Shown piece by piece: positions 1-64,000 of a DNA stretch of 64,000 nucleotides; the stretch's first letter is position 1, and each line of letters opens with the position of its first letter. This DNA is from Streptomyces platensis (GTDB lineage: Bacteria > Actinomycetota > Actinomycetes > Streptomycetales > Streptomycetaceae). The DNA is taken from positions 4,836,001 to 4,900,000 of the forward strand of contig NZ_CP023691.1 in NCBI RefSeq assembly GCF_008704855.1, read 5' to 3'. A program made the position numbers and the translations under genes. The notes beneath the pieces are model-generated. The model ran no database searches. It saw only the letters and a program-made list of their open reading frames with translations, and had not been told where the DNA came from.

Positions 1-152
1 GGCCCAGTCGCCGAGGCGGCGTCCTTGAGCAGCGGCGATCAGTGGGCGGTCCATAGGCGATCAGTACGACAGAGAGATCATCGGGCAGTGGTCAGCGAAT
101 TCGTGGCTTTCCTTCGTCCGGGCGAATTCCGTACCGCGTCGGCCTTTTGATC

Positions 153-216
153 TTCGCCGCTAACGGCGAATTCCCTTTGACGCGTACTGTTTTGATCAAC
201 CGCGGCTCCCTACAAT
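153..216 (+). promoter_or_regulatory. candidate hppA promoter region with hairpin
   Basis: A perfect 7-bp inverted repeat (TTCGCCG, loop CTAA, CGGCGAA) lies at 153-170. A good -10-like hexamer TACAAT sits at 211-216, but the -35 hexamer at 17-bp spacing (188-193, TGTTTT) is weak. The 10-mer GGCGAATTCC occurs twice, at 121-130 and 165-174, the second copy overlapping the hairpin. This is a candidate promoter/leader for hppA, whose ATG is at 288; no transcription data support it. Confidence 0.3.
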
Positions 217-287
217 CCGTCCACATCTTGCTCAGGACGCCTGAGCGTGCTTCCGCGCGCCCATGTGCCAAACGTCAAGGAGGACGA

Positions 288-2693
288 ATGGCGGGGCCTT
301 ACACCCCTCAGTTGCTTGACACCCCCACTTTTCTGGCCGGGCCGTCGCTTACGGCGGGCAACCGCGGCATCGTGCTGGTGATCGCCGTGGTCGCCCTGGC
401 GGCGCTGGCTGTCGCGGCGGTGCTGGTCCGCCAAGTGCTCGCGGCCGGTGAGGGAACCGACAGTATGAAGAAGATCGCGGCGGCCGTGCAGGAAGGCGCA
501 AATGCCTACCTGGCCCGGCAGTTGCGGACCCTCGGTGTATTCGCCGTCGTGGTGTTCTTCCTGCTCATGCTGCTGCCTGCGGACAATTGGACGCAGCGCG
601 CCGGGCGCAGCGCCTTCTTCTTGATCGGCGCCGGATTCTCGGCGGCCACCGGCTATATCGGCATGTGGCTCGCCGTACGCAGCAATGTGCGCGTCGCGGC
701 GGCCGCCCGGGAAGCCACTCCGGCCGAGGGTGAAACCAAGGAAAAGGATCTTACGGCCGTCTCGCACAAGGCGATGAAGATCGCTTTCCGTACGGGTGGC
801 GTCGTCGGAATGTTCACCGTGGGGCTGGGACTTCTCGGTGCCTCCTGCGTGGTGCTCGTGTACGCGGTCGACGCGCCCAAGGTGCTGGAGGGCTTCGGTC
901 TCGGCGCCGCGCTGATCGCGATGTTCATGAGGGTCGGCGGCGGCATCTTCACCAAGGCCGCGGACGTCGGCGCCGACCTCGTCGGCAAGGTCGAGCAGGG
1001 CATCCCCGAGGACGACCCGCGCAACGCCGCGACCATCGCGGACAACGTGGGTGACAACGTCGGTGACTGCGCCGGTATGGCCGCCGACCTCTTCGAGTCG
1101 TACGCGGTCACCCTGGTCGCCGCGCTCATCCTGGGCATGGCGGCCTTCGGCGACGCCGGGCTCGCCTTCCCGCTGCTGGTCCCGGCCATCGGTGTGCTCA
1201 CCGCGATGATCGGCATCTTCGTGGTCGCGCCCCGGCGCAGCGACCGCAGCGGCATGACGGCCATCAACCGCGGCTTCTTCATCTCCGCGGGCATCTCGCT
1301 GGTCCTGGTGGCCGCCGCGGTGTTCACCTACCTGCCGTCCAGCTACCAGGGCCTGAAGGGCGTCACCGACGTCGAGATCCTGAGCCGCGCCGGCGACCCG
1401 CGGATGCTGGCGCTGGTGGCGGTCGCCATCGGCATCGTGCTGGCCGCGCTGATCCAGCAGCTGACCGGCTACTTCACCGAGACCACCCGGCGGCCCGTGC
1501 GGGACATCGGGAAGACCTCGCTGACCGGCCCGGCCACGGTCGTGCTCTCCGGAATCTCGATCGGCCTGGAGTCGGCCGTCTACTCGGCGGTGCTGATCGG
1601 TCTGGCCGTCTACGGAGCGTTCCTGCTGGGCGGCGCCTCCATCATGCTGGCGCTGTTCGCGGTGGCGCTGGCCGGCACCGGCCTGCTGACCACTGTCGGC
1701 GTGATCGTGGCGATGGACACCTTCGGCCCGGTCTCCGACAACGCGCAGGGCATCGCCGAGATGTCCGGTGATGTCACCGGTGCCGGCGCGCAGGTGCTGA
1801 CCGACCTGGACGCGGTCGGCAACACGACCAAGGCCATCACCAAGGGCATCGCCATCGCGACGGCCGTACTGGCCGCGGCCGCGCTCTTCGGCTCGTACCG
1901 GGACGCGATCGCCACCGCCGTACGGGGCGTCGGCAGCGCCGCCACCGGGATGGGCCTCAGCCTGGACATCTCGCAGCCCAACAACCTGGTGGGGCTGATC
2001 CTCGGCGCCTCGGTCGTCTTCCTGTTCTCCGGGCTGGCGATCAACGCGGTGTCGCGGTCGGCGGGCGCGGTGGTCTTCGAGGTGCGCCGGCAGTTCCGGG
2101 AGCACCCCGGGATCATGGACTACAGCGAGAAGCCCGAGTACGGGCGGGTCGTGGACATCTGCACCAAGGACGCGCTGCGTGAGCTGGCCACTCCCGGGCT
2201 GCTGGCCGTGCTCACCCCGATCGCGGTCGGCTTCTCGCTCGGCGTCGGCGCGCTCGGCTCGTTCCTGGCGGGTGCGATCGGCACCGGCACGCTGATGGCG
2301 GTCTTCCTCGCCAACTCCGGTGGCGCGTGGGACAACGCCAAGAAGCTGGTCGAGGACGGGCACCACGGCGGCAAGGGCAGCGAGGCGCATGCCGCGACGG
2401 TCATCGGTGACACCGTCGGCGACCCGTTCAAGGACACCGCGGGACCGGCGATCAACCCGCTGCTGAAGGTCATGAACCTGGTGGCGCTGCTGATCGCCCC
2501 CGCGGTGGTCCAGTTCTCCTACGGCCAGGACAAGAGCACGGGCGTCCGGCTCGTGGTCGCGCTGCTGGCGATCGCCGTCATCGTCGGTGCGGTCTACGTC
2601 TCGAAGCGGCGTGGAATCGCCGTGGGTGACGAAGACAACTCCGAAGATCCGGAAAGCATCGCCAAATCGGCCAAGACGGCGGTGGCTTCCTAG
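288..2693 (+). CDS. hppA: K+-insensitive membrane H+-translocating pyrophosphatase
   Basis: This 801-aa integral membrane protein hydrolyses cytosolic pyrophosphate and pumps protons. About 16 hydrophobic segments run along the protein. The substrate-binding segment DVGADLVGKVE is followed by the acidic Mg-PPi motifs around DNVGDNVGD, and a second acidic site near the C terminus reads GDTVGDPFKDT. In the selectivity segment the sequence is GNTTKAITKG; Lys and Thr at these positions mark the K+-independent subfamily. The ATG at 288 has an ideal AAGGAGG ribosome site at about 277-283, so the longer open frame from 147 is not the start. It is monocistronic here, and the next gene begins about 220 bases downstream. 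Length and motifs fit the family well. Confidence 0.96.
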   Translation: MAGPYTPQLLDTPTFLAGPSLTAGNRGIVLVIAVVALAALAVAAVLVRQVLAAGEGTDSMKKIAAAVQEGANAYLARQLRTLGVFAVVVFFLLMLLPADNWTQRAGRSAFFLIGAGFSAATGYIGMWLAVRSNVRVAAAAREATPAEGETKEKDLTAVSHKAMKIAFRTGGVVGMFTVGLGLLGASCVVLVYAVDAPKVLEGFGLGAALIAMFMRVGGGIFTKAADVGADLVGKVEQGIPEDDPRNAATIADNVGDNVGDCAGMAADLFESYAVTLVAALILGMAAFGDAGLAFPLLVPAIGVLTAMIGIFVVAPRRSDRSGMTAINRGFFISAGISLVLVAAAVFTYLPSSYQGLKGVTDVEILSRAGDPRMLALVAVAIGIVLAALIQQLTGYFTETTRRPVRDIGKTSLTGPATVVLSGISIGLESAVYSAVLIGLAVYGAFLLGGASIMLALFAVALAGTGLLTTVGVIVAMDTFGPVSDNAQGIAEMSGDVTGAGAQVLTDLDAVGNTTKAITKGIAIATAVLAAAALFGSYRDAIATAVRGVGSAATGMGLSLDISQPNNLVGLILGASVVFLFSGLAINAVSRSAGAVVFEVRRQFREHPGIMDYSEKPEYGRVVDICTKDALRELATPGLLAVLTPIAVGFSLGVGALGSFLAGAIGTGTLMAVFLANSGGAWDNAKKLVEDGHHGGKGSEAHAATVIGDTVGDPFKDTAGPAINPLLKVMNLVALLIAPAVVQFSYGQDKSTGVRLVVALLAIAVIVGAVYVSKRRGIAVGDEDNSEDPESIAKSAKTAVAS

Positions 2694-2911
2694 CCGCCGA
2701 GGAGCACCAACAGGGCGCGCGGACCGCTCAACTGGGCGGGTGGACGGCGTATTTTGCAGACGCCGGCCACCCGCCTTCCGTGTGCCCAGCTGGCCCTGCG
2801 GTCCTTGGTGCAAATGGCTGCAATGAGGGCAGGGCGGGATGCCCGACCGGTGGGCCGGGCCGTTTCGGCGTGTATGTTCCGGGGCCGAGAGCCATGGAAG
2901 GGACCAATCCG

Positions 2912-3496
2912 GTGAACAAGAAGCTTGTGGCTGCACTGTCCGGCGGTGCCGCACTGGTGCTCGCGCTGACCGGTTGCAGCGACGACAGCAGCAAAAAGCT
3001 CAATGACTGGGCGAAGAGTTTCTGCGACCCTGCGCAGGCTCAGTTCAAGAAGATCCAGGACGCCAACGGCGCCATGCAGACGGCCGACAACGGCAGCACG
3101 GACTCCAAGAAGGTCCAGCAGACCGACTCGGCCGCCTTCCAGAAGATTTCCGGCGCCTACGCCTCGCTGGCCAAGTCCCTGGAGAAGGCCGGGCCGCCGC
3201 CGACCGAACAGGGCAAGCAGGCCCAGCAGAACGCCGTCAAGGAGCTCAACTCGCTCTCCAAGGGCTACGCGGACCTCCAGAAGCAGGTCGACAGCCTCGA
3301 CACCTCGGACAAGCTGAAGTTCGCAGACGGTCTGCGCGACCTGTCCAACGGCATCAACAAGCTCAACAAGCAGAGCGAGGCCGCCTTCAAGAACCTGGAG
3401 GCCGGTGACGTCGGCACGGCGATGGCCGCCCAGAAGGGGTGTCAGAACCCCGCCGCGTCCGGTTCCCCGGCGCCGACTCAGTCCAAGAAGTCATAG
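2912..3496 (+). CDS. small secreted lipoprotein, function unknown
   Basis: A 194-aa protein with a clear lipoprotein signal: MNKK, a hydrophobic stretch of about 15 residues, then the lipobox LTGC with the lipidated Cys at about residue 22. The mature part is hydrophilic, Lys/Gln/Ala-rich and predicted helical (repeated KKxQ and LQKQxDSL patterns), ending in an Ala/Pro/Ser tail. I recognise no enzymatic motif. The GTG start at 2912 is chosen because it puts the signal peptide at the very N terminus; GAAGGGA upstream may serve as ribosome site. It lies alone between hppA and a methyltransferase gene. Similar small lipoproteins are common in Streptomyces, mostly without known function. Confidence 0.85.
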   Translation: MNKKLVAALSGGAALVLALTGCSDDSSKKLNDWAKSFCDPAQAQFKKIQDANGAMQTADNGSTDSKKVQQTDSAAFQKISGAYASLAKSLEKAGPPPTEQGKQAQQNAVKELNSLSKGYADLQKQVDSLDTSDKLKFADGLRDLSNGINKLNKQSEAAFKNLEAGDVGTAMAAQKGCQNPAASGSPAPTQSKKS

Positions 3497-3620
3497 CGGC
3501 CACGGGAGTCGGACGGGCCGGGAAGCCGCGGTGGCCGCGGACCGGCTCCGACGGCCCGGCGACGCGCCCGGAGCGGGCGTGGCGCCGGGCCGTCGCCGTT
3601 TGTCGGTGGCAGGGCCGACA

Positions 3621-5168
3621 ATGGTGGGCGTGAGTACGCACCTCCCCACCGCAGATGCCCAGGACCCCGAGAGCCACGCCCGTACCGCCCGGCTGCGCGC
3701 GGCGCTGCTGGCCGCCGCCTTCACCGCCGACGGGCTGCTGGAGCTGCTCGGCGCGCCCGCCTATGCCGCGCTGGCGCGCAGCGAGACCGTCCCCGCCCTG
3801 CGGGCGACCCGCGGTGACAGCCCGCTGGAGACCCTGGTGCGGCTGTTCCTGCTCCAGCGCCCGGTGGAGCCGCGGCGCGCGCAGGCCGCGCTGCCGGTCG
3901 CGGACTGCCTCGCCGACGGCTGGCTGGTGCAGGACGGCGACGAGCTGCGCGCCAGTGTGGACGTGCGGCCGTACGGCGGCCCCGAAGGGCAGGACTGGTG
4001 GATCGTCTCCGACCTGGGCTGTGCGGTCGGCGGGGCCGGCGGTATCCGGGGCGTCGGGGAGGCGGACCGCGCGGAGCTGGTGCTCGGCGTGGGCGGGGCG
4101 TCCACGACCCTGGCCGGGATCACCGTGCGCCGCCCGGTCGGCAAGGCGCTCGACCTCGGCACCGGCTCCGGCATCCAGGCGCTGCACGCAGCCCAGCACG
4201 CCACCCGCGTCACGGCCACCGACCTCAACCCCCGGGCGCTGCGGATCGCCGCGCTGACGCTGGCGCTCTCCGGGGCGGAGGCGGCGGACCTCCGGGAGGG
4301 CTCGCTGTTCGAGCCGGCCGGTGACGAGACGTACGACCTGATCGTGTCGAACCCGCCGTTCGTGATCTCCCCGGGCGCCCGCCTCACCTACCGGGACGGC
4401 GGCATGGGCGGCGACGACCTGTGCCGGACGCTGGTCCAGCAGTCCGCCGCGTATCTCAACGACGGCGGCTACTGCCAGCTGCTGGCCAATTGGCAGCATG
4501 TGGCGGGCGAGGAGTGGCAGGACCGGCTGCGGTCCTGGGTGCCGCGCGGCTGTGACGCCTGGATCGTGCAGCGCGAGGTGCAGGACATCACCCAGTACGC
4601 CGAGCTGTGGCTGCGCGACGCGGGCGACCACCGGGCGGGCGACGAGGCGTACGCCGCGCGGTACGACGCCTGGCTCGACGAGTTCGAGGCGCGCGGGACC
4701 AAGGCGATCGGCTTCGGCTGGATCACGCTGCGCAAGTCCGGTTCGGAAGCCTCCTCCATCACCGTCGAGGAATGGCCGCATCCGGTCGAGCAGCCGCTGG
4801 GGGAGGCGGTCGTGGCGCACTTCGACCGCCAGGACTATCTGCGGGCCACGGACGACGCGGCGCTGCTGGCCGCTCATTTCCGGCTCGCCGACGGGGTGGT
4901 GCAGGAGCAGGTCGGGCTGCCCGGGGCGGAGGATCCGGAGCATGTGGTGCTGCGTCAGAACCGCGGTATGCGGCGCGCCACGAAGGTGGACACGGTCGGC
5001 GCGGGCTTCGCCGGGGTGTGTGACGGCACCCTGCCGGCCGGGCGGATTCTGGACGCCATCGCCCAACTCGTCGGCGAGGACCCGGTCCTGCTGCGGGACC
5101 GTACCCCGGCGTCGATCCGGATGCTGGTCGAGCAGGGGTTCCTGGAGCCGGTGGCCGCGGGCGGCTGA
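3621..5168 (+). CDS. class I SAM-dependent methyltransferase (HemK/RsmC-like core)
   Basis: A protein of about 515 aa. The N-terminal 170 residues form an actinobacterial helical/winged extension. Then comes a Rossmann methyltransferase core with the SAM-binding motif LDLGTGSGIQ, an acidic motif II (TATDLNP) and the motif IV SNPPF. SNPPF belongs to the (N/D)PPF/Y group that methylates exocyclic or amide nitrogens in rRNA, DNA or release factors. About 200 further C-terminal residues have no motif I recognise. The substrate cannot be read from sequence; rRNA or protein-glutamine methylation is possible. The start is ATG 3621 or GTG 3630, both in frame, with GGCAGGG upstream of the first. Only about 125 bases separate it from the lipoprotein gene. 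Confidence 0.88.
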   Translation: MVGVSTHLPTADAQDPESHARTARLRAALLAAAFTADGLLELLGAPAYAALARSETVPALRATRGDSPLETLVRLFLLQRPVEPRRAQAALPVADCLADGWLVQDGDELRASVDVRPYGGPEGQDWWIVSDLGCAVGGAGGIRGVGEADRAELVLGVGGASTTLAGITVRRPVGKALDLGTGSGIQALHAAQHATRVTATDLNPRALRIAALTLALSGAEAADLREGSLFEPAGDETYDLIVSNPPFVISPGARLTYRDGGMGGDDLCRTLVQQSAAYLNDGGYCQLLANWQHVAGEEWQDRLRSWVPRGCDAWIVQREVQDITQYAELWLRDAGDHRAGDEAYAARYDAWLDEFEARGTKAIGFGWITLRKSGSEASSITVEEWPHPVEQPLGEAVVAHFDRQDYLRATDDAALLAAHFRLADGVVQEQVGLPGAEDPEHVVLRQNRGMRRATKVDTVGAGFAGVCDGTLPAGRILDAIAQLVGEDPVLLRDRTPASIRMLVEQGFLEPVAAGG

Positions 5169-5279
5169 CGCGGGTGGCTGACGGGACGGCTGATGCGGAC
5201 GGGGGAGCGGCCGACGACATACCGGCGTCGTTCATCCGGCGTTCGCCGGGATGCCGTCCCGGGGTGCCACGCTGCGCGC

Positions 5280-5477
5280 ATGGAGAGTGGACCCGAGGCA
5301 TTCGCCGGTGTGGCGTTCGCGCTGTTCGGCGCCGGACTTCTGGTGTGGACGGGCGTGTGCGCGCGGACCGGTTCCCCGGTCGCCGACGGTGTCAGCCGTC
5401 CGGTCGCCACGGTGACGGCGCTGCTGTCCGGGGTGGCGTTCCTGGCCACCGGCTGCTGGCTGCTGATGGCGTTGTAG
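5280..5477 (+). CDS. small two-helix membrane protein
   Basis: A 65-aa open frame from ATG 5280 with two hydrophobic segments (about residues 8-26 and 44-64) joined by a short loop. Hydrophobicity rather than homology is the argument that it is real; it lies in the same direction as its neighbours and does not overlap them. There is no strong ribosome site (GCGCGC lies just upstream). No function can be assigned. The longer frame from 5193 would add an Arg-rich segment and is less likely. Confidence 0.5.
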   Translation: MESGPEAFAGVAFALFGAGLLVWTGVCARTGSPVADGVSRPVATVTALLSGVAFLATGCWLLMAL

Positions 5478-5710
5478 CCGTCCGCGTCGCCCCGGCGTCC
5501 TGCCGCCCGCCCGTTCGGCACCCTGGTGACGGGATGTCGTCCTCAACTGCCGTCGGAGGGCGTTCCGTTCACTTCCGGCCAGTTCTGTCATAAATGGCCG
5601 GTGTGTGCCGGTACGCGGGAACTTTTCGGTGCCATCAGGGCATCTCCCTCAGTGAAGGTCACCAACAGGCCGGTCGACCCACGGGCCGGCCCCCTCAGGG
5701 AGGAACCCCA

Positions 5711-6115
5711 ATGAACCGTGCACTCCGCTACGCCACCGTCGGCGCCATCGCCGTCTCCCTGCTCGCCGGCGGCTCGGCCGCGGCCTTCGCCGCACCGCAG
5801 GACCTGCACACGTCCGCGCCGACCGTGGCCACCGCTCCGGCCGCCGCCTCCCTGACGGCCAAGGCCAGTGCGACGACGGTCAAGGCGTGGGAGCAGTTCC
5901 GCGTCACCGGGGTGGCCAAGGGCATCAAGGCCGGCACCAAGCTGACCGTCCAGCAGAAGCAGGGCACGAAGTGGGTCTCGCTGCCCGCGCAGACGTCGGT
6001 CAACTCCAGCGGTGCGTACGCGGTGCGGGTCAAGCTCGGCCTCAAGGGCGTCAACCAGCTCCGCATGGCCACCGGCAGCACCGTCTCGCCGGTGGTCTCG
6101 GTCACCGTTCGCTGA
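5711..6115 (+). CDS. secreted Ala-rich protein with a beta-sandwich-like domain
   Basis: A 134-aa protein with a Sec signal peptide: MNRALRY, a hydrophobic core, and a probable cleavage after AFA near residue 28. The mature part is an Ala/Thr linker followed by a domain of alternating hydrophobic strands (VTGVAKGIKAGTKLTVQQK, then a WVSLP strand and a final VVSVTVR). That pattern resembles small Ig-like or surface-exposed repeat domains. No catalytic residues or sortase motif are visible. The ATG at 5711 has a strong GGGAGGAA ribosome site, which decides the start over the frame from 5594. It ends just before a strong hairpin terminator shared with a convergent gene. Confidence 0.8.
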   Translation: MNRALRYATVGAIAVSLLAGGSAAAFAAPQDLHTSAPTVATAPAAASLTAKASATTVKAWEQFRVTGVAKGIKAGTKLTVQQKQGTKWVSLPAQTSVNSSGAYAVRVKLGLKGVNQLRMATGSTVSPVVSVTVR

Positions 6116-6177
6116 GGTGCTGACGCATTGAGGCGGTGACGCGTCGAGGTGCTGACGCCCTGACGCGGCGCACGGAC

Positions 6178-6212
6178 GCCTGACGGTCCGGACCGAGGCC
6201 GGACCGTCAGGC
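6178..6212. terminator. bidirectional hairpin terminator between convergent genes
   Basis: A perfect 14-bp inverted repeat (left arm 6178-6191, right arm 6199-6212, 7-base loop). It lies between the secreted-protein gene ending at 6115 on the plus strand and the DUF2752 gene ending at 6231 on the minus strand. There is no long T-run on either side, as is usual for Streptomyces terminators. The flanking 6116-6177 contains repeated CTGACGC words. Confidence 0.7.
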
Positions 6213-6230
6213 CGCCCTGTGGCGCGTCGT

Positions 6231-6671
6231 TCAGCCGACGAGGTTGCGGGCGAGCATCCACGCCGCGGCGATGCCGAGCACCACGGCGTTGCCGCGGCCC
6301 GACAGCCGGGGCCGGTACTCCCGGCCGCGGAGGCCGGCGACCAGCCAGCGCACGACGGCGTACGCCACGACCGGCCCGCCCAGCGTCAGCAGCACGGCGT
6401 TGTCGTGGAAGGCCGTCACGACCTCGCCGTGCATCAGGTCGTACGCCATCCGGGTCCCGCCGCACAGCGGGCACAGCAGCCCGGTGATCCATTTGAAGGG
6501 GCAGGGGATCAGCAGCTGCCCCGGCTGGTGCGGATCGGTGTGCCAGAGATAGCCGGCCCCCGCCGCGCCGACGCCGAGCGTGAGCGCCGCCCGGCGGAGG
6601 GTGCGCCTCCGGACCGCCGCCCCGGTGGGGCCCACGGTCTCGGCGGGACCCCAGGACTCCCCGGTGCTCAC
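6231..6671 (-). CDS. DUF2752 membrane protein
   Basis: A 146-aa protein with about three membrane segments. Its centre carries the DUF2752 signature: Cys-Pro-x-Lys-Trp-x-Thr-Gly-x-x-Cys-Pro-x-Cys-Gly-Gly-Thr-Arg, followed by an amphipathic segment (MAYDLMHGE). The paired Cys suggest metal or disulfide chemistry at the membrane face, but the family has no firmly known function. It starts with a GTG whose last bases overlap the TGA of the upstream gene (GTGA at 6671-6668). The two are therefore translationally coupled, a conserved pairing in Streptomyces. The longer frame starting at 6923 is not the gene start. Confidence 0.88.
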   Translation of the reverse strand: MSTGESWGPAETVGPTGAAVRRRTLRRAALTLGVGAAGAGYLWHTDPHQPGQLLIPCPFKWITGLLCPLCGGTRMAYDLMHGEVVTAFHDNAVLLTLGGPVVAYAVVRWLVAGLRGREYRPRLSGRGNAVVLGIAAAWMLARNLVG

Positions 6672-7294
6672 ACGCTCAGCGACCGGGCGTAGTTGACCTG
6701 GTTGAGCACGAACATCACCTGCTCGCGGGACTGCACCGGGATCATCGTGGAGTGGTGCCGGCCGCCGCTGTTCACCGTGACCTGGACGAACCCGGTCGTG
6801 ACCCGCTCCTTCATCAGGAGGAAGAGCAGCCCGAGCAGACAGAAGAGGAAGAAGACGATGGCGAGCACGACCGCGTGCGCCGGAATCTTCTCCTCCGTCC
6901 GCGACATGTCGGTCGCCGTCCACACCGCGCCCCGGAGCGGCATCGGCCCGGCCGGCGTCATGACCGTGTCGCCGGTCACCGCGATATCGCCGAGCGACAG
7001 TGCCATCCCGCCGGGCTGGGCCCCGGCCTGGAAGCCCGGCGCCGGCTGCGGCGCCGCGCCCGGCGGGAAACCGGGCGGGGGCGTCGGCTGGGCGCCGGCC
7101 GGGGGAAAGCCGTAACCGGGCTGCGGCTGCGCGGGCGTCTGGGGATAGCCGTAGCCGGGCTCCCCTGGGTGGCCGCCCTGCGGATAGCCGTAACCGGGGT
7201 CGGCGGGCTGAGCGCTCTCCGGCGTGGCGTAAGGGTTCTGACCGGGCTGGCCGGGCGGCTGTTCCGGAGGCGGTCCGGGGTGCTGGTTGGCCAT
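6668..7294 (-). CDS. Pro/Gly/Gln-rich single-pass membrane protein
   Basis: A 208-aa protein. The first about 100 residues are low complexity with repeated PGYGYPQ and PPGFPPG units. A short polar domain follows, then one strong transmembrane helix (VVLAIVFFLFCLLGLLFLL, about residues 140-158). An extracytoplasmic or cytoplasmic C-terminal domain of about 45 residues contains a conserved-looking VQVTVNSGGRHHST segment. Such proteins are common next to DUF2752 genes in streptomycetes. No enzyme motif is visible. The ATG at 7294 has AGGGGGGATCA just upstream. It is the first gene of a two-gene operon with the DUF2752 gene. Confidence 0.82.
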   Translation of the reverse strand: MANQHPGPPPEQPPGQPGQNPYATPESAQPADPGYGYPQGGHPGEPGYGYPQTPAQPQPGYGFPPAGAQPTPPPGFPPGAAPQPAPGFQAGAQPGGMALSLGDIAVTGDTVMTPAGPMPLRGAVWTATDMSRTEEKIPAHAVVLAIVFFLFCLLGLLFLLMKERVTTGFVQVTVNSGGRHHSTMIPVQSREQVMFVLNQVNYARSLSV

Positions 7295-7801
7295 GGGTGG
7301 TGATCCCCCCGAGTGTGCGTGACGACGGCAGTACCCGGCTCGAACGGCGAGCCGTGCCGTGTCCATCCTGCCAGCCCGCTCACGTGCTGTATCAAGGCAA
7401 TGACGGCATCCGGCGCCGCCTTGTGACAGTCGCCGGCCGGCGGACGGTGCGGTGTGCGGCCCCGGGCGAGCGATGAACCGTCGGGGGTCCGTCACTGTGT
7501 GAGATCACCGAAGGTGCCGGGGCTGCGGCGCGCGGGGAACGGCCGGCGTGGACAGCGGGGAGCAGGACGGCCCCGTCATGATCCATAGGACCGCCCCCGG
7601 GGCCCGTGGCAGGCGCCTGATGCGGTCCGGGCGGCATGAAGGCATGTAGTCGGGTTACCGTTCGAGTGGCGTTGCGGGGTTTTTCCGTTTGACACGGGGC
7701 CGGGAGGTACCGTCACACTCCGCAGCGTCAAGCGTCACCGCAGTGCGACCCGGCGTCCGGCCGGGGAGCAGTCCCAGCGTCGACCGGAGAGAAGAGCGAA
7801 G
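7295..7801. other. 507-base intergenic region between divergent genes
   Basis: No convincing gene is seen here. It separates the minus-strand operon starting at 7294 from topA starting at 7802 and should hold both promoters. A TTGACA hexamer occurs at 7689-7694 on the plus strand; the best -10 candidate at reasonable spacing (CACACT, 7714-7719) is poor. GGAGAGAAG just before 7802 is the likely topA ribosome site. Confidence 0.45.
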
Positions 7802-10651
7802 TTGTCCCCGACCAGCGAGACCGCAGACGGCGGCCGCCGCCGACTCGTCATCGTCGAGTCGCCTGCCAAGGCGAAGACGATCAAGGGCTACCTCGGCCCT
7901 GGCTACGTGGTCGAGGCCAGCGTCGGACACATCCGCGACCTGCCGAACGGCGCCGCAGAGGTCCCGGCGAAGTACAAGGGCGAGCCCTGGGCCCGGCTCG
8001 GCGTGAATGTCGACGCCGAATTCCAGCCGATCTACGTCGTCAACAGTGACAAGAAGGACCAGGTCAAGAAGCTCAAGGAGCTGCTGGCCGAGTCCGACGA
8101 GCTCTACCTCGCCACAGATGAGGACCGCGAGGGCGAGGCCATCGCCTGGCACCTCCAGGAGATCCTCAAGCCCAAGGTCCCCGTCCACCGGATGGTCTTC
8201 CACGAGATCACCAAGGACGCGATCCGCGAGGCCGTCGCCAATCCGCGCGATCTGAACCAGAAGCTGGTCGACGCCCAGGAGACCCGCCGCATCCTCGACC
8301 GCCTCTACGGCTACGAGGTCTCGCCGGTCCTGTGGAAGAAGGTCATGCCGCGGCTGTCGGCCGGCCGGGTGCAGTCCGTCGCGACCCGTCTCGTCGTCGA
8401 GCGGGAGCGCGAGCGCATCGCCTTCCGCTCCGCCGAGTACTGGGACCTGACCGGCACGTTTTCCACCGGCCGGGCCGGTGACGCGAGCGATCCGTCGACC
8501 CTGACCGCCCGGCTGAACACCGTCGACGGCCGCCGTATCGCCCAGGGCCGTGACTTCGGCTCCAACGGGCAGCTCAAGAACGATGTGCTCCATCTGGACG
8601 AGGCGAACGCCCGCGCGCTCGCCGCCGCCCTGGAGAACACCGACTTCGCGGTGCGCTCGGTCGAGTCCAAGCCCTACCGCCGCTCGCCGTACGCCCCGTT
8701 CCGTACGACCACCCTCCAGCAGGAGGCCAGCCGCAAGCTCGGCTTCGGTGCCAAGGCCACCATGCAGGTGGCGCAGAAGCTGTACGAGAACGGCTTCATC
8801 ACCTATATGCGTACGGACTCCACCACGCTCTCGGACACCGCGGTCGCCGCGGCCCGGGCGCAGGTGACGCATCTGTACGGCGCGAACTATCTGCCGGACA
8901 AGCCGCGCACGTACGCCGGCAAGGTCAAGAACGCCCAGGAGGCGCACGAGGCGATCCGCCCGTCCGGCGACCGCTTCCGCACCCCGGCCGAGACGGGGCT
9001 GACCGGCGACCAGTTCCGGCTCTACGAGCTGATCTGGAAGCGGACCGTCGCCTCCCAGATGAAGGACGCGACCGGTAACTCCGTCACGGTCAAGATCGGT
9101 GGCCGGGCCGCCGACGGCCGGGACGCCGAGTTCAGCGCGTCCGGCAAGACCATCACCTTCCACGGCTTCCTGAAGGCCTACGTGGAGGGCGCCGACGACC
9201 CGAACGCCGAGCTCGACGACCGTGAGCGCCGGCTGCCGCAGGTCGCCGAGGGCGATGCGCTGGCCGCGCGGGAGATCACCGCCGACGGGCACGCCACCAA
9301 GCCGCCCGCCCGCTACACCGAGGCCACGCTGGTCAAGGAGCTGGAAGAGCGCGAGATCGGCCGCCCGTCGACCTATGCGTCGATCATCGGCACGATCCTC
9401 GACCGCGGCTATGTCTTCAAGAAGGGCACCGCGCTCGTCCCCTCCTTCCTGTCCTTCGCGGTGGTCAACCTCCTGGAGAAGCACTTCGGCCGGCTGGTCG
9501 ACTACAGCTTCACCGCCAAGATGGAGGACGACCTCGACCGCATCGCCCGTGGTGAGGCGCAGTCCGTGCCGTGGCTGCGGCGCTTCTACTTCGGCGAGGG
9601 CCACGGCGAGGGCGGTGCCGCGGACGCCGGCAACGGCGACGGCGACCACCTCGGCGGGCTCAAGGAACTGGTCGAGGACCTGGGTGCGATCGACGCCCGG
9701 GAGATCTCGTCCTTCCCGGTCAGCGACGACATCAAGCTGCGGGTCGGCCGCTACGGCCCGTATGTGGAGCGTGGCGAGAAGGACGCCGAGGGCCACCAGC
9801 GCGCCGACGTCCCCGATGACCTGGCGCCCGACGAGCTGACCGTGGAGTATGCGGAGGAGCTGCTCGCCAAGCCGAGCGGCGACTTCGAGCTGGGTATGGA
9901 CCCGGTCAGCGGCCACCAGATCGTCGCCAAGGACGGCCGCTACGGCCCGTACGTCACCGAGATCCTGCCCGAGGGCACCCCGAAGACCGGCAAGAACGCG
10001 GTCAAGCCGCGCACCGCCTCGCTCTTCAAGTCGATGGCCCTGGACACGGTGACGCTGGAGGACGCGCTCAAGCTGATGTCGCTGCCGCGCGTCGTCGGCA
10101 AGGACCCCGAGGGCGTGGAGATCACCGCGCAGAACGGCCGCTACGGCCCGTATCTGAAGAAGGGCACCGACTCGCGCTCCCTGGAGACCGAGGACCAGCT
10201 CTTCTCGATCACCGTCGAGGAGGCGCTGGCGATCTACGCCCAGCCCAAGCAGCGCGGGCGGGCCGCCGCCAAGCCGCCGCTGAAGGAGCTGGGTACGGAC
10301 CCGGTGAGCGGTAAGCCGGTGGTGGTCAAGGACGGCCGCTTCGGTGCGTATGTCACCGACGGCGAGACCAACGCGACGCTGCGGCGGGACGACGACGTCG
10401 AGACGATCACCGCCGAGCGGGGCTACGAGCTGCTGGCGGAGAAGCGCGCCAAGGGGCCGGCGAAGAAGACCGCGAAGAAGGCGGCCAAGAAGGCGCCGGC
10501 CAAGAAGACGGCGGCGAAGAAGACCACCGCGAAGAAGACGGCCGCCAAGAAGACCGCGGCGAAGAAGACGACCACGGCGAAGAAGACGACCGCCAAGAAG
10601 GCCACCGCGAAGACGGCGGCGAAGAAGACGGCGGCGTCGGCCGAGGACTGA
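7802..10651 (+). CDS. topA: DNA topoisomerase I (type IA)
   Basis: A 949-aa enzyme that relaxes negative supercoils by single-strand passage. The N-terminal Toprim domain begins with RLVIVESPAKAKTI and has the metal motif DEDREGEAIAWH. The catalytic Tyr lies in the segment FITYMRTDST (around residue 335). The C-terminal half has four actinobacterial repeat units, each with a GRYGPY or GRFGAY motif, instead of zinc fingers. The last about 65 residues are a Lys/Ala/Thr tail of AKKT-like repeats, typical of the processive actinobacterial enzyme. Translation starts at a TTG (7802) behind GGAGAGAAG. It is followed directly by tmk and holB in the same direction, an order I know from Streptomyces. 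Confidence 0.97.
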   Translation: MSPTSETADGGRRRLVIVESPAKAKTIKGYLGPGYVVEASVGHIRDLPNGAAEVPAKYKGEPWARLGVNVDAEFQPIYVVNSDKKDQVKKLKELLAESDELYLATDEDREGEAIAWHLQEILKPKVPVHRMVFHEITKDAIREAVANPRDLNQKLVDAQETRRILDRLYGYEVSPVLWKKVMPRLSAGRVQSVATRLVVERERERIAFRSAEYWDLTGTFSTGRAGDASDPSTLTARLNTVDGRRIAQGRDFGSNGQLKNDVLHLDEANARALAAALENTDFAVRSVESKPYRRSPYAPFRTTTLQQEASRKLGFGAKATMQVAQKLYENGFITYMRTDSTTLSDTAVAAARAQVTHLYGANYLPDKPRTYAGKVKNAQEAHEAIRPSGDRFRTPAETGLTGDQFRLYELIWKRTVASQMKDATGNSVTVKIGGRAADGRDAEFSASGKTITFHGFLKAYVEGADDPNAELDDRERRLPQVAEGDALAAREITADGHATKPPARYTEATLVKELEEREIGRPSTYASIIGTILDRGYVFKKGTALVPSFLSFAVVNLLEKHFGRLVDYSFTAKMEDDLDRIARGEAQSVPWLRRFYFGEGHGEGGAADAGNGDGDHLGGLKELVEDLGAIDAREISSFPVSDDIKLRVGRYGPYVERGEKDAEGHQRADVPDDLAPDELTVEYAEELLAKPSGDFELGMDPVSGHQIVAKDGRYGPYVTEILPEGTPKTGKNAVKPRTASLFKSMALDTVTLEDALKLMSLPRVVGKDPEGVEITAQNGRYGPYLKKGTDSRSLETEDQLFSITVEEALAIYAQPKQRGRAAAKPPLKELGTDPVSGKPVVVKDGRFGAYVTDGETNATLRRDDDVETITAERGYELLAEKRAKGPAKKTAKKAAKKAPAKKTAAKKTTAKKTAAKKTAAKKTTTAKKTTAKKATAKTAAKKTAASAED

Positions 10652-10691
10652 GGCGGCACCGCCGGTCCCGGCCGGCGGAACCGCAGGACAA

Positions 10692-10735
10692 GGGCGGGCA
10701 AGGCGGACACGTTCCGTCGTGCCCGCCCATTTGTT
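10692..10735 (+). terminator. probable topA terminator
   Basis: Inverted repeat GGGCGGGCA (10692-10700) and TGCCCGCCC (10720-10728) with a 19-base spacer that itself can fold, followed by ATTTGTT. It sits 40 bases after the topA stop and 50 bases before the next start. Confidence 0.55.
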
Positions 10736-10780
10736 CGGGCAGGCGCTCGACGCCCCGTGCCGTATCGATAGGCTGGCGAG

Positions 10781-13700
10781 ATGACGCGTGCCGAGCAGCC
10801 AACGGTCGTGACCCCCACTTCAGGCGCCCTAGCGGCGGATTCCCGCGAGCGCGCCGTGCGAGCCCTGCTCCGCTTCCCCCCACTGAAGCGGCTGTGGAGC
10901 GCCCAATTTGTCGGGGGCATCGGCGATGCCCTGTCCATGCTTGTCCTCGTACTGCTCGCCCTACAGGCGGCGCTGTACGTCCCCCTGGGCGGCGAGGCCG
11001 CCTTCGGCGGCGGTTATCGGGGAGCCGCCCTCGCGGTCACCGTGGTCTTCGCGGCCCGGATGCTGGCGATGCTGCTCTTCGGAGCCGTCCTGCTGGGCCC
11101 GCTGTCCGCGCTGACTTCTCCCGCTGCTCGACGCGCGGGGGGACCCCCATCCGCCGGACCGCTGGACCGGCGCTGGACGATGATCGGCGCGGATGTGCTG
11201 CGGCTCGCGCTGCTGGTCATCGCCCCCCTCTGGATCGACTGGACGCCGGACAACGCGCTGGCCTGGCTCCTGGTCACGGTCTTCGTCACCGGCGTCGCCG
11301 AACGCTTCTGGACCGTCGCGCGGGAGAGCGCCGCACCCGGACTGCTGCCCACCCCGCCCCCTGAGGGCGCCACGGTCCGCCCGCTGCCCGACAACATGGA
11401 CGCCCTGCGCCGCCTCTCGCTGCGCACCAGCTTCGTCTCGCTGCCGATCGCGGCCGCCGCCCTGGTGGTCGGCACGCTCGTCAGCAAGCTGCTGGGCACC
11501 GGCATCGACTGGTTCCGCTTCCACCAGGCCGCGCTCGGCTCCTATGTGGCCGCCGGACTCTTCGCGGCCTCCGTATCGATCCTCTACTTCATCGAGTTCC
11601 CCGGTGTGCCGACGCCGCGGCCGCGCTCCCCTCTGGAGGGACTGCGCCGCCCCAAGGCCGCAGGAGCGGCCGCCGGACAGCCGGCCCAGGGCGAGAAGGC
11701 GGAGAACGGCACCGCCCGGCCGGCCGCCGACAAGGGCCGCACGGGCGCGATCCCGCTGCTGGTGACCGCCTGCGCCGCGGTGGCCGCGGCCCTCGCCGCC
11801 GCGGTCTCGCTCGCCGTCCTGCACGGCTATGACCTGAGCGGCGGCCCGGCCGCCTACGCGCTGCTGGTGCTCGCGCTGACCGGCGGTACGGCCGTCGGCA
11901 TCCGCGGCGCCCACCGGGTGCTGCCCACGCTCTCCCGGCGCCGGCTGCTCGCCCTCGCGGTGGCCGCCACCGGCCTCGCGCTGCTGGCCATGGGGCTGGT
12001 CCCGGACCAGACGACGGTGCTGCTGCTCGCCCTGCTGGCCGGTATCAGTGCCGGGATCGCCGCCAATACGGGGCACGTGCTCCTGGACCAGGAGTCCGAG
12101 GAGCCCCGTGCCGCCCGTACGACCGAGCATCTGCACGCCGTCGTCCGGCTCTCCATCGCCGTGGCCGCCATCGTCGCGCCGCTGCTCGCGGCCGTCATCG
12201 GCCCGCACCACCTCGGCGACGGTGCCTTCAACTTCGCGTACGGCGGCGCCGCCTACACCCTGATGCTGGCCGGTGCGCTGCTGCTGCCGGTCGCCGCGCT
12301 GGTGCTCGGCAAGGTCGACGACCGGCAGGGCGTACCGCTGCGGAGCGATCTGTGGGAGGCGCTGCGCGGCGGCGACCCGGCGCAGGCGCCCGCCCCCACC
12401 GGCTTCTTCATCGCCCTGGAAGGCGGCGACGGCGCCGGTAAGTCCACTCAGGTCGAGGCGCTCGCGGAGTGGATCCGCGGCAAGGGCCACGAGGTCGTGG
12501 TGACCCGCGAGCCGGGCGCCACCGCCATCGGCAAGCGGCTGCGCTCGATCATCCTGGACGTCTCGACGTCCGGGCTCTCGGACCGTGCCGAGGCGCTGAT
12601 GTTCGCCGCCGACCGGGCCGAGCACGTCAACAGCGTCATCCGGCCGGCCCTGGAGCGCGGCGCGGTCGTCATCACCGACCGGTACATCGACTCCTCGGTC
12701 GCCTACCAGGGCGCCGGGCGCAACCTCGCCCCCACGGAGATCGCCCGGATCTCGCGCTGGGCCACGGACGGCCTGGTGCCGCATCTGACGGTGCTGCTCG
12801 ACGTCTCCCCGGAGACCGCGCGGGAACGCTTCACCGAGGCACCGGACCGGCTGGAGTCCGAGCCCGCCGCCTTCCACGAGCGGGTACGGTCCGGCTTCCT
12901 GACACTGGCCGCCGCCGACCCCGCCCGCTATCTGGTCGTCGACGCCGGCCAGGAACCGGAAGCCGTCACCACCGTCGTTCGGCACCGTCTCGACCAGGTG
13001 CTCCCGCTGTCCGAGGCCGAGGTCCAGGCGCAGGCCGAGGCCCGTAAGGCCGCCGAGGAAGAGGCCCGCCGCAAGGCCGAGGAGGAAGCGGCGCGCAAGG
13101 CGGAGGAGGAGCGCCTGGAGCGTGAGCGCCAGGAGCAGCTGGCCAAGCTCCGCGCCGAGGAGGAAGAGCGCAAGCGCCGCGAGGCCGAGGAGGCCAGGGC
13201 GCGCGAGGAGGCCCGCCAGGCCGAGGAGGCCCGGAAGCGCGCCGAGGAGGCCCGGCAGGCCGCGGAGGCGGAGCGGGCCCGCCGCGAGGCCGAGGAACGC
13301 GCCCGCCAGGCCGAGCAGGAGCGGCTGCGCAAGCAGCACGAGGAAGAGGCGCGGCTGCGCAAGGAGGCCGAGGAGCGCCGCCTGGAGAAGCAGCGCAAGG
13401 CCGAGGCGGCACTGGTGCGCGCCGAGGAGGCGCGGAAGGCGGCCGCCGAGGCGGCTGCGGCGGCGGAGGCCAAGGCCGCGGCCGAGGCGGCGGAGTCGGC
13501 CGACGCGCCCACGGCGGAGACCTACGTCGCGGACCTGCGGAAGCGGCTGGGCGGCACGTCCGACGACGCCTCCACGTCCGGCTCGGACGGCGAGCGGACC
13601 GAGGAGTCACTGCCGCGCCCCGGAACGCCGGGCGGCGCGGGCTCCGGTGCGGCGGACGAGACGGCGGTGCTGCCTCCGGTACGGGACGCGCAAGACCCCT

Positions 13701-14182
13701 GGCACGGCCTGGACACCGGCGCGGACCCGGAGGAGACGGCCGTGCTGCCGCCCGTACGGGACGCCGAGGAGACGGCCGTGCTGCCGCCCGTACGGGACGC
13801 CGAGGAGACCGCCGTACTGCCGCCCGTACGGGGCGGCGAGGCACGACGTGAGCACGAGCGGAGCGGTGACCCCGCCGACCGGGTGCCGCCGTGGATGTTC
13901 CGCAAGGAGACGCCGGACGCGGCGGCCGGGAGGAATAGCGCGGCGTCCGCCCCCGCGGAGTCGCGCGCCGAGCGCACCCGCGAACTCCCGCAGATCGATC
14001 CGGAGACCGGCCACCCCGTCGAGATCCCGCAGCGCGCCCGCCGCCGCCCCGAATGGGCGGAGGAGACCCCGCTGGATGATCTGCCCACGCTCGCCGACGA
14101 GCTGCTGGGCCCGCGCGGGGACGAGGACGCGGACGGCAGGGGCGAGAACGGCCGTCGCGGCGGCCAGGGACGGCGCGGCTAG
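10781..14182 (+). CDS. tmk: MFS-like membrane domain fused to dTMP kinase and coiled coil
   Basis: A 1133-aa three-part protein. Residues 1-about 535 are an MFS-transporter-like membrane region with roughly 11 hydrophobic helices and a Pro/Ala loop near 280-315. Residues about 540-745 are a complete thymidylate kinase: P-loop GGDGAGKST, the DR(Y/H) motif as TDRYIDSSVAYQG, and the REPGAT base-binding segment. Residues about 750-910 are an uninterrupted Glu/Ala/Arg coiled coil. The tail has four copies of an EETAVLPPVRDA unit and ends in charged, disordered sequence. The kinase phosphorylates dTMP for DNA synthesis and would be membrane-tethered here. Similar long fusions are known from Streptomyces, whereas the enzyme elsewhere is about 210 aa. 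The role of the transporter half is unknown. Confidence 0.93.
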   Translation: MTRAEQPTVVTPTSGALAADSRERAVRALLRFPPLKRLWSAQFVGGIGDALSMLVLVLLALQAALYVPLGGEAAFGGGYRGAALAVTVVFAARMLAMLLFGAVLLGPLSALTSPAARRAGGPPSAGPLDRRWTMIGADVLRLALLVIAPLWIDWTPDNALAWLLVTVFVTGVAERFWTVARESAAPGLLPTPPPEGATVRPLPDNMDALRRLSLRTSFVSLPIAAAALVVGTLVSKLLGTGIDWFRFHQAALGSYVAAGLFAASVSILYFIEFPGVPTPRPRSPLEGLRRPKAAGAAAGQPAQGEKAENGTARPAADKGRTGAIPLLVTACAAVAAALAAAVSLAVLHGYDLSGGPAAYALLVLALTGGTAVGIRGAHRVLPTLSRRRLLALAVAATGLALLAMGLVPDQTTVLLLALLAGISAGIAANTGHVLLDQESEEPRAARTTEHLHAVVRLSIAVAAIVAPLLAAVIGPHHLGDGAFNFAYGGAAYTLMLAGALLLPVAALVLGKVDDRQGVPLRSDLWEALRGGDPAQAPAPTGFFIALEGGDGAGKSTQVEALAEWIRGKGHEVVVTREPGATAIGKRLRSIILDVSTSGLSDRAEALMFAADRAEHVNSVIRPALERGAVVITDRYIDSSVAYQGAGRNLAPTEIARISRWATDGLVPHLTVLLDVSPETARERFTEAPDRLESEPAAFHERVRSGFLTLAAADPARYLVVDAGQEPEAVTTVVRHRLDQVLPLSEAEVQAQAEARKAAEEEARRKAEEEAARKAEEERLERERQEQLAKLRAEEEERKRREAEEARAREEARQAEEARKRAEEARQAAEAERARREAEERARQAEQERLRKQHEEEARLRKEAEERRLEKQRKAEAALVRAEEARKAAAEAAAAAEAKAAAEAAESADAPTAETYVADLRKRLGGTSDDASTSGSDGERTEESLPRPGTPGGAGSGAADETAVLPPVRDAQDPWHGLDTGADPEETAVLPPVRDAEETAVLPPVRDAEETAVLPPVRGGEARREHERSGDPADRVPPWMFRKETPDAAAGRNSAASAPAESRAERTRELPQIDPETGHPVEIPQRARRRPEWAEETPLDDLPTLADELLGPRGDEDADGRGENGRRGGQGRRG
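13660..13835 (+). repeat. 36-bp coding tandem repeats in tmk tail
   Basis: Three near-identical 36-bp units (about 13728-13835), plus a fourth related unit at about 13660-13690 separated by a unique stretch. They encode copies of the 12-residue sequence EETAVLPPVRDA. The units stay in frame and differ mostly at third positions. Such repeats are prone to copy-number change between strains. Confidence 0.75.
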
Positions 14183-14204
14183 CCGGCCGGGACGCCCTCG
14201 TACG

Positions 14205-14248
14205 AACGGCCGTGGCCGCAGCTTCCCCGCTGCGGCCACGGCCGTTTT
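14205..14248 (+). terminator. strong intrinsic terminator after tmk
   Basis: A perfect 17-bp inverted repeat (14205-14221 and 14230-14246) with an 8-base loop and a run of four T at the 3' side. It lies 23 bases after the tmk stop, so holB, starting at 14419, probably has its own promoter in the 170 bases that follow. Confidence 0.85.
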
Positions 14249-14418
14249 CCACGTCCGGAGGGCGCCGTACGGACGCCCTGCGCCGGCTTCCGGATTCGTT
14301 TGTCAGTGGGTTGCACCACAATGGGTCGGGCGCGGAGCACTGCGCGGTGTGCGGGGCCGGGCACACCCGCACTTCGCGCGGCACGGCAGACGGAACGGCA
14401 CAGGAACGGCGGACAGCG

Positions 14419-15669
14419 ATGGCGGTATGGGACGACGTGGTCGGCCAGGACCGGGTGACGGCGCAGCTGGCCGCGGCCGCGCGCGATGCGGACGCCCTGA
14501 TCTCCGCGGAGCGGGCGGGGCGGGAGCCCGCGCGCGGTGAGCAGCCGGAGCCGCCGTCCGCGGACCCCGGCGGCGCCTCCCAGATGACGCACGCCTGGCT
14601 GTTCACGGGCCCGCCCGGCTCCGGCCGCTCCACCGCGGCCCGCGCCTTCGCGGCCGCCCTTCAGTGCGTCAGCCCGGACCGCGCTCTCGGCGCCGGACCC
14701 GGCTGCGGCTTCTGCGACGGCTGCCACACGGCCCTGATCGGCACCCACGCCGATGTCGAGATCGTCCGTACGGACCTGCTGTCCATCGGCGTCAAGGAGA
14801 CCCGCGACCTGGTCCGCCGGTCCTCGCTCTCCCCGTCCGGCGGCCGCTGGCAGGTGATCGTCCTGGAGGACGCCGACCGCCTCACCGAAGGCGCCGGAAA
14901 CGTCCTCCTCAAGGCCGTCGAGGAGCCCGCGCCCCGTACGGTCTGGCTGCTCTGCGCCCCCTCCGTGGAGGACGTCCTCCCCACCATCCGCTCGCGCTGC
15001 CGCCTGCTCTCGCTGCGTACGCCACCGGTCGACGCGGTCGCCGACGTCCTCGTCCGGCGGGACGGCATCGAGCCGGACGCCGCCGGCCGGGCCGCCCGCG
15101 CCACCCAGGGGCACATCGGCCGGGCCCGCCGCCTCGCCACCGACGAGCGCGCCCGCGCCCGCCGGGCGGCCGTACTCAAACTCCCGCTCCGCGTCGACGA
15201 CATCGGCGGCTGCCTCAAGGCCGCCCAGGAGCTGATCGACGCCGCGGGGGAGGACGCCAAGCAGGTCGCCGAGGAGGTCGACACCAAGGAGACCGAAGAA
15301 CTGCGCGCCGCCCTCGGCGCCGCGGCCGGCACCAACGGGCGGCTGCCGCGCGGCACGGCTGGCGCCATGAAGGAACTCCAGGACAAGCAGAAGCGCCGCT
15401 CGACCCGTACCCAGCGCGACAGCCTCGACCTGGCCCTGGTGGACCTCACCGGCTTCTACCGCGACGTCCTCGCCCTCCAGATGGGTGCCTCGGTACCCCT
15501 CGCCAACGACGAGGTCCGCGACAGCCTCCAGCGCATCGCCACCGCCTCGACCCCCGAACGCACCCTCCGCCGGATAGAAGCCGTCATCGCCTGCCGCGAG
15601 GCCCTGGACCGCAATGTGGCCCCCCTCCTCGCGGTCGAGGCGATGACGGTGACTCTCCGGGCGGGCTGA
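14419..15669 (+). CDS. holB: DNA polymerase III subunit delta prime
   Basis: A 416-aa clamp-loader ATPase subunit. After MAVWDDVVGQ comes an Ala-rich insert, then the Walker A motif GPPGSGRST, the zinc-binding cluster in GCGFCDGCHT, the Walker B-like VLEDADRLT, and sensor 1/SRC motif IRSRCR. The Arg finger of the SRC motif is present. The P-loop is retained, as in actinobacterial delta-prime/DnaX-like proteins. The C-terminal 150 residues form the helical collar. The ATG at 14419 is chosen because MAVWDDVVGQ is the conserved N terminus. It follows tmk in the same direction but is separated from it by a strong terminator. Confidence 0.94.
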   Translation: MAVWDDVVGQDRVTAQLAAAARDADALISAERAGREPARGEQPEPPSADPGGASQMTHAWLFTGPPGSGRSTAARAFAAALQCVSPDRALGAGPGCGFCDGCHTALIGTHADVEIVRTDLLSIGVKETRDLVRRSSLSPSGGRWQVIVLEDADRLTEGAGNVLLKAVEEPAPRTVWLLCAPSVEDVLPTIRSRCRLLSLRTPPVDAVADVLVRRDGIEPDAAGRAARATQGHIGRARRLATDERARARRAAVLKLPLRVDDIGGCLKAAQELIDAAGEDAKQVAEEVDTKETEELRAALGAAAGTNGRLPRGTAGAMKELQDKQKRRSTRTQRDSLDLALVDLTGFYRDVLALQMGASVPLANDEVRDSLQRIATASTPERTLRRIEAVIACREALDRNVAPLLAVEAMTVTLRAG

Positions 15670-15703
15670 CCCCCCACCACCCATGGCGCCGGGGTCCGCC
15701 GGG

Positions 15704-15770
15704 CGCCCGACCTCCACCCGCGGCAGCGGCTCCCGCCGCCCGCCCGACCTCCACCCGCGGCAGCGGCTCC
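15704..15770 (+). repeat. 30-bp direct repeat in a gene-free stretch
   Basis: Two identical 30-base copies at 15704-15733 and 15741-15770, starting CGCCCGACCTCC. They lie in the 347-base gap (15670-16016) between holB and the hydrolase gene. A partial third copy starts near 15820. I see no gene in the gap; its 3' end must carry the promoter and leader of the hydrolase gene. Confidence 0.6.
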
Positions 15771-16016
15771 GCCGGCTGCTCCGACCCGTCACCCAGCCAA
15801 GGCGCCGGCCCCGCCGCCCGCCCGACCGTTCACACCAGGAGCCGCACACACCACGTTCTCATCCGGATACGCTCCGTGCGGAAGTGTTGCCGATCACCCG
15901 CCACACCGCCGCCGTCCGCCAGTACGTACAGGCTCCACCGCACCCCACCCCAAGGACCGACACCGCACTCCAGACTCCACCCCACGCTCCAGGGACCGAG
16001 ACCAAGGGACCGCCCA

Positions 16017-17606
16017 ATGGCCACCAGCCGCCTGCTCCGCACCTCTGCCGCCGTCCTCGCGGCCACCGCTCTGCTGATCTCCGGCTGCTCCTCGGGGAGT
16101 TCGTCCCCCGACGGCCAGGCATCCCCGGGCCGCGGAACGGCGGCCGGCGCCCAGCGCCCCGCCGAGAACGCCTCCCTCGCGCCCCTCCCGGCCGCCACCC
16201 CGGCCGCCCTTCGCCCGTATTACGACCAGAAGCTGAGCTGGCATCCCTGTGGGGTGGCGGGCTTCGAGTGCGCCACGATGAAGGCGCCCCTCGACTACGC
16301 CAAGCCCAGTGCGGACACCGACCTCAAGCTCGCGGTGGCCCGCAGGAAGGCGACCGGCCCCGGTAGCAAGATCGGCTCCCTCCAGGTCAATCCGGGCGGC
16401 CCCGGCGCTTCGGCGATCGACTACCTCCAGCAGTACGCGCCCCAGCCCGCCGCGGTCCGCGCGCGCTACGACATGGTGGCGATGGACCCCCGCGGCGTGG
16501 GCCGCAGCGAACCGGTCGAGTGCCTGACCGGCAAGCAGATGGACCGCTACACCCAGACCGATGTGACCCCGGACTCACCGGCCGAGGTCAACAAGCTCAC
16601 CAGCGCCTACCGCAGCTTCGCCAAGGGCTGCGCCGCCCGCGCCGGCCAACTGCTCCGCCATGTCTCCACCATCGAGGCCGCCCGCGACATGGACGTGCTG
16701 CGCGCCGTCCTGGGCGACAAGAAGATCACCTTCGTGGGCGCCTCCTACGGCACCTTCCTCGGCGCGACCAACGCCGGCCTCTACCCCTCCCGCGTCGGCC
16801 GGATGGTCCTGGACGGCGCGATGAACCCGGAGATCGACTCCCGCACCATCAACCTCAACCAGGCCGCCGGCTTCGACACCGCGTTCAGGGCGTTCGCCGC
16901 GGACTGCATCAAGCACGAGGACTGCCCGCTCGGCACCAAGAGCGTCGACGACGCCGGCCGCCGGCTCTCCGCCCTCTTCAAGAAGCTGGACGCCCATCCG
17001 GTGGCCACGGGCGAGGAGCGCAAGCTCACCGAATCCCTCGCGACCACGGGCGTCGTCGCCGCCATGTACGACCAGCGCGCCTGGCCCATCCTGCGCGAGT
17101 ACCTCGCCCAGGCCGAGGCGGGCAACGGCCGCGGCCTGCTCACGCTCTCCGACAGCTACTACGAGCGCGACCCGAACGGCGCCTACGCCAACCAGATGTA
17201 CGCCAACCCCGCCGTCAACTGCCTCGACCTCGCCTCCGCCTTCACCAGCCCCGCGCAGGTCCGCGCCGCCCTGCCCAGCTTCCGCAAGGCCTCCCCGGTC
17301 TTCGGCGAAAACTTCGCCTGGGCCGCCCTGAACTGCGCGTACTGGCCGGTCAAGCCCGCCGGCACGACCCAGCACATCGAGGCCAAGGGCGCCGCCCCGA
17401 TCCTCGTCGTCGGCACCACCCGCGACCCGGCCACCCCCTACATCTGGGCCAAGGCCCTGGCCTCCCAGCTCTCCAGCGCCACCCTCCTCACCTACGAGGG
17501 CGACGGCCACACCGCCTACGGCCGCGGCAGCACCTGCATCGACAAGACGATCAACGACTACCTCCTCCACGGCACCGTCCCCCCCAAGGGCAAACACTGC
17601 AAGTGA
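16017..17606 (+). CDS. secreted alpha/beta hydrolase, S33 tripeptidyl aminopeptidase type
   Basis: A 529-aa exported lipoprotein (lipobox LISGC, Cys at about residue 23). It is an alpha/beta hydrolase of the Streptomyces SlpD/SlpE and tripeptidyl aminopeptidase group. The oxyanion-hole motif GGPGAS is at about residue 130 and the nucleophile elbow GASYGT at about residue 245. A TRDPATP segment near 470 supplies the acid and GDGHTAYG near 500 supplies the His. The C-terminal TAP-like domain contains several Cys that probably form disulfides. The likely role is removal of N-terminal tripeptides from extracellular proteins or peptides. The ATG at 16017 has AGGGA upstream. It is the last gene before the tRNA. 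Confidence 0.9.
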   Translation: MATSRLLRTSAAVLAATALLISGCSSGSSSPDGQASPGRGTAAGAQRPAENASLAPLPAATPAALRPYYDQKLSWHPCGVAGFECATMKAPLDYAKPSADTDLKLAVARRKATGPGSKIGSLQVNPGGPGASAIDYLQQYAPQPAAVRARYDMVAMDPRGVGRSEPVECLTGKQMDRYTQTDVTPDSPAEVNKLTSAYRSFAKGCAARAGQLLRHVSTIEAARDMDVLRAVLGDKKITFVGASYGTFLGATNAGLYPSRVGRMVLDGAMNPEIDSRTINLNQAAGFDTAFRAFAADCIKHEDCPLGTKSVDDAGRRLSALFKKLDAHPVATGEERKLTESLATTGVVAAMYDQRAWPILREYLAQAEAGNGRGLLTLSDSYYERDPNGAYANQMYANPAVNCLDLASAFTSPAQVRAALPSFRKASPVFGENFAWAALNCAYWPVKPAGTTQHIEAKGAAPILVVGTTRDPATPYIWAKALASQLSSATLLTYEGDGHTAYGRGSTCIDKTINDYLLHGTVPPKGKHCK

Positions 17607-17662
17607 CCCACACCACACCCGCCCCGCGCTCCCCCGCCCACCCCTGACCAGCTCATAATCCG

Positions 17663-17694
17663 GTGACAGAGCACCCCTCCACGATGTGTAGACT
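17663..17694 (+). promoter_or_regulatory. candidate tRNA-Thr promoter
   Basis: GTGACA (17663-17668) and TAGACT (17689-17694) resemble -35 and -10 hexamers, with a somewhat long 20-base spacer (18 if GACAGA at 17665 is used). The -10 box ends 14 bases before the tRNA. Confidence 0.45.
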
Positions 17695-17708
17695 GGGCCG
17701 CGCACCAA

Positions 17709-17782
17709 GCCGCCTTAGCTCAGTTGGCCAGAGCAACGCACTCGTAATGCGTAGGTCTCGGGTTCGAATCCCGAAGGCGGCT
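17709..17782 (+). tRNA. tRNA-Thr (anticodon CGU)
   Basis: A 74-base cloverleaf. The acceptor stem GCCGCCT pairs with AGGCGGC (17775-17781) and the discriminator T is 17782. The anticodon arm ACGCA/TGCGT has loop CTCGTAA, giving anticodon CGT and reading ACG codons. The T arm is TCGGG/CCCGA with loop TTCGAAT. CCA is not encoded. The 3' half is a typical integration target, and a broken integrase lies directly downstream. Confidence 0.96.
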
Positions 17783-17787
17783 CTGCG

Positions 17788-17823
17788 AAACCCCAGGACT
17801 CACTCGCCGTGACCTGGGGTTTT
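17788..17823 (+). terminator. tRNA-Thr terminator
   Basis: Inverted repeat AAACCCCAGG (17788-17797) and CCTGGGGTTT (17813-17822) followed by T, five bases after the tRNA. It would also end transcription coming from the integrase remnant on the other strand. Confidence 0.85.
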
Positions 17824-17911
17824 GTGTTGCTCGGGGCATGACGCGTCACACGGCCAGTGGTGCCGTGGGATGGATTGCGTGAGCGATGCGTGAGCGGGGG
17901 CGCTCAGAGAC

Positions 17912-18996
17912 CTACTTCGTGGGCTTCCGGAGCTTGGCCTTCTTGTCGGCCTTGGGCTGGGCTTTCGCCTTGTTCTTCGGTTTGCCTCCCCTGCCCTTAC
18001 CGGCGTTCTTCGCCGCGGCCTTCTTGGTCTTCTCCTTCTTCGCGGCCTTTCGGGCTGCCTTCTCCGCCTCGGCCTTGCGTTGAAGCGGCACCAGCTTCGC
18101 CGTCGCCTCGGCGGCGCTCTTGCCGACCTGGGGCAGGACGCTCTGGTAGATGTCGCGCGTGATGCGGGTGTCGCTGTGCCCGAGCGTGTCCGACACGATC
18201 TTGATGTCGATGCCGGCGGCCAGCATGAGGGTGGCCGCGCCGTGACGCAGATCGTGCAGCCGGATCGGCGGGAGGCCGGAGGCGGCAACGAGGCGCTCGA
18301 AGAGGTCGGTCACCTTGCTGGGGTGCAGCCCGGAGCCGTCCTCCTGGGTGAAGACAAGGCCCATTCCATCCAGGCCGAGCCCCACTCATTACGGTCCGCA
18401 TCCTGCCGTTCGCGGTGCTGCTTCAGGACGTTGACGGTGTCCTCATCGAGCGCGATCACGCGGTATCCGCTGCCGGTCTTGGGGTCGGAGGCCTCGACCT
18501 CCCAACCGTCCTGCACGAGGTGCGAGGAGACCGTGAGGGCGTGGGTGTCGAGGTTCGTCTCCGACCACTGCTATCCGCACGCCTCACCACGGCGCAGGGC
18601 ACGGAAGGCGATCAGGTGTCACATTGCGTACAGCCGGTCGTCGGCGACGAAGTCGAGGAAGGAGCCGGTCGGTTGCGGCGTCCAGACCATCACGGGCGAC
18701 GGCCTCTCGCCCGTCTGCTCCCACTTGGCGACCACGTCCGACCACACCAGGGCCTTCGGTTTGCGTACGGGGGCGATCTCGACGTGGGCGGTCGGGTTGA
18801 ACGTGATGATCTGCTGCTCGATCGCGTCGTTCAGAGCCGCGCGGAGCGTGGCCTTGATGTGCAGGCGGATGGCGGGCCCGGTGACGCGGCGGAAGGGCGG
18901 CATCGCGTCGATAGCGTCCTTCATCGCCTTGCGGCAGGCACGGTTCTGGTCGAACTCTTCCCAAGGCGCCCTCCCCTTGGAGTTAGCGCCTCCGTG
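17912..18996 (-). pseudogene. decayed tyrosine recombinase (integrase)
   Basis: Read in two frames, the region encodes the core-binding and catalytic domains of an actinobacterial phage/ICE integrase. The N-terminal part of the coding frame (about 18996-18622) ends at a TGA (18621-18619). Reading continues after it in the same frame through FRALRRGEACG to a TAG (18573-18571) and on to about 18380. A frameshift there is followed by a good C-terminal catalytic domain with HDLRHG, LGHSDTRIT and the nucleophile Tyr in DIYQSVLPQ, then a Lys/Ala-rich tail. The extreme N-terminal domain is missing or unrecognisable. Two stops plus a frameshift mean it cannot be functional. Its position beside tRNA-Thr marks the edge of an integrated element. 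Confidence 0.85.
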
Positions 18997-19460
18997 ACCC
19001 CATCTCTCACGAGGGTGGAGGTAAAGCGGTGCGATGTGCCTCCGCTCCGGAAGGAGGCCGCATCGAGGCGCCTTTCGCTTCGTGACTGGGCTGCTCGGGA
19101 ACCTACGAGGGCGTTCCTGCGCCAACGGCAGTGGATACCGCCGAAGGCCCGGGGATGTCCTAGGGCGGCGCATCTATGGTCGGCGCGCTGTCCGAGCCAG
19201 AAGCCCGGCTGCCGGAGTCGTCCAGCGGTCCAGATCCCAGCCTTATCGTCGACCGTGATGCTGGCCCGATTCGGCTCCAGGAGGTTGAGCGATGCCAGCA
19301 GTACGCCGCCCCCGTGCACCACGATGGCGGCGACCCTTATCGCACATCGACCTTCTGCCGTGTATGTCATGTCTTAATTGCATTGACCGAGATCGTCTTG
19401 GGCTCCGGTGCTACGGTCGCCCGCATGACGCTCTAGGCACCTTCGGCGCGCCCCGTCGAC
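18997..19460. other. remnant DNA without a confident gene
   Basis: This 464-base stretch between the integrase remnant and the next gene has no complete gene I can support. On the minus strand, from about 19370, an open frame begins with a segment (IRVAAIVVHGGGVLLAS) that resembles the first strand of a NUDIX hydrolase. It lacks the NUDIX box and degenerates, so it may be a fragment. No excisionase-like small HTH protein was recognised. Confidence 0.3.
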
Positions 19461-20285
19461 TTGCGAGGCGAACCGGTTGACAACGTTCTCGATCACGTAG
19501 CGCGATCCCTTCAAGTCGAGTTGGACCGGGACACGGTGGTACACAAGCGCCGCTCGGTCGGAGCGCGGACGGACCGGCATACGTGGATCCGTATCGAGCG
19601 GCGAGGGCTCGACAAAATCGGCGTGCCGGGCTGGAACGGCACCGAGTGCGCTGCGCGTCTGGAAGGCATTGCGCAGCCCGTCTGGCGGGGGTGTGTGGTG
19701 TGGCGAGAAGCGGACGAACCCGTGATGTGGCGGGTCGATGAGACCGAGCTCTTGCCGAGTACGCCCATCGGCAACGCGATCCTCAGCGAGGACCCGAAGC
19801 TGCGAGACACGTGGTGGCAGGCGTTCAACGCTTCCCTGGACGCGCTTGCCGAACAGGACACGAGCCGCGTCGCCACTCCCGACACCGTCACCATTACGCA
19901 GGCTCTCGTCACCGAAGCCATTCGCAGCATCTCTCCGTCCCACGATTTCGATACGACCGTCCAGAGCTGGGTGCCCGCCCACGCGGATCTGCACTGGGCC
20001 AACATGACCGCGCCGACCTTCTGCCTCTTCGACCGGGAGGACCGGGGCGGCGCGCCGCGAGGGCTGGACTCGGCTTCGCTGTGGGGAAGTTCCCTCGCCG
20101 TTCCGGCTCTGGCCGATCGCGTATGGCGAGAACGAAGGCGCGACTTCGAGAGCCGGGGCGGCAAGCTGATGACGCTGTTCGTCTGCTCGAAGATCCTGGG
20201 GCCGAACGCGCACCCGGAGGACCCCCGTCTCACGCCCACTCGCCGTGTGGCGGAGCGGATCGTCTCGGAGCTTCAGGTGGGCTGA
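19461..20285 (+). CDS. APH-like phosphotransferase family protein
   Basis: A 274-aa protein with the kinase-like catalytic loop HADLHWANM (about residues 171-179), matching the HxDxxxxN motif of aminoglycoside-phosphotransferase-like folds. A later segment (LFDREDRGGAPRGLD) sits where the metal-binding Asp is expected. The N-terminal P-loop region is poorly conserved, so substrate and activity are open; in Streptomyces such proteins are usually of unknown role. The start is uncertain: TTG 19461 is the first possible codon, because an in-frame TAG lies a few codons upstream after a short ATG-ACG-CTC. It overlaps the 3' end of the convergent aldo/keto reductase by 13 bases and sits in a decaying region, so it may itself be damaged. 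Confidence 0.55.
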   Translation: MRGEPVDNVLDHVARSLQVELDRDTVVHKRRSVGARTDRHTWIRIERRGLDKIGVPGWNGTECAARLEGIAQPVWRGCVVWREADEPVMWRVDETELLPSTPIGNAILSEDPKLRDTWWQAFNASLDALAEQDTSRVATPDTVTITQALVTEAIRSISPSHDFDTTVQSWVPAHADLHWANMTAPTFCLFDREDRGGAPRGLDSASLWGSSLAVPALADRVWRERRRDFESRGGKLMTLFVCSKILGPNAHPEDPRLTPTRRVAERIVSELQVG

Positions 20286-20821
20286 TCGCGCAATCGGGCA
20301 CGAAGGAGGTTCCGGTACTCCTCGATTGCTCGCTCGTCGACCTGGCCTGCCAGAGCGTCGATCAGGCTAGGCAGCGGTGACGGATTCCAGGACGCGACGC
20401 CCCAGGCGCCGCACAGCCCGCTCGACGTGGCTTCCTCAAGGGCGGCGCATGCCTGGGCCAGGGCATCACGGCTATGAGCGGCGCCTTCGTGAAGCGAGTG
20501 TTCCGGGTTGTGCAGGAACACCAGATCCGGCTCGCGCCCAAGCTCCCGGATTGCCTGCTCCACGGCCCCGTACAGCCGCCGGGGAGCCAGTGAGTGGTCC
20601 GCCCCGTCCGGCGCCGGAAAGTAACCCACCTTCGTGGACAGCCGGAACTTCGGCAGGAGATCGCCGGCTGTCCGAGCCAGGACCTGATGGGAGCGGAAAC
20701 CGAGGTAGTTCGTGCTGGTGTCGATGGTGGTGACACCGAGGTCCAGTGCTCCGGTCAGGAGACGGCGTTCGTGACGAGACCGGTGTAGCCCGAGGACAAC
20801 TCGGGGGTCAGCGTCGCGCAT
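20273..20821 (-). CDS. short aldo/keto reductase family protein, probably truncated
   Basis: The frame from ATG 20821 encodes 182 aa with the N-terminal half of an aldo/keto reductase barrel. It has strand 1 (VVLGLHRS), the Asp/Tyr active-site region TIDTSTNYLGF, the Lys strand LSTKVGYF and the His strand LVFLHNPEHS. Family members are 270-330 aa, so the cofactor-binding C-terminal half is missing; the last about 25 residues (from AGQVDERAI) look like a different or shifted terminus. GGAGG lies just upstream of the start. This is probably an inactive remnant, although the N-terminal catalytic residues are intact. Confidence 0.55.
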   Translation of the reverse strand: MRDADPRVVLGLHRSRHERRLLTGALDLGVTTIDTSTNYLGFRSHQVLARTAGDLLPKFRLSTKVGYFPAPDGADHSLAPRRLYGAVEQAIRELGREPDLVFLHNPEHSLHEGAAHSRDALAQACAALEEATSSGLCGAWGVASWNPSPLPSLIDALAGQVDERAIEEYRNLLRARLRDQPT

Positions 20822-20961
20822 ATCTCCTCCTTCAGGAGGCTCTCGGCTACCTCCGCCACATCCGCTCCGACAACGGCTGCTGCCTGCTCCACCAGGACTG
20901 GCTTGCCGCTCAGCAGGAGACGCAGTGCAGGCACAGCCTTGGTCGTGAGGGGGTCGCACAC
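20755..20961 (-). CDS. small helical protein, possible winged-helix fragment
   Basis: A 68-aa frame from GTG 20961 containing regular helical pattern ALRLLLSGKPVLVEQAAAVVGADVAEVAESLLKE written in segments of a winged-helix type (a helix, then a turn helix). It overlaps the start of the aldo/keto reductase by 67 bases in another frame, which argues against both being intact. It could be an upstream regulator gene whose 3' end was shifted into its neighbour. Weak call. Confidence 0.3.
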   Translation of the reverse strand: MCDPLTTKAVPALRLLLSGKPVLVEQAAAVVGADVAEVAESLLKEEICATLTPELSSGYTGLVTNAVS

Positions 20962-21029
20962 GGCGCCACACTCGACCTGCTGCCCGTCACCGCACCGGCC
21001 GCGCTCAGGGCCAGCCGGCCGAGACGATG

Positions 21030-21682
21030 GTGGACTGCTGTTCCGGGACGAGTTCCTCAACCACCGCGGCCTGGTCGAGTTCATGTACGTCTACTGGCGA
21101 CTGGTCACCGAGGTCGCCGATGCCTGCGGGAGGGAGGCCGCCTGGCGGGTGGCTCAACTCTGTGTCACCGAACTCGTGTCAAACATGATCACTCACGTCG
21201 GCCGGGGCACTCCGGCGACGCTGGCCGTTTCATGAGCGGCACTCGCCTTCGTATCGAGGTCCACGATCCGGACGCGAGAGCCTCACCGGTTCTCGTCGAG
21301 ACTACCGATGATGCCGAGACGGGGGCGCGGCATGGCACTCGTCGCCGCCCACTCGGACCGGTGGGGCGTTCAGCTTCTGGCCGAGCGCAAGGTCACCTGG
21401 GTGGAACTCGCGACCGGTCTGAGCACCCCGCACGGTCACAGCCGGAACGTGCATTTCTCAAGGGCCGAAAACGCCATCGGCTGCTACGAAGTTCGGCAGC
21501 CTGTACGTCCGGCCACGTCGAACAGGTTGATGACCACCGTCGCCGAGACGACGGCGGCCGAGGTCAACGCTGACCTCCTTCATTGGCTCCGGGTGCACGG
21601 CCATGACGCGGACGAGGTCCTCGACCGCGCCCAGTTGCGCTTCGAGCTGGACGCAGGACGTATTGCGAAGTGCGCGACTTGA
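21030..21682 (+). pseudogene. frameshifted regulatory ATP-binding protein (HATPase, RsbW-like)
   Basis: Three frames join into one Streptomyces-type serine-kinase-like ATP-binding protein. The N box VTELVSNMITHVG ends in a stop at about 21235 in the first frame. The D box region SGTRLRIEVHDPD continues from about 21232 in the next frame. After an extra G in a G-run near 21324, the first frame resumes with GMALVAAHSDRWGVQLL (G2 box region). Two single-base indels of opposite sign therefore break the gene. The downstream part (from about 21440) runs on into a second small conserved protein segment ending LRFELDAGRIAK. It lies between the recombinase scar and the defence island. Confidence 0.7.
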
Positions 21683-21798
21683 CGCTCCGGGCTGCGCTCT
21701 CCCGACTTTCGGAGCCGTTGAGGCAGTTTCTCTGGCTCCGAAACCGGGAGAACGGCACGTGTCGGATCACCATCGGTGCCATTGCGGATGATTCGACG

Positions 21799-23664
21799 TC
21801 ACTGCCCCAGGACGCCCTCGAAGTACCCGAGTCGAGGGTCGTCGGGGGTACCGACGAGCAGGGCGCGGTCGAGCAGGATGTTGTTGTGCTCGCAACTCGT
21901 CTCCGGGAGCATGACGCAGGCGTGGCAGGCCGCCAGGTTGATTCCGCCGGCACCGGACGCCTCGGTCTCCATACAGAGCGGGTCCGAGGAACACCACTCG
22001 GCACGGTGGACGGCCGAACGCACCGTACGACCGAGAGTCTCCGGTTCACCTTGGGCGACCAGACCACCCAGGCTGCCCGCCGAGTCGCTCGTCGCCGTGT
22101 AGACGAGTACGCCGGCCATGTCGTCGGCGGCGTACAGGCGCTCGCGCAGGGCCGCGGCGGGGTAACCCGCCTCCAGGCTCCACTCGTTGATGAGGACGTG
22201 GGCCAGCGTGTGCAGCAGCACCATGCGAGGGGTAGCGGGGGAGGGTACGACCCTGCTCGGGTCATTGGCCCGCTGCTCGAGCACCCGCTGGTGGGCGGTA
22301 CGCATCCGCTCGACCCGGGCTGCCACCGCCACACTCTTTTCCCAGGCGCCGAGTCGGTCCTCGTCCAATCGGAGGAAGACTCCCTCACCCCGTACCTCCA
22401 TGGCCGGGAGCCAGCGCAGGGGACGTTCCGACAGCGGCATCTCCGTGGAGTCGGTCGTCGATTCGGCGTCGACGAGCCGGGTGAACGCCTTCAGGGCGCG
22501 CACCTCGCGAAGCTTCTTGACCAGCATCGGGCCCGTGACGCCGAGCGGGTCGAGCACGCTCTGGTCGCCCAGCGGGTTCTCACAGACGAACTGCTCGTTG
22601 CGGGAGTGCTCGCTCTCGTCGTTGCCCGCGCGGAGACGCTCGTACTCCTTGTTGCGCAGCGCGCGGTAGCGGTGGTCGAAGGTGGGGGCCGACTCGCTGT
22701 CGGGTTCCTCCGCGCGCTCCGCGTCGAGGAGCGCCATCACCTCGTCCAGGGGTACCGGACACTTTCCCTTGAAAGCGCCTTTGAGATAGATCTCGACTTG
22801 CTCGCGTGCGTCGTACTCACGGAGCGCTGCCCAGTGTTCGGCGAGCGGATCCGAGCGGCCGTCGCTCCACGGCGGGATGGAGAGCGCCGACTTCAGCACC
22901 GGCTGCCACAATGCCGACGAACCTCGCTGAAGTGTGCGCAGAGGGAGCCCGCACTCCTGAGTGGGGACGGACGCACCGAGCCACGGGCGGGTTCCTTGAC
23001 ACTTGAGGCCCAGGTCCCTGAGTGCGCTCCTGCGGAAGGCACCCTCCATCGAGACCTCGGGAGCTTGCCCACAGGCGCAGGAGACGAGGATGGAGCGGAG
23101 CGCGGAGGTGCGTCCGGACGTGCGCATCTTGAGCTTCCCATCGCACTGTGCCGCCCTCGTGGCACCACGGTCCGTGGAGCGGTGCACCCACTGCCAGTAC
23201 GGGAACTCGCCGAGGTGTCCGGCCTCGCAGGCGACGACGAAACGGGAGGGGACCAGGTCGACCTCGCACGTGCCGCAGACGCTTCGCCCGGCAGGCGGGT
23301 TGAAGTCGCGGTGCCGTTGCAGGTCATTGCACTCGGGGCAGAAGTGCATCAAGGGGAATCGTCGGACCCGGAGACCGTCCTTGCTGGTGTCGTCGGAAGC
23401 GGGCGGCAGCCGGAAGTAGTCGACGTCGAGCACTCGGGCCAGGCGCCGTTCATGGATCCTTGGGGACTCATCATGGCTCCAGCTCTGCTCGGCCTCATCG
23501 AGTCCCGAGACGATGAAGGACTCGTGGTCGACCGCGATGAGCGACCCGACGCCGTACGTGGTGATCGCCTGGGCACGGCGGACCGCACCACGCCGCGGCA
23601 GGTTGTGGGCGGGCGCGGCGCCGTTCGCGCCGGTCCGGCGACGGCGGGCGGGAGGTGGGGTCAT
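21799..23664 (-). CDS. drmB: DrmB, DUF1998 family DISARM protein
   Basis: A 621-aa protein starting at ATG 23664 (MTPPPARR), whose ATGA overlaps the drmA stop. The N terminus has the conserved RRAQAITTYGVGSLIAVDHESF. It is followed by zinc-ribbon pairs (FCPEC, CGTC and a VVACEAGHLGEFPYW segment). The C-terminal DUF1998 region has HTLAHVLINEW, a YTATSDSAGSLGGL segment and the final Cys/His cluster CHACVMLPETSCEHNN. This pattern is that of DrmB, the partner of the DrmA helicase in DISARM anti-phage systems. There it forms a complex with DrmA that loads on DNA ends and is restrained by DrmA until triggered. It is the last gene of the four-gene operon. A longer in-frame start at 23844 lies inside drmA and is rejected. 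Confidence 0.9.
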   Translation of the reverse strand: MTPPPARRRRTGANGAAPAHNLPRRGAVRRAQAITTYGVGSLIAVDHESFIVSGLDEAEQSWSHDESPRIHERRLARVLDVDYFRLPPASDDTSKDGLRVRRFPLMHFCPECNDLQRHRDFNPPAGRSVCGTCEVDLVPSRFVVACEAGHLGEFPYWQWVHRSTDRGATRAAQCDGKLKMRTSGRTSALRSILVSCACGQAPEVSMEGAFRRSALRDLGLKCQGTRPWLGASVPTQECGLPLRTLQRGSSALWQPVLKSALSIPPWSDGRSDPLAEHWAALREYDAREQVEIYLKGAFKGKCPVPLDEVMALLDAERAEEPDSESAPTFDHRYRALRNKEYERLRAGNDESEHSRNEQFVCENPLGDQSVLDPLGVTGPMLVKKLREVRALKAFTRLVDAESTTDSTEMPLSERPLRWLPAMEVRGEGVFLRLDEDRLGAWEKSVAVAARVERMRTAHQRVLEQRANDPSRVVPSPATPRMVLLHTLAHVLINEWSLEAGYPAAALRERLYAADDMAGVLVYTATSDSAGSLGGLVAQGEPETLGRTVRSAVHRAEWCSSDPLCMETEASGAGGINLAACHACVMLPETSCEHNNILLDRALLVGTPDDPRLGYFEGVLGQ

Positions 23665-26600
23665 CGGGTTCCCTCCATGAACAGGGCGGTCTCGGCATCG
23701 ACGTCGCGCAGGCTCCACAACGTGGACCATGCCTCGGCGTCCTGGGACGCGTCGTCGTACGCTTTTAGAAGCGAAGGGGTACGACTGCCCCTCTGAGGTT
23801 CGAACAGCAGGCCGTTGTGGATGTCGGCCTCGGCGCACCACCACTCGACGAACTCGTCGAAGGCCAGCGACACGGCGCCGGTCTCCTCCCTGGTGACCGC
23901 CTCCACGCGCCGCAGGAGGATCGACTTGATGCGTCCCCGGAGCACGTGTTCGTACGACTCGACCTGGCCGGCGCCCTCATTGGGCCGAGCGGCCGGGATC
24001 ATGATGCGGGCGAGGGCGACGATCACCGCGTGCAGGCCCCGGTCACGGGCCCGGGCGGAGAACGGGGTGACGGAGGTGGACTCGACCTCGCGGTACAGGG
24101 CCGAGTGGAAATGCTGGAAGCTCTCGTAGTGGGAACGGTCGCGGGCCCGGCTCGAGTTGAGCATGACCGCGACCAGCCCGGGGTGCGCGCGGCCGACACG
24201 GCTGGTGGCCTGGATGTACTCGGCGGTCGTCTGCGGCTGGCCCATCACGGCCATGAGGCCGAGGCGGTCCACGTCCACGCCGACCGCGATCATGTTGGTG
24301 GCCAGGAGGACGTCCACGGTGTCATCGTCGGGTCGCCGCTTTTCGATGCCCTTGAGGCGAGCGGGGATCTCGCTGGCGTCGATTCGACTTGTCAGCTCCG
24401 AGTAGTTGGCGACCGAGCGGACTTCCACCCCCTCCCGCTCGGCGAGCATCTCCAGATAGGCCACCACGTCGTCATGGACCTGGAGTTCGGCCGCGGACAG
24501 CAGCCGGAGGCTGTTGAAGTAGCCGACGAGACTCCAGTACGCGTCGCGCACCTCGTCCTCCGTCTTCGCCTGCTTGGCCCGGTGCAGCAGGGTGGCGTAC
24601 GTGCGGATGAGGAGGGTTGACTGGCTTGTGCCGGGGGCCAGGAGGCCGACGTAGCGGCGGCTCGCCTTTTCCTCGCGCGGGGTCTCCACGGCGAACCACG
24701 AGTCGCGGGCGTCCAGACCGGCGGGCGGGAACTGCCGCACTTCGCGAGCGAAGAGGTGGCGGCCCTGATCGGCGGCGCGACGAATGGTCGCCGTGGAGGC
24801 GATCACCTTGGGCTGGTCGGCGAGCGCGTCCACCGCGGTCTCGTAGAGGCCGGTGAGCGTGCCCAACGGCCCGGAGATCAGGTGGAGTTCGTCCTGGACG
24901 ATCAGCTCCGGGGGTGGGGTGCCGCCCTCCGGGGCGTCGTCGCGGTTGAAGAGCGCGGAGGTCGCCGGACGCCACGGCATCGACGCGAACTTGTCGACAG
25001 TGGCGATCACCAGAGTCGGCCGTGCGTCGTACACCGCCTCGTCGATCAGATGGACGGGCAGGCCGTCGGCGAAGTCGCAGTCCGCGCCGGGGCATCGGAC
25101 ATGCATCCGCCTGGCGTCCTCGTCGACTTCGTAGTTCCGTGCGTCGAGGCGGGTCCCGCACCAGGGGCAGGCGTGTAGCTGGACGGGATTCTCGGTCGCG
25201 AGGCGCTTGTCGAGGTTCTTCCGCAGCTCGTCGAGCTTCAGGCCTGCCACAGCCAGCGTGTTGGGGGTGGCCGAACGTCCCACCCACATGCCGACGGAGA
25301 ACTCCTCATGGCCCAACTCGGGCGTCCGGCGCCGCATGCGCTCCATGGCGCAGAGCAGGATCGTCGCGCGCTCGAACTGCTGGAGGGTGAGCAACCGCAG
25401 CGTGTAGCGCATGAGGACGGTGACACCGCCACCGTCCGCACCCTTGCGGATGCGACGCAGGAACGATGTGAGGGCGATCAGCCCGAGGTAGGCCTCCGTC
25501 TTGCCACCACCGGTGGGGAACCACAGCAGGTCGGAGATCTGCCGGTCGTGGTGGTCGCGGTCGTCGATGCCGGCCAGGCAGAGCAGCACGAACGCGATCT
25601 GAAAGGGGCGCCAGCGGCCGGCGGCCAGGTCGGGGGCCCCGACGCGTCCGTCCTTCACCCACTTGCTTCGGGCACGCTGTTCTGCCATGGCGCGGTTCGC
25701 GAGACGGAACGCGTGCATGAGATCGGGCTTGGTCCGCAGCAGCTCGATGCCCTCACAGATTCGGTCGAGCGCCTCGCGGCAGGCCGTCACCTGATCCCGC
25801 GCGGGCTTCTCGTGGGGGCCGCCCGTCAGGGCGTCTGCCTCGACCGACTTGCTGTCGATCCAGTGCTCGTATCCCGTGGCGAGTCCTTCCAGAGCGGCCA
25901 GGACCTCGGCATCGGACTGCTCGGCCAGCCCCAGCATGGACAGCGTCGAACTGTCGATCTCCGGGTTGGAGTCGGTGAGCAGCACCTCCACGGTGGGCAC
26001 GAACTGACTCCGTACCTCGGGGACGGCGGGCGTTTCGGCTTCGGTCATACCGATCGGCTGCGGAGTCCAGTCCCACTCGGCGGCGCAGCCGTGGCCGACC
26101 GCGAAGGTCGGGGCGTGGCGGTGCAGCAACCGGCTCGTGGCGATCTCCGGGTCATGGCCGGCCGCCGGGGCGGGACGCTCGACGAACGCGGTGGAGCCGT
26201 CGGCGGCCCGGACCGTCAGACCGCACTGGAACAGCGAGAAGGCGTCCTGGAGATCCCATTCTCCGACCTTCTGGCTGTTGATCAACGTGACCGTGACCGT
26301 GACCGTGCCGGTGTTCGGATCGAGACGCCGGACGTTGACGTGCAACGAGGCTTCCGGGGCGAGCTCGATCGCCTTCTTCGGATCCGGCTCGGTCACGTCG
26401 ATGGTCCGGTCAGGGAGGGCGAGTTCCTTGCGCCGCCACCGCTCCCGCTGGTCGGCGGTGGTACGGGCCTCGGCACGGCGGGCCGGGACGCGCCTGCCAT
26501 CGACGTCGGTGGGCTCGTAGACGGCCGCGTGGGCCGAGACCACGATCGAACTGCTTATGTCCGGGCGGACCGCGAAGGTGAGACCCATCGAGGAGGGGCG

Positions 26601-26918
26601 CCTGTCCCCCGAGGCGCCGACCTCCTGCGCGGTGCCGGACTCCTCGACGTCGTCGCGGGTGAGCAGAGGGGCGGCGTCCAGTCCTTGCTGTTCTCCAACG
26701 TCGTCGTCCTGCTGCGCTTTTGCGGCCCTGTCCGCGGCACGCGGATACAGCACGCCGGTCAGGTAGCGGTCGATCGGCGCGTCCTGGGTGAGTACCTCGT
26801 CCCGATCGTCCGGCATAGCGTCCTCGGCGGGGCCGAGGAGCTCACGGCGGAGTCCCACGAGGAGTTCCTCGTCCCTGACCCGGTAATGCTCGGAGTGTCG
26901 GCCTGCCACCTGCGTCAT
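23661..26918 (-). CDS. drmA: DrmA, DISARM SF2 helicase
   Basis: A 1085-aa helicase. The N terminus (LVGLRRELLGPAED, then RYLTGVLYPR) is the typical start of DrmA. An N-terminal beta-rich domain of about 400 residues precedes the helicase core: Walker A FPTGGGKTEAY near residue 470, a zinc knuckle with CPWC and CPGADC near 585-615, motif II as QDELH near 675, STATIRR as motif III near 710, and motif VI QATSRVGR near 935. The DELH box and the inserted zinc module are characteristic of the DrmA/DUF1998-linked helicases. The ATG at 26918 overlaps the stop of the upstream UvrD-like gene (ATGA), and its own stop overlaps the drmB start, so all are coupled. Expected role: DNA binding and translocation in the defence complex. 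Confidence 0.92.
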   Translation of the reverse strand: MTQVAGRHSEHYRVRDEELLVGLRRELLGPAEDAMPDDRDEVLTQDAPIDRYLTGVLYPRAADRAAKAQQDDDVGEQQGLDAAPLLTRDDVEESGTAQEVGASGDRRPSSMGLTFAVRPDISSSIVVSAHAAVYEPTDVDGRRVPARRAEARTTADQRERWRRKELALPDRTIDVTEPDPKKAIELAPEASLHVNVRRLDPNTGTVTVTVTLINSQKVGEWDLQDAFSLFQCGLTVRAADGSTAFVERPAPAAGHDPEIATSRLLHRHAPTFAVGHGCAAEWDWTPQPIGMTEAETPAVPEVRSQFVPTVEVLLTDSNPEIDSSTLSMLGLAEQSDAEVLAALEGLATGYEHWIDSKSVEADALTGGPHEKPARDQVTACREALDRICEGIELLRTKPDLMHAFRLANRAMAEQRARSKWVKDGRVGAPDLAAGRWRPFQIAFVLLCLAGIDDRDHHDRQISDLLWFPTGGGKTEAYLGLIALTSFLRRIRKGADGGGVTVLMRYTLRLLTLQQFERATILLCAMERMRRRTPELGHEEFSVGMWVGRSATPNTLAVAGLKLDELRKNLDKRLATENPVQLHACPWCGTRLDARNYEVDEDARRMHVRCPGADCDFADGLPVHLIDEAVYDARPTLVIATVDKFASMPWRPATSALFNRDDAPEGGTPPPELIVQDELHLISGPLGTLTGLYETAVDALADQPKVIASTATIRRAADQGRHLFAREVRQFPPAGLDARDSWFAVETPREEKASRRYVGLLAPGTSQSTLLIRTYATLLHRAKQAKTEDEVRDAYWSLVGYFNSLRLLSAAELQVHDDVVAYLEMLAEREGVEVRSVANYSELTSRIDASEIPARLKGIEKRRPDDDTVDVLLATNMIAVGVDVDRLGLMAVMGQPQTTAEYIQATSRVGRAHPGLVAVMLNSSRARDRSHYESFQHFHSALYREVESTSVTPFSARARDRGLHAVIVALARIMIPAARPNEGAGQVESYEHVLRGRIKSILLRRVEAVTREETGAVSLAFDEFVEWWCAEADIHNGLLFEPQRGSRTPSLLKAYDDASQDAEAWSTLWSLRDVDAETALFMEGTR

Positions 26919-28816
26919 GCGCGCTGCTCCTCGTAGTCGTCGGCTCTCCGGTACCGGCCGATGCCGGTGATCCGCGGGGCGATCCACACGCCTCGCTCAC
27001 CGAGACCGGCGTTGGCGCCGGCGGCGGTGCTGCCCGTCACGGTCTCCAGGGTGTCGATCCGCAGGCCATGGATCTCGTCGGGCCACCAAGGGTCCCAGGT
27101 GCGGTTCACCTTCTGCACCTGGAACAACTCCTCACGAAACCTTCGCGACGCCTCGCCGATCTCCCGCCCTTCGTGCACCAGGGCGTACGGCGGGCTCTCG
27201 GTCTCGCCCATCGGCAGATCGTGGCGCCTGCGCAGCAGCACCTCCTGGCCGGGACGGACCTGTTCCAGGAGATAGGCCTGGGTGGCTGCGGCGTCCGTCT
27301 CCTGGCCGGGCGGGTCGTCCCGGTCCACGTCGCCCGGCTCGGCGACGATCCCGTACCTGTCGTACGACCGCCACGATCCGAGGTAGCGACGCCCGTTGCG
27401 TTGACTCCCCGCCCTTCTGAAGAGCGGCAGTTCGGGAGGGGACACGTGGTACAGGTCCTGGCGGGCACGTGTCATCGCCACGTAGAGCGCGCGGGCTTCT
27501 GCGGGCAGGTCCAGCTCGTCCTGGTACCGCTTGTGGAGTTCGGCGAGGCTCGGTGGTGTCAGGACGATCACCCGGTCGAACTCCAGACCCTTGGCCCGGT
27601 GCACCGTCGAGACGACGATGCGGGCCATCTCCGGGTCGGCCGCCTCGTCGGGGAATCCGCCCTGGGCGACCAGCCGGCGCAACCGGTCCAGATCGAGTAC
27701 ACCGCGTCCCGCTCCGCGCGCGGCCCGACGCAGCACCGTCCACAGGGCGGCGTCGGGTTCGTACGGGAGAGGGATTTCCGTGAGGAGCGCACGAAACCGT
27801 TCCTCGGTGAGGACGTTCGCCTCCGTGCGGCGCAGCAACTCGGCCACCCAGTACGGCACCGGGCGCTCCTCCAACGGGCGCCGCAGCCGGTGATCGATAC
27901 CGTGTGCGTGCAGCAGGCCGGAGACCACGAGGGCCTGCTGGTTGTCACGGGTGAGGACGGCGCAAGTGTCGGAGAGGTCCCGCAGGCTGGTCAGGGTGAG
28001 CTCGTCGTCCAGGCCGCCTATGCCGTTCGCCGGGTCCAGGAGGAGGTCGCGCAGTTCGTCGTAGAGCGTTCCCGCCTCGTCCGGATCGCTCAGTTGCTGG
28101 AGACGGGGGCCGAGCGCCAGTGCGACTCGGGCCTCGGCGGTCGTGGCCCGGAAGTTCCGGGTGAGGTGCAGCTCCACCAAGTCGTCGGGGTAGGAGCAGC
28201 GCAGCCAGTCGAAGAACCGGCCGGTCTCGTCGGTGCGTTCGCTCACGTCCTCGATCTGGAAGCCGTACACGGACTGGGCCGCGTCGCCGACGACGGTGAA
28301 ACCGCAACTGTCCTGGTACCGGTCGAGAAGCGTCTCCACCAACTCGCGTCGCCCGCCCAGCAGGTCCTGCACCTCGTCGATCAGGACATGGGCGGGCGGG
28401 ACCGCGTCGCCGATCTCCAGCGCGCCCTTCTCGATCGCGCGGGTCGCGGCGGCGATCCGTTCGTCGAAGCCGACCGCTCCCCACTCGCCGTCCGGATGCG
28501 CCTGGTGGAGCACCTCGTAGGCCCACGCGTCGAAGGTACGGGCGCGTACTCGGTGGGCTCGTTCCCCGTGCCGGGAGATCCGTTCGCGCAGCTCCCGGGC
28601 GGCGGCCCGGGAGAAGGTCAGCACCAGGATCTCGGCGGCCTCCAGCGCCTGCTCGGGGTCCTCGTGACCGCACAGCGCGTCGAGCCGGCGTACCAAGGTG
28701 TGGGTCTTTCCGGCACCAGCGCCCGCGCTGACCAGGACACGAGCGTCCCAGGGCTGCTCGACCACGGCCAGTTGCTCTTCGGTGAGCGGGGGGCTGTCCT
28801 GGTAGACGTCGGTCAC
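26915..28816 (-). CDS. UvrD/Rep-like SF1 helicase
   Basis: A 633-aa ATP-dependent DNA helicase of superfamily 1. It has the Q-motif segment LTEEQLAVVE, Walker A SAGAGAGKTHTL at about residues 30-41, motif Ia LTFSRAAARELRERI, motif II IDEVQD at 146-151, motif III GDAAQSVYGF, motif V HRAKGLEFDRVIVL and motif VI YVAMTRARQDLY. No nuclease domain follows; the C-terminal 140 residues are a unique region with many Arg/Glu. It sits between the GHKL-SF2 giant and drmA, joined to each by four-base ATGA overlaps. Canonical DISARM has no such gene; here it takes a position in the operon next to drmA. It could unwind or degrade foreign DNA with the other two helicases. Confidence 0.9.
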   Translation of the reverse strand: MTDVYQDSPPLTEEQLAVVEQPWDARVLVSAGAGAGKTHTLVRRLDALCGHEDPEQALEAAEILVLTFSRAAARELRERISRHGERAHRVRARTFDAWAYEVLHQAHPDGEWGAVGFDERIAAATRAIEKGALEIGDAVPPAHVLIDEVQDLLGGRRELVETLLDRYQDSCGFTVVGDAAQSVYGFQIEDVSERTDETGRFFDWLRCSYPDDLVELHLTRNFRATTAEARVALALGPRLQQLSDPDEAGTLYDELRDLLLDPANGIGGLDDELTLTSLRDLSDTCAVLTRDNQQALVVSGLLHAHGIDHRLRRPLEERPVPYWVAELLRRTEANVLTEERFRALLTEIPLPYEPDAALWTVLRRAARGAGRGVLDLDRLRRLVAQGGFPDEAADPEMARIVVSTVHRAKGLEFDRVIVLTPPSLAELHKRYQDELDLPAEARALYVAMTRARQDLYHVSPPELPLFRRAGSQRNGRRYLGSWRSYDRYGIVAEPGDVDRDDPPGQETDAAATQAYLLEQVRPGQEVLLRRRHDLPMGETESPPYALVHEGREIGEASRRFREELFQVQKVNRTWDPWWPDEIHGLRIDTLETVTGSTAAGANAGLGERGVWIAPRITGIGRYRRADDYEEQRA

Positions 28817-31800
28817 TTCCGGCTCCAGAGGTGCTCGAACTGGGTGAAGGCGAGGTGCGTGTCGAAGTTGGCGATGTTGTCGCTGACGTTGAGGATCAGA
28901 CAGCTGTCCTTGCCGCCGTTCCGCCGTCCGCGCAGTCCGCGACCGATCATCTGCTGGTACACGTTGGTGCTGTAGACCGGCCTGGCCACGACCACGGCAC
29001 GAGTGGCCGGAGCGTCGAATCCCTGGGTGAGGACACCGTAGTTGGTGAGGACCCGGATGCGTTCGCGTCGGAAGTTCTCGATGCGATTGCGACGGTCCTG
29101 CGTGCTGGTCGTCGAGTCCACGGCGGCGGAGGGGACACCCCGGTCGTTGAGCATGGCGGCCAGGTATTTGGCGTGATCCACGGAGGTGGCGAAGAGCAAC
29201 GTCGGCCAGTCGTCCGGAAGTTCGGCCACTGAGTCGACGATGCGTCGACTGCGAGCGTGATCGTCGGCGAGCCGCTGTTCGGCGGAGCGGGAGAGCATGG
29301 CCATGCGATCGGCGTGTGTCTTCTCGTCCCGTGTGAGTTCGATGCGACCGCCCTCAAGGGTGCGGTGCTCGACCTGGGCGAGCATCCCCCAGCCCTGGAG
29401 GTCGCGATACGGGTCGCCCGACGGGAAGACTCCTTCGTCGAGTCGCCGATTGCCGAAGCGGCTGACCAGGCGGCGGGTCTCCTCCTCGTTGGTGTTCCGA
29501 AACGGGGTGGCGGTCAGGCCGAGCAGATGCCGTCCGGTCTCGTATTGGGTGAGTCCCAACTGGCCGAGGATCTCGGTGTATCGCTTGGAGATGGCGGTGT
29601 GAGCCTCGTCCACGATCACCAATGCTGCCTGGCGCAGCCAGGTGTACTGGTCGGTGCCCAGGCAGCGTTCCAGCTTGGCGTCGGTGGCGACCACCAGGTG
29701 AGGGTGGTCGACGATGTTCCCGACCTCGTTGGTGCTCCACAGCCTGCTGATGGTGAGCGGGCGTTCGGCGCCGACCTTGCTCCACACGAACTTCCAGCTC
29801 TGAACGGCCTGTTCGCACAATTCCTCGGTCTGCGCGATCCACAGCAGTGGACCCTTGAGGTCGCCGACTCGCTTCACCCAGCGGATCACGGCCTCGGCGG
29901 TGACCCGGGTCTTGCCGGCGCCGGTCGGCAGCGACAGCATGCCGCGCTGCGGCGCCAGTCGGTCGAGCATGGTGGAGATGTTCCGGACCAAGTCCTCCTG
30001 GTACTCGTGGAGACTCGGGAAGTCCCGAGGGCCCTCGACGGTCTCGAACGGCGGCGGGGACGGAGTCCTCGAACCGGCGAACGCGACCGGCAGCCTCAGC
30101 TCCGAGACGAACGCGATGGCCGCAGACGAACCTCCGTAGGCGACCGGGGCGTTGGGGAAGCGCGCCTGGATGTCCCGGGCATGCTGCTGGAGTACACCGT
30201 CACCGTGCGCGTTGAACGCCATCTGCGCGATACGACGCCCGGACGGCTCCCCCCCGTCGGTCGATTGCAGTTCGGCCTCCATCAGTCCCTCGGGGAGGCC
30301 GGTCCGGAGCGCGTCGGCACCGACCAGCAGTTCGATCTTGGCCACCACGTCCTCGGCCTCGCGAACTGCCTTCTGTGCCGCCTTCAGCTCGCTGTCCCGG
30401 GCCATACGGTCCTGGTGCTCCAGCACCGCACGGCAACCGGCAGCGCCGAGGCCCAGGCCGAGTTCGCGGTCGATCAGGCGCAGCATCGGCTCGGGGTCCA
30501 GAGGAAGTCGGACCTTGACGGTGCTGTCCTGGCGCACGGCGTCCAAGGGGGAGGCGTGCGTGCCGTTGGGCGTACGGGTGACCTCTTCCAGTTCGCTGCA
30601 CCGTTGCACCATGCTGTTCCGGTTCCCGCTGTTCAGACGCTGCCGCAGGGCAGGGAACAGCTCGACCAGCGGCACGGGGTCGCCCTCCGGTACTTCACGC
30701 GTCTCCAGGCTGATCACGTCGGCGTAGCGGAGCATGCCCCACTTCTCGATCATCAGCTCGGCGTCGTCGGCGGTCGGTACGAGCAGCGCCGGGAGCTGCT
30801 CGGCGCGCAGCGCCTGGTACTGAGCGGCTCCCACGGCGACGGTGATCTCACCGTCGGGCCGGGTTCCCCAGGCGTCGCCGATCCTGCAACGGGTCAGGGA
30901 GTCCTCGGGGAAGTCCGCACCGAACCGGGTCAGCATCACGTAGGTCGCGCCCACGAAGGAGTCGTCCTCGCTGCGGGTCACCTCGTCGAGGAGCGTGTCC
31001 CATTGGTCGGCGGGAACATCGTCGACGGTGGTCGGGAGTCGCAGCCTGCGGGCCTTCTCGGGAGAGATGTCGGCGACCGGCAGCACATCTCGGTAGCCGG
31101 CGAGCTGAGGGCCGACGGCCTCCTTGAGTGGCTTGATCCCCTGGGAGGTGGCGATCGTGCCGAACTTCCTCAGGATCCACCGGATCGGCGAGGGCACGGC
31201 CTGTCGGGTGTTGGTCTGTGCGCCGATCTGGCGCGTCCAGTTGTCCACCACGGCGTCGTCGGGCAGCACTTTCAGGAAGGCGGCGCGGGATTCCTCGGAG
31301 AGGGCGCGGAAGAGGTGGAGCGGGCCGCCGATAGCGGCGCCCTCGACCTTCATCCGGTTCAGTGCGGGGCGCGGGGCGCGACTGTCCAGGCCGCGCAGGT
31401 AGGCGGCGTGGAGGGCTTCGCGGTACTCCACGAACCACCCTTCGTCCTCCTGGGGGCGGACCCCACCGGACGGCCGTTCCCGCAGGCCGACCTGCGAGAA
31501 GAAGGGGGTGTCGTCGGAGTGGAACGCCATGTCGACAGCGATGCTCGGGTCGCGCTTCGCATCGGCCACGACACCCGGCAGCATGCAGTCCTCGACCGGC
31601 CGGAACCGACCGTCGGCGGTCCGCACCCGGAGCGTCGAGCGCGGAGTGGGCACCCTCTCCAGGACTTTGTGAGCCAGCCGACGCACCCCCGCCTGACGGA
31701 ACAGCTCCCAGAACCGCTCCCAGTCCGAGTCGCTGTAGTGGCCGAAGCCCTGATCGAGGATGCTGACGAACCGGCCCTCGACATCGGCCTCTCGGATGCC

Positions 31801-33576
31801 CAGGACGTTGAGCGCGTGAGCCAGCGATGGGTCCTGGGCGAGCTCGTCGACCACGTACACCAGGGCCTCGCGTAGGCCGCCCTGGTCGGCACGGCGGAAC
31901 ACCTTGCCGTGCACGGGTGCGACGAGACCGTGCTCCTCGGTGAGCACGATGTGGGCCTTGCGGGCCTCCTCGGCATAGGGAGAGCGGTTCTCGATCATTT
32001 CCGCGAGGATGCGAACGGCCGTCGCCGACGCCTCGGGGGTGCCGCTCTCGACCAGAGCCTCCAGCCATTCCCGGACATCAGTCCGCTCATGCCCGGCCGC
32101 GCTGATGATGTGCTCGACCTTTCCGGAGCGCAGGGCGTCCGCCTCGGCACTCGGATGAAGCCAGTTCGAGGGGCGTCCGGGGCACTCATGCCACATCCGC
32201 AGCCAACTGGACAGTTTTTTCAGGTCCCTGTCGAGGCGCGGGTGGATCCTCAGCGCCGTCGGGATGCGCAGGACGCCGTCCTGGTCGGGCAGCGACGGAC
32301 GGTCCGCGGTGCGGGCCCAGATCTCCCGGGTCAGGAACTCGTCGGCCCAGCTGATCGCCTCCTTGACTCGGCCGGGCAGCAGGGGGAGATAGGCGGCAGG
32401 GTCCTCCTCGGGTGCAAGGGCTGGGAGGGAGTCGACGACCAGCTTCGCCGACACCCGGATCATCTCTTGGTTGAAGGGAGAGGAGTCGAGGAGATTCTGA
32501 CGGTCCTCGTTCGTCTTCCAGGCGCCGTTGAGGATGCCGCTCAGCGACATCTCGTACTTGGTCGGGAAGAAGGACCAGAACTTGCCGCGTCCGCGCGAGC
32601 GCGGGCTGACGTACAGACCGCTCTCCGGGTCCTTCTCCAGGGCGGGGACGCCCCAGGCGAGGTCGAGCGAGAGCCGGCCATGCAGTTCTCCGGCGTCCGC
32701 GCGGGCGCTCGGACCGGGTTCGTGGGTGGTGGTGAACACGCGCCACCGTTCGGTGGCGACGGCTTTCCCGGTCCGCTCCTCGACCACGGTGTGCAGGTCG
32801 CCGGTCTGCTGGGCCGTCAGTGTCCGACGGGCCATGGGCCGTGGCCGGCGGTCCTCCAGCACGACCTTCGCGACGTGCGGCGAGAAGAGCTGGAAGCCGA
32901 CCGGGAATTCCTCTCGGGGCTCACCGTGGTTCTTGGCACGTCCGCCGTGCATGTCCCTGCCCAGCCGGTCATCCGCCTTCGGGAGCAGGGGCAGACGAAC
33001 GACGGTGGTGGCCCAGTTCAGCAGCTCGTTCAGGACGTGATCGGAAGCGCGCTCGGCCTGCACGTCCAGAGGTCGGGCCATCCGCAGCACGGGGGCGTCG
33101 AACTCAGGGCCGTAGCGCGCCGTCACGCCGGGCACGGCCCTGATCTGCTCGTACGACCAGGCGCGGGCGAATCCGAAACTTCCGGTGCTGCTGAAGAATT
33201 CCGGTTCGTCGGTCACCACGAGAACCGATTTGACGCCCACCCCGAAACGCCCGATCTGGCCGCCACGCTTCTTCGACATGCTCATTCGGAGAATTGTCTC
33301 CGCGCCTTCCGGGGTCACCGGATTACCCTCGTTCGCGCAGTACAAGTGGGTTTCCGTGAGGACGACATGAACTCGCCCACCCGACTCGTCGGCCATTTCA
33401 TCTGCCGCGTTCTGAACGAGCTCGAAAAGCTGACGATCGCCATATCCGCCCTGGGTGATACGGCGTTCGCCATTGGCGTGCTCGGCTACGAGACCGGGGT
33501 CCACGGCGTAAGTCTGCAGGACACGCGAGGACTGTTCGAGAACGGTTTGAACAACCGAAGAGGACGATGACGGCAC
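28813..33576 (-). CDS. GHKL ATPase (sacsin/Hsp90-like) fused to SF2 helicase
   Basis: A giant of about 1587 aa. The N terminus is a GHKL ATP-binding module: N box ELVQNAADEM near residue 55, a G-rich box RFGVGVKSVL near 130, and the segment MSMSKKRGGQIG between them, resembling the sacsin/Hsp90-like ATPase heads seen in defence proteins. About 900 residues without recognised motifs follow. The C-terminal 400 residues are a complete SF2 helicase: Walker A LPTGAGKT near 1220, DEAH near 1315, GLTATPF as motif III, TQGFDAPATR as motif V and QMIGRGLRG as motif VI. The GTG at 33576 is preferred as start because AGGAG lies ten bases upstream; a TTG at 33600 is also in frame. First gene of the operon with the UvrD-like gene, drmA and drmB. 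Confidence 0.85.
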   Translation of the reverse strand: MPSSSSSVVQTVLEQSSRVLQTYAVDPGLVAEHANGERRITQGGYGDRQLFELVQNAADEMADESGGRVHVVLTETHLYCANEGNPVTPEGAETILRMSMSKKRGGQIGRFGVGVKSVLVVTDEPEFFSSTGSFGFARAWSYEQIRAVPGVTARYGPEFDAPVLRMARPLDVQAERASDHVLNELLNWATTVVRLPLLPKADDRLGRDMHGGRAKNHGEPREEFPVGFQLFSPHVAKVVLEDRRPRPMARRTLTAQQTGDLHTVVEERTGKAVATERWRVFTTTHEPGPSARADAGELHGRLSLDLAWGVPALEKDPESGLYVSPRSRGRGKFWSFFPTKYEMSLSGILNGAWKTNEDRQNLLDSSPFNQEMIRVSAKLVVDSLPALAPEEDPAAYLPLLPGRVKEAISWADEFLTREIWARTADRPSLPDQDGVLRIPTALRIHPRLDRDLKKLSSWLRMWHECPGRPSNWLHPSAEADALRSGKVEHIISAAGHERTDVREWLEALVESGTPEASATAVRILAEMIENRSPYAEEARKAHIVLTEEHGLVAPVHGKVFRRADQGGLREALVYVVDELAQDPSLAHALNVLGIREADVEGRFVSILDQGFGHYSDSDWERFWELFRQAGVRRLAHKVLERVPTPRSTLRVRTADGRFRPVEDCMLPGVVADAKRDPSIAVDMAFHSDDTPFFSQVGLRERPSGGVRPQEDEGWFVEYREALHAAYLRGLDSRAPRPALNRMKVEGAAIGGPLHLFRALSEESRAAFLKVLPDDAVVDNWTRQIGAQTNTRQAVPSPIRWILRKFGTIATSQGIKPLKEAVGPQLAGYRDVLPVADISPEKARRLRLPTTVDDVPADQWDTLLDEVTRSEDDSFVGATYVMLTRFGADFPEDSLTRCRIGDAWGTRPDGEITVAVGAAQYQALRAEQLPALLVPTADDAELMIEKWGMLRYADVISLETREVPEGDPVPLVELFPALRQRLNSGNRNSMVQRCSELEEVTRTPNGTHASPLDAVRQDSTVKVRLPLDPEPMLRLIDRELGLGLGAAGCRAVLEHQDRMARDSELKAAQKAVREAEDVVAKIELLVGADALRTGLPEGLMEAELQSTDGGEPSGRRIAQMAFNAHGDGVLQQHARDIQARFPNAPVAYGGSSAAIAFVSELRLPVAFAGSRTPSPPPFETVEGPRDFPSLHEYQEDLVRNISTMLDRLAPQRGMLSLPTGAGKTRVTAEAVIRWVKRVGDLKGPLLWIAQTEELCEQAVQSWKFVWSKVGAERPLTISRLWSTNEVGNIVDHPHLVVATDAKLERCLGTDQYTWLRQAALVIVDEAHTAISKRYTEILGQLGLTQYETGRHLLGLTATPFRNTNEEETRRLVSRFGNRRLDEGVFPSGDPYRDLQGWGMLAQVEHRTLEGGRIELTRDEKTHADRMAMLSRSAEQRLADDHARSRRIVDSVAELPDDWPTLLFATSVDHAKYLAAMLNDRGVPSAAVDSTTSTQDRRNRIENFRRERIRVLTNYGVLTQGFDAPATRAVVVARPVYSTNVYQQMIGRGLRGRRNGGKDSCLILNVSDNIANFDTHLAFTQFEHLWSRK

Positions 33577-33767
33577 TGCTTCTGCGCTCCTGGGTGTCAA
33601 GATCCGGACGAAAGAGAGAACGGCGGGCCGGCCACCGGCGCGTCGGCCGGCCCGTGTTCGTCGTGGCGCTGGGCGTTATTTTCCACAGTGCCTTCGTGAA
33701 GCGGAGGGTTCACGGTGAAGTCGCCGGTTGTTGCGAGACCGAGACTTCGGGCCCGTGACGTGCTGAA

Positions 33768-33980
33768 TCAGACCGGGGGAGCGGTCCCGTCCGGAACGTC
33801 CGACAGCCCCTGGGCCACCTTCGCCAGGACGGGGAACCTGTTGATGAACGCCTCCTCGGACAGGTCGTGTTCGTGAAGAATCTCCAGAACCTCGACCTTG
33901 CTTTCCGCCGTCTTAATTGCCAGCTCGAATGCGCTCGACTCCCGAAGTGAGTCCAACGATTCACTGTCCTGCTCATTCAT
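33768..33980 (-). CDS. small acidic protein of unknown function
   Basis: A 70-aa protein from ATG 33980 (MNEQDSESLD) with AGGGGT upstream. It is acidic and mostly helical: a Ser/Glu/Asp-rich first helix, a segment FELAIKTAESKVEVLEIL, then EEAFINRFPVLAKVAQGL and a short GTAPPV tail. No Cys, no membrane segment and no DNA-binding pattern. It lies about 190 bases upstream of the GHKL-SF2 gene on the same strand, and in front of the divergent control region of the island. It might be a leader gene, a small regulator or a cofactor of the defence operon, or simply a passenger. I do not recognise the family. Confidence 0.55.
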   Translation of the reverse strand: MNEQDSESLDSLRESSAFELAIKTAESKVEVLEILHEHDLSEEAFINRFPVLAKVAQGLSDVPDGTAPPV

Positions 33981-34309
33981 CTGGTCTACCCCTGTTCGGT
34001 CGCATCCTGCAGCTGCACAGGGGTGTATTCGGGCACACGTCCCCCGTGTGAAACGAAATAGATAAATCGAGGCCTTGGGTGAGACTTCATTCCCCCGAAT
34101 TAAGCTAGCGAATGGAGGTCTCGTGCAGCCAGTCCTTTTCGGAAGGCTTTTCTCCGTAGGGCTCTGTAGAGGTGTCGGCTGGGCGTAGGGTCGGAATTTG
34201 GGCAGAGTTCTCCCCGGTCGCCCGGCCTTCCCGATTTCGGGTTTCGCGAGCGAGATGGGGTCCCCATCGTCGACGAACGTATCCGGTATTCGCTCCAACG
34301 CGCAACCTG

Positions 34310-34334
34310 AACTCCCTCCCATTTAAAGGGAGTT
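34310..34334. repeat. 8-bp perfect inverted repeat
   Basis: AACTCCCT (34310-34317) and AGGGAGTT (34327-34334) around a 9-base A/T-rich centre. It may be an operator or a hairpin in the leader of one of the two operons; there is no T-run, so a terminator is less likely. Confidence 0.6.
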
Positions 34335-34388
34335 GGCCGCTCCGCTTGTGGAAGTGCCGTACACGGGGCGGAGGTTGCTCATTTCAGG

Positions 34389-34408
34389 CAAGTTGGACAC
34401 CGGACTTG
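34389..34408. repeat. 5-bp inverted repeat CAAGT/ACTTG
   Basis: CAAGT at 34389-34393 and ACTTG at 34404-34408, 10 bases apart. Half-sites about one and a half helical turns apart suit a dimeric HTH protein, but a repeat this short could be chance. Confidence 0.35.
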
Positions 34409-34419
34409 AGTGGTCTGAG

Positions 34420-34435
34420 TGATCGAGCTCGATCA
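34420..34435. promoter_or_regulatory. 16-bp perfect palindrome, candidate operator
   Basis: TGATCGAGCTCGATCA at 34420-34435 is a perfect palindrome located 8 bases before a -35-like TTGACG. Its size and place fit a dimeric XRE-family repressor site controlling the operon that encodes the XRE-GHKL protein. Confidence 0.55.
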
Positions 34436-34443
34436 ACTGTTGG

Positions 34444-34473
34444 TTGACGCTTCGGTACTTGTCAAATTAGCCT
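34444..34473 (+). promoter_or_regulatory. candidate promoter of XRE-GHKL operon
   Basis: TTGACG (34444-34449), 18-base spacer, TAGCCT (34468-34473). Transcription would start around 34480, leaving almost no leader before the in-frame ATG codons at 34487 and 34499. No ribosome site is visible, so the message may be nearly leaderless. TTGAC and GTCAA (34461-34465) also form an inverted repeat over the promoter. Confidence 0.45.
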
Positions 34474-34474
34474 C

Positions 34475-36676
34475 GTGGTCCACACCATGCGATTCGGCAT
34501 GGGACTCCGAGGAAAGAGCAGGCGGCGCGTGGAGACAGGTGAGGAGTTCGGGCCTTGGTTGGCCCGACAGCTCAAGCTCGCAGGGAAGACGCAGGCTGAA
34601 CTGGCCGACGAGCTCAAGCTGACTCGGGCCGCTGTGTCCGCATGGATCACCGGCAGGTCGACGCCTCGCCCGACCGTCATGGCGGACATCGCCAAGGCGC
34701 TCGGCACGGATGTGGGCACGGTGCACACCCGAACCACCGACACCCAAGCCGGCCTCCCGGTCACCTGGTACCACCGCCCCGGCTACCCCGACGGCGGCCG
34801 CGACCTGGGCAATGCCGCAGCCTTCGCCTTCGACGCCGACGTGCAGGTCCTCGCGCGAGAGACTTGCCAGAACAGCCTGGACGAGCGGCTGACGGAGAAC
34901 GGCCGCCCGGTCAAGGTCCGCTACACCCTGCACGAGCTCACCGGCGAAGCCCTGGACGCTTTTCGTGAGGCGATCCTCTGGAACGATCTCTTTCCGCACT
35001 ACTTCGCCGTCTCGGAGGCCGCCGGTAACCAGAAGGTCGGTCGGGTCGTGGACGCCGGGGTGCGCGACATGTACGAGAAGGGCCGCTTGGTCCTGCTGCG
35101 CGTCGACGACTACAACGCCTCCGGGCTCATCGGCGACGACTATGCGGACGGCAAGTTCGCCGCCGTGGTCAGACGCCAACTGGAGAGCCTCAAGTCCGGT
35201 CCCGGCGCCGGTGGTTCGTACGGCTTGGGCAAGGCGACGCTGTGGGCCACCAGCGCCCTCGGGCTCGTGCTCATCAACTCCACTCTCTCCGTGCCTCACG
35301 AGGGACGTACCGAGCGACGGGTCATCGGGCGTCTCGAACTGCCGTGGCGTGAGGTCGACGGCGAGTCGTACGCAGGCCCCGCCTGGTTCGGGCGCCCCGA
35401 TCCTGACTCGCCCGGGGCCATGGTCGCCCGTTCCTGGTGGGCGGACGAGGAGACCGTGGAGAGCCTGCATCTGACCCGGGAGAACGACGAACCCGGTACG
35501 TCCTTCCTCATCGTCGGTGCGCACGATGTGGCCGGCCTCGCGGCGAACTCCTCCGATCCCGACGACGGGTTCGTCGGCGACGAGGAGGGCGATGAGGACA
35601 CGCGTGACATCAACACGATGCACGCCCGACTGGTCGAAGCACTGGGGCGTGACTTCTGGGCCGCGATGACCGGCGGGGGCAGCAAGCTCCCCCTCCTGGA
35701 GGTCTCTGTCCGTGCCCTGCGGAACGGCAAGGAGGTCGTGGCGGAGCAGCAAGTGGACCCTTCTGTCGAACAGCCCTCCCGGACCCGTGCCCTGAGGGCG
35801 CACTACGAGGGCACCACGGTGGATCGCCTCACCGAGGCCGGGCAGGTGGCGGCGCGGAGCGTCCCGCTGAAGCTGCCGCTGTCCGGAGGCGCCCATGGGA
35901 CGTTCGGTACGCACCAAGCGGTTCTGCTCGTCACCGAGGCGGAGAGGGACAGGGACGGGGCGAAGAACCGGATGCACTCGCTGCGCGGCAATCGCATGAC
36001 CGTCAAGAGGACCGTGGTCCCGAGGCTGCCGAACAGCACCAACCCTTTCCAGGCCGTTCTGTTGGTGGGGGAGGCGGCCGGAGAAACGGCCCCCTTCGCG
36101 AAGGAGGCCGAGGATTTCCTGCGTGCGGCGGAACCTCCCGAGCACGACCGTTGGGGGCAGACGGAAGAGCTGACACTGCGTTGGTCACCGTCCGCGTACC
36201 GGCGGATCAACGCGCTGACCGCCGAGGCCAACAATGCGGTGAGAGAACTTGTCGCACGGCCGAAGCGCAGCAGCGGCGAAGGCGGTGAGGCCCTGCGCAA
36301 GGCGTTGACAGTGCGAACGAGGCCCAAGGCCAAGACACCCACCGGCCCGGTGGTTCCGGTCCTGGACGGGCTCGACGCGACGGTCGGCGACGGCGGGGAG
36401 TGGCAGATCACCGGCGAAGTGAGCATCGCGCGTGGCGACGAGATCGTCCCGATGGTGCCGGTGGCTCAGCTGGACGTGCGCTCGGGGGGCCGCCCCAGGC
36501 TGGACTGGGCGGAGCTCATGGGCGTCGAGGGCTGCGAAGCGGAGGACGGAATACTGCGCTTCACACCCGGCGCGCGGCGTGCGAAGTTCCGAGGAACCAC
36601 CGACGTCACCAGCCACCCGGTCAGAACCACTCTCACCCGTCTCGTTGTCGAACTCCGTGCCGGCAAGGGGGAGTGA
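34475..36676 (+). CDS. XRE HTH fused to MutL/MORC-type GHKL ATPase
   Basis: Up to 733 aa. Residues about 24-78 are a classic XRE/Cro helix-turn-helix (KTQAELADELKLTRAAVSAWITGRSTP). A GHKL ATPase follows: N box ARETCQNSLDE at about 127-137 with the catalytic Glu and Mg-binding Asn, a D-box-like RVDDYNASGL at about 209-218, and a glycine-rich lid GAGGSYGLGKATLW at about 244-257. The pattern is that of the MutL/MORC-related ATPases reported in predicted bacterial restriction-modification operons. A Lys/Arg-rich region and a beta-rich C terminus of about 100 residues follow. Start choices are GTG 34475, ATG 34487 or ATG 34499; none has a ribosome site. The first gene of a three-gene operon, it probably both autoregulates and acts as an ATP-driven DNA clamp or switch. 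Confidence 0.85.
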   Translation: MVHTMRFGMGLRGKSRRRVETGEEFGPWLARQLKLAGKTQAELADELKLTRAAVSAWITGRSTPRPTVMADIAKALGTDVGTVHTRTTDTQAGLPVTWYHRPGYPDGGRDLGNAAAFAFDADVQVLARETCQNSLDERLTENGRPVKVRYTLHELTGEALDAFREAILWNDLFPHYFAVSEAAGNQKVGRVVDAGVRDMYEKGRLVLLRVDDYNASGLIGDDYADGKFAAVVRRQLESLKSGPGAGGSYGLGKATLWATSALGLVLINSTLSVPHEGRTERRVIGRLELPWREVDGESYAGPAWFGRPDPDSPGAMVARSWWADEETVESLHLTRENDEPGTSFLIVGAHDVAGLAANSSDPDDGFVGDEEGDEDTRDINTMHARLVEALGRDFWAAMTGGGSKLPLLEVSVRALRNGKEVVAEQQVDPSVEQPSRTRALRAHYEGTTVDRLTEAGQVAARSVPLKLPLSGGAHGTFGTHQAVLLVTEAERDRDGAKNRMHSLRGNRMTVKRTVVPRLPNSTNPFQAVLLVGEAAGETAPFAKEAEDFLRAAEPPEHDRWGQTEELTLRWSPSAYRRINALTAEANNAVRELVARPKRSSGEGGEALRKALTVRTRPKAKTPTGPVVPVLDGLDATVGDGGEWQITGEVSIARGDEIVPMVPVAQLDVRSGGRPRLDWAELMGVEGCEAEDGILRFTPGARRAKFRGTTDVTSHPVRTTLTRLVVELRAGKGE

Positions 36677-36679
36677 CGC

Positions 36680-37675
36680 GTGAAGTTCTACCCGTACAAG
36701 CGGCTCAACCGGCCGGTCACGCTCAGGGTGACCTCGGTCTCCCTCAAGCTCTCCGACGGTACCCGCGACCAGTTGGAGATCGCCGCGTACTCGGCCCAAC
36801 AGCAGGCTGTCGCGCTCGGTATCGCGGGCCACACAGACTGGGTGAGCGCCACGATCGGTCTTTCGGCGACGCTGCCGCCCGGGGCGAACACCCTGGACGC
36901 GCCCTGGTCGGATCTGTGTGTCCTCGCCGTGCTGACGGACGGCGAGACCAATGTCCGTACCTCTGCGAATCTCACGCTCGACGCGGAGGACGGCCGGGAC
37001 TGGTCCGGCTCGCTGGAGCTGTTCCGTGACGATCACCTGGGGCGGGCCTCCCTCGCCGTGTACGCCGTCGGGACAGTGGACGGAGTGCGCGGACGGTCGA
37101 TCGCCGAGACCGACCGGAGCTGGATCATCGACACGGTTTCCGACGAGCCGGTCCGTGGGCTCCAACTCGACGTCCAGAAAGCGTCGTTCAAGAGAAGCTC
37201 CCGGGAGTGGCTCCAGGCCTACGCCGACGCGCCCTGGATCGCGGACATCTCGGCCAGAGTCCCCACCGTGTTCGTGAACACCGATGTCGAAGGTGTCATC
37301 GACCTGTTGGACAGCAATGGCTCGGGTGTGGACAGCAAGGTGCGTGACCTCCTGGTCGCCCAGATGGCCACCGACGTCTGGACCGCGGTGTTTCACGGTG
37401 CCATCGGCGATCTGGAGGTGGAACCCGGTGGCGGGCCGGTCTTCCCCACCGACTGGCAGGGCGAGGTGCTGCGGGAGATGCTCCCGGACGTGATTCCCGG
37501 CGTCCATGTCGAGGAGGCCCTACGGCAGGTCCATCGCCGGCGCACCGGCGACTCGGGCTGGGTGGAGCTACAGACGCGTATCCATTACGCGGCGGTCCGC
37601 CGCGCCGATGCCACCAAGGCGCTTGCCTTTGTCATCCGCAGTCTGGAACAGATGAACCGCGAGAGTGAGACGTGA
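36680..37675 (+). CDS. uncharacterised defence-island protein
   Basis: A 331-aa protein starting at GTG 36680, three bases after the XRE-GHKL stop and behind a strong GGGGGAG. The N-terminal half is predicted beta-rich (alternating strands such as VTLRVTSVSLKL and SLAVYAVGTV). The C-terminal half is helical and includes conserved-looking Trp residues (SREWLQAYADAPWI) and a polar segment EEALRQVHRRRTGDSGW. I see no PD-(D/E)XK, HKD, HNH or nucleotide-binding motif. Its last bases (GTGA) overlap the start of the next gene, so it is made together with the XRE-GHKL ATPase and the 292-aa protein and may be their complex partner. I do not recognise the family. Confidence 0.8.
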   Translation: MKFYPYKRLNRPVTLRVTSVSLKLSDGTRDQLEIAAYSAQQQAVALGIAGHTDWVSATIGLSATLPPGANTLDAPWSDLCVLAVLTDGETNVRTSANLTLDAEDGRDWSGSLELFRDDHLGRASLAVYAVGTVDGVRGRSIAETDRSWIIDTVSDEPVRGLQLDVQKASFKRSSREWLQAYADAPWIADISARVPTVFVNTDVEGVIDLLDSNGSGVDSKVRDLLVAQMATDVWTAVFHGAIGDLEVEPGGGPVFPTDWQGEVLREMLPDVIPGVHVEEALRQVHRRRTGDSGWVELQTRIHYAAVRRADATKALAFVIRSLEQMNRESET

Positions 37676-38550
37676 TCACCCAACCGAACCACGTACCGGA
37701 GCGCCTGGGGCTGCTCGCCACCTCTGCCGTCGATCCGTTTCTCACCGAGGAACTACTCAAAGGCGAACAGGTTCACGGCGGCATCGATCTCGCCAAGGTC
37801 GTCGAGCCGCTCCCCGAGGACGACGCCAGGTGGTGGGTCGAGCCGATCCGGAGCCTGGTGGAAGACGCCATGTTCGAGTTCCGGGAGGACCGCACCCGAG
37901 CCGACGCATGGCTCGCGCCACGGCTCCATGCCACGCTGCGCCTGACGCGGCGAGAAGCGGCGGACAAGCGTCTGTGGAACCACCTCGCCCTGGCTGTGGC
38001 CCCGGACTATGTGGTCTGGCGGCACCTGTCGGAGCCGACGGCGAGCAGGCCGGAAAGGCGCATCGCTGCCGAGCGCTTCCGTGGCCCCGCGGACCGTCAG
38101 TGTTTCTCCCGCCTGTGGTGGGCGGCCGAACTCTTCAGGAACGGGTCGGACTACGAGCCGGTCGAGGTCGCCTGCGGAAATCAGGACCTCATCCACACCG
38201 TTCTCCGGAGCGAGTTGATCGATCACCGTCCCACCGCTCAGGCCTTGGTCCGTCTTCTGAAGAGCGGCCAGGTCTCCGGCGGGCGAGAGGTCAACGGCCT
38301 CAGCGTCGCGATCAACGCGGCGGGAGCGACCTTGATCTACGACATCCTCGCGCCGGACCAGCCCCGCGACCCCGCCCAACTGCGGGACTGGATCGCGGAA
38401 GCGGAATCAGCGCCACCGGTCGAGCGGTACGAACTCCCGAACGGGCCGGACGAGGACCCTGTCCCGGAGGAATCCGTGGCTGCGCTCACCAGCTACTTCG
38501 CGGAGCTGTTCGAGACTGCGCCGGTCAGAGGCAGGAAGAGCGGGGATTGA
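37672..38550 (+). CDS. DUF6339-like protein
   Basis: A 292-aa protein. It opens with a helical segment (VDPFLTEELLKG) and then has Trp-rich motifs: DDARWWVEPIRSLVEDAMFEFR, DAWLAPRLHATLRL and LWNHLALAVAPDYVVWRHL, followed by CFSRLWWAAELFRNG. The RLWW and WxxR pattern resembles proteins labelled DUF6339, which occur next to methyltransferases and helicases in defence loci. I make this match from memory of the motif and hold it loosely. No catalytic signature is evident. The start GTG 37672 overlaps the stop of the preceding gene. Its stop lies 17 bases from that of the convergent methyltransferase. Confidence 0.75.
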   Translation: MITQPNHVPERLGLLATSAVDPFLTEELLKGEQVHGGIDLAKVVEPLPEDDARWWVEPIRSLVEDAMFEFREDRTRADAWLAPRLHATLRLTRREAADKRLWNHLALAVAPDYVVWRHLSEPTASRPERRIAAERFRGPADRQCFSRLWWAAELFRNGSDYEPVEVACGNQDLIHTVLRSELIDHRPTAQALVRLLKSGQVSGGREVNGLSVAINAAGATLIYDILAPDQPRDPAQLRDWIAEAESAPPVERYELPNGPDEDPVPEESVAALTSYFAELFETAPVRGRKSGD

Positions 38551-38567
38551 CCTGGGCCGTGCTCGGA

Positions 38568-39947
38568 CTACTTCGCCGACGCCTTCTTGCTCTTTCGAGG
38601 GCGCACGGAGGAAGGGGGCGGCACCTGGTCCTTGGGACGCGGGCACCTGTCGGTGCAGGCGGCGGCGGCCCCGCAGCCGTTGCTTCGCAGCTTGGTCCGC
38701 TGTTCCTCCGTGGCCGGCTGCCATGGCTTCCTCAACGCCTCCGGGTTCGGTTTGGGGAGTCCGAGAGCGGCACTCAGCAGGTGCGCACCGAACAGGGGCG
38801 GTACGGCGTTGCCCACCTGCTGGGCCTGTGCCGTACCGGACCACGGATAGTCCGGGGGGAAGCTCTGCAGCATCCCCGCCTCGTTCATGCTGAACCGTGC
38901 GCCCTCGTAGACGACGCTCTCGTCGAGGTGCTGGAACACTACGAAGCGGCTGATCTTGCCGGTGACGGTGAAGGCGGGCTGCTGGTCGCTTCGTACGCCT
39001 CGTCGCCCCGGGTGGCTGGAGCTGCCGTAGTTCGAGCGAACCAGGAACGGAGTGCGGCGCCCCGGATGTGAGCCCACCTGGTTCGCGAGGGCATCACCCA
39101 TCGATCTCCAGGGCTGCAGGTCCTCGTCGCCTGTTGCCTGGTGCTCATCGGTCTCCGGCTCGGTGCCGTCGTAGAGGGTCGCCTGATGGACCTGGCCCGC
39201 GGCCTGGTCGTGTTCGTTCTTCCCGTTCCTTCGGTTCCATTGCTTGGCTTCGTAGGAATAGTGAGTCGGCGAGGGAAGCGAGGGCTCACCAAGCCCTTCA
39301 CGCCGAGCGATCAGCACCGCGCGGGATCGCGTCTGCGGAACCCCGTAGGTCTCGGTGTCGAGGACATCGACGACGACCTTGTACTTGGTCCCGTCGGGTA
39401 GCCCTGTCTCCTCCAGCACCTTGGCATAGTGCTTCCAGAGCGCCTCGACCTCGCGGACCTGCTCCAGGACGATGACGTCGTACGGGCGGTGCTCCCGGTT
39501 CGGGCTCCGGGTCGCCTGAATCGCGTATCGGAGGGGTTCGAGGACCAATGCGGTACGTGGATCGGTGAGCGTCTTCAGGTCCTCGTCGATCTCCTGGTCG
39601 GAGTCGCCCGCCATCAGTCGCTCGATGTACCCCTTGACCCTGTCCAGAGCTTGGCGTCCGGCGCCGTGCCCGGCCACCGAGTACGTCTGGCACGGAGGGC
39701 CACCTGCGAGCACGCTGATCTCCGGCGGCAGGGACTCGAAGGAATCCCTGCGTACCGCGCTAACGTCGGCGTGAAGGGTGTCCAGCCCGGCCGCGTATCG
39801 GGTGAGGCACGCGCTTCTGTCCCACTCGATACCGAGACTCGGGATGTCGAGTGCGTGCCCAGCGACATCCAGCCCTCCGGGTCCTGCGAAGAGATCCAGG
39901 ACAAAGGGCTTGTCGAGGATGGACTGGTGGTGCACCGAGCTGGTCAT
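38568..39947 (-). CDS. DNA cytosine-C5 methyltransferase (probable active subunit)
   Basis: A 459-aa enzyme transferring a methyl group from SAM to C5 of cytosine. Motif I is LDLFAGPGGLD at about residues 17-27. Motif IV is AGGPPCQTYS with the nucleophile Cys86. Motif VI is VLEQVREV (Glu kept, the usual Asn replaced by Gln). Motif VIII region is YGVPQTRSRAVLI and motif X is QVGNAVPPLFGAHL. About 180 residues between VIII and X make up the target-recognition region. The C terminus is unusual: a Cys cluster (CGAAAACTDRC) and a Lys-rich tail. The ATG at 39947 is chosen because the sequence before it overlaps the preceding gene. It follows the Cys-less methyltransferase by 11 bases and probably protects host DNA; it corresponds to DrmMII of class 2 DISARM. 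Confidence 0.92.
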   Translation of the reverse strand: MTSSVHHQSILDKPFVLDLFAGPGGLDVAGHALDIPSLGIEWDRSACLTRYAAGLDTLHADVSAVRRDSFESLPPEISVLAGGPPCQTYSVAGHGAGRQALDRVKGYIERLMAGDSDQEIDEDLKTLTDPRTALVLEPLRYAIQATRSPNREHRPYDVIVLEQVREVEALWKHYAKVLEETGLPDGTKYKVVVDVLDTETYGVPQTRSRAVLIARREGLGEPSLPSPTHYSYEAKQWNRRNGKNEHDQAAGQVHQATLYDGTEPETDEHQATGDEDLQPWRSMGDALANQVGSHPGRRTPFLVRSNYGSSSHPGRRGVRSDQQPAFTVTGKISRFVVFQHLDESVVYEGARFSMNEAGMLQSFPPDYPWSGTAQAQQVGNAVPPLFGAHLLSAALGLPKPNPEALRKPWQPATEEQRTKLRSNGCGAAAACTDRCPRPKDQVPPPSSVRPRKSKKASAK

Positions 39948-39958
39948 GTGGCGGAAGT

Positions 39959-40954
39959 TTAGCCGGCCGCGGGGACTCCCGGATCCCCGTTCAACGCTTC
40001 GGCGACGGCCCGTCCCAGCGCCTCGCCGACCGGCGGCGGGGTCGCATGCCCGATCTGGCGGTACCGGGCGGTCTTGAGTCCGGAGATCCCCCATACTGCG
40101 GGGAAGCCCTGGAGGAGAGCGGTCTGGTCCACCGTGATCCTTACCAGTCCGTCGTCCCCGAGTGACGGATCCCACCTGAAGTCGGGGCCGGGCGGCTCGT
40201 TCCCGAACGACTTCGTGTAGACCCCCATGCGTCGCCACTTGGCCTTTGTGCCGCTCGGTCCGAAGTCAGGGCCTCCGTGTGTCTTGGATCCGCCCACCAA
40301 GGTCGGCGCCACACTCTTTGCCTGGGCCGCCCAACGGTCGGCGTCCGGCCAGCCGCAGGAACGCATCGACGGTGCCAGCGCCTCTCCGACCGACACGTGT
40401 TCGTGGACGGTGGAGCGGGGCGGCCGGAAGGCACTCGCCCACTGCTGCTTGACGGCCACGAGGATGCCTTGCATGCGGTCCTGGGGCACTCCGAAGTCGG
40501 AGGCGTTCAGGATGAACCAGGCCAGTTCGTAGCCGAGGTGCTCCAGCTCTTTGCGGAGGAAGTCCCGTACCGGCGCCAGGGAATCCTGGTCGACCAGGGT
40601 GGGCACGTTCTCGATGATCAGTGCACGTGGCTGGACGGCGTGAACCAGATAGGCAGTCGCCTCGATGAGGCGTAACTCGGTGTCCGACGACTGGCGCGTC
40701 ACCGTCGCGCTCGACCTCACCCTGGGGAGACCGGCTGTCAGCAGATCGACGTCGTACACCTCGGGGTGGTCCACGGGGTCGAAGTCGAGAAGGTCCGCTT
40801 TCAGCACATTCCAATGCGGCCGGTTGGCTTTGAGCGTGTCGCAAGCAGACGGCTCGTTGTCCAGGAGGAGCCGAGGCGTGAAGCCCGCTCGTTCCAGCCC
40901 CAGAGCGAGTCCACCGGCCCCCGAGCACACGTCGACAAAGCTCAGTCCGCTCAA
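39959..40954 (-). CDS. cytosine-C5 methyltransferase homologue lacking the catalytic Cys
   Basis: A 331-aa protein with a recognisable C5-methyltransferase fold: motif I FVDVCSGAGGLALG, motif VI ALIIENVPTL with the conserved Glu115-Asn116, motif VIII ASDFGVPQDRMQGILV and motif X QIGHATPPPVGEALG. In motif IV, where GGPPCQ is expected, the sequence is TAGLPRVRSSA, so Arg78 replaces the nucleophile Cys. I checked the codons: CCC AGG. SAM binding may be kept but methyl transfer by the usual route is not possible. It starts with TTG 40954 overlapping the Vsr stop (TTGA) and is followed 11 bases later by the intact methyltransferase. It is probably a structural or specificity partner of that enzyme rather than a decayed gene, since the rest of the frame is clean. 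Confidence 0.85.
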   Translation of the reverse strand: MSGLSFVDVCSGAGGLALGLERAGFTPRLLLDNEPSACDTLKANRPHWNVLKADLLDFDPVDHPEVYDVDLLTAGLPRVRSSATVTRQSSDTELRLIEATAYLVHAVQPRALIIENVPTLVDQDSLAPVRDFLRKELEHLGYELAWFILNASDFGVPQDRMQGILVAVKQQWASAFRPPRSTVHEHVSVGEALAPSMRSCGWPDADRWAAQAKSVAPTLVGGSKTHGGPDFGPSGTKAKWRRMGVYTKSFGNEPPGPDFRWDPSLGDDGLVRITVDQTALLQGFPAVWGISGLKTARYRQIGHATPPPVGEALGRAVAEALNGDPGVPAAG

Positions 40955-41394
40955 CGTTTCCTCCCCCGTCCCCGCTGGGCCTTCCGCCGCTCCACCGCCG
41001 CCGCGATACGGAGAGTCACGTCATCCGGTGCTTCATGCTCCCAGAAGCGCAGTACCTCCCAGCCGGCCGCTACGAGGTGCTCCGTGGTCTCCGTATCACG
41101 CGCCATGTTGCGGTCCAACTTCTGCCGCCACGACTCTGCGTTCGACTTCGGCTGCGTCGCGTGTTCGGGGCAGCCGTGCCAGAAGCATCCGTCGATCAGG
41201 ACAGCTACTTTGACCGAGGTGAACGCCACGTCGATCCGGCGCCGCGCCATGCCTGGCACCGGGTACTCCACGCGGTAGCGCAGGCCGGCCGCGTGCAGGA
41301 GGCGTCGGACCAGCAGTTCGGCGGCCGTGTCCTTGCTCGCCTGCCTGCTCATGCGTGCGGAGACGGAGGGCGATGACGGCTTCATTGTGCTCAA
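40951..41394 (-). CDS. vsr: Vsr-like very short patch repair endonuclease
   Basis: A protein of 144-147 aa with the full Vsr pattern: MSRQASKDTAAELLVRRLLHAAG at the N terminus (catalytic Glu), RRIDVAF with the metal-binding Asp, VLIDGCFWHGCPEHATQPKSN with the His and zinc-binding Cys/His, and WEVLRFWEHE at the C terminus. Classical Vsr nicks T:G mismatches left by deamination of 5-methylcytosine, protecting genomes that carry a C5 methyltransferase. In defence operons it is also a candidate effector nuclease. The start is TTG 41394 or ATG 41385; neither has a good ribosome site. First gene of the Vsr-methyltransferase-methyltransferase unit; its stop overlaps the next start. Confidence 0.92.
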   Translation of the reverse strand: MSTMKPSSPSVSARMSRQASKDTAAELLVRRLLHAAGLRYRVEYPVPGMARRRIDVAFTSVKVAVLIDGCFWHGCPEHATQPKSNAESWRQKLDRNMARDTETTEHLVAAGWEVLRFWEHEAPDDVTLRIAAAVERRKAQRGRGRKR

Positions 41395-41448
41395 GGCGGC
41401 TGTGCCTCACGATCGTGGCTCGGTCCCGACGACAGTCGAGTCGCCGGA

Positions 41449-42545
41449 CTACGGCTGTCGTGTCGATTTCATCACGGGGCCGAGCGCTGCCGCACCGGAT
41501 TCCGCCTGCCGGGCCGTACCGCCGATGCAGGCAGCCTCGGGCATCGCCGTGTCAGCCTGTCGCCCGTTTTCAGGCCCCGGGCCGCCGTGACAGGCGTCGT
41601 AGTTCTGAGTGGACCCGCACCAACACCCCGCCCCCTCTCCGTCGGCCAAATCTCCGCCCGCCCCCGTCGCCGGCGTTGTCGCAGACTGCGGCAGTAGCGT
41701 CACGTCGTCCGGCAATGATCCCTCCGAGGCCGCGACGGCCTCGTACGACGGGACCGTGCCCGTCACGATGCCCAGGTTCGGGGTGCCCGAAGAGGACAGT
41801 TCCCGGAGCGACGACTCCATGGTCGACAGGTGTCCCTCATGGGATGGGTACTCCGAGGAGAGGGCCGGGTACGCCGAGATCAGTTCCGTCAGCTCCGTGG
41901 CCGGCCAGTGCAGGACTGCCATCGGGAAGGGGCGGGAGAGGGCCTCGCGGTAGGCGCCCAGTTCGGGGTGGAGGCGGGAGATTCCGGCGGCCAGTTCGGC
42001 GGGGTTGTCCGAGCCGAGGGACCAGATGCGTTTGGGGTCGTGGAGTTCGTCCAGGGAGACGGGGGCCGAGTGGACGGTGTCCGCCAGGGCGTCCCAGTCG
42101 TCGTGGGGCAGGCCCAGCACGCGGCGGACGCGGTGGCGGCCGTAGAGGAGGGGATGGGTGGTGGAAGGGGGTTCCGTGCCCTCCGGCAGCAACAGGCGGG
42201 CGGCCTCCGTGAGGGTTTCGGCCGCTGATTCCAGTTCGTCGTGGGCTTCGAGGGATTCCGCCGCGATCAGCCAGGGGCCCGGGTCGCGGGGGCGGCGAGG
42301 CGGATGCCCTCGATGATCGCCCTGGCCTCGGCCTCGTGACCGTACTCCCAGAGGTTCGAGGCCTTCACAGGGGAGGGTTGTCCAGGTCGGCGGTGGTCGA
42401 CAGCAGGCGGTCGTCGAGCGTGGTCGCGGCGGGGCGGTCGCCGGACAGTTCCAGGTGGGCCGCGGCGCGCAGGAGCAGGGCCTCGGCGTCCTCGGGGTAC
42501 AGGCCAGCGGTCCGCTCCAGGCGTGCCGCTTCTGCGGTGTGGTCA
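41449..42545 (-). pseudogene. frameshifted SEC-C motif protein
   Basis: The C-terminal two thirds (LIAAESLEAHDELESAAETL through the SEC-C zinc motif CWCGSTQNYDACHG) lie in one frame ending at 41449. A middle segment (KASNLWEYGHEAEARAIIEGIR) lies in a second frame, and the N-terminal tetratricopeptide-like segment (HTAEAARLERTAGLYPEDAEALLLRAAAHLEL) lies in a third, ending at a stop at 42365. At least two single-base frameshifts, near 42360 and 42290, separate them. In intact Streptomyces homologues these segments form one protein of about 350-400 aa. The true start lies near 42545 but cannot be fixed. Either a recent pseudogene or sequencing error; the bracketing segments are otherwise well preserved. 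Confidence 0.7.
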
Positions 42546-42825
42546 CCAGGCGGTGGCGGGCCGGCTCCGCCAGAGCTGCGAAGTGAGGGTGTGGCCAGGG
42601 GGTTCGGCGTGTTGTTGCTGCGGGGCGCGGGTGCTGACGGTGCGACACGAGCCGTCACGCAGTGAAATCGGAGCGGGGCGGTGGCGATGGTGGCTGTTGG
42701 CTCGGCCCCGGCTGCCCCGGCTGCCCCGGCTGCTTCGGTCATGCCGAACTGGGCGGTGCAGTGCCGCGTAGGGGTCGGTGGAGGCGAGCAGTCGCTCGCC
42801 TCCTTGGTGGCGGTGTCGGGTCGAG

Positions 42826-43971
42826 TCAGCTCTGTGCGGTCGGGCCGGCGTCGATGTGGAGGATGGCGTCGGCTGCGTCCAGGGTTGCCTGGGTCAGGGG
42901 GAAGTAGCCCTGGGTGGGGATGGTGTCGGTGCGGGTGTGGGCTGGGGGGATCGCGGTGGGGGCGGTCAGGCTCCAGGTGGTGGTGTGGTGCTGGAGGGAG
43001 GCCTCGTAGGTGTCCGGGGCGGGCTCGTGGAGACCGAGGGCCTCGCTGCGGCCCAGGCTGCCGGCGATGAAGGTGTAGCGCTCGGCCAGCAGCGGGCTGA
43101 TGAGGGCGCCGGCGCCGGACCAGTTGAGGTCCAGGGTGCCCGAGGACCAGTGGCTCGGGTTGCGCTGGAGGTGGGTGTTGTGGGCGAAGACCAGGGTCGC
43201 GCCCCGTTGGGCCTCGGCGCCCCGGATGTCGAGGAGGTTCTGGGCCATCAGCGCATCGCGGGTGGCGGACAGGCGGGAGATGCGTGCGCTCTGGTCGAGG
43301 GGTTGGGCGGACTGCTGGTGGTAGCGCAGCACGCCGAGGCCGGCGGTGAGGTGGGTCCTGGCGAGGGACCACGCGGTGTGTGAGGTGGCCGCGATCAGTT
43401 CCGGGGCGCGCAGGGAGAGCGTGGTGAGCATGTCGTTGGCGAGGGTGCGGAGTTGCCCGGCCTCGGCTGTCGTGCCGGGCGACATGGCCGGGTCCATGAC
43501 CGCCTCCGTGCGGCTCCATCGGGTGTCGTCGCCGATGAGGCCGTCGAGGTCGAGGTCCAGGCCCAGGTAGTCGCGGGCGTGCGTGAGGTAGTGCCGTGGA
43601 CTGGGGGCGCTGGTGGTCTCCAGTGGGGCGTCGAAGCCGTGGAACGTCAGTCGTTCCGCCGGCGGGCGGTTCCGGTTGTACTCGCGCATCCAGAGGATCA
43701 GTTGCCGGTTGGGCGTCAGTTCGCCGAAGCCGTGGGAGAAGCCTTCGCGCATCACGGTGTCGAGCTCTCCGGCTCCGCCCTGGACGAAGTCGTTCACGGT
43801 GAGCGCGGCGATGCGATCGGTCTCCAGGGCGATCGACCGGAAGCCGCGGCCCGCCAGTTGAGCGAACAGTTCGTTGCGGACCCGCCCGCAGGCCGGTTCC
43901 TGGTGGGTCGGTTCACCCAGCGCCAGCAGGTCAACTGACGCGGGCACGAAGTCATGAATGTCCTGGGTCAT
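42826..43971 (-). CDS. erythromycin esterase family protein
   Basis: A 381-aa protein starting MTQDIHDFVP with the family signature LLALGEPTHQEPA near residue 20. Further motifs are IALETDRIAALTVNDFV, a FHGFDAPLE segment with the catalytic-type His, and FAHNTHLQRN near residue 260. EreA/EreB-type enzymes open the macrolide lactone using a His/Glu centre; many relatives have other or unknown substrates. It is divergent from the MerR-type regulator starting at 44074, and only about 100 bases separate the starts, so the two probably form a regulator-target pair. Resistance activity is possible but not shown by the sequence. Confidence 0.87.
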   Translation of the reverse strand: MTQDIHDFVPASVDLLALGEPTHQEPACGRVRNELFAQLAGRGFRSIALETDRIAALTVNDFVQGGAGELDTVMREGFSHGFGELTPNRQLILWMREYNRNRPPAERLTFHGFDAPLETTSAPSPRHYLTHARDYLGLDLDLDGLIGDDTRWSRTEAVMDPAMSPGTTAEAGQLRTLANDMLTTLSLRAPELIAATSHTAWSLARTHLTAGLGVLRYHQQSAQPLDQSARISRLSATRDALMAQNLLDIRGAEAQRGATLVFAHNTHLQRNPSHWSSGTLDLNWSGAGALISPLLAERYTFIAGSLGRSEALGLHEPAPDTYEASLQHHTTTWSLTAPTAIPPAHTRTDTIPTQGYFPLTQATLDAADAILHIDAGPTAQS

Positions 43972-44073
43972 GAGCCTCAAGCGTATCTTTGAAAGTACGG
44001 TTGAGGGTTTTGGTGGAGCCTTCGCTTATTGCTGGGTTAATGTCTGTGGACAAGTCTCAAATGGGTGAGAGGT

Positions 44074-44787
44074 ATGCGGCCAGCTGATCTCGCGCGTGAG
44101 CACGGCATCTCGACACAGGCGGTCCGCAATTACGAGCGGGACGGGTGTCTGCCGCCCGCTGAGCGCACCCGCAGCGGATACCGGATCTACACCGAGGTGC
44201 ATGCGGCGGCGCTCCGCGCCTACCTCGCGCTCATCCCGGGGTACGGCCACGCGGCGGCCGGCCAGATCATGAACGCGGTGCACGCGGACGGAATCGGCGA
44301 CGCCCTGGCGCTCATCGACCGTGGGCACGGCCAGTTGGCCCGTGACCGGGACACCCTCGATGCGGTGCGGAGCGCGGTGGGGCACCTGGTGGGGGAGTCC
44401 GATGCCGCGCCGGCCGCCGCGGCGGACCGTGCGCCCCGTACGGTCGGCGCACTCGCCCGCCGGCTCGGCGTCACCCCGGCAACCCTGCGGAACTGGGAGG
44501 ACGCCGGCATCGTCACCCCCGCACGGGACCCCGGCACCGGATACCGCCTCTTCCGCGCCGGTGACATCCGGGACGCCGAGCTCGCGCACCTCCTCAGGCG
44601 CGGGGGCTATCCGCTGGACCACATCGCGACCGTGGTGCAGCAGGTCCGCACCGCCGGCGGCACCGACACCCTGGCCGGTGCCCTGGACGACTGGCGGCAG
44701 AAGCTCACCGCGCGGGGCCTGGCCATGCTCGACGCCGCCGCGCACCTGAGCCGGTATCTGGGCCTGCGGGAGGCTGCCGGGCGGTGA
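44074..44787 (+). CDS. TioE-like transcriptional regulator with two MerR HTH domains
   Basis: A 237-aa regulator. Residues 1-about 60 hold a first MerR-type winged HTH (DLAREHGISTQAVRNYERDG, then RSGYRIY). Residues about 120-190 hold a second one (GALARRLGVTPATLRNWEDAG, then GTGYRLF), with a helical linker between and a short C-terminal helix. The double-MerR layout matches the TioE family, named after a regulator in the thiocoraline cluster. No metal-binding Cys are present, so it is not a metal sensor. ATG 44074 is preferred over GTG 44065. It is divergent from the erythromycin esterase gene and likely controls it, possibly by sensing an antibiotic or metabolite. Confidence 0.88.
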   Translation: MRPADLAREHGISTQAVRNYERDGCLPPAERTRSGYRIYTEVHAAALRAYLALIPGYGHAAAGQIMNAVHADGIGDALALIDRGHGQLARDRDTLDAVRSAVGHLVGESDAAPAAAADRAPRTVGALARRLGVTPATLRNWEDAGIVTPARDPGTGYRLFRAGDIRDAELAHLLRRGGYPLDHIATVVQQVRTAGGTDTLAGALDDWRQKLTARGLAMLDAAAHLSRYLGLREAAGR

Positions 44788-44828
44788 GGGGCGGGGCTCG
44801 CCGGGTGACGTGGACCCGCAGCTGCTCC

Positions 44829-44868
44829 CGTACCCGGAGCCGTGCCCGTAGCCGTACCCGGAGCCGTG
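44829..44868 (+). repeat. 16-bp direct repeat downstream of the regulator
   Basis: Two copies of CGTACCCGGAGCCGTG at 44829-44844 and 44853-44868, 24 bases apart. They lie in the short gap between the TioE-like gene and the convergent end of the lasso cluster. No function is apparent. Confidence 0.45.
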
Positions 44869-44923
44869 TCAGGAGCGCGCCTTTCCCCCCAACCGCTAGG
44901 AGCTCTGCTCGCCGGGCCCGGCG

Positions 44924-45355
44924 TCAGCCGCCGTCCCCCGCCTCCACCGCCGGGATGGCGATCAGTGGTTTGTAGTGGCCCTTGGGGTGAGGTTCGCCGA
45001 TGGGCTGGTTGTGGGCTTCCACCCAGGCGTGGGCGGCGAAGGGGTGGGTGCGGATGCCGGTGCACCAGGTGGGCCAGGAGCCGTGGGCGCGGCAGAGGAG
45101 GGCGGTGGCGATGGAGCGTTGCAGGCAGCCCTGGCCGGCGCAGCGCAGGCTGACGGAGACGACGGCGTCGCGGGCGGCGAGGGCCTGGTCGGGGGTGGCC
45201 GGGGGTGCGCCGCGGCGGGCGAATTCCAGGACGGTGCGCAGCCGGGCGGGTTTGGCCTTGGCCAGCAGGCGGGCGATGCCGACGGCGAGCAGGGGGACGG
45301 GGCGGCGGTGCAGCGGGAGCTTGCGCCGTTCGGAGAGGGCGACGGGCAGGCTCAC
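44924..45355 (-). CDS. lasso peptide B2 protein (leader peptidase)
   Basis: A 143-aa transglutaminase-like Cys protease that removes the leader peptide of a lasso precursor. The catalytic Cys lies in GCLQRSIATALL and the catalytic His in PFAAHAWVEAHNQPIGE, followed by a GHYKPLIAI strand. Size and pattern are those of stand-alone B2 proteins. It starts at a GTG overlapping the B1 stop (GTGA), so it is translationally coupled. It is the last gene of the cluster. Proteolysis is usually ATP-stimulated and needs the B1 protein to present the leader. Confidence 0.93.
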   Translation of the reverse strand: MSLPVALSERRKLPLHRRPVPLLAVGIARLLAKAKPARLRTVLEFARRGAPPATPDQALAARDAVVSVSLRCAGQGCLQRSIATALLCRAHGSWPTWCTGIRTHPFAAHAWVEAHNQPIGEPHPKGHYKPLIAIPAVEAGDGG

Positions 45356-45609
45356 GCGATCACCAGCTGCGCGGTGCGCAGTTGCTCGATCACCGCGGCC
45401 ACGTCGAGCTCGGCCCGCCGGTGGTCGATCCGGTGCCGGTCCGCGACCTCGGCGGCGATCCGGGTGGCCTCGTGGCCGTCGAGCAGTTGGCGCAGGACGT
45501 GGCCGCCGGTGGCGTTGAGCTGCCAGTAGCGGCCGGTGCGTTCGTTGAGCAGCACGGTGCCGTCGTCGGTGTCGGTGGCCACCACGTCAGGGTGCAGGCG
45601 TACGGGCAT
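45352..45609 (-). CDS. lasso peptide B1 protein (PqqD-like RRE)
   Basis: An 85-aa winged-helix RiPP recognition element of the PqqD family. It has the strand pattern HPDVVATDTDDGTVLLNERTG, then YWQLNATG and the helix VLRQLLDGHEATRIAAEV. It binds the leader of the precursor peptide and delivers it to the B2 protease and the cyclase. The ATG at 45609 lies inside the 3' end of the cyclase gene (23-base overlap), and its stop overlaps the B2 start, consistent with one transcript for C-B1-B2. Confidence 0.93.
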   Translation of the reverse strand: MPVRLHPDVVATDTDDGTVLLNERTGRYWQLNATGGHVLRQLLDGHEATRIAAEVADRHRIDHRRAELDVAAVIEQLRTAQLVIA

Positions 45610-47425
45610 CGTCGGACCTCCAGGCAGGGGTGGGGCGGGTGGCGGCGCGCAGCCAGAGTTCGCAGCCGATCAGGGGTTCCAGCGCGATGCCCATGGCGTT
45701 GTCGGCCTGGGGCGAGAGCAGTTGGGTGCGCAGTTCGGCGGGATCGATCAGGCCGTGGGCGGCCAGGGCGGAATCGGTGAACAGGTCGAGGATCGCGGGG
45801 AGGTTGCGGCGCAGCCCCGTGCCGGCCTCGTCGCTGAACTCGCCCTTGGTGCCGCGGCCCAGCACGCTCGCGGGGACGATGCCGTGCATCGCGTCGGCCA
45901 GCAGCGGCTTGTAGCGCCACGGGCCCGCGTGCTCGGACACCCGCACGCCCAGGACGGCTTCGACCACCCGGTCGTCGTAGAACGGGGAGTCCAGCTGCAC
46001 TCCGGCCTCGGCGAACGGGCGGGCCAGCAGTCGGTACCAGGGGGCGCTGGTGCGCAGTGCGACCAGGGTCTGGTGCTGGCCCAGGTCGGTGGAGAGGGGG
46101 CGGGACCGCTCGGCGGTGCGCCGGAGTGCTTCGCGGGCCGCGTCGGTGGCCGTGCCGGTGGCCCAGGACGGTGCGCGCAGCGGCCACAGGCCCCAGCCGA
46201 GGCTGGGCCGGCGCTTGCGCAGCGGCGGGTCGGTGAGGTGCTCGGCCTGGGCGTGCCACCATGCCGCTTCGTCGCCGGGGCGGATCAGCGAGGCCAGGGT
46301 GTGCAGTACGGGCCAGCGTTTGAGGGCGGCGTATCCGCGGACGTGGCGGAGCGCGGTGAGCGGATGGCGCCGGAGCAGGGGGTGCAGATATCCGGGGAAG
46401 GGGGTGAAGAGTTCGTCGCCGCCGTGGCCGGCCAGGTGGCGGCGGGCGCCGCGGTCGGCGAGGAGCTGGGCGGTGTACCGGGTGCGGGCCGCGGTGCGGA
46501 CGAAGGGGTACGGCTCCTCGGTGTCCATGAGGGCGTCCGGGTCGGCGAACAGCGGCGGGAGGTCGCCGGGGGGCACCACGAGGTGTTCGGCGCGGTCGAG
46601 GGCGTTGATGGATTGGGTGGCGAAGGCGGCGTCGTCGTTGCCCGCCTCGGCCTCGCCCCATCGGAAGGTGAGGAGATCGGGCGTGTTGCGGGCGGCCAGG
46701 AAGCAGAGGGAGGTCGAGTCCATGCCTCCGGAGAGGTCGCTGCTCAGCCGGCCCTTCTCGGGCGCACGGTCGTGCAGTGCCGTGGTGAGCGCGTCCCGCA
46801 CGGCTTTTGCGCCTGCCGACAGCGGGGCTTCGGGGGCGGGCGGCCGCCACCGGCGCAGCGCGCGGGCCCGTTCGCGGTCCCAGACCAGGCAGTGGTCCGG
46901 TTCCAGGGCGGTGATGCCGGACCACAGGGGCTGATCGGCGAGCGGAGCGGGAAGGAGGCCGCCGCAGGCGATACGGACGGCCAGGGCGTCGGTGTCGATT
47001 CCGGCGCCGGTCATCGCGGCGAGCACATCGGCCCGGTCCGCGGCGATGTCCACCCCGTCGATCCGGGTGTGGAAGACCCGGCGCAGTCCGGTCAGGCTGC
47101 CCTGGACGCGGACCTGTCCGCCGACCGAGGCCACCACATGGCAGGCGCCCGGCAGGGCGGCGGCCAGCGTGTCCACGTCGGACACCGTCCGTATCCGCGC
47201 GGTGAGTTCGGACAACCGGGTGGTGGTGACCGGGCAGACCCCGGCCACCACCACCTGTACCGGGCCCGCGGTGGCCACCCGCACCTCCGCGGGGGACCAC
47301 CTGCCCACCAGCCACGGCCGCCCCGACGCATGCGAGAGCACCCGCGGAGCCGCCCAGGGCGCCACCGCGTGGGCCTCGGCTGCGGCCGCCGTGTCCGGCA
47401 GGACCACGAATCCGGTACCGGTCAT
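45587..47425 (-). CDS. lasso cyclase (asparagine synthetase-like C protein)
   Basis: A 612-aa macrolactam synthetase that adenylates an Asp/Glu side chain of the core and joins it to the N-terminal Gly amine. The N-terminal about 200 residues resemble the glutaminase half of asparagine synthetase without the catalytic Cys. The ATP-pyrophosphatase motif LSGGMDSTS is near residue 233, and HLAGHGGDELF near 335 is the second synthetase-type motif. The C-terminal half is helical with a late KGEFSDEAG segment. The ATG at 47425 follows the precursor gene by 35 bases on the same strand. In the ring predicted here it would link Gly1 to Asp8. Confidence 0.93.
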   Translation of the reverse strand: MTGTGFVVLPDTAAAAEAHAVAPWAAPRVLSHASGRPWLVGRWSPAEVRVATAGPVQVVVAGVCPVTTTRLSELTARIRTVSDVDTLAAALPGACHVVASVGGQVRVQGSLTGLRRVFHTRIDGVDIAADRADVLAAMTGAGIDTDALAVRIACGGLLPAPLADQPLWSGITALEPDHCLVWDRERARALRRWRPPAPEAPLSAGAKAVRDALTTALHDRAPEKGRLSSDLSGGMDSTSLCFLAARNTPDLLTFRWGEAEAGNDDAAFATQSINALDRAEHLVVPPGDLPPLFADPDALMDTEEPYPFVRTAARTRYTAQLLADRGARRHLAGHGGDELFTPFPGYLHPLLRRHPLTALRHVRGYAALKRWPVLHTLASLIRPGDEAAWWHAQAEHLTDPPLRKRRPSLGWGLWPLRAPSWATGTATDAAREALRRTAERSRPLSTDLGQHQTLVALRTSAPWYRLLARPFAEAGVQLDSPFYDDRVVEAVLGVRVSEHAGPWRYKPLLADAMHGIVPASVLGRGTKGEFSDEAGTGLRRNLPAILDLFTDSALAAHGLIDPAELRTQLLSPQADNAMGIALEPLIGCELWLRAATRPTPAWRSDDARTPAP

Positions 47426-47460
47426 CTACCTACTCCTGAGAGTGATCAGGGACGGGACGG

Positions 47461-47595
47461 TCAGCCGCCGTAGTGGCCGAAGATGTCCTTGCCCCAGCCG
47501 ATGAAGCCCAGGGTGTCCTCGTTGAACTCGCCGACCTCGACCAGCATCGGGGCGGCGTAGGGCTCCACGGTGGACAGCTCGTTCTGCTCTTCCAT
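47461..47595 (-). CDS. lasso peptide precursor, anantin-like core
   Basis: A 44-aa precursor from ATG 47595 with an ideal GGAGG six bases upstream. The leader (29 aa) has the RRE-binding pattern VEPYAAPMLVEVGEF (Tyr, Pro, Leu, and a Gly-x-Phe) and ends NEDTL with the required Thr at the penultimate place. The predicted core is GFIGWGKDIFGHYGG (15 aa): Gly1 and Asp8 form an eight-residue ring, leaving a seven-residue tail. Anantin, as I remember it, is GFIGWGNDIFGHYSGDF; this core has Lys for Asn7 and a shorter Gly-Gly end. It is first in the order A-C-B1-B2. No ABC exporter gene is adjacent. Confidence 0.92.
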   Translation of the reverse strand: MEEQNELSTVEPYAAPMLVEVGEFNEDTLGFIGWGKDIFGHYGG

Positions 47596-47615
47596 CACAG
47601 CCTCCTTCAGTGAAA

Positions 47616-47639
47616 GCAGGTGGTCAGGCGGCCACCTGC
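47616..47639 (-). repeat. inverted repeat in the leader of the lasso precursor gene
   Basis: GCAGGTGG (47616-47623) and CCACCTGC (47632-47639) with an 8-base loop, ending 21 bases before the precursor ATG (reading leftward). It could be an operator or an mRNA hairpin. It lies in the 229-base gap between the FAD enzyme and the precursor; the rest of the gap must contain the lasso promoter, which I cannot place. Confidence 0.5.
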
Positions 47640-47824
47640 GGTAAGGCGGCACCTCTGCCGGGGTCGTGACCGAAGGGATGGTTGATCCCGGCCGCGGTGC
47701 TGTGCGTGTCCCGCTGGGTGCGGGGCACGACGTTTCAGCAGCCGTCCGGTGCGGCGCCCGTGGTGGGGTGAACGGGCCGCTGCCGGACGGAGGTGGGTGG
47801 GGCACGTGCCGGAGCGGCGGGCTC

Positions 47825-49024
47825 CTATGGGCGCGTGAGTTCCTGGCGGGCGTGCAGTTCGGGGGTGAAGAACTCCTCCACCCCGATCACGCCGGCCAGC
47901 GTGGCGAAGTAGCGGTCCATGAGCTCCTGGTCCCCGGCGACGGTGCGCAGCATGGACAGCCGGTGCTCGGCCACTTCGAGGGCCGCCACCGACAGTGTCG
48001 AGTGGTAGGCGTCGATGAGGATCTCGTCGCGCTGGTAGGCGTACTCCTCCAGCCCGTCGAGCAGCTTCTCGGGGTCGCGGAGACCGGTGCCGACGCAGTC
48101 CACCAGCAGCTGGGCCTGGCGGAAGGCGTCGGTGATACCGCGGGCGGTGATGGAGTCCTTGTGGTGGCCGGCGTCCCCGACCAGGGCCCAGCCGAGTCCG
48201 GCCGCCTCGCGGAAGTAGTTGCGCTGGTCGCCGGTGCCGTGCAGCCGTTCCAGCGGGGTCTGTGACGCGATCTTCGCGTACAGCTCGGGGGCCGTGCTGC
48301 GGACCGCCTCCAGGTAGGCGCCCATCGCGTCCTTGCGGACCCGCTCGAACTCGGACTGCGGGAAGTACGCCGCGATCAGCGTGGTGTTGTCGTTGGTGGG
48401 CACGGTGCCGACCCAGCGGCCCGGTGCCTCGTAGAGCTCGAAGCGGTCCGTGACGCCTTCCCAGTACGTGTAGTAGGCGCAGGTCGCGGGCGGGTCCTCG
48501 GTGGTGATGCGGGAGTCGACCATGGTGGCGAAACGGGAGCGCATCCCGTCGGCGCCGACCACCAGGCGGGCGTGCTCCTCGGTGGTCGCGCCGTCGGAGG
48601 TACGGCAGCGCACCCCGGTGGCCTGGCCCTCGTCGTCGGACAGCACGTCGGTGACGGTGCAGCCCTGGCGGAACTCCACGCCCGCGGCGACCGCGGCGTC
48701 CGCGAGGATCCCGTCCAGCAGATAACGGCGCGGGGCGTACGCCGCGCGGTGGCCGTCGACCGGGATCGAGCACCCCTCGATGCGGATGTCCGCGATCCGG
48801 TAGACGGCCCGGTCCAGTGGCGGGCAGCCGGTGGCGATCACCTTGTCGAGCACACCCCAGCGCCGCAGCAGCGCCACACCGGGCTGGTGGATGTAGAGCG
48901 TGCTGAGCGTGTCCCGGGGGAACTCGGCGCGGTCCACCATCAGCACGCGATATCCGGCACGTGCGAAGAGCATGGCCGTAGAGGCACCGGCGCAGCGCGC
49001 CCCGACCACGATGACGTCGTACAC
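47825..49024 (-). CDS. FAD-dependent oxidoreductase (monooxygenase type)
   Basis: A 399-aa flavoprotein. The N-terminal dinucleotide-binding motif is VVGARCAGASTAMLFARAG, ending in the acidic VDR that binds the ADP ribose. A middle segment VVGADGMRSRFA is the DG-type motif of class A monooxygenases. A GD motif follows in LVGDAGHHKDSITARGITDAFRQA. No WxWxIP halogenase motif is seen, so hydroxylation or desaturation is more likely than halogenation. It starts at GTG 49024 and is divergent from the type II thioesterase gene (about 225 bases apart). Given the NRPS genes nearby, a tailoring role on the peptide or a building block is a fair inference; a link to the lasso peptide on its 3' side cannot be excluded. 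Confidence 0.85.
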   Translation of the reverse strand: MYDVIVVGARCAGASTAMLFARAGYRVLMVDRAEFPRDTLSTLYIHQPGVALLRRWGVLDKVIATGCPPLDRAVYRIADIRIEGCSIPVDGHRAAYAPRRYLLDGILADAAVAAGVEFRQGCTVTDVLSDDEGQATGVRCRTSDGATTEEHARLVVGADGMRSRFATMVDSRITTEDPPATCAYYTYWEGVTDRFELYEAPGRWVGTVPTNDNTTLIAAYFPQSEFERVRKDAMGAYLEAVRSTAPELYAKIASQTPLERLHGTGDQRNYFREAAGLGWALVGDAGHHKDSITARGITDAFRQAQLLVDCVGTGLRDPEKLLDGLEEYAYQRDEILIDAYHSTLSVAALEVAEHRLSMLRTVAGDQELMDRYFATLAGVIGVEEFFTPELHARQELTRP

Positions 49025-49250
49025 AGTCGACTCCCTGACCCGCTCGTGACCCGCGGTGAGGCGGGCCGAGTTCCTGATCAGGACGTTAGGGAGGGCGGCA
49101 ATCGCCGCGTCATTGTGTCGTTATTCCCGGCCGGTCTCCGTGCTGCCGGCGGGGTCTTGATACGGCGCCGATAGGGGCGTCCGCTAGCGTCCCGGCCGAG
49201 TCCGGCCCCGGTCGTACCTCCCCTGTGCCGTATCTCCCGAAGGGTTGACC

Positions 49251-50030
49251 ATGACTGTTTCCCGCGCCGCGAGGGGCGCGCACCGCGCCCTCGACCAGGA
49301 GTGGTTCCGCCGTCCCCGGCCCGTTCCGGACCCCCGGATGCGGCTGGTCTGCTTTCCGCACGCCGGCGGCGCGGCCAGCTTCTTCCGGGACTGGCCGCAG
49401 TGGCTGCCGGCGGATATCGAGGTCGTCGCGGTCTGTTATCCCGGCCGGGAGGACCGGATCGCGGTGCCGCCCGCCGAGTCGATGGACGAGCTCGCCGACC
49501 GGATTGCCGGGGAGCTGGTGCCCGCCCTGGACCGGCCGCTGGCCTTCTTCGGGCACAGCATGGGGGCATCGGTCGCGCACGAGGTGGCGCTGCGGATCGA
49601 GCGGCGGCACGGACGCGTGCTGAGCCGGCTGCTGGTCTCCAGCCGCAGCGCACCGTCCCGGCTGCGGCCCTCCGGGATCTCCCGGGAGAGCGACGAGGTG
49701 CTGGTGGCCGATGTCATGGCGCTCGGCGGGACGTTCTCCGCCGCCCTGGACCACCCCGATCTGCGGGAGCTGCTGCTGCCCGCCATCCGCGCCGACTACC
49801 GGCTGATCGACGACTACCGGCCGCCGGCCCCGCTGCCCCGGCTCGGGGTGCCGGTGACCGCCCTGCTCGGCGACCGGGACCCGCATGTCCAGGAGGCGGA
49901 CATGCGGGCCTGGGCGGAGGTGACCGAGGGGGACTTCGGGCTGCGGGTCCGCTCCGGGGACCACTTCTATCTGCTGGAGCAGGCGCCCTCTCTGGTGGCC
50001 GAGGTGGGCAGGCTGCTCACCAGCCGCTGA
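49251..50030 (+). CDS. type II thioesterase
   Basis: A 259-aa alpha/beta hydrolase that edits NRPS lines by removing wrong or stalled acyl groups from carrier domains. It starts MTVSRAARG, then has the typical LVCFPHAGGAASFFRDW, the nucleophile elbow FGHSMGAS near residue 105, an Asp in LLGDRDPHV, and the His in SGDHFYLLE. The ATG at 49251 follows AAGGG. It is the only plus-strand gene in this part of the NRPS region, divergent from the FAD enzyme, and its last 64 bases overlap the end of the convergent racemase gene. Confidence 0.93.
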   Translation: MTVSRAARGAHRALDQEWFRRPRPVPDPRMRLVCFPHAGGAASFFRDWPQWLPADIEVVAVCYPGREDRIAVPPAESMDELADRIAGELVPALDRPLAFFGHSMGASVAHEVALRIERRHGRVLSRLLVSSRSAPSRLRPSGISRESDEVLVADVMALGGTFSAALDHPDLRELLLPAIRADYRLIDDYRPPAPLPRLGVPVTALLGDRDPHVQEADMRAWAEVTEGDFGLRVRSGDHFYLLEQAPSLVAEVGRLLTSR

Positions 50031-50746
50031 GGGGCCGGCAGGCCCGCCGAGAAGCGGACCGCGAGGGTGCGCAGGGCGTCCACCGTCCGGTCGGGGCCGT
50101 ACCGTTCCGTCAGATCCCGTGACACCAGGTGGAATTCGGTGCAGCCCAGCACGACGCCGGTGCAGTCGTGGCGCCGCATGAGGTGCTCCACTTCCGGCAG
50201 CGCCTCCTGCGGCAGCGGACCGTAGCGCTTCATCCGGTAGATCAGCCGGTGGACCCGGGCCTGGGCGTCCTCGTCGGGGCGCACCACCCGGTGGGCCACG
50301 GCGTCCCAGCCGGGCTGCGACTCGAAGATCCGCGCCCGGCGGCTGCCCTCGGTGGACAGCATCAGGAACCGGCCGGCGGCACCGGCCAGTTCCGCCGCCG
50401 TGGTCTCCACCAGGGACACCACCCGGCCGCGCAGCACCGGATCGACCAGCGGCAGGAAGTGGTGCGCCGTGAAGCACACCACGACCACCTGATCGGCGCC
50501 CCGCTCCAGCAGCTGCGCCAGCCGGTCCTCCAGCCGCTCGGTCATCTCCCGGGCCCTGCCCTGCCGGATGGCCTCGGTGCGGTCGGGGAAGGCCGGGTCG
50601 GAGTCCAGCAGCACCCGCGGACGGGACTGCTCAGGACCGTGCCACTCGCCCGCGTACAGCGTCCGGAGGAACTCGGCCGAGGCCAGCGGGCCCATGCCGC
50701 CCAGGACGCCGAGGACCGCCGCTGCGGGGAGCACCGGGGTGGTCAT
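49967..50746 (-). CDS. aspartate/glutamate racemase family protein
   Basis: A 259-aa protein starting at ATG 50746, whose ATGA overlaps the NRPS stop. It has the family start [17 protein letters not shown]. The first catalytic Cys lies in [12 protein letters not shown] (usually CNTAH), the second in [22 protein letters not shown] segment lies between. Two-Cys, PLP-independent racemases of this group invert Asp, Glu or other amino acids. The Phe at the usual Asn position may signal an altered substrate. Translational coupling to the terminal NRPS suggests it supplies a D-amino acid or acts on a precursor. Its 3' end overlaps the convergent thioesterase gene by 64 bases. Confidence 0.88.
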
Positions 50747-53700
50747 CGGGTGCTCCCCGCCGCCGCGGCGGCCGTGGCGTCCCGTGGCCCGGCGATCCGC
50801 GGTGCGAGGACGGCGCAGATGTCGGCGGCCGGCGCCGGCTCCAGCATCCTGGCGTGCTCGCAGTCCACCTCGTGGATCTCCAGCTCGCCGTCGAGGAACT
50901 CCTTCCAGGCCTGCGGGCTGGTCCACTCCTGCTGCTTCTGCGTGGCCACCACCAGCAGCATCGTGCCGCGGAACCGGTCGGGGCGGCGTGCGTTGGTGAG
51001 CGTCACGTTGTTCACCATGATGTCCAGCGCCACGGCTCGCTGCGCGTCGTCGAGATGGCGCAGCTCGCTCTCGCCGCGGCCCAGCCAGTCGGTGATCCGG
51101 GCCCGCATCACGCCGGTGTCCGGCAGCTCCGGGGAGGTGCCCTCGGGCAGCCCGTAGATCCCGGCGTAGCCCTCGTACATCTGCGTGAGGATCTCCTCGG
51201 GGCCGCCGGTGCCGGGGCCGTCGGCAGGCGCCGGGTAGGCGTCGAGCACCGCGAGCAGCGCCACCTCCTGGCCCTGCGCCTGGAGCGCGGTGGCCACCGC
51301 ATGCGCCATGATCCCGCCGAGCGACCAGCCCAGCAGGTGGTACGGGCCCTCCGGCTGCACCCGGCGGATCTCGCGGATGTAGTCCTCGGCCATCTCGTCG
51401 AGGGAACGGGCGGGCGCCTCCGTGCCGTCCAGACCCCGGGACTGGAGGGCGTACACCGGGTGGTCGGGGCTCAGGGCGCCGAGCAGTGCCGAGTAGCGCC
51501 AGCTGAATCCGGCGACCGGGTGCACACAGAACAGCGGCGCGGTGCGGCCCGCCGTGCGCAGCGGCAGCAGCACCTCGAAGGCGCTGCTGCCGCCGCCGTC
51601 GAGCTGGGCGGCGAGCCGGGCCGGGGTCGGTGCGGCGAACACATCGCGCAGCGCCGGGGCGCCGCCCAGCAGCGCCGCGAGGCGGCTCACCAGCCGGGTG
51701 GCCAGCAGCGAATGCCCGCCGAGCTCGAAGAAGTTGTCGTCCACGCCGACCTGTTCGGCCCCCAGGACCTCCGCGAAGAGCCGGCACAGCAGCTCCTCCT
51801 GCGGGGAGGCCGGCGGCCGGGTGGCCCGCCCGGTGACCGGGGCGGGCGCGGGCAGCGCCCGGTGGTCGAGCTTGCCGTTCGGCGTCAGCGGCCAGCTGTC
51901 GACGACGACGAACGCCGAGGGCGTCATGTACGAGGGGAGCAGCGCGGAGGTCTCGTCCCGTACCGCCGCCGGGCTCAACGGCGGCTCGTCCGGCGCCTGC
52001 TGGACGTAGGCCACCAGGCGGCGGTCGCCCGGCCGGTCCTCGCGGACGGTCACCACGGCGCGGCCCACTCCGGCGCACCGGCTCACCGCCGCCTGCACCT
52101 CGCCGAGTTCGATCCGGAAGCCGCGCACCTTGACCTGGCTGTCGGCCCGGCCGCAGAAACGGAGCTGCCCTTCGCCGTCCCAGTACGCCAGGTCACCGGT
52201 GCGGTACATCCGGGAGCCGGGGGCGCCGAACGGGTCGGCGACGAAGCGGTCCGCGGTCACCGCCGGCTGGTGGAGATAGCCGCGGGCCACGCCGGTGCCG
52301 GAGACGTACAGCTCGCCGACCACACCGGACGGCACCGGCTGAAGGGCCGCGTCCAGCAGATACACCCGGGCGCCGTCGATCGGCCGCCCGATGACCGCGG
52401 CGCCGTCCGCGGTCCGCGGGTCCCGGATCGCGAAGCTGACATCGCAGGTGGCCTCGGTGGGGCCGTAGGCGTTGATCAGCGTCCGGTCCCGGCCCCAGAA
52501 CCCGGCGAGCTCGGCGGGCAGCACCTCCGCGCCGGTGATCATCACCTTCAGCTCCGGCAGTGCGGTCCGGGGCACTTCGGCCAGCACCGACGGCGGGATC
52601 ATCAGATGGCTGATCCGGCGCTCCCGGAGCACCTCGACCAGCTCCGCGCCGGTGGGAGTCCCCTCCGGGACGACCAGGCACCCGCCGCACAGCAGCGACC
52701 AGAAGAACTCCGCCACCGAGACATCGAAGCTGGGCGAGGCGAGCTGGAGCGCCCGGCTGCCCTCCTCGACGCCGTAGTGCGCGGCCTGGTTGGCGGCGAA
52801 CGCGGCCAGCCCGGTGTGGGTGACCACGACGCCCTTGGGGCGGCCCGTGGTGCCGGAGGTGAAGATGGTGTACGCCGGGTGGTCGAGTCGCAGCGGGGCG
52901 GTGCGCTCCGCGTCGGTCAGGTCCGCGCCGGACAGTGCGGCGCACGCGGTCGTGGTGGTGGCATCGTCCACCAGCAGCACCGGCACCGCACCGGTCTCCG
53001 GCAGCCGGTCCGCGAGCGCGGCGGTGGTCAGCAGCAGGACGGGCGCGGCGTCCGACACCATCGCGGTCAGCCGCTCCGCCGGATAGCCCGGGTCCAGCGG
53101 CAGATAGACCGCACCGGCCTTCTGCACGGCGAGGACCGCCTCCGCGAGGTGCCCGGAGGGCGGCAGTGCGACCGCGACCGCGCGCTCGGGGCCCGCCCCG
53201 CGGGTGACGAGGAGCCGCGCCAACTGGTTGGCGCGCTCGTTGAGTTCCGCGTAGCCGATGACGCCGTCCGTCTCCAGCGCGGGGCGGTCCGGGGCGCGGC
53301 GCACCTGGCGCTCGAAGAGCTCGGCGAAGGTGGCGGCCGACGGGGCGGGGCGCCGGTGCGGCCCGTCCTGGAGCAGCGCGTCGCGCTCGTCGGGGGAGAG
53401 CACCTCCAGGCGGCTGACCGGCAGCTCGGGGCCGGCGCAGGCCTCGGCCAGCACCCGCGCCAGACGCTCGGTGAGCAGCCGGGCGGTCGCCGGGTCGAAG
53501 AGGTCAGCGGCGAATTCGAGCAGACCGCCGATCCCCGCCGGGCGGCCCTCGGCCGTACGGGACTCGCTCAGGTTGAACGCGAGGTCGACCTTGGCGGCCC
53601 CCTCGGCCTCGCCCTCGAAGGAGACATCGAGGCCCGGCAGTTCCAGGGTGGCGCTGCCGGTGTTCTGGAGGATCAGCGCCACCTGGGCGAGCGGTGCGTG

Positions 53701-56393
53701 GGACAGCGTCCGGGTGGGGTTGACCGCCTCGACGACCCGCTCGAAGGGGACGTCCTGGTGCGCGTACGCGGCCAGATCGGTCTCGCGGACGCGCCCCAGC
53801 AGCTCCAGGAAGGTCGGGTCGCCGGACACATCGGTGCGCAGGACGAGGTTGTTGACGAAGTAACCGACCAGCTCCTCCAGCGACTCGTCGGTGCGCCCGG
53901 CCACCACGGTGCTGACCGGGATGTCGCTGCCCGCGCCGAGCCGCGACAGCAGGACCGCGAGTCCGGCCTGGAGCACCATGAAGACCGTGGCGTCGGACCG
54001 CCGGGCCAGCTCGGCCAGCCGCTCATGTGTCGCGGCGTCCAGGGTGAACGGCGCGGTCGCGCCGCGGTGACTGGCGGCCGCCGGGCGGGGACGGTCCAGC
54101 GGCAGGTCCAGCAACTCCGGCGCGCCCGCCAACTGGTCCCGCCAGTAGGCGAGTTGCTGCGCCAGCACGCTGCCCGGGTCGTCCTCGGACCCCAGCAGCT
54201 CCCGCTGCCACAGCGCGTAGTCGGCGTACTGCACCGGCAGCGGCTGCCACCGGGGCGCGCCGCCCCGCAGCCGCGCCCCGTACGCCACCGAGAGGTCCCG
54301 GACCAGCGGCGCCAGCGAGGAGCCGTCGCTCACGATGTGGTGCATGAGGAGCAGCAGCACATGCTCCCGGTCCGAGATCCGCAGCAGCGTGACCCGCAGC
54401 GGGAGTTCCCCGGCCAGGTCGAAGCCGCGCCCGGTCCGCTCGGCCAGGGCGGCGGCCAGCTGCTCCTCGCCGTCGAGCGTCACGTACTCCAGCTCCGGGC
54501 GGGCCTCCTCGTGGGGCAGCACGATCTGGCAGGGCGCACCGGCCACCTCCGTGAAGCGGGTGCGCAGCGCCTCGTGCCGCTCGATCACATCGCCCACCGC
54601 GGCCCGCAGCGCGTCCCGGTCCAGGGCGCCGCGCAGCCGCAGCGGCAGCGGGATGTTGTAGGTCGGGCCGGTGCCCTCCAGTTGGAAGGCGAACCACAGA
54701 CCGCGCTGGGCGTACGACATCGGCAGCTGCTCCGGGCGCACGGCCGCCCGCACCAGGGCCGGGCGGGTGGTGTCCGCCTGCGCCAGCCGGGCGGCCAGCC
54801 CGGCCACCGTCGGGGACTCGAAGACGGACCGCACCGGCAGCTCCACGCCGAAGGCCGCGCGGATCCGGCTGAGCAGCCGGATCGCGGTGAGCGACTGCCC
54901 GCCCAGCGTGAAGAAGCTGTCGTCGACACCCGGGCAGGGGCGGCCCAGCACGCTTTCGAAGAGGCCGCGGAGGATCTCCTCGGTGGCCGAGAACGCCGTC
55001 CTGGCGACCGGAGGCAGCACCTCGGCCTCGTCGTCGGCACCCGGCCCGGGAGCCGGGGCGGCGTCCAGTCGCCGGAACGCGGCCGGCAGCGGGCAGGTGA
55101 GGCCGGCCACGGCCTGCCCGGGGCCGGCGACGATCTCGCCCAGTACGCCTTCCAGCGCGCCGAGTACGGCCGCGGCCTCGTCCCGGTCGAAGAGGTCGGG
55201 ACGGTATTCCAGCTCGATCTGGAGCCGCTGCCCGGTGAGACCGGCGACCACTCGCAGCGGGTAGTGCGCGGAGTCATGGCCCTCGGCGACCTCGACCCGC
55301 ACGCCCGCGTACGAGGGCCGGGTGCCGTCGTCCCCGGGGAAGTTCTCGAACACCATGAAGGTGTCGAAGAGATCGCCGGTCCCGGCCAGGCGCTGGATCC
55401 GGGCGAGGCTGAGGTGGTGCCGGCTGAGCAGCGCGGTCTGTTCGTCCTGGAGCCGGGCGAGGTTGTCCGCGACCGGGGCGCCCGCGTCGAGCCGTACCCG
55501 GACCGGGACGGTGTTGATGAACATCCCGACCATCGACTCGATCCCGGCGACCTCCGGCGGGCGGCCGGAGACCAGGGTCCCGAAGACCACGTCGTCGCGG
55601 CCGGTGAGCCGGCCCAGGACCACCGCCCAGGCGCCCTGGACCAGGGTGTTGACGGTCAGCCCGCGCTGCCGGGCGAACCGGTCGAGGTCCCCGCCGAAGC
55701 CCTCGGGGAACGCGGCCACCACCCGCTGCGGTGCGACCGGCGCCCGGCCCGGGTCGGCGGGCGCCACCAGCGAGGGGCCGGGCAGCGCGTCGAGCGCCTG
55801 CTGCCAGGCCCGCTCGCACCCGGCGTCGTCCTGGGCGGCCAGCCAGCTGAAGTAGGTGCGCTGCGGCACGACCGGCGGCAGGGCCCGGTCGTCGCCCCCG
55901 TGCTCGTACAGGGTGAACAGCTCCCGTACGAGGATCGGGGTGGACCAGCCGTCCAGCAGCAGATGGTGGTTGGAGAGCACCAGCCGGTACCGGTCGGGCC
56001 CGAGCCGCACCAGGGTGAACCGCATCAGCGGCGGGCGGTCGAGCGGGAAGCGGCGGGCGCGGTCGGCGGCGAGGAACTCCGCCAGCCGCCGCGCGGCGTC
56101 GTCCCGGTCCGTGAGGTCGAGTTCCTCCCAGGGGAGCGGCACCTCGCGGTGGATCACCTGGAACGGCTGGCCGTTCGCCCGCTGCCGGAAGCCCGCCCGC
56201 AGGTTGGGGTGGCGTTTGAGGAGCGCCGCCACCGATGCCCTGAGCAGGTCCGGGCGCAGCGGTCCGTCGAGGGCGAGGACCATCTGGACGCCGTAGACGT
56301 CGACCGCCTCGTCGTCGTACCAGGAGTGGAAGAACATGCCTTCCTGGAGCGGCGTCAGCGGAAGGACGTCTTCCAGCGCGGACTGCTTTTTCA

Positions 56394-56394
<1 letters not shown>
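50743..56394 (-). CDS. terminal NRPS, C-T-C-A-T-TE, one module without A domain
   Basis: A 1883-aa synthetase. The first C domain (residues 1-about 440) opens with [14 protein letters not shown] and has the active motif HHLLLDG, fitting a D-residue acceptor (DCL) after the upstream E domain. A carrier domain follows directly (GGQSLT near 495) with no adenylation domain between. Next are a second C domain (HHIVSDG, about 560-1000), one A domain ([30 protein letters not shown]; about 1030-1520), a carrier domain (GGHSLL near 1555) and a type I thioesterase (GWSLGG near 1690, His near the C terminus). I read the A-domain pocket as D-V-A-M-I-G-A-C-D-K, which I cannot assign. Start ATG 56394 shares one base with the upstream NRPS stop (TGATG). 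Confidence 0.95.

Positions 56395-64000
<7,606 letters not shown>

What the first reader, a model, noticed from the sequence alone, without database searches (positions are those of the whole stretch)
34475..36676. XRE DNA-binding domain fused to a MutL/MORC-type ATPase
One protein carries a textbook XRE HTH followed by GHKL motifs (QNSLDE, DDYNASGL, GGSYGLGK). An ATP-driven clamp that can also bind a specific operator could link sensing of foreign DNA to derepression of the island. It heads its own operon, directly beside palindromes in the shared control region.
Basis: partly seen in the sequence, partly recalled or inferred. Interest (0 to 1): 0.7.

Follow-up and report, generated by a model that had tools for sequence, protein, structure and literature searches.

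The report
Self-regulating MORC-like ATPase beside DISARM
A soil bacterium's anti-virus gene island carries a MORC-like ATP-using protein joined to a DNA-binding switch, and the switch has an apparent conserved docking site in front of its own gene, which suggests the protein controls its own supply.

Summary
The protein is one polypeptide: a Cro/C1-type (XRE) helix-turn-helix followed by a GHKL-S5 ATPase of MORC/MutL fold. Its start is GTG 34529, 54 nt inside the called ORF; the HTH survives the correction. The HTH region is aligned in 68 of 68 relatives from named genomes. The ATPase carries the ExxxH signature published for paraMORC2 and heads a fixed trio (ATPase, unknown protein, DUF6339) beside C5-methyltransferases, Vsr and a DISARM DrmA/DrmB operon.

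New here: a conserved operator, GTCAA-N7-TTGAC plus a third half-site, in front of this gene. It is present (up to one mismatch) in 65 of 73 non-redundant XRE-type upstream regions and in 0 of 8 of a sub-group in which the protein is fused in frame behind a sigma-70 factor. In that sub-group the HTH has also decayed. XRE-less versions exist in haloarchaea and a cyanobacterium, so the DNA-binding part is an add-on.

Best reading: an autoregulated paraMORC2 ATPase of a DISARM-linked restriction module. Control of the whole island, and any ATP or foreign-DNA input, is unproven; no conserved site was found near the divergent operon.

The parts
34529..36676 (+). XRE-GHKL-S5 protein (715 aa), corrected start GTG 34529
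   Evidence: start-codon column and upstream stops; Pfam HTH_3; alignment A1; fold
34562..34714 (+). Cro/C1 (XRE) helix-turn-helix, residues 12-62
   Evidence: Pfam HTH_3 E=5.4e-11; TRAAVSAW recognition-helix segment in 21 of 21 XRE-type rows
34784..36274 (+). GHKL + S5/transducer ATPase module (residues 86-582), with N-box, G1, G2 and the ExxxH signature (E535..H539)
36344..36661 (+). C-terminal beta domain (residues 606-711), function unknown
   Evidence: model secondary structure
34432..34448 (.). operator palindrome ATCAA-CTGTTGG-TTGAC (consensus GTCAA-N7-TTGAC)
34461..34465 (+). third half-site GTCAA, 12 nt after the palindrome
34444..34473 (+). possible promoter: TTGACG (34444-34449), 18 nt, TAGCCT (34468-34473), inside the operator
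   Evidence: read from sequence; not found by the consensus scan; inference
34509..34528 (+). ribosome-binding region; conserved block 34511-34528
36680..37675 (+). g2, 331 aa, no family; beta-rich N-terminal half, helical C-terminal part
   Evidence: present in 98 of 98 loci
37672..38550 (+). g3, DUF6339 / PDC-M33C
38568..40238 (-). M1, C5-cytosine methyltransferase with PPCQ motif (true start probably internal, MTSSVHHQ)
39959..40954 (-). M2, C5-methyltransferase-like protein without the catalytic cysteine motif (LPRV in place of PPCQ)
40951..41394 (-). Vsr-type endonuclease
28813..33600 (-). sacsin-like GHKL + superfamily 2 helicase (1595 aa)
26915..28816 (-). UvrD-like helicase
23661..26987 (-). 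DrmA, DISARM helicase (NF038325, 1011 bits, cutoff 950)
21799..23844 (-). DrmB (NF038324, 474.7 bits, cutoff 240)

Best explanation
It is a paraMORC2-type GHKL-S5 ATPase, the first gene of a three-gene module (ATPase, g2, DUF6339) that works with C5-methyltransferases, Vsr and a DISARM-type DrmA/DrmB system. In actinobacteria this ATPase has gained an N-terminal Cro/C1 HTH. The HTH, probably as a dimer plus a third subunit, binds GTCAA-N7-TTGAC and the neighbouring GTCAA over its own promoter and represses its own operon, so the amount of ATPase limits itself, as in C-protein-controlled or HTH-fused restriction systems. The ATPase part probably acts as an ATP-gated clamp within the DNA-targeting machinery. 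Withdrawal of the protein from the operator (engaged on DNA, in a complex, or in another nucleotide state) would raise expression of the trio. Shown: domain order, start, operator conservation and position, co-loss of operator and HTH, gene neighbourhood. Inferred: binding, repression (rather than activation), clamp activity, anti-phage role.
For: HTH region aligned in 68 of 68 named loci and in 83 full-length matches among 392 genomes of the genus. Operator with at most 1 mismatch plus third half-site in 65 of 73 non-redundant XRE-type upstream regions, mean 0 in 40 dinucleotide shuffles; of gaps 3-11, GTYAA-N-TTGAC occurs at gap 7 only. Strict sites fall at this promoter in 33 of 33 cases across 68 long loci. 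Footprint: only the operator, the third half-site and the RBS are conserved in the 928-nt gap across 41 relatives. Co-loss: the sigma-fused sub-group has 0 of 8 operators, and HTH identity of 54% against 79% at equal ATPase identity. MORC/MutL fold. ExxxH signature. Trio in 98 of 98 loci, DrmA within 10 kb in 65 of 68.
Against: No binding, expression or phage data exist. The motif was found in the same sequences it is counted in. In the sigma-fused loci the counted stretch is coding sequence, so absence there is partly structural. 8 of 73 XRE-type regions fail at 1 mismatch plus third half-site, and 5 still fail at 2 (L058, L060, L062, L066, L067; L066 and L067 show a similar pair with a 6-nt gap, read by eye). 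Similar palindromes occur at 16 other places in the genome. The promoter hexamers are weak. Another regulator could use the site. Repression against activation cannot be told from sequence. The PADLOC ATPase match is partial.
Confidence: 0.68

Rival explanations
1. ATP-gated switch for the whole island: the MORC-like clamp senses foreign or damaged DNA, changes nucleotide state, and the fused HTH lets go of the operator so that the defence genes are expressed. In the sigma-fused branch the same ATPase would drive a dedicated sigma factor instead.
For: Conserved operator at the promoter; intact ATPase motifs; repeated linkage of the ATPase to transcription modules: XRE fusion, sigma-70-XRE fusion, and an annotated ribbon-helix-helix gene overlapping an XRE-less archaeal copy. 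Precedent: CapK, an HTH-STAS-GHKL kinase, controls immune operons after DNA damage (PMC13373217, passages).
Against: No strict operator site or conserved block near the DISARM-side operon. XRE-less ATPases occur in haloarchaea and a cyanobacterium, so the core function does not need the HTH. CapK is kinase-type and its HTH deletion had no effect.
Confidence: 0.25
2. The HTH is a targeting domain that places the ATPase clamp on particular DNA; the upstream sites are a minor consequence.
For: MORC and MutL relatives act on DNA (recalled); the module is DNA-directed by its neighbours.
Against: Strict sites are confined to the own promoter in 68 loci, which is the pattern of an operator, not of a targeting signal.
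Confidence: 0.1
3. The GTCAA-N7-TTGAC site belongs to an unlinked host regulator, and the XRE domain does something else.
For: A loose pattern (RTYAA-N7-TTGAC) gives 20 strand-hits at 17 places in the genome, 16 besides this one, against 5 hits for the reversed control pattern; they include a tandem pair on L106.
Against: Operator and recognition helix are lost together. The exact site persists in Umezawaea (L059) and two Amycolatopsis (L063, L069) at about 50% protein identity, though not in Rhodococcus (L060). The small neighbouring ORF cannot be the regulator: it has no match in 37 of 48 loci with a strict operator.
Confidence: 0.1

Closest known systems
paraMORC2 family of Iyer, Abhiman and Aravind 2008 (PMC2292703; parts 1-2 of 4 of the text plus passages read)
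   Same: GHKL + S5 with intact motifs; ExxxH late in the S5 domain; neighbours are superfamily 2 helicase, C5-methylases and Vsr; Gram-positive and cyanobacterial spread
   Different: Here: N-terminal XRE fusion with a conserved operator, a constant g2-DUF6339 pair, DISARM linkage, and a sigma-fused branch. Their Fig. 2 legend lists an HTH domain, but the figure is not held, so an earlier sighting of an HTH fusion cannot be excluded.
PADLOC candidate PDC-M33 (M33A, M33C)
   Same: Matches to the ATPase (partial) and to DUF6339
   Different: No paper in the library holds the name. The M33A profile positions 30-170 match residues 122-268, so little of the profile is left for the N-terminal HTH.
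DISARM (DrmA, DrmB, DrmC, DrmMI/II)
   Same: DrmA and DrmB above NCBI cutoffs, C5-methyltransferase nearby
   Different: No DrmC among the ORFs scanned; sacsin-type helicase and UvrD in the operon; the ATPase trio is not one of the DISARM parts listed in the passages read of PMC9142583
CapK/CapS (PMC13373217; abstract and passages read)
   Same: HTH and GHKL in one protein linked to control of immune operons
   Different: CapK is HTH-STAS-GHKL of the anti-sigma kinase type acting on CapS; here GHKL-S5 of MORC type, no STAS match in the ATPase, g2 or g3
C proteins and other HTH autoregulators of restriction systems (recalled; C.BclI is a structural hit)
   Same: Cro/C1 HTH and an operator at the own promoter
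   Different: C proteins are small and stand alone; here the HTH is fused to an ATPase

Membership tests
paraMORC2 | GHKL domain with conserved ATP-binding motifs plus S5 domain | tested here: met
   Invariant E111, N115, D118, D194, G228-K235 in 27 rows; MORC, MutL and Hsp90 matches span about residues 86-582
[quoted passage not shown]
   E535 and H539 invariant in 27 of 27; also in the 3 XRE-less relatives; definition
paraMORC2 | Neighbours: superfamily 2 helicase, DNA methylase, Vsr or RE-fold nuclease | tested here: met
   in relatives M1 67 of 68, Vsr 58 of 68
paraMORC2 | Sequence clustering with the 2008 paraMORC2 set, and lack of the MORC-specific S5 motif | not tested
   their alignment is a figure and is not held
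DISARM | DrmA helicase | tested here: met
   NF038325 1011 bits, cutoff 950
DISARM | DrmB (DUF1998) protein | tested here: met
   NF038324 474.7 bits, cutoff 240
DISARM | DNA methyltransferase | tested here: met
   M1, Pfam DNA_methylase E=6e-25; a DrmMII model matches (3.8e-18) but is not its best PADLOC match
DISARM | DrmC PLD nuclease | tested here: inconclusive
   no match in the ORFs scanned (for long proteins one search shows only the best 25 rows); not every ORF was scanned; often missing from annotated operons
DISARM | class-specific DrmD or DrmE | tested here: inconclusive
   none among the PADLOC rows shown (best 25 rows only for three proteins)
CapK | STAS domain between HTH and GHKL | tested here: not met
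   no STAS match at E<=0.1
CapK | CapS partner (STAS-wHTH) in the same operon | tested here: not met
   g2 and g3 have no STAS match
XRE (Cro/C1) regulator | HTH_3 domain | tested here: met
   42.8 bits, cutoff 23
XRE (Cro/C1) regulator | binds an operator at a target promoter | not testable with these tools
   footprint and co-loss only
PDC-M33 | M33A and M33C matches in one operon | tested here: met
   1.2e-20 (partial) and 1.8e-11; g2 has no PADLOC match

The most novel reading that the evidence does not exclude
A MORC-type ATPase clamp that is itself a transcription factor: nucleotide state or engagement with foreign DNA sets whether the fused Cro/C1 domain holds the operator. In a sister branch the same clamp is joined to a sigma-70 factor, giving a one-protein sensor and sigma switch for a DISARM-linked defence island.
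Probability: 0.22. Interest if true: 0.85.

Novelty: new variant of a known kind. Interest (0 to 1): 0.6.

Why it matters
How defence islands set their own dose is an open question, and the controllers described in the papers read here (C proteins, CapW, CapH, CapS) are separate proteins. Here the regulator is part of the ATPase itself, the operator is mapped to the base, and nature has provided a control group in which operator and HTH were lost together and a sigma factor was gained. That makes a direct test of ATP- or DNA-gated transcription by a MORC-type ATPase possible, and ties paraMORC2-type proteins to DISARM in bacteria and archaea.

Tried and rejected
Mis-called fusion: rejected. 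The start moves to 34529 but the HTH stays. Operator shared with the divergent operon: rejected as a conserved feature. ARMADA (PMC12458937; outline, abstract and passages read): it has a BrxHII/RapA-like helicase, a PglX-like methyltransferase and a YprA helicase, whereas this operon has DISARM DrmA/DrmB above cutoff, so not filed there. Response-regulator-like/paraMORC relatives with Vsr (PMC8011034; passages read): the passages do not mention an HTH, and they were not pursued. g2 as a nuclease: no support; its model (pLDDT 86) has no convincing PDB match (best E 6.7e-5 to an oligosaccharyltransferase chain at TM 0.20-0.25). Genome-wide regulon: a loose pattern gives 20 strand-hits at 17 places in the genome (reversed-pattern control: 5 hits). 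The L106 pair sits near an ORF that looks like a Clp-N-type regulator (by eye), and 7 places share one sequence, ATCAAAGCTTGGTTGAC, which looks like a repeated element, so no regulon is claimed. Island ends: no second copy of 14 or more nt from the tRNA-Thr region in the window. Wider search: A1 at E<=1e-15 gave 2 matches in a draw of 396 genomes of the phylum, both in the window's genus, one being the window's own genome, although the named scan found Umezawaea, Rhodococcus, Amycolatopsis and Lentzea. PDC-M33A gave 4 of 296. Literature: searches listed no paper that describes an XRE- or sigma-fused MORC-type ATPase with DISARM, judged by titles and abstract starts; two searches listed only 15 of 40 and 20 of 69 papers, and most subscription journals are not held.

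Full report
WHAT IS THERE. The window is part of an 8.5-Mb single-contig genome whose best relatives are Streptomyces. ORF 34475-36676 (+) carries a Cro/C1 HTH (Pfam HTH_3, 5.4e-11) and GHKL motifs. The real start is GTG 34529: a start codon stands at that column in 84 of 98 loci, the other 14 have one one to three codons upstream, and 34 of 98 have an in-frame stop within the 18 codons upstream of it. The protein is therefore 715 aa, with the HTH at 12-62. Among 392 genomes of the window's genus, 85 match; 83 are full length with the HTH, and 2 match only the HTH. The query was the full-length protein, so XRE-less relatives are under-sampled in these two searches.

WHAT KIND OF ATPASE. In 27 aligned sequences the N-box E, N and D, the G1 Asp and the GGSYGLGK loop are invariant. 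AlphaFold2 on that alignment gave mean pLDDT 74, with stretches under 50 that include 70-80, 83-100, 201-234, 282-304, 336-356 and 580-605. Foldseek puts topoisomerase VI-B first for the long domain (1.1e-9, but TM only 0.29-0.33) and ClgR, C.BclI, SinR and P22 c2 among the matches for the HTH (2e-3 to 1e-2). The second aligner gives MORC3 Z 15.8 (rmsd 4.3, 313 aligned), MORC4 15.4, SMCHD1 15.2, Hsp90 15.1 and B. subtilis MutL 14.6 over about residues 86-582; several are tied within one Z unit, so MORC is not singled out. Iyer et al. 2008 define paraMORC2 by an ExxxH motif late in the S5 domain, and place it with superfamily 2 helicases, methylases and Vsr nucleases. Here EPPEH (E535..H539) is invariant in 27 of 27 rows, and E..H is kept in three XRE-less relatives. 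I therefore file the ATPase as paraMORC2-type. Their alignment could not be compared because it is a figure.

NEIGHBOURHOOD. To the right: g2 (no family in Pfam, NCBIfam or PADLOC) and g3 (DUF6339; PDC-M33C), then, on the other strand, a C5-methyltransferase (M1), a second one (M2) and Vsr. To the left, divergent: a sacsin-type GHKL-helicase, UvrD, DrmA (1011 bits, cutoff 950) and DrmB (474.7, cutoff 240). The trio ATPase-g2-g3 is present in 98 of 98 loci. Among the 68 loci, DrmA lies within 10 kb in 65 (missing in L039, L058 and L067; L058 has only 4.6 kb upstream), the sacsin-helicase and UvrD in 57 each, M1 in 67, M2 and Vsr in 58 each. DrmB lies mostly beyond the 10-kb flank and was seen in 8. 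The 98 include near-duplicates of the same species, and L001 is the window itself.

OPERATOR. Upstream regions show GTCAA-N7-TTGAC followed 11-15 nt later by GTCAA. After thinning 98 regions to 81 by shared words, GTYAA-N7-TTGAC occurs in 42 of 81 at gap 7 and in 0 at gaps 3-6 and 8-11 (mononucleotide shuffles at gap 7: mean 0.01). Exact GTCAA-N7-TTGAC occurs in 32 of 73 XRE-type regions; with at most one mismatch plus the third half-site in 65 of 73 (40 dinucleotide shuffles: mean 0); with at most two in 68 of 73, missing in L058, L060, L062, L066 and L067. The window's copy is ATCAACTGTTGGTTGAC at 34432-34448 with GTCAA at 34461-34465; it is the only place in the 64 kb with at most one mismatch. 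In 68 loci of 16 kb or more, all 33 strict sites (GTYAA-N7-TTRAC) lie within 150 bp upstream of the match to this gene and none elsewhere. Aligning the whole 928-nt gap of 41 non-redundant relatives (of 54 that passed a 79% identity and length filter) leaves three conserved blocks: 34430-34449, 34458-34477 and 34511-34528. The first two are the operator and the third is the ribosome-binding region. Nothing comparable lies near the divergent operon, although a short site in a poorly aligned stretch could be missed. A TTGACG/TAGCCT pair with an 18-nt spacer overlaps the operator, but the promoter scan does not report it, so the promoter is an inference.

A NATURAL CONTROL. In 8 of the 68 loci (L043, L047-L051, L061, L068) the frame runs uninterrupted into an upstream sigma-70 factor; in L061 the ORF is 1210 aa. 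Regions 2 and 4 are above Pfam cutoffs in 8 of 8; region 3 is above cutoff in 4 (L047, L049, L051, L061) and below it in 4. Linkers of 69-74 aa stay in frame in the six loci where my anchor worked; it misplaced two, L047 and L068, which the alignment still shows. One fused polypeptide is thus likely, though an internal GTG start is possible. In these loci no operator is found (0 of 8; Fisher p 4e-7 against XRE-type, not corrected for ancestry). The recognition-helix segment TRAAVSAW is kept in 0 of 6 sigma-type rows against 21 of 21 XRE-type rows, and HTH identity is 54% (10 pairs, L050 left out) against 79% (37 pairs) at the same 80-90% ATPase identity. A Pfam HTH match at the XRE position still reaches its whole-protein cutoff in L050 and L048, is weaker in L043, L049 and L061, and is absent in L047, L051 and L068. 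Operator and HTH appear to have lost constraint together, which ties one to the other. Caveats: the stretch counted is coding in those loci, and the eight are related. The ATPase tree puts L050 with the XRE-type L036 (88/99, below the tree's star threshold) rather than with the other five sigma-type rows, so a second gain or an exchange is possible.

XRE-LESS RELATIVES. A plasmid search found the ATPase at 27-32% identity in four haloarchaeal and one Synechococcus record. I opened three (H1, H2, H5). All three carry ATPase, DUF6339 and C5-methyltransferase genes, with a g2-sized gene between the first two; g2 similarity is significant in L103 and L104 (6e-7, 3e-5) and not in L105 (0.43). The two archaeal ones lie within 10 kb of DrmB and DrmC. 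In Halobaculum a gene annotated as ribbon-helix-helix overlaps the ATPase start. H3 and H4 were not opened. So the trio occurs widely without the XRE part, and DNA-binding control parts seem to have been attached more than once.

MECHANISM. Most likely: an autoregulated paraMORC2 ATPase of a DISARM-linked restriction-type module. Shown: fusion, start, fold class, operator, its restriction to the own promoter in the loci read, co-loss, neighbours. Inferred: binding, repression, clamp action on DNA, defence role. Constitutive DrmAB expression has been proposed for DISARM (PMC9142583, passages read), which would leave the ATPase trio as the regulated half; that is conjecture. CapK/CapS (PMC13373217, abstract and passages) is a precedent for an HTH-GHKL protein controlling immune operons, but it is a kinase with a separate repressor, and deleting its HTH had no effect.

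NOVELTY. The ATPase family and its restriction context are known since 2008; DISARM is known. The operator, the XRE autoregulation and the sigma-70-XRE-GHKL branch were not found in the library listings. The HTH entry in the 2008 figure legend means that an HTH fusion as such may have been drawn before.

Noticed in passing
39959-40954 (-): M2 is a C5-methyltransferase-like protein in which the catalytic PPCQ motif is replaced by LPRV in 22 of 22 aligned sequences: a conserved pseudo-methyltransferase next to an active-looking one.
   Followed up: partly
L061:8495-12127 (+), and L043, L047-L051, L068: A sigma-70 factor (regions 2-4) fused in frame to the XRE-GHKL protein, with a NERD-type helicase ORF seen beside it in L061.
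   Followed up: partly
17709-18385: tRNA-Thr (CGT) followed by a short phage-integrase fragment (Pfam 1.1e-13), a possible edge of a mobile island; no direct repeat found.
   Followed up: partly
28813-33600 (-): The 1595-aa divergent protein is a second GHKL-like (sacsin-type) ATPase fused to a superfamily 2 helicase, so two different ATPases of this superfamily face each other across the control region.
   Followed up: no
33768-33980 (-): Small ORF of about 70 aa (MNEQDSESL...) between the two operons; a tblastn match to the longer ORF in 34 of 98 loci, no PADLOC match.
   Followed up: no
34420-34435: Perfect 16-nt palindrome TGATCGAGCTCGATCA partly overlapping the operator's left end; mostly outside the blocks conserved across 41 relatives.
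   Followed up: no
L103:7832-8917 (+): Haloarchaeal ribbon-helix-helix-annotated gene overlapping the start of an XRE-less copy of the ATPase.
   Followed up: no
L106 (G000:C1:527365-527409): Two perfect GTCAA-N7-TTGAC palindromes in tandem beside an unrelated regulator-like ORF.
   Followed up: no
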